Source: Bdellovibrionia bacterium (GTDB lineage Bacteria; Bdellovibrionota; Bdellovibrionia; Bdellovibrionales; JAGQZY01). From it: a stretch of DNA of 64,000 nt. The translations under genes and the position numbers were made by a program. Shown here piece by piece: positions 1 through 64,000 of this stretch. Under the pieces are notes generated by a model that was given only the letters and a program-made list of their open reading frames with translations, ran no database searches and was not told the DNA's origin. The stretch spans positions 1 to 64,000 of the forward strand of contig JAUHWH010000007.1 of assembly GCA_030424715.1 (NCBI GenBank), given 5' to 3'. The first letter of the stretch is position 1. Every line of letters begins with the position of its first letter.

Positions 1-1
1 T

Positions 2-1729
<1,728 letters not shown>

Positions 1730-1816
1730 AGTCGTATCACAAATTAGATTTTGCCTCGACATGAGTGCACGCATTACCATCTAATCGGGACAAGTGACTG
1801 GTTCAGGACAGTAAGT

Positions 1817-3601
1817 CTAAGCGGCGATAATCACGTAGGTGATCCAGGCGGCGGCAAAAGCCAGGAGCCCATAGGCGATGACCATGAGGGTGGGGCCTTT
1901 GTAAGAGTGCATCTCACTTTTTAAAATAGCGAAAGTCGAAGCGCACTGTAGAGCGATGGCGTAGAAGACCAGTAGAGCCATACCGGACGCAAAGCTCAGA
2001 CCCGCGTTCTGAACATTCTGTAGCAATCCCGAAAAATTTTCTTCAGCGTTTTCAATTTCAAACAGCGTCCCCAAAGTTCCAACAAAAACTTCACGGGCTA
2101 AAAAAGAAGTGAGTATAGCAACGCCATACTTCCAATCCAGGTCAAGGGGGGCGAGGATGGGTTGGATAGCATGCCCCAGGTGACTCAGGTATGAGTTATC
2201 CAAATTGCCATCTGGAAAGTAGCCGAGAACCCAAATACTGATGGTCGCCACAAAGATGATTCCCCCCGCTCTTTTAATAAACTGCAGGATGCTCTGCATG
2301 GAGCGGACGACCAAAGGTTGCCAGTGGGGTATGCGATAGGGAGGCATTTCTAAAATAAAAGGAATGTCTTGAACCTTCAGTCGACTCGATCGAGACAGTA
2401 GCCATGAGACGCCCAAGGCGACAAAGATTCCGAACAAGTACATCCCGAATAAGGCCAGACCTTGCAAGCCAACCAGGCCGCCGAAATAGGTGGTTTGAGG
2501 AATGATCGCCGCGATTAAAAATGCGTACACGGGTAGTCTTGCGGAGCAGCCCATCAATGGGATGATCAGGAGAGTGATAAATCGTTTGCGGGGAGAATCA
2601 ATCATGCGAGCAGCGTACACGGCAGGAATCGCACACGCATGGCCGGTCAACATGGGTATAAAGCTCTTTCCCGAAAGCCCAAAAAAGCGCAATGGGCGGT
2701 GGCAGAGGATGGCGGCACGAGCCAAATACCCAGAGTCTTCAAGCAATCCGATGATAAATGTTAAAAAGAAGATCTGGGGAACAAACACAAGAAAGGCCCC
2801 AATTCCTCCGAAGAAAGCATCAACAATAAAGTCTCGAAACACGCCGTTGGGGATATACGACACAGCAAGGTTTGCAGAAAAACTCACCAACATCTCTATG
2901 GAGTCCATAAAGGGAACGGCAAGAGTAAACACGGCCTGAAAAAGAATGGTCATGATAAAAACAAAAGAGACCAAGCCCCAAAGAGGCGAAAGAAAAACAC
3001 GATCCCAGAATGACGTCCGAGAACTGGCATCCTCTCTTTTTGGTCCAAACCGAGCACTCAACTCCGTGGCTTCGTTAAAAAAAGCAAGGGGACTTTCTTT
3101 GGGTGGATCGACGGGGCGCCCGATGGTTTCTAAAAGTTCGTTGTACCCTTGCCCCGTTTTGGCTGAGATTGGGACCAGAGGAGCCCCGAGCTGATCCCTT
3201 AAACCAGACCAATCGATGGACTGTGGGTTTTCAAGCTCATCGATCATATTGGCGGCGAAAATGATGGGCGTCGCTGTTCTCGCTGCTTGATGACGAACCT
3301 CTAGACCCATGCGAAGGCTAGAGCTCAGTTGTGTGGCATCAAGAATGCACAAAATCACTGAGACCTTTTTTTCTACAAGAGATTCATGGAACTTTTCGAC
3401 AGAGATCACCTCATCTTGGGTGATTGCTGAAAAACTGTAGAATCCAGGAAAGTCGTAAAAGGTAACGCCATTGCGTTCGCCTTTCTTTACCTCGACAGTG
3501 ATTCCTGGAAAGTTCGTTACTTTTTGATTCAGTCCAGTCAATCGATTGAAGAGCAGGCTTTTGCCAGAGTTGGGTTTTCCCACCACTGCAACAGACATCA
3601 T
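1817..3601 (-). CDS. feoB: FeoB-type ferrous iron transporter, short form
   Basis: Fe(II) uptake GTPase/permease of the inner membrane. The N-terminal G domain shows G1 GKPNSGKS (residues 8-15), switch-I Thr35, G3 DFPG (50-53), NMID (G4) and SAKTG (G5). The membrane part carries the family signatures LEDSGYLARAA, GHACAIPAV and the gate motif GCSARLPVY. At 594 residues it is clearly shorter than the roughly 700-770 of typical FeoB; the helical region between the G domain and the first membrane helix is shortened. The start overlaps the feoA stop by 4 bases (ATGA), which implies translational coupling. The second Met (residue 2) is an equally possible start. Identity is near certain. Confidence 0.96.
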   Translation of the reverse strand: MMSVAVVGKPNSGKSLLFNRLTGLNQKVTNFPGITVEVKKGERNGVTFYDFPGFYSFSAITQDEVISVEKFHESLVEKKVSVILCILDATQLSSSLRMGLEVRHQAARTATPIIFAANMIDELENPQSIDWSGLRDQLGAPLVPISAKTGQGYNELLETIGRPVDPPKESPLAFFNEATELSARFGPKREDASSRTSFWDRVFLSPLWGLVSFVFIMTILFQAVFTLAVPFMDSIEMLVSFSANLAVSYIPNGVFRDFIVDAFFGGIGAFLVFVPQIFFLTFIIGLLEDSGYLARAAILCHRPLRFFGLSGKSFIPMLTGHACAIPAVYAARMIDSPRKRFITLLIIPLMGCSARLPVYAFLIAAIIPQTTYFGGLVGLQGLALFGMYLFGIFVALGVSWLLSRSSRLKVQDIPFILEMPPYRIPHWQPLVVRSMQSILQFIKRAGGIIFVATISIWVLGYFPDGNLDNSYLSHLGHAIQPILAPLDLDWKYGVAILTSFLAREVFVGTLGTLFEIENAEENFSGLLQNVQNAGLSFASGMALLVFYAIALQCASTFAILKSEMHSYKGPTLMVIAYGLLAFAAAWITYVIIAA

Positions 3602-3840
3602 TTATTAACTTCTTTTTTGATGGTTACGTTTCGACAAATCCAATCTTCCAATGCAAAGGTGCCGTTCGAGAGTTGAAAGGAGTGCACGCCTCCCCAGGGG
3701 CTACCAGGTACGCGAGTCACAGTTTGCCCCTTCTGTAATCCCAGGTCAGCCAGTCGATTGACCACAGGAATGGAATCAAGGGAGACTTCGACAATCTCTG
3801 CGGTTTCGTAGTTTTTTAGTTCACTCAACTTGCTACCCAT
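3598..3840 (-). CDS. feoA: FeoA-like ferrous iron transport accessory protein
   Basis: An 80-residue SH3-like FeoA domain protein: ADLGLQKGQTVTRV followed by a small beta-rich end. FeoA is a cytoplasmic partner thought to modulate FeoB. It is the first gene of a two-gene feoAB operon; its stop overlaps the feoB start. The ATG at 3840 is preceded by a good Shine-Dalgarno sequence (AAGGAA, 6-base spacer). I searched the 300 bases upstream for a Fur box like the one near 37.9 kb and found no convincing match, so iron control here is not supported by what I can see. Confidence 0.92.
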   Translation of the reverse strand: MGSKLSELKNYETAEIVEVSLDSIPVVNRLADLGLQKGQTVTRVPGSPWGGVHSFQLSNGTFALEDWICRNVTIKKEVNK

Positions 3841-4147
3841 CGGACTTCCTTTTTATAGCTGGCCGAGCATGGGGGCAATGAAAACTAAAAAAGCTCTGTA
3901 AAATCGCACTGAAATCAAACCATAAAGTGTTATTGAAAGCCAGATGATAGCTGGTGGGGGTGTTTTACTCTGTCCAGCCAAAACCCAGTGGGGCAAAGAT
4001 TGAGATTGGAAAAGAGTGGGCTGTCTTTCAGTTGTCTTGCTCAGAGAATCTTTTTGTCAAGTTCTCTTCCGAGGATTCTCCACCGGTGGTGCTGCATAGA
4101 CTGAGGAGAGAGTCAGCCCCACTCGTAAAAAGTGAGGCCTCTTTGGT
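3841..4147. other. Intergenic region between feoA and the dehydrogenase
   Basis: About 307 bases that must hold the feoA promoter (reading leftward) and the 3' end of the SDR transcript. Open frames here have no Shine-Dalgarno sequence and no protein-like composition. A weak hairpin (arms near 4113-4136, G-T pairs allowed) lies after the SDR stop but has no U-tract. Nothing else recognised. Confidence 0.5.
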
Positions 4148-4873
4148 TTATGAGTGGTGCATTCGAGAAATGGCACTCTCAAGATCTTTGTAGTTGTGGT
4201 TCCACATTTCGAACATTCCTTTGCCCCCGGCATCTGGAAAGATATCGGCTTCGTTGCTTTCCACACCTGCAAGAATGTTCTCTGCCGCCTGCGCCGGGTT
4301 GGTCTTCTTGGTATCGAGTCCCTTGATCATATCAGTGTCGATCGGACCAGGGTTGACAGTGTGGACGGCGATCCCTTTAGGGGCAAGCTCTATGCGGATG
4401 CCTTGACTCATTGAAAACAGAGCCGCTTTTGAGGCGCAGTAACCACCAATCGCTGGAAAATTCACAAAGGCACCGATTGTCACCACGTTAACGATCGCCG
4501 ATTCTTTTTTGGTTTCCAAGTAAGGAACGAAGGCCCGTACGACGTTCAAAGTGCCATAGAAATTGGTATTCATATCTCGTTGTATGACGTCAACGGGGCC
4601 ATCGAGGAGGCCGGCGAAGGCCGCCACCCCAGCGTTGTTGATGACGATGTCTACGTCACTAGCGAACTCAGCGGCCTTGTTGATCTGAGATCTATTCGTG
4701 ATGTCTAGTTGCAGCCCCGTCACTCTTGAATCTCCAAAGTCGGGAAGGGTGCTGACGGTGCGAGCTCCGGCATAAACTCTTTTGACGTCTTTTTTCAAAA
4801 GAGCTTCGACAAGGGCTTTGCCAATGCCTCGGTTGGCTCCGGTCACGAGGACGGTTTTATCTTTAAAGTGCAT
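4148..4873 (-). CDS. Short-chain dehydrogenase/reductase (SDR)
   Basis: A classical SDR of 241 residues, probably an NAD(P)-dependent oxidoreductase of unknown substrate. Visible motifs are the Rossmann TGANRGIG (11-18), NNAG (79-82) and YCASK (Tyr145, Lys149). The residue three after Asn129, normally the catalytic Ser, is Thr132 (NVVT), a mild deviation. The start at 4873 was chosen over an upstream ATG at 4900 because AAAGGAGA lies just before it and the Rossmann fold begins within ten residues. The gene is transcribed away from the TetR regulator across an intergenic region carrying two copies of one palindromic operator, so the regulator very likely controls it. Confidence 0.88.
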   Translation of the reverse strand: MHFKDKTVLVTGANRGIGKALVEALLKKDVKRVYAGARTVSTLPDFGDSRVTGLQLDITNRSQINKAAEFASDVDIVINNAGVAAFAGLLDGPVDVIQRDMNTNFYGTLNVVRAFVPYLETKKESAIVNVVTIGAFVNFPAIGGYCASKAALFSMSQGIRIELAPKGIAVHTVNPGPIDTDMIKGLDTKKTNPAQAAENILAGVESNEADIFPDAGGKGMFEMWNHNYKDLESAISRMHHS

Positions 4874-4936
4874 GGGGTCTCCTTTTGGTTGAGAGCTCAA
4901 GGTATGATTTCATCAAGCTCAGAGGCAAGGTTTTAT

Positions 4937-4952
4937 TTGAGTGATTGCTCAA
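4937..4952. promoter_or_regulatory. Predicted TetR operator, copy 1
   Basis: TTGAGTGATTGCTCAA: an imperfect inverted repeat sharing 14 of 16 bases with the second site at 5001-5016. It lies 63 bases upstream of the SDR start, suited to blocking the leftward promoter. The predicted ligand is the adjacent TetR-family protein. Confidence 0.72.
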
Positions 4953-5000
4953 AATTAACATAAACATCCGGAATTGCTGGTTTTTATATTGCGTTATTTA

Positions 5001-5016
5001 TTGAGTGTTCACTCAA
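5001..5016. promoter_or_regulatory. Predicted TetR operator, copy 2
   Basis: TTGAGTGTTCACTCAA: a 16-bp palindrome with 7-bp arms that are exact reverse complements around a TT centre. Its start is 64 bases from the start of copy 1. It lies 33 bases upstream of the regulator's start codon, consistent with autoregulation. Confidence 0.78.
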
Positions 5017-5049
5017 AAAATGTGTTACATTGTGCTGAAAGGTGATGCT

Positions 5050-5634
5050 GTGGGACGACTGAAGGAATTTGAAGACAAGAAGGCTCTGGAAAAGGCCATG
5101 CTCCTGTTTTGGGAAAAAGGCTATGAGAACACTTCTTTAAAAGACCTTCTCCAAGAAATGAATATTTTGAATGGTTCCTTCTACAACTCTTTTGGCAATA
5201 AAAAGAAGCTATTGATCAAAACACTTGAACACTATGGGCAAGAGGTTACGGCTAAGAGGGCCCAAACCCTGATGTCAAAGTCGACCTTTAGAGAAGGTAT
5301 TCGTGCTGTCTTCAGCGAGATGATGGACCATATCGAGCAAGAAACCCTACCGAAGGGCTGCCTCTTAGCGAATACCCTGACAAATGACCTTTTGCGGGAC
5401 CCAGAGGTGAAAGTTTTTGTTCTCGCAGAGATGCAAAAGTTTGAAAGTTTTTTTGAAGCTCATATTCTAAAAGCCCAAAAGGCGGGTGAGTTAGATGAAG
5501 AAATAGACCCGAAAGTGACGGCTTCAATCATTGTCGCTTATTTGCAGGGAGTTATGCGGTTGAGTTGTTTAAAGTTCAGCAGTGCCCAAATCCAACGACA
5601 AAATGAGGCATTTTTTAAATCTCTGGGCGTCTAA
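5050..5634 (+). CDS. TetR/AcrR-family transcriptional regulator
   Basis: A 194-residue repressor. The N-terminal helix-turn-helix reads ALEKAMLLFWEKGYENTSL followed by LNGSFYNSFGNKKKLL, a typical TetR DNA-binding domain; the rest is an all-helical ligand/dimer domain. The start was placed at GTG 5050 (product begins MGRLKEFEDKK) because AAAGGTGA lies 5-6 bases upstream and the family usually begins a few residues before the first helix. An earlier in-frame GTG at 5005 would fall inside the operator. It is divergent from the SDR gene, with two palindromic sites between them. The ligand is unknown. Confidence 0.9.
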   Translation: MGRLKEFEDKKALEKAMLLFWEKGYENTSLKDLLQEMNILNGSFYNSFGNKKKLLIKTLEHYGQEVTAKRAQTLMSKSTFREGIRAVFSEMMDHIEQETLPKGCLLANTLTNDLLRDPEVKVFVLAEMQKFESFFEAHILKAQKAGELDEEIDPKVTASIIVAYLQGVMRLSCLKFSSAQIQRQNEAFFKSLGV

Positions 5635-6045
5635 TCAGTCAAACGACACTTTGAGAGACCCTAGGACTAGGGTGTAGGTAGCTCGTAAAAAAGATCCAAA
5701 TAGGATACCAATCAGAATCATGACGGAAACCACACCGAACCAAGCAAAGGTGTTGCTGATGGTGAATGCAATGTCGAAAAAACTAAAAGGCATGCCCAGT
5801 AGACTTAGCACTCCAACGATAGCGATAGAACCAAGCGTGCCGCCAAACAGGAAGCAAAGGGGCCATTCGATCATCTGACTGGAGCGACGGATGGACATTC
5901 CCATAAAGACAGAAACCATAAAAGGCACAAGAAAATACTCGCCCATGGGCACCTTCGTCAGGTGGCCGTTGAGTCCAATAACCACGGCGTAGTAAATAAA
6001 GCCGAAAAAACTCAATAAAATAAGGTCTCTATTTTTGTTATACAT
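5635..6045 (-). CDS. Small integral membrane protein, unknown function
   Basis: 136 residues with about four hydrophobic segments (around 8-28, 36-52, 62-84, 98-125), so a predicted inner-membrane protein. No catalytic or transport motif recognised. The start is supported by GGAG 8 bases before ATG 6045. The stop codon directly abuts the stop of the convergent TetR gene with no room for a terminator. Its own promoter must lie in the 290-base region to its right. Confidence 0.7.
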   Translation of the reverse strand: MYNKNRDLILLSFFGFIYYAVVIGLNGHLTKVPMGEYFLVPFMVSVFMGMSIRRSSQMIEWPLCFLFGGTLGSIAIVGVLSLLGMPFSFFDIAFTISNTFAWFGVVSVMILIGILFGSFLRATYTLVLGSLKVSFD

Positions 6046-6338
6046 AGGGCATCTCCATGTCTACTCTATAAGAGTGCAAGGGCAATGCCCATGTGAGCTC
6101 AAAGCTAGGCGCCGCTCGACGCCATAGAATGGCAAAATTTTAATGAGGGTGACAAAAATAGGCCCCACAGCAGCACTCTCGCTGCTTCTGCTGTATGTTT
6201 TCCCCACCATTCAACCTCCTTGCAGGGGGCATTCTTGACCACTCTCGCAGACGGGCGGTTGGGCGGGGCCAAATGCAGTCCGCAAGGTCTTAGCTGGGTG
6301 TTCGGCCCCTCTCGCGAGACCGGTTCCTCCGGCATTTT
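6046..6338. other. Intergenic region, no recognised element
   Basis: About 293 bases holding the promoter of the leftward membrane-protein gene and the 3' end of the next leftward gene. A 76-codon frame in it is rich in Pro/Arg/Trp, lacks a ribosome site and looks non-coding. No terminator with a U-tract seen. Confidence 0.4.
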
Positions 6339-8249
6339 CTATCTCAAGGAATGTTCAGATAGAATCGTGTGGATGATTTCAAAAACAGTAAAGTCGTCCA
6401 TTGCCGGTGTGTTCATGTGAACATATATTTGTTCAATCAGTTCATTGGCCGCGTCGGCTTGCAAAACACGAGAACCCACGCCGGTGGACCGGCTGTGTAG
6501 CAGGAGCTTCCTCACCTCATCTTTCGGAGCATTTTTTAAAAAGTAAGTGATATTAAAGGCCGAATGACTGATTTGGTCGAGCTCACGACCACGGAAGAAC
6601 TGATTGTAGGCATGATGGTAGTCATCTCCAGCTTTGCGAGCAAAAACTTCAACCACTCGACGCGTGGCAAACTCAGACTCGCGAGCAATCGCACTACGGC
6701 CTCCGCGGAGAAGGCTGCTGCCACGCTTCTTGCTCCTCGCCCTGGTTCGAAAGGGTTTCACTAGAACGTCTGATTGTTGGTTTGCTGACTTTGAGAGCAA
6801 TTTTGAACCTTGCACGTGAGCCGCTCCAAAACCAAAACCGAGAAACAGAACTTCCATGGCCAAGATGGTGACAATCATCTTTTGCTGATCATGATAGGTT
6901 TCGCGTTGTGCATTCACCAACTCAAGAGTTCTTGCAGTCGCAACCTCGGGCAACTCATGCCGTTGGTGAAATCTCGTTTCTTTCTTAAGTTTTCGGTTGT
7001 CGCCCCTTCGCTTCACCACATCAATAAGAGTGACAATATTTAGGAGGACCAATCCGCCGAAAAACACGGTGGAACTAAATGGGGCCGTTACGACAAGGGC
7101 GATCACCGTGGCCGGCATAATATACGAGGTTAAGCCACTGACATTTTTATCAATACCTCTCACCAGGGTGGCTCGGTCCATCTCCTCCATAAGCCAGCAA
7201 AAGTGGCTCGCCAGTTCAGGATTATTCTCCAAAATTCGAGCCACTGCCAATGGGGCCGATTGGAAGTATTTCGCAAGCAAAAGAAGGCGTTCTTGTTCGA
7301 GCTCTGGAATGTCGTAATGTCTGCGGTCAGAAACTCGATCGAGCATACCAAACAGATTGGCTTTGTCGTACCATCTGAATTCAAGAAGGGCCGAGTGATC
7401 AAACTTCTGCCAACTTTCTTTCACTGTCCTAAAGTGCTGATCGAGAGCTTTTTTAAAGCGAAAGTCACTCAATCGTGTGGGGTGCTCAGGGTTGCGATAG
7501 TGAGAACCCCGCTTGCGGAAGTCTGAGAGTTGGAAGGTGCTGCCAAAATGCTTCTCGAGAGTGGGGGTACGCATTAAGGGTCCAGGGAATTCAAAAAGCA
7601 ATTGGATATAATGGTATTTGTAAGCCTCGTGATCGGGTTGACCGTTCTCGTCTCGGTGCTTGAGGATCGAGTTCAGTCCTTCGTAACCAATAAGGAGCTT
7701 TTCTTTGAGCTCGGCAAAGTTGTAGCGTGGCACCTGTTGGTCGATCAAGTCATCGACAACAATTTGGGCTTGGCTAGTGAGATAAGTGCGCTCATCTTTG
7801 TTGCACTGGTCTGCACACATGATGTCGGCCGCTCGCCGGGCAACCTTTTTGGTTTCTGTATTATAAAATGAATTGGTTAATTGTCTCGGCTCTTTAACAA
7901 AGTAAATCGACTCGGTGATGAATTCGATGGCCTGCTCTCGAACATCGAGCTCAATGAGTCCTAAAAACTGTTCAATAATTTGCACGCGATCATCAACAAG
8001 ATAGGGGTAGGATTCGGTGGTTCCTAGGCGTCCCAACGTCGGTACCTGAACAACGGACGGGTGAATCGGAGTTCCCAGAGAAGAGGTGATTGAGGTGTAG
8101 TTCTGAAGAGTCTGATCGTGAATCAGTCGGGGGCAGGTAAGCAGCGAGTGGTCTAAAACACTAGCGAAGCCATTGATCGGAATAAGGAATGCGGCTATTA
8201 GATTTGCGGACTTTATCAACAGCGCTGACAATTTTGGGCCTCGAGGCAC
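6339..8249 (-). CDS. Large exported or membrane protein of unknown function
   Basis: 636 residues, family not recognised. The frame is open further upstream to 8567, but GTG 8249 is the best start: AGGAG lies 7 bases before it and the product then begins with a signal-like segment (basic start, then LIAAFLIPINGFASV). The long central part is helical and charged. A hydrophobic pair near residues 375-420 (YIMPATVIALVVTAPFSSTV, FFGGLVLLNIVTLI) and another near 470-490 suggest membrane insertion. An Arg/Lys-rich stretch (TRARSKKRGSS) follows. Probably lineage-specific. If the ATG at 8459 were used instead, 70 residues would precede the signal-like segment. Confidence 0.65.
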   Translation of the reverse strand: MPRGPKLSALLIKSANLIAAFLIPINGFASVLDHSLLTCPRLIHDQTLQNYTSITSSLGTPIHPSVVQVPTLGRLGTTESYPYLVDDRVQIIEQFLGLIELDVREQAIEFITESIYFVKEPRQLTNSFYNTETKKVARRAADIMCADQCNKDERTYLTSQAQIVVDDLIDQQVPRYNFAELKEKLLIGYEGLNSILKHRDENGQPDHEAYKYHYIQLLFEFPGPLMRTPTLEKHFGSTFQLSDFRKRGSHYRNPEHPTRLSDFRFKKALDQHFRTVKESWQKFDHSALLEFRWYDKANLFGMLDRVSDRRHYDIPELEQERLLLLAKYFQSAPLAVARILENNPELASHFCWLMEEMDRATLVRGIDKNVSGLTSYIMPATVIALVVTAPFSSTVFFGGLVLLNIVTLIDVVKRRGDNRKLKKETRFHQRHELPEVATARTLELVNAQRETYHDQQKMIVTILAMEVLFLGFGFGAAHVQGSKLLSKSANQQSDVLVKPFRTRARSKKRGSSLLRGGRSAIARESEFATRRVVEVFARKAGDDYHHAYNQFFRGRELDQISHSAFNITYFLKNAPKDEVRKLLLHSRSTGVGSRVLQADAANELIEQIYVHMNTPAMDDFTVFEIIHTILSEHSLR

Positions 8250-8569
8250 TTTTGTACTCCTCTCTTCTTCGATTTCGAGTTTATACGCCTTGAGAAGAGC
8301 AAGATTCAGACCGTTGCAGCCATGTCGACGAAAGCGAGGCGACGTTGTGGTAACTGCAAACGGGAGAATGTCCGAAAAAAAACTTTTTATAGAGCTCAAA
8401 GCCTTGCGGATAGACAAAACGAAGTCCTTCGCTCGGCTGACGAAAATGGTCACTGTCATATTTTGTACAATGCTATCTTCTTTACAAGGTTTACAGTTTT
8501 TTTCCGTCAAATAACTTTGAGGTGATATTCTCTTCGAGTTCTTGAAATTCAAATAAGAAGGAGACAAAT
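8250..8569. other. Divergent intergenic region
   Basis: About 320 bases between the leftward 636-residue gene and the rightward 125-residue secreted protein gene. It is formally open in the leftward frame, but has no ribosome site at its ATG (8459) and its translation is unremarkable, so I read it as leader and promoter sequence for both genes. Confidence 0.45.
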
Positions 8570-8947
8570 ATGAAGAGAATATTTTTGATTTTATCGGCTG
8601 TTAGCCTTTCGTTTGCAGCTAATGCGAGTTTCGCACCCACGGAGGACTGTTCCAACCTGAATTCGACAATAGAGATCGACATGGTGAGTGGTACGGTAAA
8701 GGTCTTGACGAGCATGCACCCACAACCCACGTATGAAACTTTTACGTCTGATCAAATTGAAATTAAGGAGCAGGTTATCACTCAACTTAAAGGCGAGGAG
8801 TATGGGCAAACATCCACTGCGAACCGTTTTTCTAGAATCGTAATTAGTAAAAAGAGTGGATCCGCGATGCCTCATGCTTATAATAATCTGGCAAAAGGTG
8901 GAAAGCTCGTTGATGATTATATCTGTTCAGAAAGAAGCTCTTGGTAA
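8570..8947 (+). CDS. Small secreted protein, unknown function
   Basis: 125 residues with a clear Sec signal peptide (MKRIFLILSAVSLSFAANAS, cleavage near residue 19). The mature part has two cysteines (DCSNL near 26 and ICSER near the end) that could form a disulfide. No known domain. AAGGAG lies 6 bases before the ATG, and a strong rho-independent terminator follows the stop, so it is a complete single-gene transcription unit. Periplasmic or extracellular location is inferred from the signal peptide alone. Confidence 0.8.
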   Translation: MKRIFLILSAVSLSFAANASFAPTEDCSNLNSTIEIDMVSGTVKVLTSMHPQPTYETFTSDQIEIKEQVITQLKGEEYGQTSTANRFSRIVISKKSGSAMPHAYNNLAKGGKLVDDYICSERSSW

Positions 8948-8974
8948 GATAGCCCATAACTATAGATTTTCTTG

Positions 8975-9002
8975 AGCCAGGTGTTAAAGCCTGGCTTTTT
9001 TT
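8975..9002 (+). terminator. Rho-independent terminator
   Basis: AGCCAGG (8975-8981) and CCTGGCT (8990-8996) form a perfect 7-bp stem with an 8-base loop, followed by a run of T. It ends the small secreted protein gene. Confidence 0.88.
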
Positions 9003-9039
9003 ATAAGAAAAATTTTTTTCAGACTGGAACTAGATATCC

Positions 9040-10074
9040 TTACAGGATGGAACTAATGAACTCAGACGAGTTGAACAGTCTGAGGTCTTCAATTTTTTCG
9101 CCGACACCAATCATTTTGATAGGTATCTGGTGCTCGCACGCGATGCCGACAGCAACGCCGCCTTTGGCTGATCCATCCATCTTAGTGAGAATAACGCCGG
9201 TGACATCGAGGGCGCTATGGAACTGCTCGGCCTGCATCAAGGCATTCTGCCCCGAGTTGGCATCAAGCACGAGGAGTGTCTCGTGAGGCGCAGTCGGTAA
9301 GGCTTTACCCATCACGCGCTTCATTTTTTTGAGTTCTTCCATCAAGTTTTTCTGGGTGTGAAGGCGTCCAGCAGTGTCGACAATCACCAAGTCAAAGCCC
9401 TTGGAAACTCCCTTTTGAACAGCGTCAAAGGCGACAGCGCTGGGATCTTTTATGCCCTCGGGGCTAAAGATCTCCACTTCGGCTCGAGTGGCCCAAACTT
9501 TTAACTGTTCATCGGCCGCGGCACGAAAGGTGTCACCAGCAGCAATCAAAACTTTTTTGCCCAAGGCCACTTGCTGACTGGCCAGTTTACCAATGGTGGT
9601 GGTTTTACCGGCACCGTTCACGCCGACCACCATCCACACCGTGGTCGTTTGGTCCGGCTGGGGCGCTAGCTCTTTTGAGGATATTTGATTAAAAATGGAT
9701 TCCAGCTCCGTTTTTAAAGAGTTGTGAAGACCCTCGATCGTCATGGCTTCTTGTTTTACATTGGCACTGACCCGACCAATAAGGTGGTCTACCGTTTTGG
9801 GACCTAGATCGCTGGTGTAAAGGACTTCCTCTAGACTTTCCATCTCCTTGCTTGAAATGGTTTGTCCAGCAAATTGGCTTTTGACCTTACCCCAAAAGCC
9901 ATCGCGGGTTTTAGTAAGGGCGTCCTCGAGTGATTTATAGTCTTTTCGTTTATGTGACTCTGGTGAACCTAGCGCCTTGGGCTTTTCGCCTTTTGATTTT
10001 TTAAAGTAAACAAAGCCAAGGCCGCTAACAGCGGATAATCCAGCCAACCCATAGAGCAGAAGTTCTAATTCCAT
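9040..10074 (-). CDS. ftsY: Signal recognition particle receptor FtsY
   Basis: Membrane-associated SRP GTPase that docks ribosome-SRP complexes at the Sec translocon. Seen: a helical N domain (about 45-130) and the NG GTPase domain with GVNGAGKTT (151-159), DTFRAAA, DTAGR and TKMDGSAKGG. The N-terminus begins with a hydrophobic segment (about 5-24) followed by KKSKGEKPK, so it appears membrane-anchored and lacks the long acidic A domain of E. coli FtsY. ATG 10074 was chosen over GTG 10080 because GAGGTG lies 6 bases before the ATG. It is followed by no obvious partner gene. Confidence 0.96.
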   Translation of the reverse strand: MELELLLYGLAGLSAVSGLGFVYFKKSKGEKPKALGSPESHKRKDYKSLEDALTKTRDGFWGKVKSQFAGQTISSKEMESLEEVLYTSDLGPKTVDHLIGRVSANVKQEAMTIEGLHNSLKTELESIFNQISSKELAPQPDQTTTVWMVVGVNGAGKTTTIGKLASQQVALGKKVLIAAGDTFRAAADEQLKVWATRAEVEIFSPEGIKDPSAVAFDAVQKGVSKGFDLVIVDTAGRLHTQKNLMEELKKMKRVMGKALPTAPHETLLVLDANSGQNALMQAEQFHSALDVTGVILTKMDGSAKGGVAVGIACEHQIPIKMIGVGEKIEDLRLFNSSEFISSIL

Positions 10075-10141
10075 ATTCACACCTCATCAATGTGCACTGC
10101 TATAACACAGGGAGCAGCCTGAATCCACGGGGTTTCCCCTA

Positions 10142-11626
10142 TTACGGGCAGGGCGGGATCGAGGCCGCCGAATGATGGAAACGCCCTGACAATATCGCCA
10201 TTTTATTGCGTTTTTCAGGCTGGCGAGGGGTCATTTCTTTGAACGCAAAGCGTTCGGGATGGGCACGACTTTGACCCAAAACTGTGGAGATTTCGGTGAC
10301 CTTGAAGTTCACTTGTAAGCGCCCGTCATCTCCCTGGGTCATCTGCAAGTCGATCACCGGAACAGTCGCCTTCGGCATTTCCCCAGTTTTCAGTAGTTCT
10401 ATGGACTCTGATTTAAGGCATTTAGGAAAGAGCGTGGTGATTGTTAGAAAGTAACTTTTCAGCACTTCATCGGTGAGTCTGGGATTCGCTAGAGTCTGCA
10501 ATTTCTGCCAGTATTGCTTCAACTGCGGGGTGGTTTCATCATTCATCACTTTTGACATCGAGATTTCATCCCATTCAATAGCGGACGAGGTGTCGGCCAA
10601 GTAGACCTCCAGAGCTGTGCGAATCTTTTTTTGAGTGATATCTAAGTGTCCGAGAAGTAGTGTTTGTCGTGATTTTTCTTGTTGCCCCGGAGCAAACGGG
10701 CAGTCGTCAGAGAGCGTGTGCCCCTCCATTGGGAGGCAAGCGAGGTTGCTGGCAATGATGTTCTTACTCACCAGAATATTCTCTTGGTTGATTTGGGTGT
10801 CCCACAGGTGGCTAAGAGTAGCGGCTGGGGCAAGAACTCCTTTGGATGTCTCTTGATAAAGCAGACTTCCTGAAAAGCCTTTTGTGACGTGGTGATCACA
10901 GCTAAAAAATCCAAGGGGAGCTTCATCCTTCGAAAACTCCGGAAGGTGCAGGGTGTTCTGGTGACTGGTGCAAGTGATTTTTCTCACAGTCACCTCGAGG
11001 CTGTCGGGGTCTTGCAAAGGGATAAAAAGAAAGGCTTGAGTCTCATCGGGGATTCCTTGCAAATGGGGAACGGTACTGCGTTCGTCAAAAGACTCATCGA
11101 GTTTCACGAGGGCCCAGTCAGGTTGTGGGTATTTTTCGAGGAGCTCAGGGAAGACCTCTGACATGTTGACGAGTTTGTCACAGTCAACCGAATGACTTTG
11201 GGTGTCTTCGCTCACTTTAGGAAGGAGTACTTTAATTCGTCCCCGACAAGACAGTTCACTGTCGATAAGGTCAGCGGGGATGCAGTGGCGATTGGTGAGA
11301 AATAAATCTGGAGCAATCAAACCACCATGGCAATTGCCGGTGTAACGAACAGGCTTGGCAGCGCTATCGTCAACCCTGTTGGTAATGAGCTTTCCAAAGG
11401 AGAGAGGACAGTCAGGGCAATCAAATTTGAACTGCTTCAGCGACTTTTCCGTTTCTCCCCAAATCGTCAGGGGAGGCTTCGCAGTTTTTTTGTATAGGTC
11501 CAATTGCTGCTGATTTAACTCTTGAGTACTGGGAGTTGTAGCGACTTGAGGGATGGCAATGTCGTCGGAACAGGCTGCTAACACTAAGAGAGTGAAAAAA
11601 AAGAAAAGAAATCGAAACACAGCCAT
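10142..11626 (-). CDS. Trypsin-like serine protease lipoprotein (paralogue of the 49.4-kb gene)
   Basis: 494 residues. A lipoprotein signal with lipobox LAAC (Cys19) predicts a membrane-anchored exported protein. An S1-like protease fold is indicated by His114 in LTNRHCIP, Asp170 in PDWALVKLD and Ser252 in KGFSGS. The nucleophile context is FSGS rather than GDSGG, so activity is likely but unproven. Several cysteines could form disulfides. A long C-terminal region (about 330-494) has no recognised domain. It shares HCIPxDL, SCxGRIK and NLACxP with the product at 49398-50882. Both are probably secreted degradative or processing enzymes (inference). Confidence 0.82.
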   Translation of the reverse strand: MAVFRFLFFFFTLLVLAACSDDIAIPQVATTPSTQELNQQQLDLYKKTAKPPLTIWGETEKSLKQFKFDCPDCPLSFGKLITNRVDDSAAKPVRYTGNCHGGLIAPDLFLTNRHCIPADLIDSELSCRGRIKVLLPKVSEDTQSHSVDCDKLVNMSEVFPELLEKYPQPDWALVKLDESFDERSTVPHLQGIPDETQAFLFIPLQDPDSLEVTVRKITCTSHQNTLHLPEFSKDEAPLGFFSCDHHVTKGFSGSLLYQETSKGVLAPAATLSHLWDTQINQENILVSKNIIASNLACLPMEGHTLSDDCPFAPGQQEKSRQTLLLGHLDITQKKIRTALEVYLADTSSAIEWDEISMSKVMNDETTPQLKQYWQKLQTLANPRLTDEVLKSYFLTITTLFPKCLKSESIELLKTGEMPKATVPVIDLQMTQGDDGRLQVNFKVTEISTVLGQSRAHPERFAFKEMTPRQPEKRNKMAILSGRFHHSAASIPPCP

Positions 11627-11720
11627 CCAGACATTATAAGGTCAGAAATCACTTCAACACAGCCCCCCTGTAAAAACACCAAAGGTGTCACAAATTTGGT
11701 CACCACACCAGTACGACCAA

Positions 11721-11838
11721 ATAGATCGGAGGCAAAGGCGAAAAAGAACCGCCTTGAAGCGGACGCGTTTTCGCCGAAAGGGCGAAATCAAGGCCAGGCA
11801 GGAGCCGCGGTTCTTTTTCGCCTTTGCCTCCGATCTAT
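11721..11838. repeat. Long perfect inverted repeat with nested hairpin
   Basis: A 32-bp arm at 11721-11752 is repeated exactly in reverse complement at 11807-11838. Between them gccttga (11751-11757) pairs with tcaaggc (11788-11794), and tttcgcc (11769-11775) with ggcgaaa (11781-11787). The whole 118 bases can fold into one long cruciform or RNA hairpin. No terminal T-run belongs to it. It lies in a 311-base gap between two leftward genes. A miniature mobile element, REP-like element or stable RNA structure are all possible. Confidence 0.85.
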
Positions 11839-11873
11839 CTGGCGACGGGCCCCGTGGTGTCATGGATTTTGAC

Positions 11874-11910
11874 ATAAAAAAACCCGACTGAGTCCACAGT
11901 CGGGTTTTGA
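11874..11910 (-). terminator. Rho-independent terminator of the macroglobulin gene
   Basis: Arms AACCCGACTG (11881-11890) and CAGTCGGGTT (11897-11906) pair perfectly around a 6-base loop. Read leftward, the stem is followed by seven T. It lies 28 bases after the macroglobulin stop codon. Confidence 0.92.
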
Positions 11911-11937
11911 AAAATCAGGTTTTAAAAAGAAGAACTC

Positions 11938-14900
11938 TTACTGACCGACCTTGATAGTCGCATTGGGTACTTCGCCAAAGAAACCAGGCTCATACAAAGC
12001 TTCAGCCCGTGTGGGAGAAACATTGAACTGACCGGGATTGTTTAGCTGGTACTGGTAGGAGACTTCAGTCTGACCGGCACTGAGGGCACGAAAGTAGACT
12101 TTGTATCCAGCGTAGGATTTTTCAGCCATGCTATAAGCACCCCAACCGTCACCAAGGATATTGGCGCCACCAGGGATCGGATCAAAAAGAACCACGTGTT
12201 GCATGGGACCATTCACCGTCAACTTCACAGTCACCTTGATCATATCGCCAGCGCGGTAAACGCCGTCTTGGCTAGTGACATTCTCAGTGGTCTTAACCAC
12301 CTGAATGCCCTTGTAGTTCGCGGCCGTTAGCTTAACAGCTGACGAGGCTTGTACAGACACCCAAGGTTGACCTTCTCCAGAGTGGTTCACGGTAACAGTC
12401 GCGTTGTCTGCGGTCCAATCTGTGGACATGCCGCCTTCTTGAACTTCTTTATTCCAAACCGTTACGTTCGATAACATGCTGGCTGAGTTTGTAATCTCAG
12501 TTTTACCAGACACAGCAGTGGACTCGTAAGTTTTGGCAAATTCCATCATCGCGGCCACAACCCACGCTTTTGTGCGCATATTGTACCAGGCTCCCGCTTG
12601 GTTGGCGTTCACAAGGCCAGCGACCAAGTTGTCTAGGTAGTTGTCAGCACTTTTAGCACCAGAGACACGAGCATCAGCACTGAGAGCTTTTACCAGCTTA
12701 GCGGTACCAATGGTTTCGTCACTGTACCCCCACCAAGAGAAGGTCGAAACATCATTCAGTTTCGCCGACTTGTTGTTGAGAATAATCAGAGCATCTTTGG
12801 TGTAAGCGAACAGCTTAGACTGAGCAAACTGCCCACCGTCAAAGGCACTTTTTGCCATAGACATTTCCATAAGCGCACTCACCGGCCACTGATCAAGAGT
12901 CAGAGCTTCTACCGGAGCAAGAACTGCAGCGGCGTACTCTTGCGCGGTCTCTGGTTGAACACCATTCATGGCATTCAGAGCTTTCACTTTCGAATACATG
13001 GCCACAGAATCGTTTTGGGCCAAGTAATCTTCGCCGAGCTCACCCTTAAGGGCTTTCTCCATGGCGGTAACAAAAGTACTCTTTAGGCTGTCTGGCATGG
13101 CATCGGCTGCACCATAAGCACCAATGAGTGATAGCATATCGGCCGTCATCCAGAAGCTTCCAGTGCTGCTACCAGAGTAGTACTTTAGCATCCCGTTATC
13201 ATCCAATTGCGCAATCATCTCTGCGTAGACTTCAGAAAGACCGTTGCTAGAGACTAAGGCTTTGATCAGGCGATTTTCTAAGGTGAAGTCGCCGTAGGTG
13301 CTCTCTTCAATACTCTTTTGAACAATGGCACGAGTGGATTCAACAAGGCTGCTGAAAACTTTTGTGTCGATCTTCCCTTGGCCAGCAATGGCTTGAGGAT
13401 TTTTGTTCAAGCTAAACGTCTCTTGGGCTTTCTCCATTTGTACCATGTACTCGTCTTGCACAGACAAAGGAATGGCTGGGAGAACCCGTTGGGCTTCCGG
13501 AGTCAGTTGGTCAACAATGGTTCCGTTGGCATCAGTGACAACAACAGAGTAGTTGATAGAGCTGACTTTTTCAGAAACACTGAGGTTATCAACAGTCACA
13601 GGTTTAGAAGAAGCGCTCTCCACAGTTTGGCTGTTTGATAGAGTGCCCGCATCGACCACATTACCATTGGCATCAAGCATCTTGTAAGACACCGTTACGG
13701 TCAATTGACTGTCCTGCTTGCCATTGTTTTGCAAAGTCACGGTAACAGGAAAAACGTCCCCGGTGCGGCTCACTGGCGGCATGTTAGGGTAAGATTGAAC
13801 TTCTTGTGCTGATACATAGTTAGCGGCTCCGGAGCCGAATTTCTCAACACTGTCTTGCACAACCGCAATCACTTTAAACTTTGTAAGCGAATCATTGAGC
13901 TTGAAGCTAGTTTGAGCTTTACCGTTAACAACGGGAATATCGCTCTGCCAAGTCACAAGGGCATCAAACAATTTGCGTTTGAAGGTCTCGAGTTCACTAC
14001 CGGAACCACCTTCTTCTCCACCTTTGGCACCAGATTCCATGACAGCCTCAGCCAAAACAGCTTCTTCTACAGCGGCGGAGTTGATGCTTTTGTAAAGATT
14101 CATGGTCTCAATGCTGTGATCGCGCAGTCCCATCATGGCCGACAGAAGATCGGTCGTGTTGTTCTGCTTCATTTCAAGGATCTTTTCTTCGACGACAACA
14201 AGAGTCACCGACGCATTGGTCAGGTTGCCTTGCTGAGCGGCAACATCGACAGTCACTTGTGCCGTTTCACCGGGTTTGTACTCTTCTTTATCAAGAGACA
14301 CTTCAACGTCAGCGGCGTAGTTCGCCCAATCGATTTTGAGGTTGGAGTAGCCCAGTACAAACGAAGGTTTCCCCAAATCCATTTGATCGATCGAGACCGG
14401 CATTCCACTGCGACCGGTTGTCAAATAAACAGAAGCAAAGATGTTCGGTGCGTAGGCGGATTCAACAGGCACTGTGACATAGCCGTTGGCACAAGCCTGG
14501 GTGTCAACAAAGGCTTCCATAACTTCAGAGCGCTCTATTGAAACTAGGGCTGTACAGTCAGCAAAAGGGCTTTCAAATTTAAGCTCGGCTGACTCGCCGC
14601 CTTTGTAGTTCTCTTTATCAGCAGAGAGACTCAAGGTGAGGTCGTTGGACTGATAGCCACCATTGTAGCCGTAATCGCCGCCCACGTTGCCATTTTGATC
14701 GACCGTGAACTTGGCATAGGTGTTTTGCTGAGAGGACTTTGCAGTCACTGCAAAAACATAGCTTCCGAATTCTAAGCCAGTGGCTGAACAGTTGGCGACC
14801 CCATTTTCGGCTGATTGGCATTGGGCTTGCCAGTCGGTTTTCACCATTTCGTAATTAACATTGTTCTTGATGTATCCACCAAAAAGCTCTTCACCCACGA

Positions 14901-17760
14901 TATTGGCTTTAATCTGGTAAACCGCGAGGTCTAAATCAGATAGGTTTGTGTAGGGTTTGCCGTCTAGTCCTAGAATGACAACATTTAACGAGGCCAACTC
15001 AGGGGTTCCTTCAGTGACTGAAGCACCAACGTAAGAACCAGAGTTGTACACCTGACGAGAAGAAGAAAGAGTTTGGAACTCACCCATTTGATCTTGGTAT
15101 CGCATACGAACAACAAGGTTGTAGGGTTGCTTAGCCTGAGCGAGTAACTCACTTAAGGTTTGGCCTTTAGCAAAAAGCTCAGAGGCGATATCCACAGAGA
15201 GAGTACCATCTTGATCCGTCACAACATCAGAAACACTGGCTGTGTTTTGGCTTGAGGGAAGTCCAAGGTTTTGTGCCACTTCTTTACCATCCACTTGGTA
15301 CTTGCCGGCAGCAAAGTTGAAGCCTTCGTAGCCTTCAGCAGAGAAGTTGGCTGGGCTAAAGTAAAAAGAAACATCAACATCGAGGTCTTTTGCTCCCACA
15401 CCATTGGAGTACTGCACACTCCCGGCCACTTTAAGCTCACTGGGCTGGACGATGGGACCTTGAGGAAGATTAAGGTTTGCTGACATCAACGGAATTTTGA
15501 ATTCAGAAACGTCGATATCACTACTGCCAATATTACGAGTGTACTTAGAGCCGGCCGGTAGGTAGCTGATACGATAAGAGCCGAGCTCTGCTGACTTTGG
15601 CACTTTCCACTGAAATTCAGCGGTACCGTTTTTCCAGTCGAGGTCGAATTTGTATGAGACCTTAGGGTTGTTCATGTATTGAACGTTAACTGAGGCAGGG
15701 AGTTCATCGTTCTTGGCCGCTCTGAATCCAAGGGCCGTTGGCACGTTGGCCACGATTTTAACGGGAACTGTTTGACCGGGCTTGACCAGATTAACACCAA
15801 TAATGGCGTGGAGGTAAGCTTCGTTCACAGTGAAGTCAGAGCTATAATACTCAACACCTGGGGCATAGAGGGCGTTGCCTTCGTACACGGTATCTAGGCT
15901 AGAGGTTAGCGCAATATCCGTGGCGGTGCTGGCGGCTACGAAAAAAGCACTATCGTTGATCATGCCAAGAGCAGAGCCTTCACAGTTGGGAATAGAGTTG
16001 TTATTAAAAATGTACAGACCTTCAGAATCAGTGACACCAGAAGATTTTACGTTTTTGTTGCAACCATAAACTGAAATTTGGGCACCAGGCATGGCTTGGC
16101 CGGTACTAAGGCTTGTTACCCAAACGAGAGTTTCTTTCATACCTTTTTTCATATGGACAGCGAGGTCAGTCACCATCATTAGGCCCATTTTGGGGCGCTC
16201 GTCGCCGGCCAATTCGCTGGACATTTCAACGCCGTACAGGCCACTTTGGACACCCTGAGGAGTTTGAGCAAACGGAACCGTGATCAACTGTTTTTGGTTA
16301 ATGTCACCAGTGAGTTTAATTTTTTCAGTTGCAGTTTTAACGCCTGCAATATCAAAGGGGCTTTGGTAGTTCTTTTTGCTTTTCCAGCTCATTTCGTTGT
16401 TGCCGGCGATAAGGTCAATCATGGTTGGAACGTCGGTGACTGGCACCCATTGACCGGACTGTGAGCGGGGAGTCTTAAAAGTAAGCTCTTGATTGAGGTT
16501 CATCACCAAGATTGGCATTGCTCGGTTTGCTGGGACAGTTCTTTCGATAACGGAAAGTCCTTCGGCAAGTTTGATGGTTTCAGTAAAAGATCCGTAATTG
16601 AGCGCATGTTGTTTTTTGTTGAGAGGACGTCCATCACGATCGGTCAGGCCTGCCGGAAAAGTCACGATGGCTTCAGTATTGGGAGCCACTTGTACATGTG
16701 AGAAATCAAGAGATGTGACCATGGCTTCTTGGTTGTCGATGTCCACATTAAAATAAGACAAGGCCCAACCAGCCCACGACGAAACAACGCTATTTGATTT
16801 GGGAGACGCCGTCACGGTTTGACCATTTTCTGCGTCAGCAGGGACATATTCAATTTTGACTTGTTTGGCGTCTTGCCACTTCACTTCACCGTTAAAAGAC
16901 ACTTGCGGAGAAGACTCGGGGCGACAGTAGCTGCTGTTGTCTTCATTGGTCGCACAACGAACTTCAGCTTTGAAAGCATCACGTACTTTAAGGTCAATAA
17001 CGGAGGCGGCAGCTTGCACGTTAGGATTGTAAGCCGAGGTCACTCCAGACATCAGAAGAGTCAACTCAGCGCCCTCGATAAGGTCGCGGTTAACAGTAAC
17101 GATGGCCCAGCGAGTGTTGTCTTTTTCGAGTTGAAAGTCGTCGAAACGCCAACTGTAACGAGATTTGAAGACGTCAAAAAGTTTGTCACTCTCCGCCTGT
17201 GGTACCGGTGCGATTTCCATGGCATCTGATGGGTTGGTTTCCGTATTCTTATAAATAAGGATCGATTGACCACTGTACAGAGAGCTGCGGTCGATGTCTC
17301 CGTTGAAGACAATCATCATCACAGGATTTTTTTCGCGAAGCTCACGATTGAATCCCGGAAGAGGGTACACAGCGGACACAACCGGACCTTCAACAGTGAA
17401 TTTGTGTTGCAGACTGCCTTGAGCAAAAACCTTGTCCGTAACAGATTTCAGGCCGACAGCTTGCTCGATAGAGCAAACAGATCCGCCAGCCATGGGGCGC
17501 GGATCGCCGTATTCGTCTTTTGGTAGATTAAAGTTATAAACCCAAGTGGTGTTGTTGTCGGCCCAGTAACCGTCACCAGCCATTTCAGGCACACACTGAA
17601 CCGTGAACGCGCCGTCCACATTCATCATCGCTTCTGGAAAAGCAATTTTAATTTGTTGGGTATTGAGGGGAGCATTATTGGACGGAGAGAATGTCACTTC
17701 AGCAAAAGCATTGCTGGCCAATAAAACTACCAAAAACGTTAAAAGTCCGAATCTCTTCAT
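11938..17760 (-). CDS. Bacterial alpha-2-macroglobulin-like protein lacking the thioester
   Basis: 1940 residues. A signal peptide (MKRFGLLTFLVVLLASNAFA) is followed by many beta-sandwich (MG-type) repeats and a C-terminal helical domain of the macroglobulin thioester-domain type. Family members trap proteases in the periplasm. In thioester-bearing bacterial members a YGCLEQ motif precedes that domain; here the equivalent (about residue 1490) reads TYGDFTLEN, so the reactive Cys-Gln pair is absent. ATG 17760 was chosen because AAGGAGA lies 8 bases upstream and the signal peptide starts there. It lies next to pbpC, the same pairing as E. coli yfhM-pbpC, which suggests periplasmic defence or repair near peptidoglycan. 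Confidence 0.9.
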   Translation of the reverse strand: MKRFGLLTFLVVLLASNAFAEVTFSPSNNAPLNTQQIKIAFPEAMMNVDGAFTVQCVPEMAGDGYWADNNTTWVYNFNLPKDEYGDPRPMAGGSVCSIEQAVGLKSVTDKVFAQGSLQHKFTVEGPVVSAVYPLPGFNRELREKNPVMMIVFNGDIDRSSLYSGQSILIYKNTETNPSDAMEIAPVPQAESDKLFDVFKSRYSWRFDDFQLEKDNTRWAIVTVNRDLIEGAELTLLMSGVTSAYNPNVQAAASVIDLKVRDAFKAEVRCATNEDNSSYCRPESSPQVSFNGEVKWQDAKQVKIEYVPADAENGQTVTASPKSNSVVSSWAGWALSYFNVDIDNQEAMVTSLDFSHVQVAPNTEAIVTFPAGLTDRDGRPLNKKQHALNYGSFTETIKLAEGLSVIERTVPANRAMPILVMNLNQELTFKTPRSQSGQWVPVTDVPTMIDLIAGNNEMSWKSKKNYQSPFDIAGVKTATEKIKLTGDINQKQLITVPFAQTPQGVQSGLYGVEMSSELAGDERPKMGLMMVTDLAVHMKKGMKETLVWVTSLSTGQAMPGAQISVYGCNKNVKSSGVTDSEGLYIFNNNSIPNCEGSALGMINDSAFFVAASTATDIALTSSLDTVYEGNALYAPGVEYYSSDFTVNEAYLHAIIGVNLVKPGQTVPVKIVANVPTALGFRAAKNDELPASVNVQYMNNPKVSYKFDLDWKNGTAEFQWKVPKSAELGSYRISYLPAGSKYTRNIGSSDIDVSEFKIPLMSANLNLPQGPIVQPSELKVAGSVQYSNGVGAKDLDVDVSFYFSPANFSAEGYEGFNFAAGKYQVDGKEVAQNLGLPSSQNTASVSDVVTDQDGTLSVDIASELFAKGQTLSELLAQAKQPYNLVVRMRYQDQMGEFQTLSSSRQVYNSGSYVGASVTEGTPELASLNVVILGLDGKPYTNLSDLDLAVYQIKANIVGEELFGGYIKNNVNYEMVKTDWQAQCQSAENGVANCSATGLEFGSYVFAVTAKSSQQNTYAKFTVDQNGNVGGDYGYNGGYQSNDLTLSLSADKENYKGGESAELKFESPFADCTALVSIERSEVMEAFVDTQACANGYVTVPVESAYAPNIFASVYLTTGRSGMPVSIDQMDLGKPSFVLGYSNLKIDWANYAADVEVSLDKEEYKPGETAQVTVDVAAQQGNLTNASVTLVVVEEKILEMKQNNTTDLLSAMMGLRDHSIETMNLYKSINSAAVEEAVLAEAVMESGAKGGEEGGSGSELETFKRKLFDALVTWQSDIPVVNGKAQTSFKLNDSLTKFKVIAVVQDSVEKFGSGAANYVSAQEVQSYPNMPPVSRTGDVFPVTVTLQNNGKQDSQLTVTVSYKMLDANGNVVDAGTLSNSQTVESASSKPVTVDNLSVSEKVSSINYSVVVTDANGTIVDQLTPEAQRVLPAIPLSVQDEYMVQMEKAQETFSLNKNPQAIAGQGKIDTKVFSSLVESTRAIVQKSIEESTYGDFTLENRLIKALVSSNGLSEVYAEMIAQLDDNGMLKYYSGSSTGSFWMTADMLSLIGAYGAADAMPDSLKSTFVTAMEKALKGELGEDYLAQNDSVAMYSKVKALNAMNGVQPETAQEYAAAVLAPVEALTLDQWPVSALMEMSMAKSAFDGGQFAQSKLFAYTKDALIILNNKSAKLNDVSTFSWWGYSDETIGTAKLVKALSADARVSGAKSADNYLDNLVAGLVNANQAGAWYNMRTKAWVVAAMMEFAKTYESTAVSGKTEITNSASMLSNVTVWNKEVQEGGMSTDWTADNATVTVNHSGEGQPWVSVQASSAVKLTAANYKGIQVVKTTENVTSQDGVYRAGDMIKVTVKLTVNGPMQHVVLFDPIPGGANILGDGWGAYSMAEKSYAGYKVYFRALSAGQTEVSYQYQLNNPGQFNVSPTRAEALYEPGFFGEVPNATIKVGQ

Positions 17761-17920
17761 TATCGAGTTCTCCTTATGTATGTTTGGTTTCTTGGCACTT
17801 CTATGGGGGCTTTTAGCAAATGGCAAAAAATGGATTGGGGATTGAAAAATCTATCAAAAAGGGGTTGCAATGACTCACCGCCAGCTATGTTTTTGTTAGA
17901 TCTGAGTTAGGATTTTGCCC

Positions 17921-20071
17921 CTAAAGAACCTTGAAGCGGGTTAGGGATAGTCGTACTTTTTTTTCATCGAAGAGTTCAAAAACGTGCTCACCCCGTTGAA
18001 TGTCATCAATAACGAACTGGCCTTCTTTCAACTGAAAAGTTTTTCCTTTGAATTCCAAAGTGGTTTTGGGCGGCAGAGTGCCCGCCAGTTCCACAAAGAT
18101 TTTGGTGGAGTCCTGATTTTTGTGAGGGTTCAGGGTGAGGGTCGATCCACTGACCGGAAAGGTAAAACTGATTGTCGAAGCTTTTCCTTTCTTGATCACC
18201 CCGTTTTTGGGTTCCGTGCCTGGCAGGAAGTACTCGGATTTTAGGCCTCCACCATTACGATGGGTGATCTCCGCTCTCACGATATTCTCGGGGGGCGTCG
18301 GAGGGGTGCTTTTGCGGTTGTGATGAAGATAGGTGACGATTTCGTTCCAACTGGGGGCGGCCCCTGTGACACCACTCACCCCGCGCATGGAGGTGGAGTC
18401 AAAGTTTCCGGCCCACACGGCCACCGTGTATTCCGAGCTAAAGCCAACACACCAGTTGTCCCGTAAGGCTTTACTGGTGCCTGTTTTCACCGCTGTCCAG
18501 ACACCAGTCTCTAGGGCGGAGTTCCAGCCGAAGCCAATTTGGCGGGCATTGGGGTCAGAGAGAATGCTCTTTAATAGAAAGGCCGTCTCTGGAGACATCA
18601 AGCGTCTTCTTATGCCCCGTTGAATTTTTGGCGTGTGGGATAATATGACAGGTGTCATGAGCCCGTCGTTTGCCAGAGCCCGATAGACGTTTGCCAGTTC
18701 GAGAAGTCGGACTTCGGCAGCACCAAGTGCCAGAGAGGCACCATAGGTGTCCGGATTGTCCATGTCTTGAAAGTTGAGAGCTTTGACAGTGGCATAGGTT
18801 TCTGGGAGCTTTAGCATTCGCACCACTTTGACAGCGGGCACGTTCAGTGACGAGGCCAAGGCTTGCCTGACGGAAACCGTCCCATGAAACTTGCTGTCGT
18901 AGTTTTTGGGTCGGTACAGGCCACCCGACCACTTTAAAACGGTGGGGTTGTCCTCTATGAGAGAAGCGGGTGTGAGAATTTTTTTCTCTATCGCTCGCCC
19001 ATACAAAAAGGGCTTAAGGGTCGAGCCGGCCTGTCGAGGCGCATCGGCCCCGTCGACTTTTGAAGCGTCGGAGTACTTTTTGATCGCCCCGACATAGGCC
19101 AAGAGGTTGCCCGTTTTATTTTCGATAACAACGGCGGCAGCATCGTGCACATTGCGATTCTGCAGGTACGACAGATTTTTTTGCAGAATGGCGTAGACCT
19201 TTTGTTGAAGGTCTTTGTTGATATGGGTTTGAACAGGCTGGGATGACTGCTGCGCTTGAAACAAGCGGCGGGCCAGGTGGGGGGCGATGTTTTGAGACTC
19301 GTTGTTTTTCTTTGTCCCTGAGAACAGACGGGCCAAGGGGGCGTCCATCTTTTTGCAGTCTGTGTCCTTGTTTTGTCTTTTTGCCAATCGGCAGGCCCGT
19401 TTCACAAGGCTCTCAGCATTGCGATTGGGTGCTTTTATCAATGCCGCCAACAAATAAGATTCGGCGGTATTTAAAAAGCGAGGGGACTTGGCGAGATACA
19501 GTTGGCTCACGGAGTGCACGCCCTGAGTTTCTCCTTTTAGGTGAACCAAGTTTAAGTAGGCCTCTAAAATTTCTTGTTTACTCCATTTCAGATCGAGACT
19601 AAATCCGCGCACAATCTGTCTAATTTTCGCGAAAACAGACCCCTTTACGATTGGTTCATGTTCCAGTAAAACTTTGCGATCAATAAGGTCAGCCGTTTGC
19701 ATCGACAAGGTGCTGGCGCCCTGTATGCGTCGTGTGGTCAATGTCACTTTGATGGCGCGAGCAAGGGCCAAAAAATCGACACCCCAATGATCATAAAAGC
19801 GTTTGTCCTCAACCTGAATCACGGCCTGTCGGATCTCTTGCGAAAAGGAATTCAGGGGTAACCAGACCTGGCGTCGCTTCTTGTGATCGACCCGAACCTT
19901 CTGGATAACCTGGTCATTATCATCCAGCAAAAAGCGGTTAGACCCACTGGCGATCTGGATGATCTCAGAAGGTGAGGGGAGTTGCACTAGTGTAATAATA
20001 AAAAACAAACCCACCCCGAGAATCGGGGTTGAAAGCAAGGCAGCGACAGATTGTTTTTGCGAAAGCTTCAC
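17921..20071 (-). CDS. pbpC: Penicillin-binding protein 1C (bifunctional glycosyltransferase/transpeptidase)
   Basis: 716 residues, inner-membrane peptidoglycan synthase. An N-terminal membrane anchor (about 10-30) is followed by the GT51 domain with EDKRFYDHWGVD (catalytic Glu89) and QGASTLSMQ (118-125). The transpeptidase has SxxK at Ser350-Lys353 (AGSTLK), SxN at Ser408-Asn410 and KTGT at 529-532. The last 90 residues match the beta-rich C-terminal domain typical of PBP1C. GTG 20071 is the apparent start; its ribosome site is weak, and translation may depend on the small ORF that ends 8 bases upstream. Macroglobulin follows 160 bases downstream. Confidence 0.95.
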   Translation of the reverse strand: MKLSQKQSVAALLSTPILGVGLFFIITLVQLPSPSEIIQIASGSNRFLLDDNDQVIQKVRVDHKKRRQVWLPLNSFSQEIRQAVIQVEDKRFYDHWGVDFLALARAIKVTLTTRRIQGASTLSMQTADLIDRKVLLEHEPIVKGSVFAKIRQIVRGFSLDLKWSKQEILEAYLNLVHLKGETQGVHSVSQLYLAKSPRFLNTAESYLLAALIKAPNRNAESLVKRACRLAKRQNKDTDCKKMDAPLARLFSGTKKNNESQNIAPHLARRLFQAQQSSQPVQTHINKDLQQKVYAILQKNLSYLQNRNVHDAAAVVIENKTGNLLAYVGAIKKYSDASKVDGADAPRQAGSTLKPFLYGRAIEKKILTPASLIEDNPTVLKWSGGLYRPKNYDSKFHGTVSVRQALASSLNVPAVKVVRMLKLPETYATVKALNFQDMDNPDTYGASLALGAAEVRLLELANVYRALANDGLMTPVILSHTPKIQRGIRRRLMSPETAFLLKSILSDPNARQIGFGWNSALETGVWTAVKTGTSKALRDNWCVGFSSEYTVAVWAGNFDSTSMRGVSGVTGAAPSWNEIVTYLHHNRKSTPPTPPENIVRAEITHRNGGGLKSEYFLPGTEPKNGVIKKGKASTISFTFPVSGSTLTLNPHKNQDSTKIFVELAGTLPPKTTLEFKGKTFQLKEGQFVIDDIQRGEHVFELFDEKKVRLSLTRFKVL

Positions 20072-20079
20072 GAAAGTTC

Positions 20080-20238
20080 TTAATCCTGGGAAAGTTGGTT
20101 TTTGGCGGCATCGAGGGAAGTGAGAATCGCGTCACGACTGTGGCCTTCGTCGGTCTCGAGATCGCCGGTGTCGATAAATACGGCTGTTTGGTTGTCAGGT
20201 CGAATCACTACCAAAAATAGACCAACGGTAACCCTCAT
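20080..20238 (-). CDS. Small protein (52 residues) upstream of pbpC
   Basis: ATG 20238 to TAA 20080-20082, with AAGGAGA 4-5 bases before the start, one of the better ribosome sites in the window. The product begins MRVTVGLFLVVIRPDNQTAV and ends in an acidic, helical-looking tail (about 25-52). It matches nothing I recognise. The stop lies 8 bases before the pbpC GTG start, which has only a weak ribosome site of its own, so coupled translation is plausible. Too short for standard ORF cut-offs and easily missed. Confidence 0.62.
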   Translation of the reverse strand: MRVTVGLFLVVIRPDNQTAVFIDTGDLETDEGHSRDAILTSLDAAKNQLSQD

Positions 20239-20535
20239 AAACTCTCCTTGATACATAATGGCGCCATCATAGGGGGAGAGTACGAAAGATTCTACTGCTC
20301 TTGTAAAAGAGTAAAACTGTGTAGGAATTGGTCAATTTCTCCAGTCGAATTTGATGACTCACTCGCATTTCAAAAGACTCCTGGCCCGTCACTTTGGGTT
20401 GTGTCTATTGAGAGATCGGGCCACGTCGCGAGAGCTTGCCCGTAGACTTTCGTGACAGTCATGAAATTTAGACAACAAGGTTTGCATCTTGCTTCGAGAA
20501 TGGTTAGTTTGGCCGAGCTGAAGGGATGTCGTACT

Positions 20536-21516
20536 ATGAAATGGGATTACCAAAGACCACTGAAAGACTGGCCACTCTATAACGTCGAAGAGCGGCTGCA
20601 AAAATACAAAGCGCAACTCAAAAGCGAATTGCGTGATCACGGACTCTCTGTGGACTTTCATCTTTGGGTCTCCGACGAGTGGTTCTGCCCTGACGGTGTT
20701 CCTGGTTTTGCTCTACCTTTTTACCTTTTCAACCCCGATTTAATGAAAATCCATCGTATGGAGACGGGGCGGGTTGAGGGGCGCACCGACCGAGAGATCC
20801 TCAAGCTGATGCGCCACGAGCTGGGACACGCCATCGACAATGCCTACGGCTTACGGAAAGACAAAGAGCGCCAAGATGTCTTTGGGCCTTCTTCACGGGA
20901 TTACCCTGAGCACTATGCACCGCGAGCCTACTCAAAGAGCTTTATTCGCTATTTGGGCGACCATTATGCGCAAAGCCACCCTGACGAGGACTTTGCTGAA
21001 ACTTTTGCCTACTGGTTAGATCCTGAGAAGATGTGGCACCTTAAAAGTTTTTCAAAGAATCTCCAAAAAAAGCTCCACTGCATGAATCGCATGATGCGGA
21101 AGATTCGCAATCAACAACCCAAGCTAACCAATCAGTTCGTTGTGGAGCCGATTGCGAAGAACTCAGAGACCCTTGGCGAGTATTACGCTCGCTTTAAAAG
21201 AGAGCGGGCTTTGATTTGCTACAAGAGGATCGATCGCAACTTAACAAGGGCTTTTTCGTTCTCGTCTGGCCAGGCGTCAACGGTCACTTTGGCCCAGTTT
21301 CTTAAATCTCGGAAAAAGCAAATGGCGCGAGACGTAGCGAAAACAGAAGGCGTCTACAAATATGAGGCAGAGCTGGCTCTTAAAAAAATCATCGAGCGCG
21401 CAGAAGGTCTGGGTATTGAGGGGGCTGAAGAGGAATTTCAGTCGAAAGCCCCTACATTAGTGAGGCAAAACTTCCGATATCTAAAAGAAAAGGATCAACT
21501 TCGGTTTTATCTATGA
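20536..21516 (+). CDS. Putative zinc metallopeptidase paired with an ATP-grasp ligase
   Basis: 326 residues, probably cytoplasmic (no signal peptide). A zincin signature HELGH (His94, Glu95, His98) is followed by a downstream Glu in DEDFAETFAYW (Glu155), the usual third zinc ligand of gluzincin-type enzymes. It resembles the putative zinc-binding metallopeptidases that sit next to D-Ala-D-Ala ligase-like ATP-grasp genes in many proteobacteria. The start at 20536 was chosen for AAGGGA 9 bases upstream; in-frame alternatives lie at 20452 and 20461. Its stop overlaps the next gene's ATG by 4 bases, so the two are coupled. A peptide made by the ligase could be its substrate (inference). Confidence 0.75.
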   Translation: MKWDYQRPLKDWPLYNVEERLQKYKAQLKSELRDHGLSVDFHLWVSDEWFCPDGVPGFALPFYLFNPDLMKIHRMETGRVEGRTDREILKLMRHELGHAIDNAYGLRKDKERQDVFGPSSRDYPEHYAPRAYSKSFIRYLGDHYAQSHPDEDFAETFAYWLDPEKMWHLKSFSKNLQKKLHCMNRMMRKIRNQQPKLTNQFVVEPIAKNSETLGEYYARFKRERALICYKRIDRNLTRAFSFSSGQASTVTLAQFLKSRKKQMARDVAKTEGVYKYEAELALKKIIERAEGLGIEGAEEEFQSKAPTLVRQNFRYLKEKDQLRFYL

Positions 21517-22529
21517 GCCTATTGAAAGTCTTGGTCCTGGTTCACCAAGACTGCGTGCCTCCGGAGGGAGCCACTCCTGAAACGGCGGACTGGGCCCATT
21601 GGAAAACAGAATTCTACGTCAAAAAGGCCTTGCAGCAGTTGGGCCATCGCTTTGTTATTTTTGGGGTCTCCGATCAACTCAACGATCTCCAAAAGCAAAT
21701 TCAAGAATTTCGACCCAGTATTGTGTTCAACCTGTTAGAGGAGTTTAACGGAGAGCCCAGTTTTGATAGCCATGTGGTGGCTATGCTAGAACTTCTCGGG
21801 GTCCCATACACCGGCTGCAACCCCCATGGGTTGGCGTTGGGGCGCAATAAAGCCCTGAGTAAAAAAGTACTGAACTATCACAATATTCCCACACCGGGTT
21901 TTTTTACGGCGGAGTTGCATCGACAGCCGAAGGTGCCATCCCACCTGAAGTACCCATTGATCGTGAAGTCGTTAAGCGAAGAGGCCTCATTAGGCATTAG
22001 TCAGAAGTCGGTGGTTCACAATGCCAAAGACTTAGAAAAACGAATGGCCTTTATCCACAGCAGTCTCGGAACTTCGGCATTGGTTGAAGAGTTTGTCCCG
22101 GGTCGAGAGCTCTATGTGGGTGTTGTGGGGAATCGCAATTTGAAGGTTTTTCACCCCTGGGAGCTGTCGTTTGGTGACCTGGCCCAGAAAGGGCACGGCA
22201 TCGCCACCCGCAACGTCAAATTCAATAAAAAATACAGCCAGAAGCACGGCATTAAGAGAGGAGCCGCTCAAGGACTGTCCCCGTTGTTGTTGAAAAGGAT
22301 AGAGAGAATGAGTCGCGAGGTCTATCGTGCTCTCAACCTCTCTGGTTATGCTCGTCTGGACTTTCGGTTATCGGAGTCAGGACAGCTCTATTTTCTCGAA
22401 GCCAACCCCAACGCCGAGCTGGCCCATGGTGAGTGTCTAGCTAATGCTGCGCAACACGCAGGCGTGGTCTACAGCCAGCTCATCACTAAAATCTTGAGTC
22501 TAGGTCTAAACTATGAGCAGGCAGCCTAG
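21513..22529 (+). CDS. D-Ala-D-Ala ligase-like ATP-grasp enzyme
   Basis: 338 residues with the ATP-grasp architecture of D-alanine-D-alanine ligases: an N-terminal domain with NLLEEF and GVPYTGCNP, the nucleotide-binding region (KYPLIVKSLSEEAS, VEEFVPGRELYVGV) and metal-binding ARLDFRL with FLEANPNAEL. A bona fide Ddl usually ends in a VNTLPGMT-type motif; here NPNAELAHG replaces it, so the acceptor is probably not D-Ala. It likely joins a carboxylate to an amine in an unidentified peptide or amino acid. It overlaps the metallopeptidase gene by 4 bases. Role in peptide synthesis or tagging is inferred from this pairing. Confidence 0.78.
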   Translation: MSLLKVLVLVHQDCVPPEGATPETADWAHWKTEFYVKKALQQLGHRFVIFGVSDQLNDLQKQIQEFRPSIVFNLLEEFNGEPSFDSHVVAMLELLGVPYTGCNPHGLALGRNKALSKKVLNYHNIPTPGFFTAELHRQPKVPSHLKYPLIVKSLSEEASLGISQKSVVHNAKDLEKRMAFIHSSLGTSALVEEFVPGRELYVGVVGNRNLKVFHPWELSFGDLAQKGHGIATRNVKFNKKYSQKHGIKRGAAQGLSPLLLKRIERMSREVYRALNLSGYARLDFRLSESGQLYFLEANPNAELAHGECLANAAQHAGVVYSQLITKILSLGLNYEQAA

Positions 22530-22535
22530 GGAAGC

Positions 22536-22564
22536 TTGACCCTTAGGGGTATTAATATTATTAG
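22536..22564 (+). promoter_or_regulatory. Possible sigma-70 promoter for zapA operon
   Basis: TTGACC (22536-22541), 17-base spacer, TATTAG (22559-22564), within an AT-rich stretch 33 bases before the zapA start. The match is moderate; it is the best candidate in this gap. Confidence 0.4.
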
Positions 22565-22596
22565 TAATTATAGGAACTTGTCGAAAAGAGGACTCC

Positions 22597-22878
22597 ATGC
22601 AACAGGATCTAAAAACCTTTGATGTTGAGATTGCTGGTGTGCCTCTGCGCTTAAAATCAAGTCATGATCAAGAAACAGTAAATGAAATAATGAGAATGGT
22701 TGAAGAACAGATGGACCCAATGCTAGCAAAAACCTCTTTACGCAACTCAGCCCTGTTGGCATGTTTGCGTCTAGCTGAAGAACTCTATCTATTAAGAGAA
22801 AAAACCAAAGAAGAATTAGACAATCTTGAATCTCAAACTCTTGAGCAAATAGCACACATTCAACAAGCTCCCCAGTAG
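22597..22878 (+). CDS. zapA: Cell division protein ZapA
   Basis: 93 residues. An N-terminal beta portion (FDVEIAGVPLRLKSS) and a long C-terminal coiled coil (about 35-90) are typical of ZapA, which bundles FtsZ filaments at the division site. The start has AGAGGA 5 bases upstream. The gene is followed by formyl-THF cyclo-ligase, the same order as E. coli zapA-ygfA, but the 66-base gap leaves no room for 6S RNA between them. Confidence 0.85.
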   Translation: MQQDLKTFDVEIAGVPLRLKSSHDQETVNEIMRMVEEQMDPMLAKTSLRNSALLACLRLAEELYLLREKTKEELDNLESQTLEQIAHIQQAPQ

Positions 22879-22944
22879 GTCCCTGAAAGATCTGCGCTTA
22901 AATTTAATTTTTTGATGGAGCTCTAGAGGGCTTGAGGGAACGTT

Positions 22945-23529
22945 GTGACTGTTGTCAAAGATGGTTTACGTGTTGAATTTAAAAGACAGCTGCAAGATAT
23001 CAGCGATGGCGACAAAGAAACGCAATCGAATCGTCTTGTGGCCCAGCTGCATGAGTTTCTGCAAAAGCAGTCCGGTGTCTGGACTCTTTTCTCCCCATTG
23101 AATGATGAACCCAATCTGCTCCCACTGTTTTCTTCGTGTGGGCATCTTGATTGGGTCTTTCCCAGAGTAAAAAACAAGACGGATATGGAGTTTTTTAAGA
23201 TCTCTTCAATCGATGAGATGTTAGCCAGCAGTTGGGGTTTATCAGAGCCGCCGGCCAATCCGGATCAATCTGTGGATAGTGACCAGATCACAGGATGTCT
23301 GATTCCTGGACTGGCCTTCGACACCTTCGGTACACGCCTGGGCCGGGGTGGTGGATTTTATGATCGTTTTTTAGTGAATTTTAAAGGTCTCAAACTAGGA
23401 GTGACCTTTAACCGAGGATTAACAACAGAGACTTTACCTAGAAAGTCTCACGACCAGCAGATGAATATTGTCATCAGTCCGGACCAGTGGACTGAAGTGA
23501 ACACAAGTGAGGTTAGATATGGGATTTAG
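22945..23529 (+). CDS. 5-formyltetrahydrofolate cyclo-ligase family protein
   Basis: 194 residues. The family signature is clear: PGLAFDTFGTRLGRGGGFYD around residues 112-131. The enzyme converts 5-formyl-THF to 5,10-methenyl-THF with ATP in the cytoplasm. It starts at GTG 22945 after GAGGGAA. Its 3' end overlaps the rny start by 11 bases, so the genes are co-transcribed. Confidence 0.9.
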   Translation: MTVVKDGLRVEFKRQLQDISDGDKETQSNRLVAQLHEFLQKQSGVWTLFSPLNDEPNLLPLFSSCGHLDWVFPRVKNKTDMEFFKISSIDEMLASSWGLSEPPANPDQSVDSDQITGCLIPGLAFDTFGTRLGRGGGFYDRFLVNFKGLKLGVTFNRGLTTETLPRKSHDQQMNIVISPDQWTEVNTSEVRYGI

Positions 23530-25087
23530 TATAATCAGTTTGGTAATAGGATTGGGCCTTGGTGCTGCACTCCTCTTTGCCTACAACAAAATGCTTGAAG
23601 CGAATAAAAAGAAGTCAGCCAAGTTAGAAGCCGATAAAATTGTCAATCGTGCCAAGGGTGAATCGCAAAAGATAATGAAAAGTGCCGAGCGCAAAGGGAA
23701 AGACTTTGAAGTTCGAGCCAAAAAGAATGCCGAAAAAGAAATTCGGATGCAGAAAGAAGAACTGCAAAAAGAAGAAGCGAAACTCAAAGAACGCAACAAA
23801 CAGTTGGAAAAAGAGTTTCGTAAAAAAGAAGAGAGACTGCTTAGCTCACAAAGTGAGTTGAAAAAGCGTGAAGAGACTATCAAAGCTCACGAAAGTCGGA
23901 TGGACGCTCTTGAGGCTCAGGCGAAAGAAAAAATCCATGAGCTGACAGACAAATTAAAAAACTCGGCGAATATCTCTCCGGAAGAAGCAAAAGAAGAGCT
24001 CAAAAAATCTTACGAAGAAGATGCCAAAATCGAAGCGGCAAAAATGATCGTGAGTATCGAAGAAGACGCCAAGCAAAGAGCTGAGCAAAAAGCCAAACGA
24101 ATCGTCGGAATGGCTATTTCACGCTACGCCGGTGAATTCACTACTGAGAAAACAGTGTCGATCATTCCTCTACCCAACGAAGAGTTGAAGGGAAAGATTA
24201 TTGGTCGTGAGGGACGAAATATTCGAGCCATTGAGTCTCTTTGTGGGGTTGACCTTATTATCGATGATACTCCCGAAGCCGTGGTGATTTCTGGTTTTGA
24301 CCCCGTTCGACGAGAAGTGGCCAGGCGTTCGCTAGAAACCTTGATGGAAGACGGGCGGATTCATCCCGGTCGTATCGAAGAAGTGATCGATAAAACCAAA
24401 AAGAACCTTTTTAAATATATTAAAAGTGAAGGTGAGAAGGCCTGTCTCGAGCTAGGGTTGCAAGGCGTGCATGGTGAAATCCATAAAACTCTAGGCAGTC
24501 TTAAGTTTAGAACCTCTTACGCTCAAAACAACTACACGCACTCTATCGAAGTGGGGATGTTGTGTGGTTTGATGGCTGCCGAGGTCGGTGGTGATGTCAA
24601 AGCTGCCAGACGAGCGGGCTTGTTTCATGACCTTGGAAAGGCCATGGATCATAGTATTGAAGGTTCTCATGCCGTGATTGGTGCCGACTTTTGCAAAAGG
24701 TACGGAGAGTCAGAGGCCGTCTGTCACGCGGTCCGAGCCCACCATGAGGACGAAAAACCTCGCACCATGCTTGCCTACTTGGTCACTGCCGCTGATGCCA
24801 TCAGTAGTGCGCGTCCGGGTGCCCGGAAATCAATTATGGAAAACTATGTGCAACGACTTGAAGATCTCGAATCTGTTGCCAACAGCTTTGACGGTGTCGA
24901 AAGAACCTTTGCTATTCAAGCAGGGCGTGAGATTCGTGTGATTGTCGATAGCTCGCGGGTGACCGATGAACAGTCCGTGATGCTGAGTCGTGATATTGCC
25001 CGTAAAATTGAAAAAGAACTGAAGTTCCCAGGGCAGATCAAAATTTCTGTGGTTCGAGAAACCCGTGCGGTAGAACACGCACGTTAA
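23519..25087 (+). CDS. rny: Ribonuclease Y
   Basis: 522 residues, the normal length for RNase Y, the membrane-anchored endoribonuclease that initiates mRNA decay. Order seen: one N-terminal transmembrane helix (about 3-24), a long Lys/Glu-rich coiled coil (about 30-200), a KH domain (IIGREGRNIRAIE), and an HD domain with HDLGKAMDH. ATG 23519 was chosen (GAGG 6 bases upstream) rather than an upstream GTG at 23507; this gives the usual N-terminus directly before the membrane helix. Confidence 0.97.
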   Translation: MGFSIISLVIGLGLGAALLFAYNKMLEANKKKSAKLEADKIVNRAKGESQKIMKSAERKGKDFEVRAKKNAEKEIRMQKEELQKEEAKLKERNKQLEKEFRKKEERLLSSQSELKKREETIKAHESRMDALEAQAKEKIHELTDKLKNSANISPEEAKEELKKSYEEDAKIEAAKMIVSIEEDAKQRAEQKAKRIVGMAISRYAGEFTTEKTVSIIPLPNEELKGKIIGREGRNIRAIESLCGVDLIIDDTPEAVVISGFDPVRREVARRSLETLMEDGRIHPGRIEEVIDKTKKNLFKYIKSEGEKACLELGLQGVHGEIHKTLGSLKFRTSYAQNNYTHSIEVGMLCGLMAAEVGGDVKAARRAGLFHDLGKAMDHSIEGSHAVIGADFCKRYGESEAVCHAVRAHHEDEKPRTMLAYLVTAADAISSARPGARKSIMENYVQRLEDLESVANSFDGVERTFAIQAGREIRVIVDSSRVTDEQSVMLSRDIARKIEKELKFPGQIKISVVRETRAVEHAR

Positions 25088-25199
25088 AAGATGACGCAAG
25101 AGCGGTGAGGCCATATGTGGTGGTGTGGGTCTGTGAAGGTCGACACCGCTGCCACAAAGTTGAATGGCAGCGCCGTTTTCTTCGTTACTGGAGTTTGCA

Positions 25200-25907
25200 A
25201 TGAAAGTAAAGTTCCTGCCCTCTGAAGAAGAGCATGAAATTGAATTTAATGAGACCATCTTGCATTTGGCCCAACGAGTGGGTCTTCATATCCAATCGGT
25301 CTGCAAAGGTCTTCCGTCCTGCGCGGAATGCCGTATTCAGATCGTCGACGGCGAGCACCATGTGTTGCCGCCCTCAAGCAAAGAGATTGCCTTGATCGGA
25401 ACGGCTCACTACGTGGACCGCTCTCGTTTGTCTTGCCAGCTGCGCTGTTTTGGGGACGTCACCGTTGACCTTGCGGAGCAGATCGAAAAGGGCGAGCGAA
25501 TGACCAAGAAGCCTAACAGTCGTATGGCCCGCAAAGACGGTCAAGAGTCCAAGGCTGTGCTTGGGGGCATTCTAGACAATGTGGTCGCTGCCGACGTGGA
25601 AGTCCCTGAAGAAGTGGCCGCGAAAGCTGAAAAAGTTGCGGTTGAGTCCTTTAAAGGAGATCCCAACCTGGATCGTCGCGATGCCTTTTATGGTGAGTTC
25701 TACACCGGTAAAAAGAAGGGGCAAAAAAATAATAAAAAATCAAAAGGGTCTCGCAACAAAAAGCGCAGCGGTGGTCGTGGCTCTCAGAAAGCCAGCGCTG
25801 CCTCCGGTGGTCCTAAAAATGAGGGGGGCGACAAACCCAAAAGAAAACGCAACCGTCGTCGAAAGCCAGGATCAAAACCTGCGGGTCAGAAACCTAAAGA
25901 GTCGTGA
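25200..25907 (+). CDS. 2Fe-2S ferredoxin with a strongly basic C-terminal tail
   Basis: 235 residues. Residues 1-90 form an adrenodoxin-type 2Fe-2S ferredoxin with cluster ligands Cys35, Cys41, Cys44 (CKGLPSCAEC) and Cys79 (SRLSCQL). A middle region (about 100-165) follows, then about 66 residues dominated by Lys, Arg, Gly, Ser and Asn (GKKKGQKNNKK, KPKRKRNRRRKP), resembling nucleic-acid-binding tails. ATG 25200 was chosen over 25164 because the ferredoxin fold starts there and GGAG precedes it. Its stop overlaps the desulfurase GTG, and rny lies upstream. It may supply electrons for Fe-S assembly or act on RNA-bound targets (inference). Confidence 0.82.
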   Translation: MKVKFLPSEEEHEIEFNETILHLAQRVGLHIQSVCKGLPSCAECRIQIVDGEHHVLPPSSKEIALIGTAHYVDRSRLSCQLRCFGDVTVDLAEQIEKGERMTKKPNSRMARKDGQESKAVLGGILDNVVAADVEVPEEVAAKAEKVAVESFKGDPNLDRRDAFYGEFYTGKKKGQKNNKKSKGSRNKKRSGGRGSQKASAASGGPKNEGGDKPKRKRNRRRKPGSKPAGQKPKES

Positions 25908-25909
25908 GC

Positions 25910-27058
25910 ATGGAACAGAAAAAAGATATTTATCTCGATTATCACGCCACCACACCTGTCTTGCCCGAAGTGCTCGAAGCCATGAGTCCTTATTTTTGCA
26001 GTCATTTTGGAAATGCCAACTCCACCCACCAGTGGGGCTGGAAAGCCGAGATGGCTTTGGCAAAATCAAGCAAGCAAGTGGCACAGCTGATTCAAGCGAA
26101 GCCGTCGCAGGTTTATTTTACCAGTGGAGCGACAGAGAGTTTGCATTGGGCCATAGTGGGTTGGACCCGTAAAAATAGAAAGGGTAAGATTTTAACAACG
26201 AAGGCAGAACACAAAGCCACCTACGGCGCCTGTGATTGGGCGCAAGACATGGGCGCTGAAGTTAAAATTCTAGATGTTGATGAGTTTGGACGCCTCTCAT
26301 TGGATGCGCTTGAAGCCGAGCTTAAAGAAGACCGCCCGACACTGTTGACCTTTATTCTGGGCAACAACGAGATCGGCACCCTGAATCCCATCGAAGAAAT
26401 TTGTGAATTGAAAAAGAAGTACTCCCATCTTTCTATTCACGCCGATGCCGCCCAATGCGTGGGAAAAGTGGCTATCGACTTCTCCGGGTGGGACCTCGAT
26501 TACCTCTGCTTTTCGGGTCACAAGATGTACGCCCCGAAAGGGATTGGTGTCCTGGTTATCAAAGACAAAGACTCGCTGACACCTTTGTTTTTCGGTGGTG
26601 GGCAGCAGCGTGGGATGCGTGCAGGCACCTCTGATGTGCCCTCGATCGTGGCTCTAGGGGTGGCTTGTCAGTGGGCTTCTGACAATATGAATACTGAAAA
26701 AAATCGTCTAATCAAAATGCGAGATGGTCTGATAAATAAGTTGATGTCTACCGATTTAGTCCTTCTCAATGGTCATCCGTCGGAACGTTTACCGAACAAT
26801 ATTAATGTCACTTTTAAAAAACTAACGTTAGATAAGTTATTGTTAAAACTTCCGAAAGTGGGTTTTAGCTCAAGCTCGGCTTGCTCATCTGGGAGTGCTT
26901 CATTGAGCCATGTTTTGCAGGCCATCGGGCGTTCGGACCAAGAAGCCAGGCAGTCGATTCGGTTCGGAATAGGTTACGGAACCACCCAAGAAGACCTAGA
27001 TTACGTGGGCGAGAAAGTCCTAGAAGCTCTTTCTGAGGCGCAAAGCTTCCAATCTTAA
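25910..27058 (+). CDS. iscS: Cysteine desulfurase (IscS/NifS family)
   Basis: 382 residues, PLP enzyme that takes sulfur from cysteine for Fe-S clusters and tRNA thiolation. Seen: IYLDYHATTP at the N-terminus, PLP lysine in SGHKMYAPKG, and the mobile-loop cysteine in SSSSACSSGSA. ATG 25910 was preferred to GTG 25904, which overlaps the ferredoxin stop, because AAAGAG lies 8 bases before the ATG. Its neighbours are ferredoxin and an A-type carrier, but no IscU, IscR or HscAB is visible, so it is an abbreviated isc cluster. The symbol is by family; NifS-type naming is possible. Confidence 0.92.
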   Translation: MEQKKDIYLDYHATTPVLPEVLEAMSPYFCSHFGNANSTHQWGWKAEMALAKSSKQVAQLIQAKPSQVYFTSGATESLHWAIVGWTRKNRKGKILTTKAEHKATYGACDWAQDMGAEVKILDVDEFGRLSLDALEAELKEDRPTLLTFILGNNEIGTLNPIEEICELKKKYSHLSIHADAAQCVGKVAIDFSGWDLDYLCFSGHKMYAPKGIGVLVIKDKDSLTPLFFGGGQQRGMRAGTSDVPSIVALGVACQWASDNMNTEKNRLIKMRDGLINKLMSTDLVLLNGHPSERLPNNINVTFKKLTLDKLLLKLPKVGFSSSSACSSGSASLSHVLQAIGRSDQEARQSIRFGIGYGTTQEDLDYVGEKVLEALSEAQSFQS

Positions 27059-27081
27059 TTGAAATAAGTTATATTATACCC

Positions 27082-27408
27082 ATGATTCAAATTACAGAAA
27101 AAGCCATTAAACAGGTGCGCCGATTAAAAGAAGACGAAGAACAGCCGGAAGACGCGTTTTTGCGAGTCTACGTAAAAAAGGGTGGCTGCTCGGGTATGTC
27201 CTACAAAATGGATTTCACTACGGAAGCCAAAGACGACGATAAGGTCTTTGAAGCCGGCGGTGAAAAACTGGTGGTCGATACCACAAGCTATCTTCACTTG
27301 ATTGGGATGACCTTGGATTTTGAGGGTGGTCTTAACGGACAGGGTTTTATCTTTAATAATCCCAATGCCAAAAAGTCCTGTGCTTGCGGCATCTCTTTTG
27401 GCGTTTAG
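27082..27408 (+). CDS. A-type iron-sulfur carrier (IscA/ErpA family)
   Basis: 108 residues with the three conserved cysteines of A-type carriers: one in GGCSGMSY and two in the CACG motif near the C-terminus. The protein delivers Fe-S clusters to target enzymes. The start ATG 27082 has no obvious Shine-Dalgarno sequence; an AT-rich stretch (ttatattatac) directly precedes it. It lies 23 bases after the desulfurase, so it is probably the last gene of the unit. IscA and ErpA cannot be told apart from sequence alone here. Confidence 0.92.
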   Translation: MIQITEKAIKQVRRLKEDEEQPEDAFLRVYVKKGGCSGMSYKMDFTTEAKDDDKVFEAGGEKLVVDTTSYLHLIGMTLDFEGGLNGQGFIFNNPNAKKSCACGISFGV

Positions 27409-27507
27409 TCCCGCTCTTGCAACGTCGGCCCTAGCCAAGAGCCTCTTCTGCGAAACAGTCCCGAGCTTCGGTTCGATGGCTCGGACAGCAAAAACCGCAG
27501 TAAAATC

Positions 27508-28695
27508 TTAAAGCATTTTTCGAAGGTCGTTGGTGATGTTCTTTTGGTGGGCCTCAAGCGTGCCGCCACCAATTTCTAGCAGTTTGGCATCTCTCCAAAG
27601 CCTTTCAACCACATACTCGCCTACGTAACCATAGCCACCCAAAACCTGAATAGCATTGTCGGCCACCTGCTTCGCCATGGGAGTGGCGATCAATTTGACC
27701 CCGTCAGAGTCAATGCGGTTTCCAGATCCATCGGTTTTTAACACTCGAGCAGTGTTATACACGTAACATCTGGCTGCTTGGTATTGAGCATAGCTTTCGG
27801 CAATAAATTTTTGAATCTGACCAAACTTTGCAATGGGGCTGCCGAAGGCGACGCGCTCGTTGGCGTATTTGTTCATTACATCAATAGAACGCTTGGCGAT
27901 TCCGAGCGCCATTGCGGCAAGGGTCACTCTTTCGATTTCTAAATTGTGCATCATATGGGTGGTGGAAGACCCTTCATCACCAACCAAGTTAGCGACGGGG
28001 ACTTTGCAATTATCAAAAACAAGCTCGGCTGTGTTCGAAGCCCGCATGCCCATCTTGTCCATAATTTTCTGTCCAACGGAGAATCCAGCAAATCCTTTTT
28101 CAACGATGAAGGTGGAGATTTCAGCGCGGCCCTCTTTCTCGCCGGTTTTTGCATAAACCCAGATCACATCACCGGGTGTTCCCTCGTCGTCAACACAACC
28201 ATTGGTGATCCACATCTTTGTACCGTTGAGGACATAGTGGTCGCCGTCTTTTTTAGCTGTTGTCTCCATACCCAGGACGTCGGTGCCGTAGTTGGCCTCG
28301 GACATGGCCATGGCTCCGATCCACTCTCCACTGCAGAGTTTGGGTAGGTACTTCTGTTTTTGTTCTTGAGAGGCATGGGCGGCCATATTGTTAACGCACA
28401 ACATAGAGTGCGCCAGGTAGGCCAAGCAAAAGCCGGGGTCTGAATAAGACAGTTCTTCATGGGCGATGACGGCGGCGACCGATTTTAAACCCGACCCACC
28501 GAACTCCTCAGGGACGGTGATTCCCAAAAGGCCTAGCTCTCCAAGTTTTCGAAAAAGGGGCAGGTTGAATTTTTCATTACGATCGTACTCTAAGGCTTGA
28601 GGCTCCACTTCTTCGGCGACCCATTGAGCGATCGTCTCGCGGAGCATTTGGTGTTCTTCTGTTGGATTGAAAAGATCAAAGTTCTGGTAGTCCAT
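27508..28695 (-). CDS. Acyl-CoA dehydrogenase, isovaleryl-CoA dehydrogenase-like
   Basis: 395 residues, the standard length of this FAD enzyme family, which makes the alpha,beta double bond in acyl-CoA. Typical motifs: GITVPEEFGGSG, AMAMSEANYGTD, WITNG and QVLGGYGYVGEY. The catalytic-base position used by medium-chain enzymes is Gly here (LEIGGGT), while a Glu sits in LEIERVTLAAM, the isovaleryl-CoA dehydrogenase arrangement. That suggests leucine degradation, but no other gene of that pathway is adjacent. Well-supported family, less certain substrate. Confidence 0.9.
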   Translation of the reverse strand: MDYQNFDLFNPTEEHQMLRETIAQWVAEEVEPQALEYDRNEKFNLPLFRKLGELGLLGITVPEEFGGSGLKSVAAVIAHEELSYSDPGFCLAYLAHSMLCVNNMAAHASQEQKQKYLPKLCSGEWIGAMAMSEANYGTDVLGMETTAKKDGDHYVLNGTKMWITNGCVDDEGTPGDVIWVYAKTGEKEGRAEISTFIVEKGFAGFSVGQKIMDKMGMRASNTAELVFDNCKVPVANLVGDEGSSTTHMMHNLEIERVTLAAMALGIAKRSIDVMNKYANERVAFGSPIAKFGQIQKFIAESYAQYQAARCYVYNTARVLKTDGSGNRIDSDGVKLIATPMAKQVADNAIQVLGGYGYVGEYVVERLWRDAKLLEIGGGTLEAHQKNITNDLRKML

Positions 28696-28829
28696 AAAAA
28701 CCTCCTGCGCGCTGGTACCGAATCAGCCTTGCTGGTTTCCGGCATCGAGGGACAATATCAAAAGAATAGATCTAACCTATTCACTTCAGGTGGATTTGTC
28801 ACTGTTCGACTTGCTCAAATTCGGAGAGA

Positions 28830-29495
28830 TTATAGTGGTGAAGGTAGCTGAGGATTCTTACAGCTACGGAACAAATAAAGGGCCTCTAAATATTGACGCT
28901 CGTCATCAGAAAGGGCGGGGAGCCCAACTTTCGCCATTTCTCGGTGAATGTGCTGAAAGCACAGGGCCGCGGCCACAGAAATATTAAAGCTCTGCACAAA
29001 TCCTTGCATGGGGATGAAGACTTTTTCGTCAGCCATTTCGGTCAGACGGGGGCTGGCCCCATCCCTCTCGTTACCGAAGCAAAGGGCCACCGGCTGGTCG
29101 AAGGAGCACTCTTGGATCGGGATACCTCCGTCCAAGTGAGTGACCACAATCTTGTAGCCCTGCTCCTTCAACTGGGTGATACAAGATTCAGTGTCCGCCC
29201 AATGGGTTTGTAGCAGCCACTTGTCAGCCCCTTGGGTGACTCGTTTTGATTCTTTAAAGGTATCGATTTCCACGATTTGGTGAAACAGGTGAAAGCCAAA
29301 GGCCTCGGCACTTCTCATAACAGCACTCGTGTTGCCGCGGTCATAGATGTTTTCAGTGACCGTAATTAGATTTTTGTTTCTTTTCGCCAGGACGTCATGA
29401 ATTCTTTGCAAACGCTCGGGGCGCACTTGTCGACTCAGTTCAGCGACCACTTGTTGGGTGTCAAAACGTTGTTCGTCCAAATCGATTGTGTTCAC
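28830..29495 (-). CDS. trmH: tRNA (guanosine-2'-O-)methyltransferase TrmH-type (SpoU family)
   Basis: 221 residues. SpoU motifs: ENIYDRGNTSAVMRSAEAFG (motif 1), ALCFGNERDGAS (motif 2) and MQGFVQSFNISVAAAL (motif 3), which form the SAM-binding knot. TrmH methylates G18 in the tRNA D-loop. The most likely start is GTG 29495, overlapping the speE stop (GTGA); a TTG at 29501 is possible. It is the third gene of the AdoMetDC-speE-trmH operon. All three genes use S-adenosylmethionine or its decarboxylated form, though a functional link is speculative. Confidence 0.92.
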   Translation of the reverse strand: MNTIDLDEQRFDTQQVVAELSRQVRPERLQRIHDVLAKRNKNLITVTENIYDRGNTSAVMRSAEAFGFHLFHQIVEIDTFKESKRVTQGADKWLLQTHWADTESCITQLKEQGYKIVVTHLDGGIPIQECSFDQPVALCFGNERDGASPRLTEMADEKVFIPMQGFVQSFNISVAAALCFQHIHREMAKVGLPALSDDERQYLEALYLFRSCKNPQLPSPL

Positions 29496-30364
29496 ACCCA
29501 ACTCATCTTTGGTAATGGAGTTAGGCTGTCTCCGTGTTCATCCATCATGAACTGAGGAAGCATAAAGGACCCCCGGTGGATTTCAGGAGAGTAATATTGA
29601 AATTTCTGTTGCACTCGAGCTTCAGAAAAATCGCGCAACGGGCATAGGCCCTTCGAGGCAAAAGTGAAAGACCACAGACCACTGGGGTAGCTCATATTAC
29701 AGTAATTGTAGATATGCACTTTCGGAAAGACTTCGGCAAGAATCTTTACTAACACCTTTTGCATTTTCATATCGTAGTAGGGCGACTCACCTTGTGAGAC
29801 AACGATACCGTCATCAACCAACCGCTCATTGATGTCGCGATAAAAATCAACATTAAACAGGGGCGTGGCCGGCCCGATGGGCTCTGAGGAGTCCACAATA
29901 ATCACATCAAACTTATCCGTAGATTGCTTCATAAAGGCCACACCATCTTGAATATGGAGTTTGACCTTTGGGTCGCTAAGCATCGATGAGGTCTGTGGGA
30001 GAAACTTTTTACTGGCCTCGACCACCATGCCGTCGATCTCAACCATGGTCACTTCTTGCACGCCTTCATGTTTAAGAACTTCACGGACGGTACCGCCATC
30101 GCCACCGCCAATAACCAAAACCTTTTTCGGGTTGGGGTGGGTGAACATGGGAACATGGGTGATCATGTCGTGATAAATAAACTCGTCTTTTTCAGTGACC
30201 ATGATCATTCCGTCATGAGCCAACAAAACGCCATGCCCGGTTGTCTCTACAACCTCAACTTTTTGAAACTCGCTTTGTTCAGAGAAGAGTCGGTTCTTCA
30301 GCCGAAAACGCAGGCCAATGTCATCGTGCTTCTCTTCAAACCAGTCTTGGTTGTGATCGCTCAT
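29492..30364 (-). CDS. speE: Spermidine synthase
   Basis: 290 residues, putrescine aminopropyltransferase using decarboxylated AdoMet. Signatures include VLVIGGGDGGTVREVLKH, VTMVEIDGMVVEASKKF and DVIIVDSSEPIGPATPLF (catalytic Asp region). The start ATG 30364 has AGGAGA 8 bases upstream. It directly follows a eukaryotic-type AdoMet decarboxylase gene (12-base gap), which supplies its cosubstrate, so the two form a compact pathway module. Confidence 0.96.
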   Translation of the reverse strand: MSDHNQDWFEEKHDDIGLRFRLKNRLFSEQSEFQKVEVVETTGHGVLLAHDGMIMVTEKDEFIYHDMITHVPMFTHPNPKKVLVIGGGDGGTVREVLKHEGVQEVTMVEIDGMVVEASKKFLPQTSSMLSDPKVKLHIQDGVAFMKQSTDKFDVIIVDSSEPIGPATPLFNVDFYRDINERLVDDGIVVSQGESPYYDMKMQKVLVKILAEVFPKVHIYNYCNMSYPSGLWSFTFASKGLCPLRDFSEARVQQKFQYYSPEIHRGSFMLPQFMMDEHGDSLTPLPKMSWV

Positions 30365-30376
30365 GTTCAGATTCTC

Positions 30377-31309
30377 CTAAAATTTCACAGGTCGTTGTTC
30401 GTTGTCATTCGGTTGGTAATATGAAAAATACTGAGTGGCATAGCCCGAAGGTAACTTTTCAGCAAATTGTCGTTTCATGATAAATGAGTCGAAGTCAGGA
30501 CGCTCTATTTTTTCATTGTTAAAGAGTACAAGATCAAAGTTCACAGGTTTGAACACCTGCACCACTTTTTGAGCCCACTCCACCTGATCTTCTTTTTTAA
30601 AAGCGTTGGTTTCAAAACTAATGTAGCTTCCTTCGCTTTCGGGGGTGACGTGAATTGTGAAATAGCGGTTGCCATGGATGGCATTCAACGAGTAGCCCAT
30701 GGGCTCAAAGACAAAGTCGTCGACGTCTCCCATAACGATGTCATTAATACCAGAGCGTTTTCGTAGATCTTCGGCATCACAGCCTTTGCAGTCTCGAAAC
30801 AGAGCCATAACTTCTGGAGCAATACCGTGCATAAGCACTTCCATGGTATGGTCGTCAGGTGCCGGTTGGTAGTTTTTATCACAGGAGAAGAGATACAGGT
30901 GATGTTCGTCTTCTCGTCCATAGCGCATGGCTTCGCCATCAAACCACTGTCTCAGGGTTTCAACATCTTTAAAAAAATGGGTGGTCTGTTCTTGGGGCAA
31001 GAGCTCGTTCTTACGTTCGTAGAAAAAGGCGTCAATGTCCGAAGCTTGGTAATGGGTCATCAGGTGTTCCACTGCGGAGACCAATTGGGTGGTTCCACAG
31101 GTGATCATCACCAAATAATGGTCGTAGACAAACAAGGAGCTTTCAGACAATAGGTAGGCCGTCATCGACTCATTGGAGATTTCAGAGAGAATCTGCGCTT
31201 TTGATACGGCCACCAGAGACTCCCAAAAGGCGCGCGGCTGTTGGCGCAAAGGGGCCACCGATGGTTTAAATATGACTTCGATTTTCTTTTCAGAGCCTTC
31301 AAAAAACAT
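30377..31309 (-). CDS. speD: S-adenosylmethionine decarboxylase, eukaryotic-type
   Basis: 310 residues, pyruvoyl-dependent, producing decarboxylated AdoMet for spermidine synthesis. It matches the eukaryotic proenzyme class, not the short bacterial SpeD: FFEGSEKKIEV at the N-terminus (Glu4 and Glu7 equal human Glu8 and Glu11), self-cleavage site LLSESSLF (Glu56-Ser57, human 67-68), and ITCGTT with Cys71 exactly 15 residues after the cleavage Glu, as for human Cys82. The C-terminal TIHVTPESEGSYISFETN matches the eukaryotic active-site segment. First gene of an operon with speE and trmH. The start has AAGGA 9 bases upstream. Horizontal origin is possible. Confidence 0.93.
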   Translation of the reverse strand: MFFEGSEKKIEVIFKPSVAPLRQQPRAFWESLVAVSKAQILSEISNESMTAYLLSESSLFVYDHYLVMITCGTTQLVSAVEHLMTHYQASDIDAFFYERKNELLPQEQTTHFFKDVETLRQWFDGEAMRYGREDEHHLYLFSCDKNYQPAPDDHTMEVLMHGIAPEVMALFRDCKGCDAEDLRKRSGINDIVMGDVDDFVFEPMGYSLNAIHGNRYFTIHVTPESEGSYISFETNAFKKEDQVEWAQKVVQVFKPVNFDLVLFNNEKIERPDFDSFIMKRQFAEKLPSGYATQYFSYYQPNDNEQRPVKF

Positions 31310-31441
31310 GGGGAGTCAGTCCTTGGGGTTAGGGCATCGTTTGTTATAGCCAACGTGCTGATAAGTGCTCTGAATAACTGGAAGAAACAAAAAAAACAAG
31401 GTGGGGCGGATAATGTGAAAAATCTATGGTAGAAGCCCTGT

Positions 31442-32275
31442 GTGACTCCAGAAATCTCAGTTATTATACCAACTTACAACAGGGCTGCTGTGCTCGACAG
31501 AGCCGTGGCCTCGGTCTTGGGGCAAAGTTTTAAGGATTTCGAGTTGGTGATTGTTGATGATGGGTCCACCGATGAGACCGCTGCTTTCTTAAAGACCTTG
31601 CGTGATAATCCGAGGGTGAGAGTCTTACAAACCACCAATTGCGGGGTCAGTGCCGCTCGTAATCTCGGCCTGCGCAACTCCAGTGGTACCTGGGTGGCCT
31701 TTTTGGACTCTGATGATGAATGGTTGCCCGAGAAACTCGAAAAACAGTGGGCGGTCATCCAGGCCAACCCTAAGCTCAAGATCGTCCATGGTGAAGAGAT
31801 CTGGATACGCAACGGTCGTCGAGTTAACCCTAAGCACAAACACCAAAAAAAAGGCGGCGATGTTTTTAAAGATGCTGTTCGTTTGTGTTGTATTAGCCCC
31901 TCGACAGTCCTCCTGAGACGAGATCTTTTGGAGAAGTGGGGCGGTTTTAGAGAAGACTATCCCGTCTGTGAAGACTATGACCTTTGGTTAAAAATTACCG
32001 CCTTCCACCCTGTGGGCTTCGTTGAAGAGCCCATTATCAAAAAATTTGGTGGGCACGGTGATCAACTGTCTCGCCGTTACGTGGCCATGGATTATTGGCG
32101 TATAAAATCCCTAGCTTGGATTTTAGACAAGCTCCAAGATCCACAGAAAAAGGTATGGGCCCAGCAAGAGCTTTTAGAGAAGAGTCGTGTTCTCCTCAAG
32201 GGTTATAGAAAGCATAAAAACTTAGCGGACTATGACGAGATTTTTAATCTAGCGCGAAGCCAAAGCGACGGATAG
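31442..32275 (+). CDS. Family 2 glycosyltransferase
   Basis: 277 residues, GT-A fold. Seen: ISVIIPTYNRA at the start, ELVIVDDGSTDET (nucleotide binding), GVSAARNLGL, and FLDSDDEW (the DxD metal site), with CEDYDLW (the catalytic-base region) further on. It probably transfers a sugar from a nucleotide donor to a surface polysaccharide, LPS or protein. GTG 31442 is chosen because the fold begins four residues later; the ribosome site (AGAAG) is weak. It is divergent from the AdoMetDC gene and ends in a strong terminator, so it is monocistronic. Confidence 0.92.
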   Translation: MTPEISVIIPTYNRAAVLDRAVASVLGQSFKDFELVIVDDGSTDETAAFLKTLRDNPRVRVLQTTNCGVSAARNLGLRNSSGTWVAFLDSDDEWLPEKLEKQWAVIQANPKLKIVHGEEIWIRNGRRVNPKHKHQKKGGDVFKDAVRLCCISPSTVLLRRDLLEKWGGFREDYPVCEDYDLWLKITAFHPVGFVEEPIIKKFGGHGDQLSRRYVAMDYWRIKSLAWILDKLQDPQKKVWAQQELLEKSRVLLKGYRKHKNLADYDEIFNLARSQSDG

Positions 32276-32292
32276 TCGTCATAAATACAAAA

Positions 32293-32322
32293 GGCAGAGC
32301 TCAATCGCTCTGCCTTTTTTTT
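32293..32322 (+). terminator. Rho-independent terminator
   Basis: GGCAGAGC (32293-32300) and GCTCTGCC (32307-32314) pair perfectly around TCAATC, followed by eight T. A second hairpin (GACGGTC 32333-32339 with GACCGTC 32351-32357) stands just to the right and may serve the leftward gene. Confidence 0.93.
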
Positions 32323-32429
32323 GATCCCCAGTGACGGTCTTTTTTTAGAGGACCGTCGTTTATCCCAGTTGTTTGTTGTGTATCATCCCAGGTGTGAGCA
32401 GGGAGAGTGTTCTCCCCACGATTTTCTGA

Positions 32430-33296
32430 CTATCGGTTTGCACCGCTTGTCATTTGTTGTTTTTTGCCAGCAGGAAGCGCTTTCAAAGCTTTGCCAATGG
32501 CTCTCAATGGCTGAACAAGAAGCATATCAACCAGGTCGATAATTCCTTGCACAACGATATTAAGGGTTCCAACGATAAGAATCTTTAAAAAGGCCTTAAA
32601 CTGTCCTTTAAGAAGATAAGAAAAAGCTTTTGCTACGTTGCAAAGGATGTCACCAACGAGGGTCACCATCGCTCGAACGCCATTGGCGATATAACCAACG
32701 GTGGTAGCAATGATCCACTTTGTACCTTTTAAAACTTTGGAAATAACAATGAATGGCAGGGCAAGAACCTTGGCGCCGTTGTCGGCAAAAAGATTAGCTG
32801 CCGAGTTACTCAAGCGGATGGCGCCATCAAAGAAAACGTCACTGGCTTTAACGATAGCGAATTCAACCACTGTTACGCCAGCGTTTACAGTCGCTGCCGA
32901 AAGAAGAATCACGTTACCGCCGGCAACCACAACACAGTTCACTGAGCCGAAGAGGCGGTATTTTTTGGCGTTGCCAAGAAGACACTGACCTGTGCGTTGG
33001 GCTTCTCCAACAACCGCTTTGATAGAGGCGATGGTGGCGCGTCCCAGTCCTTCAATGGTGTGTCCAGTGACCATAAGCTCACCACCAACCCACTCAAAAG
33101 CAGCTTGTACGGGTTGAGCAATCTTGTCGACATTGGCGACGTGGGTTTGGATGGCGCTGTTCATGTTGTTTTGGGCGATTTTGTAATCACTCAATGCAGC
33201 AACAGCGGATGAAGTGTTGCAAGAGTATGCAGCCATTAATGGTCCAGATGTGAGGATCATGCAGAGGCTAAGTATAGCAGATGAAATTAATCTCAT
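32430..33296 (-). CDS. Exported hydrophobic protein, unknown function
   Basis: 288 residues with a Sec signal peptide (MRLISSAILSLCMILTSGPLMA). The mature part is Ala/Val/Ile-rich with several long hydrophobic or amphipathic segments (for example near 120-145, 178-215 and 232-262) and few charges, so it may associate with a membrane. Four cysteines are spread through the mature chain. No recognised domain. AAGGAG lies 6 bases before ATG 33296. A stable hairpin sits about 30 bases upstream in its leader. Probably lineage-specific. Confidence 0.7.
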   Translation of the reverse strand: MRLISSAILSLCMILTSGPLMAAYSCNTSSAVAALSDYKIAQNNMNSAIQTHVANVDKIAQPVQAAFEWVGGELMVTGHTIEGLGRATIASIKAVVGEAQRTGQCLLGNAKKYRLFGSVNCVVVAGGNVILLSAATVNAGVTVVEFAIVKASDVFFDGAIRLSNSAANLFADNGAKVLALPFIVISKVLKGTKWIIATTVGYIANGVRAMVTLVGDILCNVAKAFSYLLKGQFKAFLKILIVGTLNIVVQGIIDLVDMLLVQPLRAIGKALKALPAGKKQQMTSGANR

Positions 33297-33921
33297 TTGA
33301 GACTCCTTATATGTCTAAAAGGTTTATCAACTGAAGCAAAAGGGGGATCAGCCCGCTTCAGTTGAGTCATTCAAAAAAACCATTTTTTCGAATTGCTAGA
33401 GAGAGTGCCTCTTAAAGCGTCATAGTTTTAGAATTTCTTGGTTTTTCGAAAAACTTGTAAAGTGCCATTTTGCCACTACCCCTTAAAACACCGAATTGAT
33501 TGAGTTTTGACTGTGAAAAAATCACTTGGTGCCAATGATCGTCTTTCGGACAACTGTTTTAATTCTGTGGAATTCGTAAAACTTACTCGAACGTTCGTAT
33601 TGGTCTTGTGCAAATTTTTCTTGAAAAGCTTAATACCAAAGCATTTCATGAGAGTTTTATGTGCAAAATTTTGGCGCGGCGCTGCCGTCATCGTTTACCA
33701 AAGCTCGTCACCAAGTGGCCAATTTAACAGGAGTGACGAAGATGAAAGTTCATCCAAGAATAATGCATTGATGGGCTTTCACCTTCGAATCGTGAATGAA
33801 CAACCTTTTTATATCCGACCTTTGTATCAATCGAGTTTTTGCTTCGAATGCCATTTTGTTTGTAGAACCTGTTTTTAGACAAACAATAAACAAGAGATGA
33901 ACACAACAAAAGGAGATCATC
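33297..33921. other. Long intergenic region (625 bases)
   Basis: AT-rich, between the leftward 288-residue gene and the rightward 93-residue gene. It holds the leader hairpin at 33327-33365. Longer frames here (for example 33507-33878) have Cys/Phe-rich, non-protein-like translations. An AGGAG-preceded ATG at 33742 opens only nine codons. Room for a small RNA exists, but I see no promoter/terminator pair that would define one. Confidence 0.4.
33327..33365 (-). promoter_or_regulatory. Leader hairpin upstream of the 288-residue exported protein
   Basis: TCAACTGAAGC (33327-33337) and GCTTCAGTTGA (33355-33365) are perfect 11-bp complements around a 17-base loop. On the minus strand it would be in the 5' leader about 30 bases before the start codon. 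No T-run follows within the next few bases in that direction, so it is not a simple terminator. It could stabilise the mRNA or be a protein site. Confidence 0.6.
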
Positions 33922-34203
33922 ATGAAAAAGATTTTAATTGCATTAGTTACGTTTACCAGCCTCTCAGTGTTTGCCGAGTGGAAAACCACGACCTACTCAG
34001 CAACAGTCAGTACCCAAGCCGAAGCGGAGCAAATTATTTCTGCCATCAACAGTGGACGCATCAATGTTTTTGGTTGTGGTGGGCAGCAACAAGTGTATGC
34101 CTACTCATTTAACAACAACTCCGGTTCTTATGTGAAAGCCGCAGACGGTTCGTTTCGTCCGGTGCGTTCAAAAGCCAGCTTCAAAGTTCGTTGCCAAGAG
34201 TAG
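33922..34203 (+). CDS. Small secreted protein, unknown function
   Basis: 93 residues with a Sec signal peptide (MKKILIALVTFTSLSVFA, cleavage before EWKTT). The mature part of about 75 residues is Ser/Thr/Asn-rich and predicted beta, with Cys in GCGGQQQ and near the C-terminus (VRCQE), possibly one disulfide. AAAGGAGA precedes the ATG at good spacing and a terminator follows, so this is a complete, well-expressed-looking single gene. Family not recognised. Confidence 0.8.
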   Translation: MKKILIALVTFTSLSVFAEWKTTTYSATVSTQAEAEQIISAINSGRINVFGCGGQQQVYAYSFNNNSGSYVKAADGSFRPVRSKASFKVRCQE

Positions 34204-34212
34204 TTTTTAATG

Positions 34213-34247
34213 GGGGAGGCGAACCGAGGTTTGCCTCCTCATTTTTT
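34213..34247 (+). terminator. Rho-independent terminator
   Basis: GGAGGCGAA (34215-34223) pairs with TTTGCCTCC (34230-34238), one G-T pair included, followed by ATTTTTT. It closes the 93-residue secreted protein gene. Confidence 0.8.
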
Positions 34248-34322
34248 CAATGGATATTAGAATTGCTTGCGTGATAGGCTTCCGGCCACGAGACCAATTT
34301 GTGAATCAAGGCGGGGAGGGGT

Positions 34323-35132
34323 ATGAAATTATTTGTATTGATCAATCTCTCTCTATTTGTTCTCACTCTCAGTTTTTTAGCAGAGCCTCTGCTCGCAAGT
34401 TCTGAAAACTCTGTTGCTATCGCCAATTCAATATTGGTCAGTCGAGACCTCGTGGTGGTTGGCAGCAGTCTTTGTCACGACAATGTCCACATGTATTTTA
34501 AAGATTCAGCATCTTGTGCCAAGTATCAAAAGCCGCATCAGTGCTCAGACCTTCAATTGCAACCCATTCGTCAATGGGAGGTTATTCGGCATCCAGATTT
34601 TAGCACCCCCCTTATCCGCTTTGAAAAAATGGATCTTCAATTTGATGTTTCTCTGTATAAAAGCATGGGGCTGTCGGCAGACAATACCACGCATTACCAG
34701 CTTGAAAAAAAGTTATATCAACAATCAGTTCCTCTTTGTGATGATAGAGAAATTCTCGAGCCAAAAATCGTTTACAGTGAAAGAATGGTGACCGACACGG
34801 TGGAACGTCGGGTGTTAGGCATTCTGGCCACAAGGGGCGCTTCCATTTTCAGTTCTCCAAGTGGTCCGGTGTTCAACACAACACTTCTGAATGACCCAGG
34901 GTTTGACTTTGATGAGGCTCGAGTTCAAAGCCAATCGATAAGTTTTCAAATTCGGTCTCCTCTGTGTAGTGAACTGGCACAAGACCCTCTGTTGCACTTG
35001 CTCAGTGGTGAGTACAGTGGCAACGGTATTGAGCGGGTGGCCTTCGACAGTTTGGACCAATACTCGGTGTCGCTGCCTGAGCGGCTCGATAAAAAGTCGG
35101 AGTCTGTTTGTGACGAAGGGGTCTGGCTGTGA
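34323..35132 (+). CDS. Secreted protein, unknown function, coupled to an HTH gene
   Basis: 269 residues starting with a signal peptide (about 1-25: MKLFVLINLSLFVLTLSFLA). The mature protein has at least seven cysteines (LCHD, SCAKY, QCSD, LCDD, LCSEL, VCDE), which fits an oxidising periplasmic or extracellular location. No domain recognised. GGGGAGGGG lies directly before the ATG. Its stop overlaps the next gene's GTG start by 4 bases (GTGA), so expression of this exported protein and the DNA-binding protein is coupled. Confidence 0.72.
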   Translation: MKLFVLINLSLFVLTLSFLAEPLLASSENSVAIANSILVSRDLVVVGSSLCHDNVHMYFKDSASCAKYQKPHQCSDLQLQPIRQWEVIRHPDFSTPLIRFEKMDLQFDVSLYKSMGLSADNTTHYQLEKKLYQQSVPLCDDREILEPKIVYSERMVTDTVERRVLGILATRGASIFSSPSGPVFNTTLLNDPGFDFDEARVQSQSISFQIRSPLCSELAQDPLLHLLSGEYSGNGIERVAFDSLDQYSVSLPERLDKKSESVCDEGVWL

Positions 35133-35962
35133 AGGGATCTTCTGCAAGCCGAGTCAGTGCCTCAGGTGATTCGAAAAGGTCGCAAGGTCGTGCTAGTTTT
35201 GAAGACCAGGGCGAGCTTCAATTGGTGGATCATTTACAACAAATTCTTGTGCAGTATCTCGAGCGAAATCCTTATGCCAGCCTGTCCTCTATCGGAAGAC
35301 GGTCGGGTGTTAGTGAGCCCACCCTCCGTCGAATCAAGGCGGGGCAAATCAAAACCGCCCCGACCACTTCCACTGTGATCAAACTTTTGACCTATATTTC
35401 TGGAGAGACATCTTTAAAGACCATTACCGATCTTTACCGCGGGCCGATTTCGGATTTTCTGAAAGAGAACTTGCCTCAAATTGATCAAACCGCCATCGAA
35501 TATGATCAAGAGTTGAACGAACAGCTTAAAGACAATACCAAGTATTTGATTTACAAACTGGCCGCCAACTCATCAGGAACCCATCGAGCTCAGGTCGAAA
35601 CTCTACTGGGGCAGGCGGGGCTGCTTGTTCTCGATGAGATGGTGGAGAATGGTTTGCTTACTGTTGAAAATAATAAATACAAATCTCACAAAAAAACCTA
35701 CGCCTTGGACCCAAATTTGTTTAAAGAAAAGTTCCGTTTTATGAGCCATTTCGTGTCCACAGGGGAAAATTCGGCCGGAGCTTCAAATCCCTCTGTGCAT
35801 GTGAACTACTCAAATTCTGTCAACCCGGCGGCTTATCGAAAGATTTGCAAGATCCAAAAAAACGCCCTCGCTAAAATACGTGGGGTGATGGAAAGCCCCG
35901 ATGCACAGGGGGAAATCCCCTTGTTTTGCCTTGTGGCTATTGACGAGGTTAGCAACAAATAG
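35129..35962 (+). CDS. Helix-turn-helix DNA-binding protein
   Basis: 277 residues. Residues about 30-95 contain an XRE-like helix-turn-helix: LSSIGRRSGVSEPTLRRIKAG, followed by VIKLLTYISG. The C-terminal two thirds (about 100-277) are a mixed helical region with no recognised motif; it includes ETLLGQAGLLVLDEMVENGL, which looks like a second winged-helix segment. The general plan recalls regulators paired with exported proteins in Bdellovibrio and Fibrobacter (TIGR02147-like), but I cannot confirm that family. It starts at GTG 35129 inside the stop of the secreted protein gene. Confidence 0.68.
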   Translation: MKGSSASRVSASGDSKRSQGRASFEDQGELQLVDHLQQILVQYLERNPYASLSSIGRRSGVSEPTLRRIKAGQIKTAPTTSTVIKLLTYISGETSLKTITDLYRGPISDFLKENLPQIDQTAIEYDQELNEQLKDNTKYLIYKLAANSSGTHRAQVETLLGQAGLLVLDEMVENGLLTVENNKYKSHKKTYALDPNLFKEKFRFMSHFVSTGENSAGASNPSVHVNYSNSVNPAAYRKICKIQKNALAKIRGVMESPDAQGEIPLFCLVAIDEVSNK

Positions 35963-35968
35963 CTTTCC

Positions 35969-36904
35969 CTAGAGCCAGTCCGCGATTAGTACACCGGCTC
36001 CGATTCGACTGGCTGGCTGGTTGTAATCGATCAAGCTTTCTCCGTATCCATTAAAGTACTGCACCACACCTCTGTAGTTTTCGTTCAAGGGAAAACTCCA
36101 TTTGACCTCGATCGCACCACGATTGTCTTCACGCCCGTTGTTCCTGAGGAGGGCGGTCAAAGTGTGGTCTCCCAGTTTTTTCATCAACTGCAGTTCAAAA
36201 AAACCCATGTACTCTAGGATATTTGGGTTGTCGTCGCCATCGCTATCGGTAGGATTCACTTTGGGGTCCTCAGGGAGTCGGTACCAGACTTTCAAAGCAG
36301 CAACCAGGGCTCGCACGTTAAAAACACCCTGCGCGTAGATCCGATTCCAGCTTCGAGACTCCGGAGCATTTTGTCCGTTGGACTCGTGCACAAGGCCAAA
36401 GCGATAAAATGTCTCCAGGTTGGCTTTGATCGCTCCGTTAGGACGGTAGACAAGAAACAAGTCTGGTTCATGGTTGGTCTCGCGAAAAGGTCGAGAGTTG
36501 CTTTTGTTGTATAGCTGCCAAAAAGACAGATTGGTGTAGGCAAAGGACCATTGAAAGTGGTCGTTCCAAAAACTTTCGATGATGTGGAGCTTGAAGCTGT
36601 ACTGAAACTTCACCTCGACGTAGTCAACTTTTGAGAGGTTGTTAACGTTCTGCTTTGACGGGGTTGAGTTGTATGTCACGGGTAAAATATAAGAGGGTTT
36701 ATGGGAAGAGAAGGTGTACTTCATGTCGGCCGCTGTCTTTTCTTCAGCGAATCGTTTTGAAAAAGCCCTCTCAGTATCGAAGTCAGTCTCTTGATCCTGC
36801 TCAGGAGACGCCATCAAAACGCTGGGGGCGGCAGAAAAAACGAAGGCCCAAAAAAAGAGCAACCAGATGGGGAGGGTGGCAGGCTTGGCATATTCTCTGT
36901 TCAT
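35969..36904 (-). CDS. pldA: Outer-membrane phospholipase A (OMPLA)
   Basis: 311 residues with a signal peptide, then an OMPLA beta-barrel. Family sequence runs are visible: FAYTNLSFWQLYNKSNSRPF, FRETNHEPDLFLVYRP and VVQYFNGYGESLIDYN. The catalytic triad matches His173-Ser175 (LVHESNGQ) and Asn187 (RSWNRIY), with the same 14-residue spacing as E. coli His142 to Asn156. OMPLA hydrolyses phospholipids in the outer leaflet as a calcium-dependent dimer. ATG 36904 was chosen over GTG 36916 for signal peptide placement. It is convergent with the HTH gene, with a 6-base gap. In a predator it may attack prey membranes (inference). Confidence 0.94.
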   Translation of the reverse strand: MNREYAKPATLPIWLLFFWAFVFSAAPSVLMASPEQDQETDFDTERAFSKRFAEEKTAADMKYTFSSHKPSYILPVTYNSTPSKQNVNNLSKVDYVEVKFQYSFKLHIIESFWNDHFQWSFAYTNLSFWQLYNKSNSRPFRETNHEPDLFLVYRPNGAIKANLETFYRFGLVHESNGQNAPESRSWNRIYAQGVFNVRALVAALKVWYRLPEDPKVNPTDSDGDDNPNILEYMGFFELQLMKKLGDHTLTALLRNNGREDNRGAIEVKWSFPLNENYRGVVQYFNGYGESLIDYNQPASRIGAGVLIADWL

Positions 36905-37100
36905 TATTGTTCTCACTTTTCGAGACGTGGGTGATCGGGGCCGAGTTCTTCTGGCCGAACATCCATTCCATTGGCGGATGGGTCAATCTGGAACGCAGAC
37001 TCGTGTTTTACATGTGATAAGTGCCCCTGTCGAGGCGACTTAACATTCTTAGAGTTTTATGGCCGGATTTTACGAAGTATAATATTGGTGAAGAGAAGTT

Positions 37101-37177
37101 TGGCGCAGTCGGGAGGACTCGAACCCCCAATCCTCTGATCCGAAGTCAGATGCGTTATCCAATTACGCTACGACTGC
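37101..37177 (-). tRNA. tRNA-Arg (anticodon UCG), CCA encoded
   Basis: 77 bases with CCA. The acceptor stem pairs GCAGTCG (5' end at 37177) with CGACTGC, followed by G and CCA. The anticodon arm is CTGA-CTTCGGA-TCAG, with anticodon TCG reading CGA and likely other CGN codons. The T-arm contains GGTTCGAGTCC. The D-arm is TAGCGTAATTGGATAACGCA. All stems form normally. Confidence 0.95.
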
Positions 37178-37196
37178 ACATGAAAGTGGAAGCCAT

Positions 37197-37225
37197 CTTA
37201 TAATCCTATGGACTTGAGTTGGCAA
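37197..37225 (-). promoter_or_regulatory. Predicted promoter of tRNA-Arg
   Basis: On the minus strand: TTGCCA (37225-37220), a 17-base spacer, then TATAAG (37202-37197). The predicted transcription start is about 13 bases before the mature tRNA 5' end. Confidence 0.7.
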
Positions 37226-37285
37226 GATGCTTGGGTGACCAAAAAGCTGAAATTGTGGAGAGTGAGCCTCATCGAGGCTCCTCGA

Positions 37286-37801
37286 TCATTTGACCATGAA
37301 ATCCGGGTTGAGCGGGTAGTAGAAGTCCGCTGCTTCTTTGAGCTCTGGCGAGGTCGCCTCAGGCCATGACCAAATCTCCACTCGACAGCCTCGCGAGCGC
37401 AAGTACCAAACCAGGGGCAGAAAATCCTTGTCTCCACCCAGAATGATCACAACGTCAAGCTTGTCAGCCATGGTGACCGCATCGATAACCATAAAGCTAT
37501 CGGCGTTTTTTTGCGGACGTTTGATCTCTCCACCAAGGCTCCACCAGAATTTTTGAAAATCGGCAGAGATCTCTTTGTACTCGGGCTTGTAGTAGAGAAT
37601 GCGGGTGATTTCGCGATCGCCCACCTTTTCGAGGATCTTTTTATAGTCAGTGCGTCCCTCGTGGTGCTTGAGGCCCGAGAGTTCAATGTTTTCAGCATCA
37701 ATGAAAATTCCAACCGTCTGAAACAACAGATGTTTGTGCTGTTCCGACTCATGGACGCGCTTTCTTGATGAAGATGAAGATGAATTTCGCTTTTTAGCCA
37801 C
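37286..37801 (-). CDS. NYN/PIN-like domain protein (predicted ribonuclease)
   Basis: 171 residues. The NYN (LabA-like) fold is indicated by VGIFIDAENIEL with a conserved Asp, ADSFMVIDAVTMADKLDVV and IILGGDKDFLPLVWYLRSRG, whose acidic residues would bind metal. These proteins are predicted RNases, cytoplasmic. The N-terminus is a Ser/Lys/Arg-rich tail. GTG 37801 was chosen because GAGG lies 5 bases before it; GTG 37805-37807 is the alternative. A 7-bp hairpin (37264-37280) without T-run follows the stop. Confidence 0.85.
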   Translation of the reverse strand: MAKKRNSSSSSSRKRVHESEQHKHLLFQTVGIFIDAENIELSGLKHHEGRTDYKKILEKVGDREITRILYYKPEYKEISADFQKFWWSLGGEIKRPQKNADSFMVIDAVTMADKLDVVIILGGDKDFLPLVWYLRSRGCRVEIWSWPEATSPELKEAADFYYPLNPDFMVK

Positions 37802-37897
37802 AGGCACCTCGCTTTTAGGGCTCTATTGTCATCTCAGGTTTTCTGGAAAACAATGGTTTTTCCTTATATTTCAGTCCCTTGGGAACAGCCTGTCATG

Positions 37898-37916
37898 GAA
37901 AATGATAGTCATTATT
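37898..37916 (+). promoter_or_regulatory. Fur box upstream of fur
   Basis: GAAAATGATAGTCATTATT matches the classical 19-bp Fur consensus GATAATGATAATCATTATC at 16 positions. It ends 45 bases before the fur start codon and 10 bases before a TTGACA (37926-37931), so it is placed for autorepression. Confidence 0.8.
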
Positions 37917-37960
37917 ATTAAAGGTTTGACATATTGCACCTTCAATTCTATCTGAACGAC

Positions 37961-38452
37961 ATGGAACTTAATAATCACTCATTTCTCCCAGTTAGCGAGA
38001 ATCAGCCCCATCTCCCTAAGAATGACCAATATAAGGGCGTGCCCCACAAAAAAATCATTAGAGAGCTAGGCCTGAAGGTCACCCAGCAGCGTATCCAAAT
38101 TTTAGAAGTGGTACGATCCGGCCCCTCTCACTTTACCGCACAAGAGGTTTTCGAAATCGTCAGTGAGTCCAATCCTGACATCGGTTTCGCCACGGTCTAT
38201 CGCTTTTTAAAAAAGCTCTCGGAGCAGTCGTTTGTAACAGAAGTCAGAATGGGTGGAATGCCGGCTCGCTACGAATGGGCAGCCAAAGATCATCACGATC
38301 ATTTGACATGCTCCCGCTGCGGCAAGATTGTCGAATTCGAAAATCAGAAGATCGAAGACCTGCAAGAAAAGATCGCGCTACGCCACGGTTTTAAACTGAC
38401 CCATCACATCCTTGAGCTTTACGGCGTTTGCGGAGAATGTCAGAGAGCCTAG
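37961..38452 (+). CDS. fur: Ferric uptake regulator (Fur family)
   Basis: 163 residues. The N-terminal winged helix is LKVTQQRIQILEVV ... FATVYRFLKKL. The dimer/metal domain has DHHDHLTC, two CxxC pairs (CSRC and CGEC) for the structural zinc, and further His/Glu ligands. The 30 or so residues before the first helix are longer than usual. ATG 37961 was preferred to a TTG at 37934. There is no clear ribosome site; TTGACA at 37926 with a weak -10 would put the transcript start near the ATG, so a leaderless message is possible. A Fur box just upstream supports iron-type Fur rather than PerR or Zur. Confidence 0.9.
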   Translation: MELNNHSFLPVSENQPHLPKNDQYKGVPHKKIIRELGLKVTQQRIQILEVVRSGPSHFTAQEVFEIVSESNPDIGFATVYRFLKKLSEQSFVTEVRMGGMPARYEWAAKDHHDHLTCSRCGKIVEFENQKIEDLQEKIALRHGFKLTHHILELYGVCGECQRA

Positions 38453-40011
38453 AAATCGAAGACCTCCTCTTCGTCAATAAACCCTCAGGAATCCCGACCC
38501 ATCGCCCCCATCCAGACCGGCAAGGTTTTGTGGAGTGGTGGCAGCGGAAGCAATCTGCAGAGTTAAAAATCTGTCAGCGTTTAGATAAAGAAACTTCGGG
38601 TGCCATGATGTTTGCCAAGTCCAAACAGGCCGCCACTGTGCTCACGAATATGTTTGCCGAACGTAAGGTCGAAAAAGAATACCTTTTTATCAGCACCGAA
38701 AAGTCGAAGTTAGAAGAGTGGTGGGTGATCGAAAAGAAAGCCGAGGGTGCCCTCGTGAAAGAACACCCCGGGCCTAAGGAGGGAGAGGGGGCTGAGTCAT
38801 TGACCCGGATCGTTCGTGTCTCCAGTCATGACTCTCTTTACTTATACAAGGCTTTTCCTAAGACTGGCAAAACCCACCAGATCCGAAAACACGCGACCCA
38901 GTCGGGAATTCCCATTTTAGGTGACGATGAGTACGGAGGCTCCACTTTCCCGCGCCTTATGCTCCATTGCCGGCGACTGGAATTGCCTTGGCAGGGAGAG
39001 ACCCTTTGTTGGGAGGTGCCCCCCTCCCGTTTGTTTGAAAATATCCATGAATGTCTCGATCTTCAATGGAGTCGCTGGGTGTTGGCTTACGAAAGGCGGC
39101 AGATCCTATTCCCTGAGAAATTAAACAGCCAGCAAGCTTTGCGTGTCTTTCATGAAGAGACCGGAGACTTACGTGGGGAGCAAGTGGGTGAAAAGATGAT
39201 TTTGGGTTGGTGGAGCAAGCAGCGCCCCACCGAGGCGGAGCGACAAAAAATTAAAAAATTAATGGACACTTTTGATATCAGGCAATGGGTTTTTCAGTGG
39301 CGCCCAGGGGCTCAGGACCCAGATTCCACAACTCTTCTTTTGAACAGTGCCGACTTCGTTACAGAGGATTGGCACTTTTGGGAAAATGAGGTGCAATACC
39401 TTGGGAGCTTAGACCGGGGGCAAAACTTTGGACTGTTTTTGGACCAAAGAGACCGGCGAAAGTGGGTGAAGGATCATGGACAGGGTAAAAAAGTTCTGAA
39501 CTTATTTGCCTTCACATGTGGTTTCAGTTTGAACGCCGCCCTTGGGGGAGCTGATCAGGTCGTCTCGGTGGACCTCTATAGAAAATATCTCGATTGGGGC
39601 AAAGAGAACTTTCAGATCAACGGTATCGACCCCAATCAGTCACAGTACGAGTGGCGGGCGATGGACTCCTTAGAATACCTAGAATACGCCCTTCGTAAAA
39701 AACGGCGCTTTGATATTATCATCTGTGATCCGCCTTCGTTTTCTCGCCATAAAAAGTCGAAGAAGAAATTCAGTGTCGAGAAAGATTATAAGAGACTCCT
39801 CGACCTTTGCGAAGGCTGCTTAGCGCCGGGTGGAACCCTTTTGTTTTCCACCAACTTTGAGAAGTGGTCGTGGGATCAATGGCAAAAGGCTCTCGCTGAG
39901 TGGGGAGGAGGTTCTTCGCTGCACTCATTGCAAACCAGTCCGTCCCAATGGGACTATGAGTGGCAGGCCAGTGGTGCCAACCTGAAGGCCTTTTTTTTGA
40001 AGAATGCTTGA
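38437..40011 (+). CDS. Fusion of RluA-type pseudouridine synthase and RlmI/RlmK-like rRNA methyltransferase
   Basis: 524 residues in two enzymatic halves. Residues about 5-215 are an RluA-family pseudouridine synthase: LLFVNKPSGIPTHRP, the catalytic Asp in CQRLDKETSG, and KTGKTHQIRKHA. Residues about 290-524 resemble class I 23S rRNA methyltransferases of the RlmI/RlmK type: LDRGQNFGLFLDQRDRR, VLNLFAFTCGFSLNAA (SAM binding), and the catalytic-region DPPSFSRHKKSKKKFSVE. The frame is continuous, with no sign of a frameshift. It overlaps the fur 3' end by 16 bases. Probably modifies rRNA at two sites; targets unknown. Start ATG 38437, with TTG 38428 possible. Confidence 0.88.
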   Translation: MSESLEIEDLLFVNKPSGIPTHRPHPDRQGFVEWWQRKQSAELKICQRLDKETSGAMMFAKSKQAATVLTNMFAERKVEKEYLFISTEKSKLEEWWVIEKKAEGALVKEHPGPKEGEGAESLTRIVRVSSHDSLYLYKAFPKTGKTHQIRKHATQSGIPILGDDEYGGSTFPRLMLHCRRLELPWQGETLCWEVPPSRLFENIHECLDLQWSRWVLAYERRQILFPEKLNSQQALRVFHEETGDLRGEQVGEKMILGWWSKQRPTEAERQKIKKLMDTFDIRQWVFQWRPGAQDPDSTTLLLNSADFVTEDWHFWENEVQYLGSLDRGQNFGLFLDQRDRRKWVKDHGQGKKVLNLFAFTCGFSLNAALGGADQVVSVDLYRKYLDWGKENFQINGIDPNQSQYEWRAMDSLEYLEYALRKKRRFDIIICDPPSFSRHKKSKKKFSVEKDYKRLLDLCEGCLAPGGTLLFSTNFEKWSWDQWQKALAEWGGGSSLHSLQTSPSQWDYEWQASGANLKAFFLKNA

Positions 40012-40019
40012 GATTCGCC

Positions 40020-40613
40020 ATGGTGCGCAGTATAAGAGGGGTCATGGCTCAACGTTTTCGTCCCTGGATTGGTTTTTTTTGCACTCTCATGCTCCTGGCC
40101 TCGTGCCAGTCAGTGGATCTTTCCTCACCTAAGTTTGCCTGTACGCAGTTGGACTGGTTTGAGCTGGGGCGGTCCGATGGTCTCCAGGGGGTCGATTCAA
40201 TGGCCTATCAAGAGAAACAGAAGAGTTGCCAAGGCTTCTCCGAAACCCAGCATGAGATGTACGTTAATGGTTGGTACTCGGGCGTGAATGAGTTCTGCAC
40301 CTCCACCCAAGGTTTTGCCTTCGGCAGGAGCGGTCAAACCTATCTTGATATCTGTCCCGCCACCAAAGAGACTTCTTTTTTATCTGGCTACGAAAAGGGG
40401 AAGCGAGTGTTTCTCTATGAAAAAGACAACCAGAAAATCTCAGAGGAGTTACAACAAGTCTCAGAAGCGGTGGCCAAGACACAAGAGCCAGGGGCCTCCG
40501 ATCTGATCAAAAAGATGACCGATCTGGAGACCCGCTTGGAGCTCAATAAAGCTCTCATTGCAGAAATTCAAGACCAGGTTGACGTCAATGGTTCCCAATC
40601 GGCAACCTTTTAA
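40020..40613 (+). CDS. Lipoprotein with DUF2799-like domain
   Basis: 197 residues with a lipoprotein signal ending LMLLASC. The Cys/Gly/Tyr pattern (DWFELGRSDGLQG ... YVNGWYSGVNEFC ... GFAFGRSGQTYLDIC ... FLSGYEKGKR) matches the DUF2799 type known from proteobacterial lipoproteins of unknown function. The C-terminus (about 140-190) is a helical coiled-coil-like segment. Start ATG 40020 or the in-frame ATG 40044, which gives a shorter signal peptide; the evidence does not decide. crcB follows after 13 bases. Confidence 0.78.
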   Translation: MVRSIRGVMAQRFRPWIGFFCTLMLLASCQSVDLSSPKFACTQLDWFELGRSDGLQGVDSMAYQEKQKSCQGFSETQHEMYVNGWYSGVNEFCTSTQGFAFGRSGQTYLDICPATKETSFLSGYEKGKRVFLYEKDNQKISEELQQVSEAVAKTQEPGASDLIKKMTDLETRLELNKALIAEIQDQVDVNGSQSATF

Positions 40614-40626
40614 GTAAACTCCTTTT

Positions 40627-40989
40627 ATGATTCTTTCTATTGTTATATTTGCTTTTGCGGCAGCCATTGGTGCCTTCGTTCGGTTTCAACTCGGCCAATG
40701 GTTGACGGTTCCCTGGGGCACTCTCCTTGTTAATGTTTTGGGGAGTTTACTCATCGGTTTTCTCGCCGTTTATTTGGGGCGCCACTCGCCACAGACTCGG
40801 GTTTTTGTTCTTGTGGCCTTCTTGGGGTCTTTGACAACCTTTTCCACCTATTCCTTAGAGTTGGTGCAAATGTTTGAGCAGGGCGCCTTGGCAAAGGCGC
40901 TGCTGTACACGCTCTCCACCCATTTGTTGGCCTGCGGAAGCTGTTTTATGGGGTGGCGACTGGCTCAAACTTTAGTGATCAACAGCTGA
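40627..40989 (+). CDS. crcB: Fluoride channel CrcB/FluC
   Basis: 120 residues, four transmembrane helices, dual-topology dimer exporting fluoride. Family motifs: AIGAFVRFQL, PWGTLLVNVLGS and the pore-lining GSLTTFSTYSLE. The 13-base gap after the lipoprotein gene leaves no space for a fluoride riboswitch, so it is co-transcribed with the preceding gene. No Shine-Dalgarno sequence is evident before ATG 40627. Confidence 0.95.
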   Translation: MILSIVIFAFAAAIGAFVRFQLGQWLTVPWGTLLVNVLGSLLIGFLAVYLGRHSPQTRVFVLVAFLGSLTTFSTYSLELVQMFEQGALAKALLYTLSTHLLACGSCFMGWRLAQTLVINS

Positions 40990-41044
40990 ACGTTCCTGCC
41001 TTTTTTACATGGTTTTACGCAAAGTTGTTCTTTTTTTAGCTCCG

Positions 41045-41075
41045 GTGACAAAAAACGGCGTTTCTGTGGTATAAC
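41045..41075 (+). promoter_or_regulatory. Possible promoter of the 146-residue gene
   Basis: GTGACA (41045-41050) and TATAAC (41070-41075) separated by 19 bases. The -10 is good and the spacing long. The start codon lies 28 bases after the -10. Confidence 0.45.
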
Positions 41076-41102
41076 TTGTCACGAACAAGGAGGATGTGGA
41101 TC

Positions 41103-41543
41103 GTGGAAACTTTGACAGAGACGCCTGTAGGGGCCGTAGAATCACAACAAGAGGCAGCCTTTCAGACTATTGATATGGATGACCTCAATCTCGATAAATT
41201 TGACAACATTTTAGTGCTTGAAGAAGCGGAGTATCCGCAATTCACTTTGGCGAAGAACAAAGCGCGTTTTTTGCGAATGGTCAGCTGGTATCGAGGCAAG
41301 GAAGAATGGATTGAAGTGGCGCCACTCAGCGGTGTTAACAAGTTATTTAAGCGCCAGACAAAAGAGCTCGAGGGCATTCGTGCCAACAAGATGGATTACG
41401 AAATGGAATTGGAGACGGGAACATTAACGCCCAGTCAGCGTTCTTATCGTAAAGATGAATTGAAAATGTGTAAGGTGCACGAAAAAATGGCTGTTCATTT
41501 GATTTCAAAACTACAGGTTAAGATTAAATCCGGTCGCCGTTAA
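41103..41543 (+). CDS. Conserved-looking cytoplasmic protein, unknown function
   Basis: 146 residues, no signal peptide, no recognised domain. The N-terminal 40 residues are acidic; the rest is Lys/Glu-rich and probably helical (NKLFKRQTKELEGIRANKMD and following). The start is decided by a near-perfect AAGGAGG at 41086-41092, 10 bases before GTG 41103; the ATG at 41094 would sit on top of it. A promoter-like sequence precedes and a strong terminator follows, so it is a free-standing, probably well-expressed gene. Confidence 0.78.
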   Translation: METLTETPVGAVESQQEAAFQTIDMDDLNLDKFDNILVLEEAEYPQFTLAKNKARFLRMVSWYRGKEEWIEVAPLSGVNKLFKRQTKELEGIRANKMDYEMELETGTLTPSQRSYRKDELKMCKVHEKMAVHLISKLQVKIKSGRR

Positions 41544-41573
41544 TCACGCGACGGTCGTTATCTGAGCTTCAGA

Positions 41574-41600
41574 ACACACCCCATCGGGTGTGTTTTTTTT
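41574..41600 (+). terminator. Rho-independent terminator
   Basis: ACACACCC (41574-41581) and GGGTGTGT (41586-41593) pair perfectly around CATC, followed by a run of T. Confidence 0.93.
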
Positions 41601-41690
41601 TATTCATTTTGCTTTAAAAACAAAAACCGCTGGACCTAGGGCGGGCCACTGATTGTTATGGGTGTGATCTTCTAGGTAAAATCTCAGGTG

Positions 41691-42374
41691 ATGAAACAAT
41701 CGGACGCGGTACAGTTTTTATATCGAGACTTAAAAGTCACCACCACCCACTTGGCTCTTGATAGTTACGATCAAACCTTCGAAGAGGAGATGCAAGAGTA
41801 TTTCCCCTTCAACCAAACCACCATGGATTGGTTAGGGACTCTTTATAAAAGTGAGAAGTACGGTGCTTTTGATGAAAACAAGCTAAGCCTTTATTTCGAG
41901 AAAGAACATCCCTTTTTGTTTCTGCGAGATATGGCCCATATGAACTGTTGGAATATGGGGTACCACAAAGCGGACCGTCGCGATCACATCACTGGATTGA
42001 TGTTTTCAGGGAACGCCACCTTTGCGCTGGAGGCCACCCTTTGCTTGTGCCGGCCGTCTTTGATTGGTGCCCAGCAGAGTCAGTGGTTTGATTTCAAACA
42101 GGCAATGACAAATTTAGAGACGGCATCGCAGTTAAGTCTTGATGCCCAGGCCTGGAAGGCATGTGCATTGGTGTACTTATATTTTCATCTCAGTGCCGAT
42201 GGTCAGTCCGTGCAACGAGATGAGCTACTGGAGCTTCTCGAGCCCTATATGGAAACCCTCGAGATCGCGATGTACGAAGGGTCAGAATCTCTGCGACAAG
42301 AGTGCGGAAGGGTAACGAGCCTCGTTCGTTACCAAGACAACCAAACATTGATGGATGGAATGGGGTCTTGTTAA
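41691..42374 (+). CDS. Protein of unknown function
   Basis: 227 residues, apparently cytoplasmic: no signal peptide or membrane helix. It contains aromatic-rich helical segments (QEYFPFNQTTMDWLGTLYK) and an NCWNMGYHKADRRDH stretch with several His, Cys and Asp that could bind metal. No family recognised. ATG 41691 or the GTG at 41688 is the start. A 76-residue lipoprotein frame begins inside its last codons, so the two are coupled. Confidence 0.62.
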   Translation: MKQSDAVQFLYRDLKVTTTHLALDSYDQTFEEEMQEYFPFNQTTMDWLGTLYKSEKYGAFDENKLSLYFEKEHPFLFLRDMAHMNCWNMGYHKADRRDHITGLMFSGNATFALEATLCLCRPSLIGAQQSQWFDFKQAMTNLETASQLSLDAQAWKACALVYLYFHLSADGQSVQRDELLELLEPYMETLEIAMYEGSESLRQECGRVTSLVRYQDNQTLMDGMGSC

Positions 42375-42598
42375 AAGTCCTTGGTTTGTTTTTTTTCGTC
42401 ATGGTGGCTTGTTCATCAACATCAAACAAAGAGAGACACTCGATTCGGTGCCAGAGCGTGGTATCGCGTTGTCATGATAAGGCCCGCCAACTTTGCACCG
42501 ATGGCTATCTTGTGACCAACAGGGTGCGTCCGAAGCGGGGACAAAACGGCACAGAGTTCACTCTGAACATCCGGTGCCGTCAGCAAACCATGTTTTAA
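42368..42598 (+). CDS. Small lipoprotein
   Basis: 76 residues from a TTG start at 42368, giving MLKVLGLFFFVMVACSSTS, a textbook lipoprotein signal with lipobox VMVAC. The mature part has four more cysteines (RCQSV, RCHDK, LCTDG, IRCRQ), probably two disulfides. TTG is used because no ATG or GTG in frame gives a signal peptide; GGAATGGGG precedes it. It overlaps the stop of the preceding gene by 7 bases. Family unknown. Confidence 0.62.
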   Translation: MLKVLGLFFFVMVACSSTSNKERHSIRCQSVVSRCHDKARQLCTDGYLVTNRVRPKRGQNGTEFTLNIRCRQQTMF

Positions 42599-42600
42599 TT

Positions 42601-42846
42601 TTATTTTATGTCGACGTGTCCAGCGTGGGAGAAGTGCTTCTCGTTGTTGTGTTTGTAATAGGTGACGTTACCCTCTTCCATCGATTCGTGTCCACAGTTG
42701 GGCCCATGGTTGTGGGTGTGGGGATAAGCCGTTTTGTGTTGATTCAGATCCGAGGCCACCTGTCGTGATTCGTCGTCGGATTCGGATTGTGGTTGATGGG
42801 CGCATGCGAAGCTGAGAGTACATAAAGCAATAAGAACATATTTCAT
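42601..42846 (-). CDS. Small His-rich putative lipoprotein
   Basis: 81 residues. The N-terminus MKYVLIALCTLSFACAHQ is a signal peptide with a plausible lipobox (SFAC). The mature chain is acidic and His-rich, with HTHNHGPNCGHES and HNNEKHFSHAGH, so metal binding is likely (inference). AAGGGG lies 5 bases before the ATG and also forms the 3' arm of the hairpin at 42851-42880, which could hide the ribosome site. It is convergent with the small lipoprotein gene with a 2-base gap. Confidence 0.7.
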   Translation of the reverse strand: MKYVLIALCTLSFACAHQPQSESDDESRQVASDLNQHKTAYPHTHNHGPNCGHESMEEGNVTYYKHNNEKHFSHAGHVDIK

Positions 42847-42850
42847 AAAA

Positions 42851-42880
42851 ACCCCTTTTCCTAATATGGTAAAAAGGGGT
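42851..42880 (-). promoter_or_regulatory. Hairpin overlapping the ribosome site of the His-rich gene
   Basis: ACCCCTTTT (42851-42859) pairs with AAAAGGGGT (42872-42880). Read leftward it follows the M16 protease gene and ends in GGGGTTTTT, so it resembles a terminator, yet its right arm contains the AAAAGGGG ribosome site of the next gene, whose ATG begins 5 bases later. It could act as terminator, attenuator or translational switch. Confidence 0.6.
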
Positions 42881-42930
42881 TGCCGAATTTAAAAGACCTA
42901 ATTCTTAGCATCAAACAAATAAAATCCCTC

Positions 42931-45903
42931 TTATCTTATAGAGAGCACCTTTTTTAAAAAGCCAGCCTCTTTGTTTATTTTTTCTTCGTTGCCGGCCACA
43001 GCCTTGGTGGACTCAGGAACGGCTTTTTTAAGAACTGCGGTGATTTTTTTGAAATCGTCGGCCGTGGTCTCCATAATTTGCTTTTTTATGACGAGATAGT
43101 CTTGCCAAGATTGATCAGTCAAATACAGGTCGGTCATCAGACTGGTTTTTCCATATATCGACTCGTCCTTATAATAGGGTTTGAGGGAACCCAGCATGGC
43201 CGGCTTCAGCTTTTCTGGCGTCCATTTTTCCTTTTCCATAAAAGAAATGGCTTTCGAAAAGATATCAAAGCTTTTACTCAAGTTGGGGTCCCTGTAGGTC
43301 GACATACGAAACAGTCCGTTTTTGGAGAAGGCCGCGCCGCCTCCATAGGCTCCGGCCTGTTCTCGAAGTTGAGGGGTCATATAGTGATTATTCAGGTAGC
43401 GAGCGTACACAAGCATGGAGCCATCGTACTCTAAGCCCTTGTCTTTGTAAGAGGTGGCTTGTGAGACATATTGCACCTCTCCGGGGATCGCATAACCGTC
43501 GTAGTCAGTTTGATCCGTAAAGGCCCAGGTTTGGTCCGCCTTGGCCCCTTCAGGCAGCTGTTCTTTGAGGCTTTGCACATCACTCTTTAAAACGGGGAGT
43601 TGTTTTTTTGGTGCGGTTATCGAAGCTAGGTAGAGTCGGTTCTTGTCGAAAACCTGTGATCGCATGGTTCGCAAGGTTTTAGCGAGGCTTTCGCCCTTAA
43701 ACTTTGTAGATATCATGTAGTGCTCGAAGACCCCTCCTCCGATAGCGTCCGAAAAGGCCCCCTGTTGTGGGTAAAAGCTCTTGGTCGCGGCCCCCATGGA
43801 TAACGAGGGTGCACGGTAAGAGACGCCACTCATCATGTTGGTTTGCATTTCGGCGACGAGGTCGGAGAGACGGCTGCTCGGACCAAACTGCGCATTTTGC
43901 AAGAGTTCGCTGACGAGCTCCATGGCTTTTTCGCGATTGGCATCGATAAAACGGAGGCTCACAATCAGAGTGGGTTTGAATTGCTCGGGATTTTTCGTGG
44001 ACTGATAGCTTGAAAGGCCAAACCCGAGACTGCCTATGTATGTGTCCAGTTGTTTCTCGAGTTCTTTGAACGAGAGGTTTTTGGAGTCTGTCTTTTGAAT
44101 AAAGCTGGTCAAGAAATCCAAATTTTTCAAGTTGTCTTCGCTGACACCCTTTAAGTCAAAATAGAGATTGATATAAGAAATCCCACTGGTGTCCTGTGGA
44201 TACAGTAAGACGTCAGTGCTCCCTAGTTTTTCTTCGCTAAAGGCGATGGCTTTTTCGTCGGCCTTGATGTCTTTAAGGTCGAGAGTTGGGGTTTTGGCCA
44301 AGATGTCGGGACTCTCTTTTTCAGCGACCCACTTTTGGTAGACGTCATCTTGTTTTTTAAATTCAGCAAGAGGTTTGCTCTTTAGAGCGCTCTCAACCTG
44401 TTTGTCCAACCCTGCATTGAATTTTTTTGAAAAATCCGGGTCAGGCGAAAGTGTCACCCAGCGCGTTTTCTTATTGTCGCGAAGGTGTTTTTTGAAAAAG
44501 TCTTTTACGAACTGCTGGTCACTCAATAGAGCCCGGAGCTTTTTGAAGTGAGCCACGAAATCAAGAGCCTCTGCCAGCGGTTGATCCTGGTAAATCCAGT
44601 TGCTCAAGACGATGGATCCAAGTTGCATTCCCTTATGGGAGCCATTGCTGTTTTTTTCCTTAAACGAAAACTCGTATTTATTAAGAATACCGGTGAGCAG
44701 TTCAGGATCGAGTCCGCTTTCGATCACCTTGTCGATTTCTTCGTTCAAGACTTGTTCAATTTTTTTTAGATCACCGGCTTGGGCTCCTTCGAATACAAAG
44801 GCCAACCCATTGTCTTCGCCACCGAAATCAGTCGAGAAGGTGGACTTTGCCAATCCCTCCGAGAGCATGCGAAGCTTTAGCGGAGCGGCGTTTTTCTCTA
44901 TGAAAGCTTGGGACAGAACACTGGCCGCTGATTCTTCAAGGTCGGTTAAAGATTCTCCTAACACAAAGCCGCGGGCGACAAAATCTTTGCTGGGGCCGGC
45001 TTCTCCGGGATAAGTGGACTCCACCACTGGGGTGGGATATTTGAAGTCTTTTTGTAAAGGTATAGCGGGACGCTGATAGTCTTCGGTGCGATTGAACTCC
45101 GCCAAAAACTGTTGATCGATTGTGGCTAGCGCCTTTTCGAAATCAAGGTCACCATAGAGGTACACCACAGAGTTTTGCGGGTGATAGTATTTTTTGTGGG
45201 CCTCTTTGATTTGATCAAAGGTTAGGGTGGCCACTTTTTCGGGTAATCCACCGCTGGAGTAGGCAAAAGGGGTGTCAGGTATCAAGGCGCGGGAGAGTTG
45301 AAACCAGACGGACCTGTAAGGGCTGGAGAAAGCACCCTTCATTTCGCTGAGAACAATACCGTTGATGCCCATCTTTTTTGTTTCGGGGTTGATCTCATAG
45401 CGCCAGCCTTCCCGACGGATGATTCGTTCATCATTCAACACGTTTGGAAAGAACACGGCATCCATGTAGACCGAAAGAAGATTATCAAAGTCTTTGTCCG
45501 ATCGAGTCACGAAGGGGTAAAGAGTGTAAACGGGACCTGTCATGGCATTGATGAAGCTAGCCACTGAAGAATTGGCGAGATGAAAAAAGTTCGACTTCGA
45601 CGGATACAGGCGAGACCCTTCGAGAACCGCGTGTTCAAAAATATGAAACAGTCCTGTGTCATCATAGGGAGGCGTACGGAAGCCAACCATAAAAGATTTT
45701 GCCGGGTCGGAGTTTTTAATCAAGACAACGCTTGCTCCCGATTTTTTATGGGTGAGTTCAACAACCTCGGAGCCTATGGTTTCAACGGTCTCAGCTTTTA
45801 CTAACTTATACCCAGGAAAGTCATTGTCGGTCGTCGCCTTTTTCGTACAGGCGGTCATAACTAGTGCGATGGGGATGATGAGAAGCGAGTAGAGTTTTTT
45901 CAT
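42931..45903 (-). CDS. M16 family zinc metalloprotease, lipoprotein (PreP/M16C-like)
   Basis: 990 residues. A lipoprotein signal (lipobox VMTAC, Cys19) predicts membrane anchoring outside the cytoplasm. The inverted zinc motif HxxEH is HIFEH (His87, Glu90, His91) in the FHIFEHAVLEGS context typical of presequence-protease-like M16C enzymes; a downstream Glu in LSEMKGAFSSP fits the third ligand. Such enzymes have two halves closing around peptides of tens of residues. The start was moved to ATG 45903 (AGGAG 7 bases upstream) from an upstream frame extension. Monocistronic; likely degrades peptides in the periplasm or at the surface. Confidence 0.92.
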   Translation of the reverse strand: MKKLYSLLIIPIALVMTACTKKATTDNDFPGYKLVKAETVETIGSEVVELTHKKSGASVVLIKNSDPAKSFMVGFRTPPYDDTGLFHIFEHAVLEGSRLYPSKSNFFHLANSSVASFINAMTGPVYTLYPFVTRSDKDFDNLLSVYMDAVFFPNVLNDERIIRREGWRYEINPETKKMGINGIVLSEMKGAFSSPYRSVWFQLSRALIPDTPFAYSSGGLPEKVATLTFDQIKEAHKKYYHPQNSVVYLYGDLDFEKALATIDQQFLAEFNRTEDYQRPAIPLQKDFKYPTPVVESTYPGEAGPSKDFVARGFVLGESLTDLEESAASVLSQAFIEKNAAPLKLRMLSEGLAKSTFSTDFGGEDNGLAFVFEGAQAGDLKKIEQVLNEEIDKVIESGLDPELLTGILNKYEFSFKEKNSNGSHKGMQLGSIVLSNWIYQDQPLAEALDFVAHFKKLRALLSDQQFVKDFFKKHLRDNKKTRWVTLSPDPDFSKKFNAGLDKQVESALKSKPLAEFKKQDDVYQKWVAEKESPDILAKTPTLDLKDIKADEKAIAFSEEKLGSTDVLLYPQDTSGISYINLYFDLKGVSEDNLKNLDFLTSFIQKTDSKNLSFKELEKQLDTYIGSLGFGLSSYQSTKNPEQFKPTLIVSLRFIDANREKAMELVSELLQNAQFGPSSRLSDLVAEMQTNMMSGVSYRAPSLSMGAATKSFYPQQGAFSDAIGGGVFEHYMISTKFKGESLAKTLRTMRSQVFDKNRLYLASITAPKKQLPVLKSDVQSLKEQLPEGAKADQTWAFTDQTDYDGYAIPGEVQYVSQATSYKDKGLEYDGSMLVYARYLNNHYMTPQLREQAGAYGGGAAFSKNGLFRMSTYRDPNLSKSFDIFSKAISFMEKEKWTPEKLKPAMLGSLKPYYKDESIYGKTSLMTDLYLTDQSWQDYLVIKKQIMETTADDFKKITAVLKKAVPESTKAVAGNEEKINKEAGFLKKVLSIR

Positions 45904-46069
45904 AAGAGTTCTCCTAGTAAGAAAGTCGCCACAGGTTACTACAAAACCAATCGAAGCAAAACCCTTGTTCCAGGGGGGCTCAATGGAGAATGGAGAGAGA
46001 GATTGAGTTGCTGACAGCGTCAGAAGTGGTGGAGGGAGTCTAGCCAACGGGCCTTTTTACCAGCTTCGA

Positions 46070-46567
46070 TTAATCTTTGAGGAGCTCATTGAGATCAACA
46101 TTCATCTTTTCAACCTTGGTCTTCAGGGACTTTTGGTATTTTTGTAGCTCAGAGGCTGTTTTTTTGGACTGGGTACCCACGATGCGTGCGGCCATCAGGC
46201 CACCATTGTAAGAGTTGTCGATGGCCATGGTGGCAACGGGAACACCCTTTGGCATCTGAACGATGGATAGAAGAGAGTCCAGACCATTGAGAGTCTTTAG
46301 TTTTACGGGGATCCCTATCACCGGTAGATAAGTCAGGGAGGCCATCATGCCTGGCAGATGAGCGGCTCCACCAGCTCCGGCAATAATAGCCTTGAGGCCT
46401 TTTTCTTCAGCCTGTTTGGCGAAGCTTTTCATTTTTGCAGGTGTGCGGTGTGCGGAGACCACTTCGACAACATAAGGAATTTTGAATCGATCAAGAGCTT
46501 CCGCTGCCCCTTTCATGACGGGCCAGTCCGATTGACTGCCCATAATGATCGCCACTTTTGCTTTCAT
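46070..46567 (-). CDS. purE: N5-carboxyaminoimidazole ribonucleotide mutase PurE
   Basis: 165 residues. MGSQSDWPVMKGAAEALDRF and VVSAHRTPAKM are the class I PurE signatures, with IAGAGGAAHLPGMMAS for the active site. It converts N5-CAIR to CAIR in purine synthesis. The start overlaps the purK stop by 4 bases, so purK-purE are one coupled unit. Confidence 0.97.
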   Translation of the reverse strand: MKAKVAIIMGSQSDWPVMKGAAEALDRFKIPYVVEVVSAHRTPAKMKSFAKQAEEKGLKAIIAGAGGAAHLPGMMASLTYLPVIGIPVKLKTLNGLDSLLSIVQMPKGVPVATMAIDNSYNGGLMAARIVGTQSKKTASELQKYQKSLKTKVEKMNVDLNELLKD

Positions 46568-47676
46568 AGTTGGATCCTTTTTCTTTTGTCCAAAACTTTT
46601 TTAAGGGCGTCTTTAGGATTTTTGCCCAGAGCATTGATATGTCCCATCTTACGACCGGGGCGGTTTTCCGCTTTACCGTACCAATGCAGACCCTCAGTTG
46701 TCTTAAATTCGATGTCTTTTCCCTGGCCGATCAAATTGGCCATAGCAAATCCTTGTTTGATTTTTATCTCCCGGGGGAGCTTCTGCCCTAGCAAACACAT
46801 ATTGTGAAGATCAAACTGACTCAACCCAGGGGTGCACTGTGAGTAGTGGCCGGTGTTGTGAACTCGCGGAGCAATCTCATTAATGATCGTGCCTTGGTTG
46901 GTCACAAAGAACTCAACCCCCATGACTCCCACATAATCGAGTTTCTTTAAAAAGCTCTTTAAACTCGTAAGCATTTTCTTGTTGTCTTTAGGTTTGATGG
47001 GTCCCTTGACCCAATCACAACGGGCGTCTTTTTGAAAGCTCTCCACAAAGGGCAGGTGGGTGAAGCTGCCATCAAGGCTGCGAGCCAAAATAACCGCCAT
47101 CTCTTTTTGAAAGGGAATGAATTTCTCGACGATAAACAGCTCTTTTTTAAACTGTTGTTTCACAAAGTCGGCGAGCTGGACTTTGCTCTTAATGATGAAG
47201 GTGCCACAACCATCGTAGCCAAAAAATCGTTTCTTGAAAACCACCGGCAGCTTATGTCTTTGGATGAAGGCGTCGATGGCTTCGATAGTGTCAACAGCGG
47301 CCCACGGCGAAGAGGACAAGCGGTTCTCATCAAACAATTGTTTCTGTGATTTTCGATCTTGCAGCAGAACCATCAGCGAGGGCGCTGGGTAAATCGGTGT
47401 TTCAGTGGCTTTTTGCGCTTCTATCAAAACAGCAGAATCCAGGAACTCACTTTCAAAGGTGGCAACGTCCACGCTCTTCAGAAAAGCGGTGACGTCCCCT
47501 AGGGCGTCGAGAGATCCAAGGTGGGTGTGGCTGGTCACTTGACCGGCGGGCTCAAGAGCGTTGCTACAGAGAACGTGAGGCTGAAGACCGGCGCGGTGGG
47601 CACTCTCTGCTAGCATGCGGGCGAGCTGACCGCCGCCGAGGTAACCAATCTTTGTTTCTGGGGAATAATGACTCAC
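46564..47676 (-). CDS. purK: N5-carboxyaminoimidazole ribonucleotide synthase PurK
   Basis: 370 residues, ATP-grasp enzyme using AIR, ATP and bicarbonate. KIGYLGGGQLARM at the start, FESEFLD, KKRFFGYDGCGTFI (ATP binding), VEFFVTNQGTIINEIAPRVH (metal ligands) and HNTGHYSQCTP are all present. The frame extends to 47832, but GTG 47676 with GAGG 5 bases upstream gives the usual N-terminus directly before the GGGQ motif. First gene of purKE, divergent from a dus gene. Confidence 0.95.
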   Translation of the reverse strand: MSHYSPETKIGYLGGGQLARMLAESAHRAGLQPHVLCSNALEPAGQVTSHTHLGSLDALGDVTAFLKSVDVATFESEFLDSAVLIEAQKATETPIYPAPSLMVLLQDRKSQKQLFDENRLSSSPWAAVDTIEAIDAFIQRHKLPVVFKKRFFGYDGCGTFIIKSKVQLADFVKQQFKKELFIVEKFIPFQKEMAVILARSLDGSFTHLPFVESFQKDARCDWVKGPIKPKDNKKMLTSLKSFLKKLDYVGVMGVEFFVTNQGTIINEIAPRVHNTGHYSQCTPGLSQFDLHNMCLLGQKLPREIKIKQGFAMANLIGQGKDIEFKTTEGLHWYGKAENRPGRKMGHINALGKNPKDALKKVLDKRKRIQL

Positions 47677-47739
47677 ATTTGCCTCGCCATCTAAGGAAGA
47701 AGGATTGACATTTTTTTTGCCCTGGGTCAAGGACAGGGC

Positions 47740-48801
47740 ATGGAAACGCAATCTGTTGGATTTCACAAAGCGGGCCTGCCGGGTGCGGTCAATTTTCCGC
47801 TCACCATGGCGCCCATGGTGGGGCTGAGTCACTGTGCCTTTCGACAGCTGGTGCGGGAGTATCTACCGCTTGGCGCGACCACTCTGTGGCCCAGTGAAAT
47901 GCTAAATTCTCGTCGTCTCCCCGAAGAGAAGTTGCATAAAATTCCTGAGGCCATGGTTTTCGAAAACGAGAACTATTGGATGCCTCAAATTTTGGCCAAT
48001 GAAGAAGAGAAGATTCGTCTTTCGTTACCAAAACTATACGACCACGGCGCCCAAGGGATCGACATCAACATGGGGTGCCCCGTACAAAAAGCTCTAAAAC
48101 ACAATTACGGCGTTTCACTAATGGGTGACGCTCAGTATGCGGCTCGAGTTGTGGAGATGACGGTAAAATATGCGACGGGGCCAGTGTCGGTAAAACTTCG
48201 TGCTGTGGATAGCGAAGCCAAATCGGGATGGCGTGATTTTGTAAAAGGCCTTGAGAGCGCTGGTGCCACGTGGCTTTGTTTGCATCCGCGCACCGCGGAC
48301 CAAAAGCGACGAGGGCAGGCGGATTGGTCACAGATTCGAGAACTCACTGAGACCGTCAATATCCCGGTGATTGGTAACGGCGACATTCAAACCCCAACTG
48401 ACATCTTAAATATGCTCAACGAAACCCACTGTGACATGGTCATGGCCGGGCGCGTACTAACGGCTCGCCCTTGGTTGTTTTGGCAACTGGGTGAAGACCT
48501 GGGGTGGCCATCGCCAGAGAGGCATAAGGGGCGAGCACCACGAACCCCAACGGAAGAAGGCATAGAGTACGGTCGCAGCTTGTTTCGATTGCTCGAACTG
48601 ATGGAGGGGATCCTACCCGAGAGGCTAGCCTTAAGAAAGTTTGTTTTCCATATAAAAACCGGGTCTGTATGGTTACCCTTTGGCCACGAGCTGTATCGCA
48701 AAATGACTGCTGCAAAAACATTCAGCGCCGCTCGTAAAGTTCTTGAAACCTTCTTCGCCCACTCTCACCAGATGTACCAAAAAACCGAACTCCGCCAATA
48801 A
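47740..48801 (+). CDS. tRNA-dihydrouridine synthase
   Basis: 353 residues, FMN/NADPH enzyme reducing uridines in tRNA. Motifs: PLTMAPMVGLSHCAF, DINMGCPVQKALKHNYGVSL (acid-catalyst Cys), LCLHPRTADQKRRG, and VIGNGDIQTP with MAGRVLTARPWLFW. It is distinct from the DusC-like gene at 51.8 kb. The Dus subtype (A, B or C) is not resolved by the motifs. The start has AAGGAC 5 bases upstream. Its 3' end runs into a cluster of repeats. Confidence 0.92.
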   Translation: METQSVGFHKAGLPGAVNFPLTMAPMVGLSHCAFRQLVREYLPLGATTLWPSEMLNSRRLPEEKLHKIPEAMVFENENYWMPQILANEEEKIRLSLPKLYDHGAQGIDINMGCPVQKALKHNYGVSLMGDAQYAARVVEMTVKYATGPVSVKLRAVDSEAKSGWRDFVKGLESAGATWLCLHPRTADQKRRGQADWSQIRELTETVNIPVIGNGDIQTPTDILNMLNETHCDMVMAGRVLTARPWLFWQLGEDLGWPSPERHKGRAPRTPTEEGIEYGRSLFRLLELMEGILPERLALRKFVFHIKTGSVWLPFGHELYRKMTAAKTFSAARKVLETFFAHSHQMYQKTELRQ

Positions 48802-48825
48802 GCGAAGCCGAAAGACCAAGGTGAA

Positions 48826-48925
48826 CGCCGAAGACCGCAGGCCTGCGCCGTCGACGAGAAGCCAACGCCGTAGACGGCAGGCCCACGCCGAAGACCACAG
48901 GCCTGCGCCGAAGACCACAGGCCTG
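48826..48925. repeat. 20-bp tandem repeat, five units
   Basis: Units start at 48826, 48846, 48866, 48886 and 48906. The last two are identical (CGCCGAAGACCACAGGCCTG), the first differs at one base, and the second and third are diverged. It begins 25 bases after the dus stop codon. Possible slippage array; no spacers, so not CRISPR. Confidence 0.88.
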
Positions 48926-48929
48926 CGCC

Positions 48930-48955
48930 GTCGTCCAGAGCCTAGCGAAGGACCT
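48930..48955. repeat. Dispersed repeat copy 1
   Basis: GTCGTCCAGAGCCTAGCGAAGGACCT, split here as GTCGTCCAGAGCC and TAGCGAAGGACCT. Related to the GTCGTyCnGAGCGCAGCGAAGGAyCT family described at 49124. Confidence 0.75.
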
Positions 48956-49018
48956 GTCGTCTGCAATGACGTAAATTTTCACCCTTACATTTTCGAAAAG
49001 ATATTGGGACATCCTCCT

Positions 49019-49045
49019 TGTCGTACTGAGCAAAGCGAAGTACCT
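49019..49045. repeat. Dispersed repeat copy 2
   Basis: TGTCGTACTGAGC followed by AAAGCGAAGTACCT. Diverged direct copy of the same family; the outer GTAC/GTAC bases still pair with each other, so the palindrome is kept. Confidence 0.75.
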
Positions 49046-49065
49046 ATCACCACGAAAGAACGTGC

Positions 49066-49095
49066 CCGTCATCCTGAGGCACAGCCGAAAGATCT
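49066..49095. repeat. Dispersed repeat copy 3 (degenerate)
   Basis: CCGTCATCCTGAGG followed by CACAGCCGAAAGATCT. Recognisable GTCATCCTGAGG-type start and GAAAGATCT end; the centre has small insertions. Confidence 0.6.
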
Positions 49096-49123
49096 TTTGC
49101 AAAGAGTGGCCAATCTTCCCTAT

Positions 49124-49150
49124 TGTCGTCCAGAGCGCAGCGAAGGACCT
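49124..49150. repeat. Dispersed repeat copy 4 (left arm of inverted pair)
   Basis: TGTCGTCCAGAGC then GCAGCGAAGGACCT. It matches the reverse complement of copy 5 at 26 of 27 bases. The flanks outside both copies also resemble each other, so the inverted repeat extends to about 50 bp per side imperfectly. Confidence 0.88.
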
Positions 49151-49179
49151 CCGCCGGAAATAATATGATTTTCCACGGA

Positions 49180-49206
49180 AGATCCTTCGCTGCGCTCTGG
49201 ACGACA
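49180..49206. repeat. Dispersed repeat copy 5 (right arm of inverted pair)
   Basis: AGATCCTTCGCTGC then GCTCTGGACGACA, the reverse orientation of copy 4 across a 29-base spacer. Together they can form a long hairpin. Confidence 0.88.
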
Positions 49207-49262
49207 GTATGAAAGAGTAGCCATTCTTTCATAAAAATTGCCTACACATTATTTCGTGGGAG

Positions 49263-49289
49263 TAGGTTCTTCGCTGCGCTCAGAACGAC
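49263..49289. repeat. Dispersed repeat copy 6 (inverted)
   Basis: AGGTTCTTCGCTGC then GCTCAGAACGACA. The outer bases changed as a pair (GTTCT/AGAAC instead of GTCC/GGAC), so pairing within the copy is conserved. Confidence 0.82.
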
Positions 49290-49397
49290 AGTGGTTGGGA
49301 GGGTGTCTGTCGATTTATTAGACATTGATTTTAGAAAGCTTACAGGGGCCATGGCTTTCGTTAAATGTTGTCATTCATTGAGGTATCTTCGGTGGTG

Positions 49398-50882
49398 ATG
49401 ATAAAGTCGGTATTCCCTCTGTTTTTATTTTTGACGGCTGTCTCTGGTTGTTCTCGGTGGCAACAGGATAGTGGTCCCGATCCCCACAAACGAGTTTTTG
49501 AAAATGACGGGGCTCTGACGCGCGCTTTTCATGGATCGACCGTGACCTGTGACTTGCAAGACTGCCCCAGTTTCCTAGCGGGCCTGTATATTATTGATTT
49601 TTCCGAGGGAGAAAAGCGCGGGCTGTACTCCTGCTCTGGGACGCTCATCGGTAACAACCGAATTCTTACCAATGCCCACTGCATCCCGAAGGACCTCCAA
49701 AAAGCGGGCGCTTCTTGTCATGGGCGTATTAAAATCAATTTGCCGCAAACAGCGCAATTCAAGATGGAGAGATGGGACTGTTCCAGAGTCGTAGACGTTA
49801 GCGTTGATACAGAGTCTTCAATCGAACCTGATTACGCGATCATTGAGATGACTGGGGTCACCAGTCGCGACCCGGTGGTGGTTCGTGGAGAAGGCATTCT
49901 CGCAAACGCTCCGGTGACTCTGTATAAGGTGGATTTTGATCTCTATGCTTCGAGACTGAGCAAAGGGCGAGTCGTAAAGACGGCGTGCCGAGCGAATGCT
50001 GAATACTTTTTATCGAAACAGTTCACAGGTCCTAAAAGTGCGTTGATGAACGTCAGTTATTGCAGTCAAAAATTACGAGAAGGCAATTCCGGCGCGGGCA
50101 TACTCAATGGTGACAATGAGTTGATCGCGCTGTTTTCTTTTGGAGTCTTTGTGGAGGATTCTGACGAGCCCTGGGCCATGGCAATTCGAGAAGAGCATCC
50201 CTTAATAAAACAAAACGCGGGGGGCGGTACGAACTTGGCGTGTGTCCCAGAGATGGGACGTTTCGCAGAAGACTTTCGTTGCCATTTTGGAGGCAGCGAT
50301 CACTATGAGTCTCTTAGTCGGGTGGCCCATTTTCTAAGAGCCATGGAGGCCGATAAATTAAGTCGGCCGGGTTTTATTGCTGAGAGCTGGCGGTTCGTAA
50401 AAGAGCAGCCGGCGACTCTGCAACCGGGAGTGCCATCGTCCTACGTGCAGTGGGCTCCGGTTAATCGTGTGCGGATGGAGGATTCTATTGTGGAGGAGCC
50501 ACCGATGGCACAGCAATCGGTGTTGGAGCAATCGGCGTCGAAACAGTCGGCGGCCGAGGAGCAAGTGCAAGAGCTCTACCACAAAGCGATTCGGGTGCGG
50601 TTTCCCCATTGGCCAGTCTGTGTTCGCCCCAGCGCGCCCTTGAAGTTTCAGACGTCGTTTATGCAGCTTCGGTTCAACGGTCCTCATGTCTCTTCAGACT
50701 TTGTTGAATATCGTGAGAATTATTCGGTTTCGCGTGGTGTGGAATTTCGCAAGATCTCGCCCCAGTTATATAAAATGGAACTAGCAGGCGATGGTTTTTG
50801 GGGCTTCTTAAAAGTATATCTCGACGATGGCCTTACAAAAAAGAGATCTCACCTCGTCAGGGTCTGTGATTCATCACTTTAA
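49398..50882 (+). CDS. Trypsin-like serine protease lipoprotein (paralogue of the 10.1-kb gene)
   Basis: 494 residues. The signal peptide ends in lipobox AVSGC (Cys18). S1-type triad candidates: His94 in LTNAHCIP, Asp145 in PDYAIIEM and Ser231 in REGNSGAG, close to the canonical GNSGG. It shares HCIPKDL, SCHGRIKINLP and NLACVPEMG with the gene at 10142-11626 and has the same length and layout, so they arose by duplication. A Gln/Ser-rich linker (about 360-395) precedes a C-terminal region of unknown fold. Start ATG 49398 or GTG 49392. The 3' end overlaps the convergent glutaredoxin gene by 9 bases. Confidence 0.85.
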   Translation: MIKSVFPLFLFLTAVSGCSRWQQDSGPDPHKRVFENDGALTRAFHGSTVTCDLQDCPSFLAGLYIIDFSEGEKRGLYSCSGTLIGNNRILTNAHCIPKDLQKAGASCHGRIKINLPQTAQFKMERWDCSRVVDVSVDTESSIEPDYAIIEMTGVTSRDPVVVRGEGILANAPVTLYKVDFDLYASRLSKGRVVKTACRANAEYFLSKQFTGPKSALMNVSYCSQKLREGNSGAGILNGDNELIALFSFGVFVEDSDEPWAMAIREEHPLIKQNAGGGTNLACVPEMGRFAEDFRCHFGGSDHYESLSRVAHFLRAMEADKLSRPGFIAESWRFVKEQPATLQPGVPSSYVQWAPVNRVRMEDSIVEEPPMAQQSVLEQSASKQSAAEEQVQELYHKAIRVRFPHWPVCVRPSAPLKFQTSFMQLRFNGPHVSSDFVEYRENYSVSRGVEFRKISPQLYKMELAGDGFWGFLKVYLDDGLTKKRSHLVRVCDSSL

Positions 50883-51125
50883 AAGTGGGTCGAGTTCACC
50901 CTTGCTGTCGAGCTCGGCCAGCTCCGTGTAACCACCGACCAAGTTGTCGTCGATAAAGATTTGGGGCACTGTCATCATGCCACTGCGCTTTTTAAGGTCC
51001 ACAAAGAGCTGAGGGTCGCTGTCGACCATGATTTCTTCATACTTGACCCCTTTGCCATCAAACAGGCTTTTGGCTCTGACGCAAAACGGGCAGTAGGTTT
51101 TCGAATAAATGATCACTTTAGCCAT
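50874..51125 (-). CDS. grxC: Glutaredoxin 3-type
   Basis: 83 residues, dithiol glutaredoxin with active site YCPFC (after VIIYSKT), the cis-Pro motif MTVPQIFID and GGYTEL for glutathione binding. It reduces disulfides and glutathione mixed disulfides in the cytoplasm. ATG 51125 was chosen because AAGGAGG precedes it by 5 bases; upstream frame extensions lack this. It is divergent from a methyltransferase gene. Confidence 0.95.
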   Translation of the reverse strand: MAKVIIYSKTYCPFCVRAKSLFDGKGVKYEEIMVDSDPQLFVDLKKRSGMMTVPQIFIDDNLVGGYTELAELDSKGELDPLLK

Positions 51126-51210
51126 CGAGGCCTCCTTAGGGTTTCCTCCAACGGTTATAAAGAATATGTGGGCTCTCGACAAGCTATGGATTATTGGATA
51201 CACCACAGCG

Positions 51211-51852
51211 ATGCTATGTGGACTTTGTGAGAGCTCAGACATTAAACCTTACAGTCGCGACGAGAAGCGCTCGTGGGACTATTTTCAATGTCAGACCTGT
51301 GACCTCGTGTTTCGCGATCCAGCGACTTATTTAGACGCCTCGACAGAGAAACAGCGCTACACCACCCACAACAACAGTATTGAGAACCAAGGCTATGTGA
51401 CTTTTTTAAGTCCTGTGGTCCAGACCATAATCCCGCACTTGTCGAGTGACAGTCGGGGCCTCGATTTTGGTAGTGGACCGGGGCCGATCCTGGACATCTT
51501 ATTTTCTCGACAAGGAATCACTGTTGAAAACTACGATCCCTACTTTTGTAAAACCGACGAAGCCTTGGGCCGAACCTACGACTTTGTGACTTGCACCGAG
51601 GTCTTTGAGCATTTGTACACCCCCGGTCGAGAAATAAGTGTGATGACGGGTTTGATCAAGCCCGGTGGTCATTTGCTAATAATGACCGAGATGTGCAAAG
51701 AGCCAGAGGCTTTCAAGGCCTGGGGCTATCGGACGGACAACACCCACGTCTGTTTTCTCAGTCCAAAGACCTTGCTGTGGATTGCAAACAGGTGGGGCTA
51801 CGAAATTCTCTCTTCCCTGGGGAGAATCTCCCTCTTGCAAAAGAAGTCCTGA
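51211..51852 (+). CDS. Class I SAM-dependent methyltransferase with N-terminal zinc ribbon
   Basis: 213 residues. The N-terminus has CGLC and CQTC pairs (about residues 3-6 and 29-32), a small zinc ribbon typical of one group of class I methyltransferases. GLDFGSGPGPILDIL is motif I (SAM binding), and FVTCTEVFEHL with LIKPGGHLLIMTE are motifs IV-V. The substrate is unknown. ATG 51211 was chosen so that the protein begins MLCGLC; no ribosome site is evident and an ATG at 51166 is possible. Its last 55 bases overlap the convergent dusC gene. Confidence 0.8.
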   Translation: MLCGLCESSDIKPYSRDEKRSWDYFQCQTCDLVFRDPATYLDASTEKQRYTTHNNSIENQGYVTFLSPVVQTIIPHLSSDSRGLDFGSGPGPILDILFSRQGITVENYDPYFCKTDEALGRTYDFVTCTEVFEHLYTPGREISVMTGLIKPGGHLLIMTEMCKEPEAFKAWGYRTDNTHVCFLSPKTLLWIANRWGYEILSSLGRISLLQKKS

Positions 51853-52769
51853 ACTCGGTTATTAATCGTTTCGTATTGTTTCTCTCTTTTGATGGCTTCA
51901 AAAAGTTGAGCCGATTCATCGTAAGTGCGAGCCATCAGCTTGGTGAACTGTTTGGTCCGTTGTACGGCGTAGGTTTCGTTGCGGTACTGACGGCTCTCTT
52001 CCATAAAGTTGGTGAGTAAGGTCCGCCACTGTTGAAATTCGACAGCGGGCCCACCCTTTTTTATCTGGAGGGCCAAGTCAGGAGTGGCCATGAGACCTCG
52101 CCCCAACATAGTGTCTTCGCATTCTGAAACCTCTTGGCAGCGTTTGTGGTCTGTTGTAGTCCATATGTCGCCATTGGCGATCACAGGAATCGACACTTGG
52201 TCTTTCATTTCTTTAATATAGTGCCAGTGAGCGGGGGGGCGGTAGGCCTCTTCTTTGGTGCGCGCATGAACGGTGAGCCAGTGACCGCCGCCTTCTTGCG
52301 CAGCGAGGGCAATCTCTTGGGTTAGGGTTTTGTCACTGTAGCCCAGGCGGACTTTTACGGTGACCGGCTTGTTTTGTGGCACGGCTCTGCGAACCGATGA
52401 AACAATCTGAAACACGCGATCTGGGTTTTTAAGAAGGGCGGCGCCACCATCGTGTCGGTTCACAGTTTTGGCGGGGCAGCCGAAATTAAGATCGATTCCA
52501 TAAGCCCCCAGCTCTGCTGCTTTGTGGGCGTTCTCTCCCATGGTGATCAAATCACTGCCGAGCAATTGCACAAACACCGGCACACCACTCGAGGTGTGAG
52601 ATTTATTGTGGAGCTCGGGGCAGTACTTATAAAATACCTTTTTGGGGAGAAGGGTCGATGTCACTCTGACAAATTCAGTGACGCAGTAATCGATGCCCCC
52701 GATACGAGTAAAGAGATCGCGCACCACCGGGTCAACGACTCCCTCCATGGGAGCCAAAAGGATTTTCAC
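51798..52769 (-). CDS. dusC: tRNA-dihydrouridine synthase DusC-like
   Basis: 323 residues. ILLAPMEGVVD at the start, DLNFGCPAKTVNRHDGGAAL (catalytic Cys), LTVHARTKEEAYRPPAHW and VIANGDIW with MLGRGLMATP are DusC-type. GTG 52769 is the start, overlapping the EVE gene stop by 4 bases (GTGA). It is the second Dus enzyme in the window. The 55-base tail overlap with the convergent methyltransferase gene is unusually long. Confidence 0.92.
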   Translation of the reverse strand: MKILLAPMEGVVDPVVRDLFTRIGGIDYCVTEFVRVTSTLLPKKVFYKYCPELHNKSHTSSGVPVFVQLLGSDLITMGENAHKAAELGAYGIDLNFGCPAKTVNRHDGGAALLKNPDRVFQIVSSVRRAVPQNKPVTVKVRLGYSDKTLTQEIALAAQEGGGHWLTVHARTKEEAYRPPAHWHYIKEMKDQVSIPVIANGDIWTTTDHKRCQEVSECEDTMLGRGLMATPDLALQIKKGGPAVEFQQWRTLLTNFMEESRQYRNETYAVQRTKQFTKLMARTYDESAQLFEAIKREKQYETINNRVQDFFCKREILPREERIS

Positions 52770-53227
52770 AGACCACCCATTTTGCAGACAATATCAAATT
52801 GCTTTTTTGTCACGGGTTGGATTGAAAGACGTTGCCCTTTTTTGATGACGAGCATGTCCTCCAGTCCTTTTTTTTCGCGAAGGTCGTCGAGAGGGACCAG
52901 TTCTTTAAATTTATTTTTGTAGGCGACCTCGACGCAGAACCAGCGTGGGTTTTCTTTGCTGGCTTTGGGGTCAAAGTACTCGCCGTTTTTTTGAAACTGT
53001 GTGGGGTCGGGCACGGCCTCTTTCGAGATCTTGGCTAGGCCTGCCACGCCCGGCGGCTTGGCGTTGGAGTGGTAAAAAAGCACGAGATCGCCGACTTTCA
53101 TGTCATTCATCATGAAATTGCGGGCTTGATAGTTGCGAACGCCATCCCAGAGGCTCTTTTTGTCCTTCTTGAGCTGGTCAATTGAGAACACATCTGGTTC
53201 GGACTTCATTAGCCAGTAATTCGCCAT
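52766..53227 (-). CDS. EVE domain protein
   Basis: 153 residues. The complete EVE (PUA-like) fold: NYWLMKSEPDVFSIDQL, WDGVRNYQARNFM, VGDLVLFYHSNAKPPGVAGLA and FVxxxPRWFCVEV-type strands. EVE domains bind modified bases in nucleic acids. Here it precedes a tRNA dihydrouridine synthase with a 4-base overlap, which would suit a role on modified RNA (inference). AAGGGG precedes the ATG. Confidence 0.94.
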   Translation of the reverse strand: MANYWLMKSEPDVFSIDQLKKDKKSLWDGVRNYQARNFMMNDMKVGDLVLFYHSNAKPPGVAGLAKISKEAVPDPTQFQKNGEYFDPKASKENPRWFCVEVAYKNKFKELVPLDDLREKKGLEDMLVIKKGQRLSIQPVTKKQFDIVCKMGGL

Positions 53228-53361
53228 TCAGTACCCCTTTTCGACGATTCATTAATAATGCTGCGTGTATAACGCCATTGAGCGGCTAATTCAAGCCTAT
53301 GATTGACTTGCACCCGAGTTGTAACGACACTGGCACGGTCTTATTTAGAAGGGAGTTTCCT

Positions 53362-53916
53362 ATGAAAAAACTGCTATTTGTCTTGGCTTTTTGTGCCCTC
53401 TCCGTACCGGCTTTTGCCAATTTGGTGATTGCACCGAGTGTGGGTTACAGTTCTTCGGCCGTTAATGCGACTGTGCCCAATAGTCTTGCAAGGGACACGG
53501 AAAGCTCTTCGATGGTTCTAGATATGAAACTTGGCTACGTTCTCCCGATGGGTTTGTACTTGGGTGGCATGTATTCTCATATCAGCTCTGAGAGCTGCTC
53601 CGGAAACATTTGTAGTGATAGCTCTGGTTTTTTGATGGGGCCTAGTTTGGGTTACTTTTCAATGACCGGTTTTTACACGTTGCTGACCTACCACATCATG
53701 GGCGAGTCAGGGGATACCACTAAGTTTACCGGTGGCAAAGGCCCACAGGTCGATTTTGGTTGGGTTTTTCCCATTTCATCTTACGTTTCCATTGGCCCAC
53801 AGTTGACTTGGAGAAGCGTTGAGTTCGATAAAATCGAAAACGCAGGTTTGACTCAAACAACGGATATCAAACAAACCGACATCAATCCCTACATTTCATT
53901 GTGGTTCATGTTCTAA
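53362..53916 (+). CDS. Outer-membrane beta-barrel-like protein
   Basis: 184 residues with a signal peptide (MKKLLFVLAFCALSVPAFA). The mature part alternates polar and hydrophobic residues in strands (LVIAPSVGYSSS, LGYVLPMGLYLGGMYSH, YVSIGPQLTW) and ends in aromatic Phe (WFMF), the usual C-terminal signal for barrel assembly. About eight strands fit a small OmpA/OmpW-like barrel. Two Cys in SCSGNICSD may form a loop disulfide. AAGGGAG precedes the ATG and a strong terminator follows. Confidence 0.8.
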   Translation: MKKLLFVLAFCALSVPAFANLVIAPSVGYSSSAVNATVPNSLARDTESSSMVLDMKLGYVLPMGLYLGGMYSHISSESCSGNICSDSSGFLMGPSLGYFSMTGFYTLLTYHIMGESGDTTKFTGGKGPQVDFGWVFPISSYVSIGPQLTWRSVEFDKIENAGLTQTTDIKQTDINPYISLWFMF

Positions 53917-53943
53917 CTTGATTTTAACAGCTCTGTTGCATAC

Positions 53944-53975
53944 AAAAACCCTCTACAGTTCTAGAGGGTTTTTTT
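53944..53975 (+). terminator. Rho-independent terminator
   Basis: AACCCTCTA (53947-53955) and TAGAGGGTT (53962-53970) pair perfectly around CAGTTC, followed by T7. It separates the outer-membrane protein gene from fumC, whose ATG lies 23 bases on. Confidence 0.92.
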
Positions 53976-53997
53976 AATTCTAAAAAGGGGTAAGACT

Positions 53998-55389
53998 ATG
54001 GGCCATCGTATTGAGAAAGACTCCATGGGAGAAATTCAGGTTCCATCGGAGAAATTTTGGGGCGCTCAAACACAACGTTCTTTGCAAAACTTTAAAATCG
54101 GCAACGACCACTTCCCCAGAGAAATGATCCGTGCCTTAGGGATTTTAAAAAAGTGCGCGGCCATGACCAACAGTCAGCTCGGCAACCTCGAGAAAGACAA
54201 AGCCGAGTTGATCCAAAAGGCCGCTGACAAGGTCATTAGTGGAGACCTAGACGACAACTTTCCGTTGGTGGTTTGGCAGACGGGCAGTGGCACCCAGACC
54301 AATATGAACAGCAATGAGGTTATCGCCAACTACGCCAATCATTTAAAGAATGGTGACCTGAACGAAAAATTCGTACACCCCAATGACGACGTCAACAAGG
54401 CTCAGTCCTCCAATGACACCTTTCCAACCGCGATGCATATAGCAGTGGCGGAGCAGGCCCATCATCAGCTGGTGCCCGCCCTTAAAAAACTTTTGAAAGC
54501 TCTGGCAGATAAACAAAAAGAGTTTGATGACATCGTTAAGATTGGGCGCACCCACTTTATGGATGCCACCCCTTTGACTTTGGGGCAAGAGTTCTCGGGT
54601 TACGTGCATCAGGTGAAGCAGGGAGTTGCTCGTGTGGAGCAAGCCTTAAAAAATGTCTATCCATTGGCTCTCGGAGGCACGGCTGTTGGGACGGGGTTGA
54701 ACACCCATCCAGACTTCGCGGAGAAAGCCGCTGCCAATATAGCCAGCGAGACGGGTTTGCCTTTTGTGACAGCACCCAATAAGTTTGAGGCCCTGGCGGC
54801 CCATGATGCCTTGGTCGAAATGAGTGGCGCTTTGAAAACGGTGGCCGTCAGTTTAATGAAAATTGGAAATGACATCCGTATGTTGGGCAGCGGGCCCCGT
54901 TGCGGTATCGGCGAGTTGATGTTGCCCGCCAACGAACCCGGAAGCTCGATTATGCCTGGTAAAGTGAACCCCACTCAAAGTGAAGCCCTTACCATGGTTT
55001 GTGCCCAGGTGATCGGTAACGATACTGCGGTGAGTGTTGGTGGTGCCACGGGCCACTTTGAGCTTAATGTGTTTAAGCCAATGATGGTTTTTAACGTGTT
55101 GAACTCCATTCGACTTTTGGCAGATGCTACAGTGAGTTTCACTGACAACTGCGTGGTTGGTATTCAACCAAACCGAGAAAAGATACAAGAGCACCTGACC
55201 AACTCGTTGATGTTGGTAACAGCACTCAATCCGCACGTCGGCTACGACAATGCAGCAAAGATTGCGAAACACGCTTTTGAGAAAAACACGACTTTGAAAG
55301 CCTCGGCGGTGGAGCTAGGCTTTTTGACCGAAGACAAATTTGACGAAGTGGTGATCCCTGAAGACATGATCGGACCATTAAAAAAATGA
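53998..55389 (+). CDS. fumC: Class II fumarate hydratase
   Basis: 463 residues, the normal length. Motifs: [35 protein letters not shown], and the catalytic loop [16 protein letters not shown]. It interconverts fumarate and malate in the TCA cycle, in the cytoplasm. AAAAAGGGG precedes the ATG. It heads a run of tightly packed genes: the LOG protein gene starts inside its stop codon (ATGA). Confidence 0.97.
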
Positions 55390-55919
55390 ATGTTTGTGTG
55401 TTTTGTAGCTCCAAGTCGAATCTTTCGGAAAGCACTTTCGCTCAAGCGACCTTGTTCAGTGAAGAACTGGTCGCCAAAGACATTGGTATGGTTTACGGCG
55501 GCGGCTTGTTGGGCTTGATGGGGCATTTTGCCGATCGGATCATTGAAAGAAAAGGTCGAACCATTGGTGTCATGCCTGAGGGCGCTTTCGATAGTGAGGT
55601 TGCTCATCTCGGATTAACCGAGTTGATCTATACAAAAGACATGATGGACCGTAAGCGCAAGATGATGGATCTTTCAGATGCCTTTGTTGTGTTCCCGGGT
55701 GGTATCGGGACGATGGACGAAGCCATTGAGGTCATCACCTGGAAGACCATTTACAAATTTGAAAAACCCATTTTATTTTTTAATTGGGAGGGCTTTTGGG
55801 ACCCCTTCCTTGAAATGCTAAAGTCTTACGAAAAAACCGAGTTGTTTTATCCCGAAACCATGACTGCGTTTCAAGTGGTCGACAACATCCCTGACTTAAT
55901 GAGAGGTCTTCATGCTTAA
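55386..55919 (+). CDS. LOG family protein (TIGR00730 type)
   Basis: 177 residues. Signature [16 protein letters not shown] and an N-terminal VCVFCSSKS Rossmann strand, with [12 protein letters not shown]. Members include cytokinin-activating phosphoribohydrolases (LONELY GUY) and related nucleotide N-glycosidases; bacterial roles are mostly unknown. It overlaps fumC by 4 bases and the next gene by 8, so it is part of one transcription unit. Confidence 0.93.
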
Positions 55920-56778
55920 GGATAATCCACGCCTACAATGGCTTAAAGACGACAACATCCGCCCCTACGTATTTGTGAGAAGTGAAAATCGAATTAAAAA
56001 TCCAGGGAGTTTACATAGTCTTGATTGGTTCGAGGGTGTTTCTCCCACTTACATCAATCCGCTGGAGATTGACGAGGTGTCTTTCGGAAATCAGATTTTA
56101 CAGTTGGAGGCTCAAGCCTTTGGCCCGTCGAACATGGCCATGCCACGTTGGGTGTTTTTTGACTGTGCCGTGACCCCCGGTTTTGTCGCCGGCTACGCCA
56201 TGCGCACCTCGGCCATGTCCCCCGAGATGCGCATTATGATGAACCTGAAGGATGAGCACGAGTGGACGCCTTTAAGTTTGTTTATTATCATTCCAACCAT
56301 GTCTAGTGAGGGCGAGTGGGTGGCCCACAACCTGTGTTCAGTGAACGCTTTGCTGCCGAAGGGTAAAGGCTATTATGGTTTGGGTTTTCTATCGAAAGCT
56401 TTTGGCTTGTGGTACGCCAATGTCAATATTTGCTGTGGTTTTACACAGTGGGGGAATGCGGCGATTAAGCTCCATTCTTATTATGGACCCTTTCAAATTT
56501 TAACGGCCTATACGCCTTTGCATTCTTATGCTCGCACCCTGACTTACCGGGTGAAGGTGGACCCAGAGATGTGGCCGCACTTTTTTAACAAGAAGCCCCT
56601 CGAGCGTTTTCAACAAGCCTTCGTCGATTCCGGTAAGAGTATTGCTCCAAAAGAAGATTCAAGTCTCATTCGGTTGCAAAGAGAGCTGGAGCAGGGCGAG
56701 GGCCCTTACTTTTTGAACTCCCAAGAGATTTTGGCAAAAGACGTGGGCGCGCCCTTGCATCTCTATACCCAGAAGTGA
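55912..56778 (+). CDS. Protein of unknown function
   Basis: 288 residues, not recognised. No signal peptide; rich in aromatic residues with Gly/Tyr segments (GKGYYGLGFLSKAFGLWYAN) and ending in a charged helix. MRTSAMSPEMRIMMNLKDEHEW looks like an amphipathic region. A soluble enzyme is more likely than a membrane protein. Its start is inside the LOG gene and the following genes continue in the same direction, so it is co-transcribed with housekeeping functions. Confidence 0.68.
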   Translation: MLKDNPRLQWLKDDNIRPYVFVRSENRIKNPGSLHSLDWFEGVSPTYINPLEIDEVSFGNQILQLEAQAFGPSNMAMPRWVFFDCAVTPGFVAGYAMRTSAMSPEMRIMMNLKDEHEWTPLSLFIIIPTMSSEGEWVAHNLCSVNALLPKGKGYYGLGFLSKAFGLWYANVNICCGFTQWGNAAIKLHSYYGPFQILTAYTPLHSYARTLTYRVKVDPEMWPHFFNKKPLERFQQAFVDSGKSIAPKEDSSLIRLQRELEQGEGPYFLNSQEILAKDVGAPLHLYTQK

Positions 56779-56838
56779 TTGATGCGCCGCACGCACGTGA
56801 GCGTGGCTGATTCCGGTAACTCCTGGTACAATTTCGAA

Positions 56839-57249
56839 ATGGAAACACTCCCCGCTGTCGCTAAGAATTTTTATCATCCCTGTAGTAAATGTGATGCCGA
56901 ACGATACCATAGGGTTTTGGCTCATTTATCGAAAACCGAGGCTCGGCTTGAGTGTGAAGTTTGTGGTTCAAAGAAGAAACTCAACATAGGAAAAAAAATG
57001 GCAACCAAAAAGAAAACCACTCGCAAGAGAAAATCAGCGACCAGTCATGAAGACACTTGGAACGAGTTGAAGGAGAAGTTTTCCGACTTGCCACCAGAAC
57101 TCTATTCGATCCGAGGCTCTTTTCGTGCCGACATGCTCATTGATCACCCCACTTTTGGGTTGGGCATAGTGACTGACTCTCAAGCCCGCAAAATTGAAGT
57201 CTGTTTTGAAGAGGGTGTTAAAACTCTGATGCACCGAAAAGAATCATGA
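56839..57249 (+). CDS. Zinc-ribbon protein with basic linker
   Basis: 136 residues. The N-terminus has two CxxC pairs (CSKCDAE and CEVCGSK), a zinc ribbon. A Lys/Arg-rich linker (MATKKKTTRKRKSA) follows, then a small beta domain (DMLIDHPTFGLGIVTDSQARKI, VCFEEGVKTLMHR) of the CarD/Tudor-like kind found in delta-proteobacterial zinc-ribbon proteins. Nucleic-acid binding is likely (inference). ATG 56839 was chosen because the earlier frame start adds non-conserved residues; no ribosome site is clear. Its stop overlaps the next gene (ATGA). Confidence 0.72.
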   Translation: METLPAVAKNFYHPCSKCDAERYHRVLAHLSKTEARLECEVCGSKKKLNIGKKMATKKKTTRKRKSATSHEDTWNELKEKFSDLPPELYSIRGSFRADMLIDHPTFGLGIVTDSQARKIEVCFEEGVKTLMHRKES

Positions 57250-58028
57250 TTTTGCTAACAATCCCTCTCATGGGATTGTGTGTTTCCCTAGTTTCGGTGT
57301 TCATAGGACTTGGGGGTGGGATCCTTCTTGTCCCTTTGTTACCAGAAATATTCCAACTAAGCGTGCACGAAGCCGTCGCGACCAGTCTGTTGACCATTGT
57401 CTTTGTGGTCTCTGAGAATACCTACAAATTTCATAAAATGGGAGAGGTGAACTGGAAAGTGGTTCGTCTCATGGGCCCGATTTCTGCCGTGACGGCCATC
57501 ATCGCTTCACAGTTGGCCCAGCAAGTGGATTCGAATATGATCTTAATGGCGCTGCTGTTAATCTTGATTTTGGTTGCGGCTCGAACATTGTTCTCATCAC
57601 TTTTGTCGAAAGACTATCAAGCGGTTGAAGAACTGACCTTTTCTCAAAAAGCCTTTTCGGTAGGGGGCGGTGCCGTTGCCGGTTTGACCTCAGGCTTTGC
57701 CGGTGTGGGCTCTGGGGTGATTTTGTCACCGGTTATGATTTTTCTAAAGTCAGTGACTCCGGCACAGCTCACTCCCACAGCCAATGCTAATATGATGTGC
57801 ACGACACTGGCGGCTTCACTGTCGTTTATTTACAGTGGTGAACTTGTCAAGTGGAACCAATGGGGCTTGGTCCGTTGGGATATTTCTCTGGGAATTTTTC
57901 TGTCTGCTGCTTTTTTTAGCCGCTTCTTAAGGCCTCACCAAAACAAATTGCCATTTTCTATCAAATCGTTATTATTAGCCCTCTTATTGATTCTTCTGAT
58001 CTTTAAGATCATGAGACAGCTGACCTGA
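57246..58028 (+). CDS. TauE/SafE family membrane permease
   Basis: 260 residues, about eight transmembrane helices in two related halves, each starting with a Gly-rich hairpin (FIGLGGGILLVPLLP and GFAGVGSGVILSPVM). Family members export or import sulfite, sulfoacetate or other small anions; the substrate here is unknown. It overlaps the zinc-ribbon gene by 4 bases and precedes the helicase gene by 39 bases. Confidence 0.92.
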   Translation: MILLTIPLMGLCVSLVSVFIGLGGGILLVPLLPEIFQLSVHEAVATSLLTIVFVVSENTYKFHKMGEVNWKVVRLMGPISAVTAIIASQLAQQVDSNMILMALLLILILVAARTLFSSLLSKDYQAVEELTFSQKAFSVGGGAVAGLTSGFAGVGSGVILSPVMIFLKSVTPAQLTPTANANMMCTTLAASLSFIYSGELVKWNQWGLVRWDISLGIFLSAAFFSRFLRPHQNKLPFSIKSLLLALLLILLIFKIMRQLT

Positions 58029-58067
58029 TTTTTCTTTTTTAAAGAGACGTCAGAATTTTGGGGTGGA

Positions 58068-60113
58068 ATGAGTTTTAATCTAGACAATTTAAATCCAGAG
58101 CAACGGGAGGCCGTAGCTCATAACGATGGACCTCTTTTGATTCTTGCCGGTGCCGGTTCGGGTAAGACCCGAGTGCTGGTTTCTCGAGTGGCTCGATTGA
58201 TCGCTGAGGGCGCTCCGGAGCCGCCAGGTATTTGTGTTCTGACGTTTACTAACAAGTCTGCCAAAGAATTAAAAAACCGAGTCAAAAGCGAAGTGGGTCG
58301 AAAAACCCAGAGCCTATGGGCCGGGACCTTTCACTCCTTTGGTTTGCAGTTGCTCAGGAAGTATCATCGTAAGTTACAACTCAACCCAAAGTTTCATGTC
58401 GCTGACACCTCCGATTGTCAGGGCATCGTCAAAGACCTGCTGATCAATTTGACCAACACGGGCAAAAATTCGTTCCAGACCGACAAGTTGCTCAACATCA
58501 TGCAGACCTACAAAAACAATCCCCACAAAACGGTGATCGAAGAAGAGGACTATCTCGCTGTGGCAAAAGTGCTCTTGCCGAAATACGAAAGTCGCAAAAA
58601 GGCATTAGGAGTCGTAGATTTTGAAGATCTTCTCTCAATGCCCATCGACCTGTTCGAGCGCCACCCCGACGTTCTCAAAAAAGTGCAGGACCTATTTCGT
58701 TACTTTATGGTGGACGAGTTTCAAGACACCAATGAGACGCAGATGAAGTTGCTCGACATCTTGGTGGAACGTGAAAACAACCTCGTGGTAGTGGGTGACG
58801 ACGATCAAGCCATTTACGGCTGGCGAGGGGCTCGGGTCAAAAACATTCTCGATTTTCCCAAGCATTATCAAAATTGTAAGGTGATCCAGTTGAATCGCAA
58901 TTACCGCTCGAGCGCTCCGATTTTAGACCTTGCCAATAATGTGATCGAAAAAAATAAAGATAGACATGGTAAGGTCTTGAAAGCCCAGGCCTTAGTGGAT
59001 CACAACGATAGCCCCGAAGTCTTTGTTTTTGAAAACGATGAAGAAGAAGTGGAACAAGTCACCAACTTGATAGAAGACTTTCATCGCAACGGTCGCTCTT
59101 ACAATGATATTGCTGTGCTTTATCGTTCGAACGGGCAGGGTGGGTTTTTAGAGACCCAATTGCGTCAGGCCAGGGTGCCATATGTCATCTCGGGTGGTAC
59201 TGCATTCTTTGATCGAAAAGAGATCAAAGACATGTTGGCTTACTTGATCTGTATGTTTATGCCAAAAGAAGTGAGTCTCCGGCGAATTGTTAATGTTCCT
59301 CAGAGGGGCGTTGGTGATGAAACTCTAAATAAAGTCGAGAACTATATGCTGTCTCGAAAAGAGGAGATGTCTTTTATCAAGGCGTTACAGTTGTCCACCC
59401 ATTTTGAGTTTTTAAGTCAGGGGAGTCGACGGGGCATGCAGCAGTTTCTGGATGATTTGGCTTTGCTCAGAGCCGACTTTCTAAACCGTGACTCTATTGA
59501 CTGGGAGCAGCGCTTGGTGCGCTACTTCCACGAAATTGGCTATCGGAAGTACTTATCTAAGTTCTGCAAAAATGACGAAGCCTTAAAAAGACGTTGGGTC
59601 TCGGTGGAAATTTTCGCCCGAGTTTTCAACAATTTTATGAAAAAGAAAAACGACAAAAGAAAAGGCTTACAAGAATTTATCGATATGATGCTGTTGCGGG
59701 ATTACGAAAGTGATTTGGAATCCCAGAAAAAGGAGCAAATCCAGCTTATGACGATGCATGCGGCTAAGGGTCTCGAGTTTCCCATTGTTTTTATTATTGG
59801 GGTTGAAGAAGACTTGCTCCCCCATCACAAGCTGGGCTCGGATATCGCAGAGGAGCGTCGTCTCTTCTACGTCGGTGTCACCCGGGCACAAGAGCAACTT
59901 TTGATGACCCACACTCGTGAGCGTAAAAGATACGGTAAATTGCGAGAGGTCCTTCCCTCCCGTTTCTTACAAGAGATCGACCCCAAGCTGTACAGGCATT
60001 ATCCAAGCGGCTATCGCCCCGTTTCAGTCGACTCTCGAGAGGCCCTGTTGAAGAGTCTACAAGAAAAGCTCTCTGGAACCATGGAAAAACAAAAAATCGA
60101 TTACCCCCTTTGA
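58068..60113 (+). CDS. UvrD/Rep-family superfamily 1 DNA helicase
   Basis: 681 residues, 3'-5' DNA translocase. Motifs: Q-motif LNPEQREAV, Walker A LAGAGSGKTRVL, Ia CVLTFTNKSAKEL, II VDEFQDTN, III GDDDQAIYGWRGA, IV QLNRNYRSS, V MTMHAAKGLEF and VI FYVGVTRAQEQL. The length is close to Rep (about 670) and shorter than UvrD or PcrA; it lacks the long UvrD C-terminal tail. It probably acts in repair or replication restart. The last gene of the packed array starting at fumC. Confidence 0.95.
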   Translation: MSFNLDNLNPEQREAVAHNDGPLLILAGAGSGKTRVLVSRVARLIAEGAPEPPGICVLTFTNKSAKELKNRVKSEVGRKTQSLWAGTFHSFGLQLLRKYHRKLQLNPKFHVADTSDCQGIVKDLLINLTNTGKNSFQTDKLLNIMQTYKNNPHKTVIEEEDYLAVAKVLLPKYESRKKALGVVDFEDLLSMPIDLFERHPDVLKKVQDLFRYFMVDEFQDTNETQMKLLDILVERENNLVVVGDDDQAIYGWRGARVKNILDFPKHYQNCKVIQLNRNYRSSAPILDLANNVIEKNKDRHGKVLKAQALVDHNDSPEVFVFENDEEEVEQVTNLIEDFHRNGRSYNDIAVLYRSNGQGGFLETQLRQARVPYVISGGTAFFDRKEIKDMLAYLICMFMPKEVSLRRIVNVPQRGVGDETLNKVENYMLSRKEEMSFIKALQLSTHFEFLSQGSRRGMQQFLDDLALLRADFLNRDSIDWEQRLVRYFHEIGYRKYLSKFCKNDEALKRRWVSVEIFARVFNNFMKKKNDKRKGLQEFIDMMLLRDYESDLESQKKEQIQLMTMHAAKGLEFPIVFIIGVEEDLLPHHKLGSDIAEERRLFYVGVTRAQEQLLMTHTRERKRYGKLREVLPSRFLQEIDPKLYRHYPSGYRPVSVDSREALLKSLQEKLSGTMEKQKIDYPL

Positions 60114-60302
60114 TTAAGTGGCCATAAGGTGGCTCATGGAGGTTTTGAGTGGTGCCTTTGGGCTTCATAGCAGTTTTTTGCAGCATTGGGACAGATTATG
60201 GCGTGGAGAGAGGCAGTATTTCTACGGCACCGTTAAACTGTTCTTGTCATTTTTACATCAATTAGGTTAATAAAAAAGAACACATATCCTTGGGGGGAAT
60301 CG

Positions 60303-60983
60303 ATGGGCTTTTTGTTTATCTTTGTGGTGGGTCTAACACAAGTTTTTGGCAGCCCTTACTTTGACCCGGTTCGATTGGATCTTACCGTTCCCGAGAAATG
60401 TCGCGACCTGAAACTGAGCTATTTCAAAAACCCATCCGAGGAAATCTATGTCGGGCGCCAAGGGGCTTTGGCGGCGGGCTTCACTATTGAATATCCGGTC
60501 ACTCGCAACAACGCGCGATTGCTTTGGAGGTACTTTAAGTCTCTCACCCATCAACCCGAAGATCTGAACTTGCTTCGAAAAATCAAGGCCGACCCTGTTT
60601 TGCGCCGGGACTATGACATCATCCTTCGCAACTACGAAGAGCAAGATTTTTGGTTTCAAAATGAGGGAGAAATCTTAGAGGTGTTGGCGATTCATCATCT
60701 TTACAAAGAGTTTCCCGAGAATCATTATTATATTACCGGCGGGATTGAATACCATGAGATGGGGAGTGAGAAAACTATTGGTGAGATCGACCTTTTGGTG
60801 GGCCTGCGGGACTCTTGCGAATCTTATGTGGTGGGAGAGGTGAAGCTCGGGCGTCGTAAGATGCTTTCAAAAGCGAAAGAGCAGTTGCGGCGTTTTGAAA
60901 ACTTTTTAATCAACCACAGCGCTCCCCCGTTTGGTGGTGAGTATCAGCCCGGGCCAGGAATTTATGCGAAGACAAAGAATTGA
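60303..60983 (+). CDS. Exported protein with PD-(D/E)XK nuclease-like motif
   Basis: 226 residues. The N-terminus MGFLFIFVVGLTQVFGSPYF looks like a Sec signal peptide with cleavage near residue 17. The C-terminal half carries IGEIDLLVG followed after about 16 residues by VVGEVKLGRRK, fitting the D ... ExK metal site of the PD-(D/E)XK fold, plus an upstream Glu in NEGEILEVLAIHHL and a final helix KAKEQLRRFENFL. A secreted nuclease for foreign or prey DNA/RNA is a reasonable inference. GGGGGGAA precedes the ATG. The bolA gene starts within its last 20 bases. Confidence 0.65.
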   Translation: MGFLFIFVVGLTQVFGSPYFDPVRLDLTVPEKCRDLKLSYFKNPSEEIYVGRQGALAAGFTIEYPVTRNNARLLWRYFKSLTHQPEDLNLLRKIKADPVLRRDYDIILRNYEEQDFWFQNEGEILEVLAIHHLYKEFPENHYYITGGIEYHEMGSEKTIGEIDLLVGLRDSCESYVVGEVKLGRRKMLSKAKEQLRRFENFLINHSAPPFGGEYQPGPGIYAKTKN

Positions 60984-61272
60984 AAGCTGCCTTGTCGAGC
61001 ACTTTCCCAAGCAAACCCTCCTAGAAATTATTGACGAGAGTCATCAGCACGCCGGCCGACAAGGGCAAGAGAGCCATTTCAAAGTTCTACTGGTTTCAGA
61101 TGACTTCAGCGGCCAGTCTCGAGTCCAGCGTCAGAGAAAGGTGAATGAAATTCTCAAAACTGAGTTCGATCAAGGTCTTCATGCCTTAACAATGCGCTTA
61201 TTAACTGTTGAAGAATACGGCAAGCAGCAATCCGCGTTCCAGTCACCGAATTGCGAAGGTAAAAAAAGCTAA
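60964..61272 (+). CDS. bolA: BolA family protein
   Basis: 102 residues. BolA fold: IESCLVEHFPKQTLLEIIDES, HFKVLLVSDDFSGQSRVQRQRKVNEIL and HALTMRLLTVEEY. The His before FKV is the conserved cluster-ligand position used with monothiol glutaredoxins. BolA proteins act in iron homeostasis and Fe-S handling. ATG 60964 has AGGA 4 bases upstream. It overlaps the exported nuclease gene by 20 bases; the pairing may be only positional. Confidence 0.92.
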   Translation: MRRQRIESCLVEHFPKQTLLEIIDESHQHAGRQGQESHFKVLLVSDDFSGQSRVQRQRKVNEILKTEFDQGLHALTMRLLTVEEYGKQQSAFQSPNCEGKKS

Positions 61273-61275
61273 TAT

Positions 61276-61494
61276 TTACTGTGCGTCTTTTGGGGCGTCC
61301 TCGGCGGAGTCGAACTCTTGGATCTGATCTCTCAGTTCTTTTAGAAGGGTTTTGGCACGCTTCTGCAGCCCACTCTCCACAACGACTTGCTCTCTTTGCG
61401 GCTTATTGGTAAGGCTATCCCATTGTTCAATAGCAGTGTCCAGTTCATTAAGAGTGTTTTTTAAACGATTCGTGACCGGTTTTTTTTGTGACAT
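61276..61494 (-). CDS. Small helical protein, unknown function
   Basis: 72 residues, highly charged, probably a helical hairpin (NTLNELDTAIEQWDSLT and LQKRAKTLLKELRDQIQEF). Cytoplasmic. No recognised family. ATG 61494 chosen because the upstream extension to 61554 reads antisense through the ettA leader; the ribosome site is weak. Convergent with bolA, 3 bases apart, and divergent from ettA. Confidence 0.6.
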   Translation of the reverse strand: MSQKKPVTNRLKNTLNELDTAIEQWDSLTNKPQREQVVVESGLQKRAKTLLKELRDQIQEFDSAEDAPKDAQ

Positions 61495-61563
61495 AGGTAG
61501 CGATCGTAAAAATGTTTTGTGAATAAGACAAGAAAAAAACAAGAACTCTCCCAAGGAGGAAGC

Positions 61564-63243
61564 ATGTCTGAAGAAATTATCTACACGATGAAAGGTGTGT
61601 CTAAAGTTTACCCACCGAAAAAGTATGTTTTGAAAGACATTTACCTCTCTTATTTTTATGGGGCCAAAATTGGCGTGCTCGGACTTAATGGTAGCGGAAA
61701 ATCAAGTTTGTTGAAAATCATAGCGGGATTGGATCAAGATTTTCTCGGTGAGTCTTTCCCAGCCAAAGATTACAAATTGGGGTTTTTACAGCAAGAACCA
61801 GAAGTGGACCCCGAGAAGACTGTAAAAGAAATTGTGATGGAAGGGGTGGGGCAACTCGGTGAAGACCTCAAGGCTTTTAATGAAATCAGTATGCAAATGT
61901 GTGATGAAAACATCACTCCAGAGGAGATGGAAAAACTCATCGACAAACAGGGCAAGATACAAGAGCGTATCGAAGCCCAAGACGGCTGGGAGCTAGACTC
62001 TAAGTTGGAGCAGGCTATGGACTCATTGCGCTGTCCACCTGAAGACTCGCTTATCAAGAACCTATCGGGTGGTGAAAAGCGCCGCGTGGCCATGTGCCGC
62101 TTGCTCCTTTCCAATCCTGATATTTTGTTAATGGATGAGCCAACCAACCATATGGACGCTGAGACGGTGGCATGGCTTGAGCATTTCTTGGATCAGTTCC
62201 CTGGAACAGTTATAGCAGTGACCCATGATCGCTACTTTCTCGATAACGTTGCCGGTTGGATCCTTGAGCTGGACCGAGGAGAGGGCATTCCTTGGAAGGG
62301 CAACTATTCTTCTTGGCTTGAGCAAAAAGAAAAACGTCTACAAACCGAAGAGAAGCAAGAATCAAAGCGCAACAAGACCCTCGAGCGTGAGTTGGAGTGG
62401 GTCCGTAAAGGGGCTAAGGGCAGGCAGTCCAAATCAAAGGCTCGCCTTGAGGCTTATGAGTCTTTACTTAAAGACCCCACCCCAGAAAAGCTGCAAGAGA
62501 TGCAGATTTACATTCCACCAGGCCCGCGTTTGGGAAATACCGTAATTGAGGCAAAAAATATAACAAAAGCTTTCGGCGACAAATTGTTGATCGATGACTT
62601 GAGCTTCTCTCTACCCCGTGGCGGTATCGTGGGAATCATTGGGCCCAATGGAGCCGGGAAAACCACATTGTTTAACATGATGGCCGGACTAGAGAAGCCA
62701 GACAGTGGTGAGATTTTGATCGGGGAGACGGTCAAGTTGGCCTACGTCGACCAAGACCGCTCCACCCTTGATCCGAACAAAACAATTTGGGAAGAGATCT
62801 CAGGCGGTCACGAGATGATCCAGGTGGGCAACAAAGAGATGAATTCACGAGCCTACGTCTCGCGATTCAATTTTGTGGGTGCCGATCAGCAGAAGAAGAC
62901 AGGAGTTCTGTCGGGTGGTGAGCGTAACCGCGTGAACATGGCTAAGCTCTTGCTCTCGGGTGGCAACGTTCTTTTGTTGGATGAACCAACCAACGACCTT
63001 GACGTGAACACCATGCGTGCTCTCGAAGAGGCCCTCTTAAATTTCGGTGGCTCCGTGGTTTGTATCAGCCATGATCGCTGGTTCTTAGATCGAATTTGCA
63101 CCCATATCATGGCCTTTGAAAACGACTCTCAGGTGAACTTCTTTGCTGGTAACTACACTGAGTGGGAAGAAGACTACAAAAAACGAATGGGCATAGATAC
63201 TTTAACGCCAAAAAGAATCCGTTACCGGAAGTTGCAGAACTAA
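61564..63243 (+). CDS. ettA: Energy-dependent translational throttle protein EttA
   Basis: 559 residues, ABC-F ATPase that binds the ribosomal E site and gates translation elongation according to the ATP/ADP ratio. Two ABC domains: Walker A GLNGSGKSS and GPNGAGKTT; signatures LSGGEKRR and LSGGERNR; Walker B LLMDEPTNHMD and LLLDEPTNDLD. The inter-domain linker with VRKGAKGRQSKSKARLEAYE is the typical EttA PtIM. No membrane domain. ATG 61564 has AAGGAGGA 4 bases upstream. Followed by a microsatellite, no clear terminator. Confidence 0.96.
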   Translation: MSEEIIYTMKGVSKVYPPKKYVLKDIYLSYFYGAKIGVLGLNGSGKSSLLKIIAGLDQDFLGESFPAKDYKLGFLQQEPEVDPEKTVKEIVMEGVGQLGEDLKAFNEISMQMCDENITPEEMEKLIDKQGKIQERIEAQDGWELDSKLEQAMDSLRCPPEDSLIKNLSGGEKRRVAMCRLLLSNPDILLMDEPTNHMDAETVAWLEHFLDQFPGTVIAVTHDRYFLDNVAGWILELDRGEGIPWKGNYSSWLEQKEKRLQTEEKQESKRNKTLERELEWVRKGAKGRQSKSKARLEAYESLLKDPTPEKLQEMQIYIPPGPRLGNTVIEAKNITKAFGDKLLIDDLSFSLPRGGIVGIIGPNGAGKTTLFNMMAGLEKPDSGEILIGETVKLAYVDQDRSTLDPNKTIWEEISGGHEMIQVGNKEMNSRAYVSRFNFVGADQQKKTGVLSGGERNRVNMAKLLLSGGNVLLLDEPTNDLDVNTMRALEEALLNFGGSVVCISHDRWFLDRICTHIMAFENDSQVNFFAGNYTEWEEDYKKRMGIDTLTPKRIRYRKLQN

Positions 63244-63304
63244 AAAGAGGCTCGCCGTTTATTTAGCGGGTTGAAGTCCTGGCCGCGAAAGGGAATGCTC
63301 TTTT

Positions 63305-63405
63305 GAGGCTGAGGCTGAGGCTGAGGCTGGTCTGGATTTGGATTTGGATTTGGATTTGGATTTGGATTTGGATTTGGATTTGGATTTGGATTTGGATTTG
63401 GATTT
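63305..63405. repeat. Hexanucleotide microsatellites GAGGCT x4 and GGATTT x12
   Basis: Four perfect GAGGCT units (63305-63328), a 5-base gap, then twelve perfect GGATTT units (63334-63405, 72 bases). They lie between the convergent ettA and J-domain genes and outside both reading frames. Such perfect hexamer arrays mutate by slippage. Confidence 0.97.
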
Positions 63406-63449
63406 GTGTGGGGGCTTGCATCTTCGCCCCATAAACAATTGACTAGTTT

Positions 63450-63992
63450 TTAAGATCGATCGTCATTGGACGCTGAGGAGGTGTCCTTTGTTGTTTTGCT
63501 CTTGCTTGCAATGGCCGCCTCTAGAATTCGATAGGCCTCGGTGCATTCCTGAAAGATTTCGGCGCCGTTGGGGCGGTGGCCATTATCAGGGTGAAAGATC
63601 TTAGCGAGTTTACGATACTGTTTTTTCAGTTGTTTCTCTGAAAGTCGACCTTCATCGAGATCGGCTCCGTGGCGGGTGAGGGTCATAAAAGGGGTTGCAT
63701 TATCAAGTCCAAGCTCCCCAATACTAAAAAAGATTTCGGGGGCCGAGTTCGGCTTGGGGATCGGTGCCTCTGGATTTTCGGCTTGGTTTCTGATCTGTGG
63801 CTGGGTGCTACAGTTGAGGTAAGCCTCTCCAGCGGAGGGGGGTGTCCATCGAAATGAGTCCATAAAAAGCGGGGGAATCACTGGTGAATGGGGGCGTTTT
63901 TTTACTGTGTAGGACGAGCTTTTTGGCAGGTTCTCCTCGGGAAAGCCCATCTTCTTCTGTAAAATGTCAGCAAAACCACTCTCAAAAGCCAT
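63450..63992 (-). CDS. J-domain (DnaJ-like) protein
   Basis: 180 residues. The C-terminal part (about 110-160) is a J-domain: LSEKQLKKQYRKLAKIFHPDN with the HPD motif, then AEIFQECTEAYRILEAA. The first 100 residues are Pro-rich and probably disordered, with no signal peptide. It likely stimulates a DnaK partner for a special client; it lacks the Gly/Phe and zinc domains of DnaJ. The start is ATG 63992, 8 bases from the window edge, so its ribosome site cannot be seen and an upstream start cannot be excluded. Confidence 0.85.
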   Translation of the reverse strand: MAFESGFADILQKKMGFPEENLPKSSSYTVKKRPHSPVIPPLFMDSFRWTPPSAGEAYLNCSTQPQIRNQAENPEAPIPKPNSAPEIFFSIGELGLDNATPFMTLTRHGADLDEGRLSEKQLKKQYRKLAKIFHPDNGHRPNGAEIFQECTEAYRILEAAIASKSKTTKDTSSASNDDRS

Positions 63993-64000
63993 ATTTTCTT

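What the first reader, a model, noticed from the sequence alone, without database searches (positions are those of the whole stretch)
30377..31309. Eukaryotic-type AdoMet decarboxylase in a bacterial spermidine operon
The enzyme carries the eukaryotic proenzyme signatures (FFEGSEKK, self-cleaving SESS, CGTT 15 residues after the cleavage Glu, TPESEGSYISFET) and not the short bacterial SpeD layout. It is followed directly by speE and trmH. Most bacteria use a different SpeD class, so this suggests transfer from a eukaryote or an old bacterial branch of the family. The E. coli-like putrescine activation should be checked, since human AMD1 needs putrescine.
Basis: partly seen in the sequence, partly recalled or inferred. 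Interest (0 to 1): 0.72.

Follow-up and report, generated by a model that had tools for sequence, protein, structure and literature searches.

The report
Eukaryote-type spermidine enzyme in bacteria
This bacterium makes the donor for spermidine with the version of the enzyme usually found in animals and plants; the gene is an old, settled bacterial one rather than a recent import, and such bacterial versions were already known.

Summary
Window 30377-31309 (-) encodes a full-length class 2 (eukaryotic-type, PF01536) S-adenosylmethionine decarboxylase. Every processing and catalytic residue checked is present, and its model matches the human proenzyme. It lies in an operon with a bacterial-type speE and a TrmH-like gene, and no class 1 SpeD was found in the genome. 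SpeA and an agmatinase-like gene elsewhere can supply putrescine.

It is not an isolated or recent import. Class 2 genes occur in 69/291 sampled genomes of the phylum (45/163 genera), 15/248 Elusimicrobiota, 113/117 Shewanellaceae, and a few Acidobacteriota and Eisenbacteria. They nearly always sit beside speE, or in Shewanella beside speA/speB. All bacterial forms fall on one side of a 98/98-supported branch from the four eukaryotic sequences available. Composition is native.

Functional class 2 AdoMetDCs in bacteria, attributed to ancient transfer from eukaryotes, are already published. New here are the breadth of distribution, the operon conservation and an active-site Glu-to-Gln difference in most bacterial forms. 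Direction of the ancient transfer stays unresolved: AU tests allow bacteria beside any sampled eukaryote. Putrescine dependence is predicted weak or absent.

The parts
30377..31309 (-). class 2 (eukaryotic-type) S-adenosylmethionine decarboxylase proenzyme, 310 aa; predicted self-cleavage between Glu56 and Ser57
   Evidence: PF01536 E 3e-71; PDB sequence hits; AF2 pLDDT 88.7, pTM 0.89, best Foldseek match human proenzyme 1jl0 E 2e-28, TM 0.89
31139..31141 (-). Ser57 codon, predicted precursor of the pyruvoyl group (human Ser68)
   Evidence: alignment to human 1msv/1jl0; Glu-Ser invariant in all 70 bacterial class 2 rows compared
29492..30364 (-). speE, spermidine synthase (bacterial type), 290 aa
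   Evidence: NF002010 E 1e-104; best PDB matches T. maritima 1inl and B. subtilis 1iy9 spermidine synthases (species from my knowledge); GGAGAA ribosome-binding-like site just before its ATG
28830..29501 (-). SpoU/TrmH-family RNA 2'-O-methyltransferase, 223 aa, overlapping the end of speE
   Evidence: PF00588 E 2.5e-31; best NCBIfam model TrmH, below its cut-off; neighbour also in many loci of the same order
31320..31324 (-). AAGGA ribosome-binding-like site 10 bases before the AMD start codon
   Evidence: read directly from the sequence

Best explanation
The gene is a functional class 2 AdoMetDC that is an old, resident gene of this bacterial phylum. Mechanism: the proenzyme folds as two fused class 1b-like domains, cleaves itself at Glu56-Ser57 and turns Ser57 into the pyruvoyl group; this decarboxylates AdoMet, and the neighbouring SpeE moves the aminopropyl group to putrescine to give spermidine. 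Putrescine comes from arginine through SpeA and an agmatinase-like ureohydrolase encoded close together elsewhere in the genome. Shown here by sequence: family, predicted fold, catalytic residues, operon, no class 1 SpeD found, distribution, tree. Inferred: self-cleavage, activity, spermidine production, and weak or no putrescine requirement. The ultimate ancient source (eukaryotic or bacterial) is left open.
For: PF01536 3e-71 and PDB hits; AF2 model TM 0.89 to human proenzyme. Human Glu8, Glu11, Glu67-Ser68, Cys82, Ser229 and His243 equivalents invariant in all 70 bacterial rows. One PF01536 copy and no PF02675 in the genome. speE directly follows in 62 of 65 phylum loci with enough sequence, and in nearly all Elusimicrobiota and Acidobacteriota loci. 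Shewanella carries speA-AMD-speB instead. SpeA at G000:C15 with an agmatinase-like gene about 0.7 kb away on the same strand. 69/291 phylum genomes carry class 2 and only 7 of those also have PF02675. Bacteria against eukaryotes 98/98; the window family groups together at 98/94. AMD and SpeE distances correlate, Mantel rho 0.48, 0 of 999 permutations as high. GC of the gene is slightly below, and GC3 within, the range of its neighbours.
Against: No biochemistry for this protein. It misses the TIGR00535 equivalog cut-off. Li et al. 2019 (abstract from memory, not read here) report some bacterial class 2 AdoMetDCs beside an MFS-spermidine-synthase-like fusion without spermidine, so AdoMetDC does not always mean spermidine; here, however, the neighbour is an ordinary SpeE. 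Only four eukaryotic sequences, two of them alpha chains only and one pieced from exons, so nesting within eukaryotes is not excluded.
Confidence: 0.88

Rival explanations
1. Recent horizontal transfer from a particular eukaryote (for example a protist prey or host) into this lineage.
For: The class is eukaryotic-type by convention; transfers of the gene between bacteria are visible in the tree, so the gene can move.
Against: Relatives in three genera of the own family and 45 genera of the phylum, 46-60% identical within the family against 39% to human; bacteria lie on one side of the tree; near-native composition, bacterial SpeE.
Confidence: 0.03
2. Ancient eukaryote-to-bacterium transfer, followed by long inheritance and bacterium-to-bacterium spread (the published view). 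This shares the function and the present-day status with the best explanation and only adds an ultimate source.
For: Stated in PMC10407285, citing Li et al. 2019; [quoted passage not shown]
Against: Bacterial diversity (five phyla, pairs down to about 39% identity) is comparable with human-potato (36%) and human-T. brucei (31%) identity, and no sampled eukaryote is favoured as donor.
Confidence: 0.65
3. A neofunctionalised class 2 homologue that decarboxylates something other than AdoMet, such as arginine or ornithine, as known for class 1b relatives (PMC10407285).
For: Precedent in class 1b; human Glu247 (listed among SAM-binding residues in PMC3686867) is Gln in most bacterial class 2 rows.
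Against: The window protein keeps Glu at 247 and the other AdoMet-site residues checked: Phe7, Leu65, Glu67, Phe223; it adjoins speE and is the only AdoMetDC found in a genome with SpeA and SpeE.
Confidence: 0.04

Closest known systems
Human AdoMetDC (AMD1; PDB 1jl0, 1msv)
   Same: Whole fold, proenzyme cleavage Glu-Ser, Cys82/Ser229/His243/Glu247 equivalents, and putrescine-pocket Glu15, Asp174, Thr176, Glu178, Glu256 equivalents
   Different: 39% identity over 265 columns; shorter loops; Lys80 is Ile and Leu13 is Lys; encoded in an operon with speE
Bacterial class 2 AdoMetDCs of Li et al. 2019, Biochem J 476:2579 (known through PMC10407285; abstract recalled, paper not held)
   Same: Same class in bacteria; reported as functional and as originally acquired from a eukaryote
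   Different: Distribution found here is wide (the window's Bdellovibrionales-containing phylum, Elusimicrobiota, Acidobacteriota, Eisenbacteria, almost all Shewanellaceae); overlap with their species list not checked
T. brucei AdoMetDC (5tvf) and potato AdoMetDC (1mhm)
   Same: Same family and fold; T. brucei also has Ile in place of human Lys80
   Different: 27% identity each; no prozyme paralogue here (one copy); plants lack the human putrescine site (PMC3686867)
Class 1b SpeD (T. maritima 1vr7/1tlu)
   Same: Pyruvoyl mechanism; class 2 is structurally two fused class 1b chains (PMC10407285)
   Different: Only about 115 residues align, TM normalised to the query 0.27-0.30

Membership tests
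Class 2 AdoMetDC (PF01536) | Match to the PF01536 profile above its curated cut-off over most of the protein | tested here: met
   240.7 bits against 22.2, profile 3-305 of 343
Class 2 AdoMetDC (PF01536) | Glu-Ser cleavage site and processing/catalytic residues (human Glu8, Glu11, Glu67, Ser68, Cys82, Ser229, His243) | tested here: met
   All present, and invariant in 70 bacterial rows
Class 2 AdoMetDC (PF01536) | Two fused class 1b-like domains in one chain (alpha-beta-beta-alpha sandwich) | tested here: met
   AF2 model pTM 0.89, TM 0.89 to human proenzyme; predicted, not solved
Class 2 AdoMetDC (PF01536) | Self-cleavage, pyruvoyl formation and AdoMet decarboxylation | not testable with these tools
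   Needs purified protein
NCBIfam TIGR00535 (SAM_DCase equivalog) | Score above the equivalog cut-off of 233.15 | tested here: not met
   197.8 bits; a Shewanella member scores 115
Class 1a/1b SpeD (PF02675) | Match to PF02675 | tested here: not met
   No PF02675 match in the window protein or in the whole genome
Human-like putrescine-activated AdoMetDC | Acidic putrescine pocket (Glu15, Asp174, Thr176, Glu178, Glu256) plus Lys80 | tested here: inconclusive
   Five positions kept, but Lys80 is Ile and position 13 is Lys, which may occupy the pocket
Spermidine operon (AMD-speE) | Same-strand adjacency conserved between lineages | tested here: met
   62 of 65 phylum loci with enough sequence, and nearly all Elusimicrobiota and Acidobacteriota loci

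The most novel reading that the evidence does not exclude
Class 2 AdoMetDC arose in bacteria and reached the ancestor of eukaryotes from them, with the bacterial forms found here (and perhaps the remote 407-aa Acidobacteriota relatives) as survivors of the bacterial stem. This would overturn the view that class 2 is a eukaryotic invention.
Probability: 0.13. Interest if true: 0.75.

Novelty: new member of a known kind. Interest (0 to 1): 0.38.

Why it matters
Class 2 AdoMetDC is described as a eukaryotic invention that some bacteria borrowed. A phylum-wide, operon-embedded bacterial set, with members in four other phyla, turns the direction and age of that transfer into a question a eukaryote-rich rooted tree can answer. 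It also gives small bacterial models for testing how putrescine regulation and the active-site Glu247/Gln switch evolved in a human drug-target family.

Tried and rejected
Recent eukaryotic transfer: not supported (tree, composition, distribution). Phage or plasmid carriage: no related gene in viral contigs, phages or plasmids. Rooting the class 2 tree with the 407-aa Acidobacteriota relatives (L126-L129): only about 80-100 C-terminal residues align locally (hhalign E 9e-6 for a single comparison, probability 83%) and the AF2 model is poor (pLDDT 47.6), so it was not used and no fold search was made with it. AU tests for a particular eukaryotic sister: bacteria + human, + potato, + T. brucei, + protist all allowed (p 0.47-0.56). 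Wider eukaryotic sampling was not possible: no eukaryotic sequence collection was at hand. Potato and T. brucei alpha chains were recalled and used only after they matched PDB chains; the two residues in which the recalled T. brucei chain differed were set to the PDB letters.

Full report
Observation. The ORF at 30377-31309 (-) is a 310-aa class 2 AdoMetDC. PF01536 scores 240.7 bits (E 3e-71) and the best PDB sequences are human, potato and T. brucei AdoMetDC. An AF2 model from 13 bacterial sequences of loci fetched here (pLDDT 88.7, pTM 0.89) has the human self-processing intermediate 1jl0 as its best PDB match (E 2e-28, TM 0.89). Class 1b SpeD structures match only about 115 residues (query TM 0.27-0.30), as expected for a two-domain class 2 enzyme.

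Active site. With human numbering, Glu8, Glu11, Glu67, Ser68, Cys82, Ser229 and His243 are invariant in 70 bacterial class 2 rows. AdoMet-site residues listed in PMC3686867 (Phe7, Leu65, Glu67, Phe223, Glu247) are all present in the window protein. Across bacteria, however, position 247 is Gln in most rows: 22 of 38 in the phylum, 17/17 Elusimicrobiota, 9/9 Shewanella, 4 of 5 Acidobacteriota; the single Eisenbacteria row has Asn.

Putrescine. The human contacts Glu15, Asp174 and Thr176 (PMC3686867 table) and also Glu178 and Glu256 are kept. Lys80 is Ile, as in T. brucei, or Leu in all bacterial rows, and Leu13 is Lys in 69 of 70 (Arg in the other). From my own knowledge, plant enzymes place Arg side chains in this pocket and are active without putrescine. 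I therefore predict little or no putrescine requirement (inference). In this MAFFT alignment potato Asp is placed at 174 by a gap; an ungapped reading puts Val there, so that cell should not be used.

Operon and pathway. AMD, speE and the TrmH-like gene are co-directional and tightly packed. SpeE is bacterial in type: its best PDB matches are 1inl and 1iy9 (T. maritima and B. subtilis), ahead of eukaryotic spermidine synthases. AMD is single copy and the genome has no PF02675 SpeD. The only two PF02784 proteins found are LysA and a 638-aa SpeA. An agmatinase-like ureohydrolase lies about 0.7 kb from speA on the same strand, with one small membrane-protein-like frame between; it scores 161 bits, just under the TIGR01230 cut-off of 174. 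The likely route is arginine, agmatine, putrescine, spermidine.

Distribution. PF01536 matches: 69 of 291 genomes of the phylum, 45 of 163 genera; Elusimicrobiota 15 of 248; Acidobacteriota 4 of 297 above the cut-off; Shewanellaceae 113 of 117; Eisenbacteria 1 of 47. A scan of the GTDB species genomes with one strict pattern gave 34 loci; the bacterial ones belong to these same groups, apart from two MAGs titled only 'bacterium' and one doubtful record name. That scan surely misses many: it finds three Shewanella where one search finds 113. In the own phylum, class 1 SpeD is found in 129 of 291 genomes and overlaps with class 2 in only 7, so the two classes mostly replace each other. No relatives in viral contigs, phages or plasmids.

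Neighbourhood elsewhere. speE follows AMD on the same strand in 62 of 65 phylum loci with enough sequence, in nearly all Elusimicrobiota and Acidobacteriota loci and in the Eisenbacteria locus. Shewanella loci with enough flank have speA-AMD-speB instead. AMD and SpeE sequence distances correlate (Mantel rho 0.48, 0 of 999 permutations as high), so the pair has largely travelled or descended together.

Tree. A careful tree of 24 bacterial and four eukaryotic sequences separates bacteria from eukaryotes at 98/98; the window family groups at 98/94, and Shewanella falls with one family (f17) of the phylum at 99/99. Broader quick trees agree on the bacteria/eukaryote split; in the broader tree the Elusimicrobiota and Acidobacteriota sequences mix with a few lineages of the own phylum, which suggests exchange between bacteria. 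Because bacteria form one side, four eukaryotes are trivially the other side. Where bacteria attach within eukaryotes is undecided (AU p 0.47-0.56 for each of four alternatives). Long eukaryotic branches add to this.

Comparison with the literature. PMC10407285 states that some bacteria encode class 2 AdoMetDC originally acquired from eukaryotes, citing Li et al. [quoted passage not shown] Li et al. is not in the library; I know its abstract from memory only (bacterial class 2 enzymes functional, phylogenetically limited, some beside an MFS-spermidine-synthase-like fusion). The finding is therefore a new member of a known kind. 'Phylogenetically limited' looks too narrow on present genomes, and the question of direction deserves a rooted, eukaryote-rich tree.

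Verdict. Real, functional by every sequence criterion used except one curated score cut-off (TIGR00535), old in its lineage, already known as a kind. Moderate interest, mainly evolutionary.

Noticed in passing
L126:661-1884(+), L128:1375-2598(-), L127, L129, L139-L156: A highly conserved 407-aa protein in one class of Acidobacteriota (18 of 142 genomes) with weak similarity to the C-terminal domain of class 2 AdoMetDC and motifs EESHASY, NTCGDS, PPGYT, LHVTP that recall the cleavage site, Cys, Ser/Tyr and His of class 2. Possibly a remote, unnamed pyruvoyl-enzyme branch; the AF2 model was too poor to decide.
   Followed up: partly
L101, L103, L104, L132, L133, L135, L137: Shewanella carries its class 2 AdoMetDC in speA-AMD-speB order (or next to speA where flanks are short), and nearly every Shewanellaceae genome has the gene; its sequences fall with a family of the window's phylum in the tree.
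   Followed up: partly
L102:5805-6900: A contig of a Verrucomicrobiaceae MAG carries an intron-split class 2 AdoMetDC: almost certainly eukaryotic contamination of the MAG.
   Followed up: partly
L087 / L027: A contig named Nitrosovibrio sp. Nv4 in its record has the same length as one in a genome placed in the window's phylum (G066, family f20) and the same AMD match: the record name looks wrong.
   Followed up: no
L068 (G273), L119/L121 (G531), L069 (G239): Shortened or internally deleted class 2 AdoMetDC frames, apparently decaying copies.
   Followed up: no
family f2 of the own order, e.g. G005, G048: These genomes lack class 2 and have PF02675 SpeD inside reading frames of about 430 aa, perhaps fusions.
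   Followed up: no
window 11938-20071 (-): A 1962-aa bacterial alpha-2-macroglobulin next to a 716-aa penicillin-binding protein with transglycosylase and transpeptidase domains.
   Followed up: no
window 20452-22529 (+): A putative zinc metallopeptidase (Peptidase_Mx) overlapping a D-Ala-D-Ala ligase-like ATP-grasp gene.
   Followed up: no
window 524-1729, 6339-8567, 32430-33296, 55912-56778: ORFs of 288-742 aa without any Pfam match at E 0.001.
   Followed up: no
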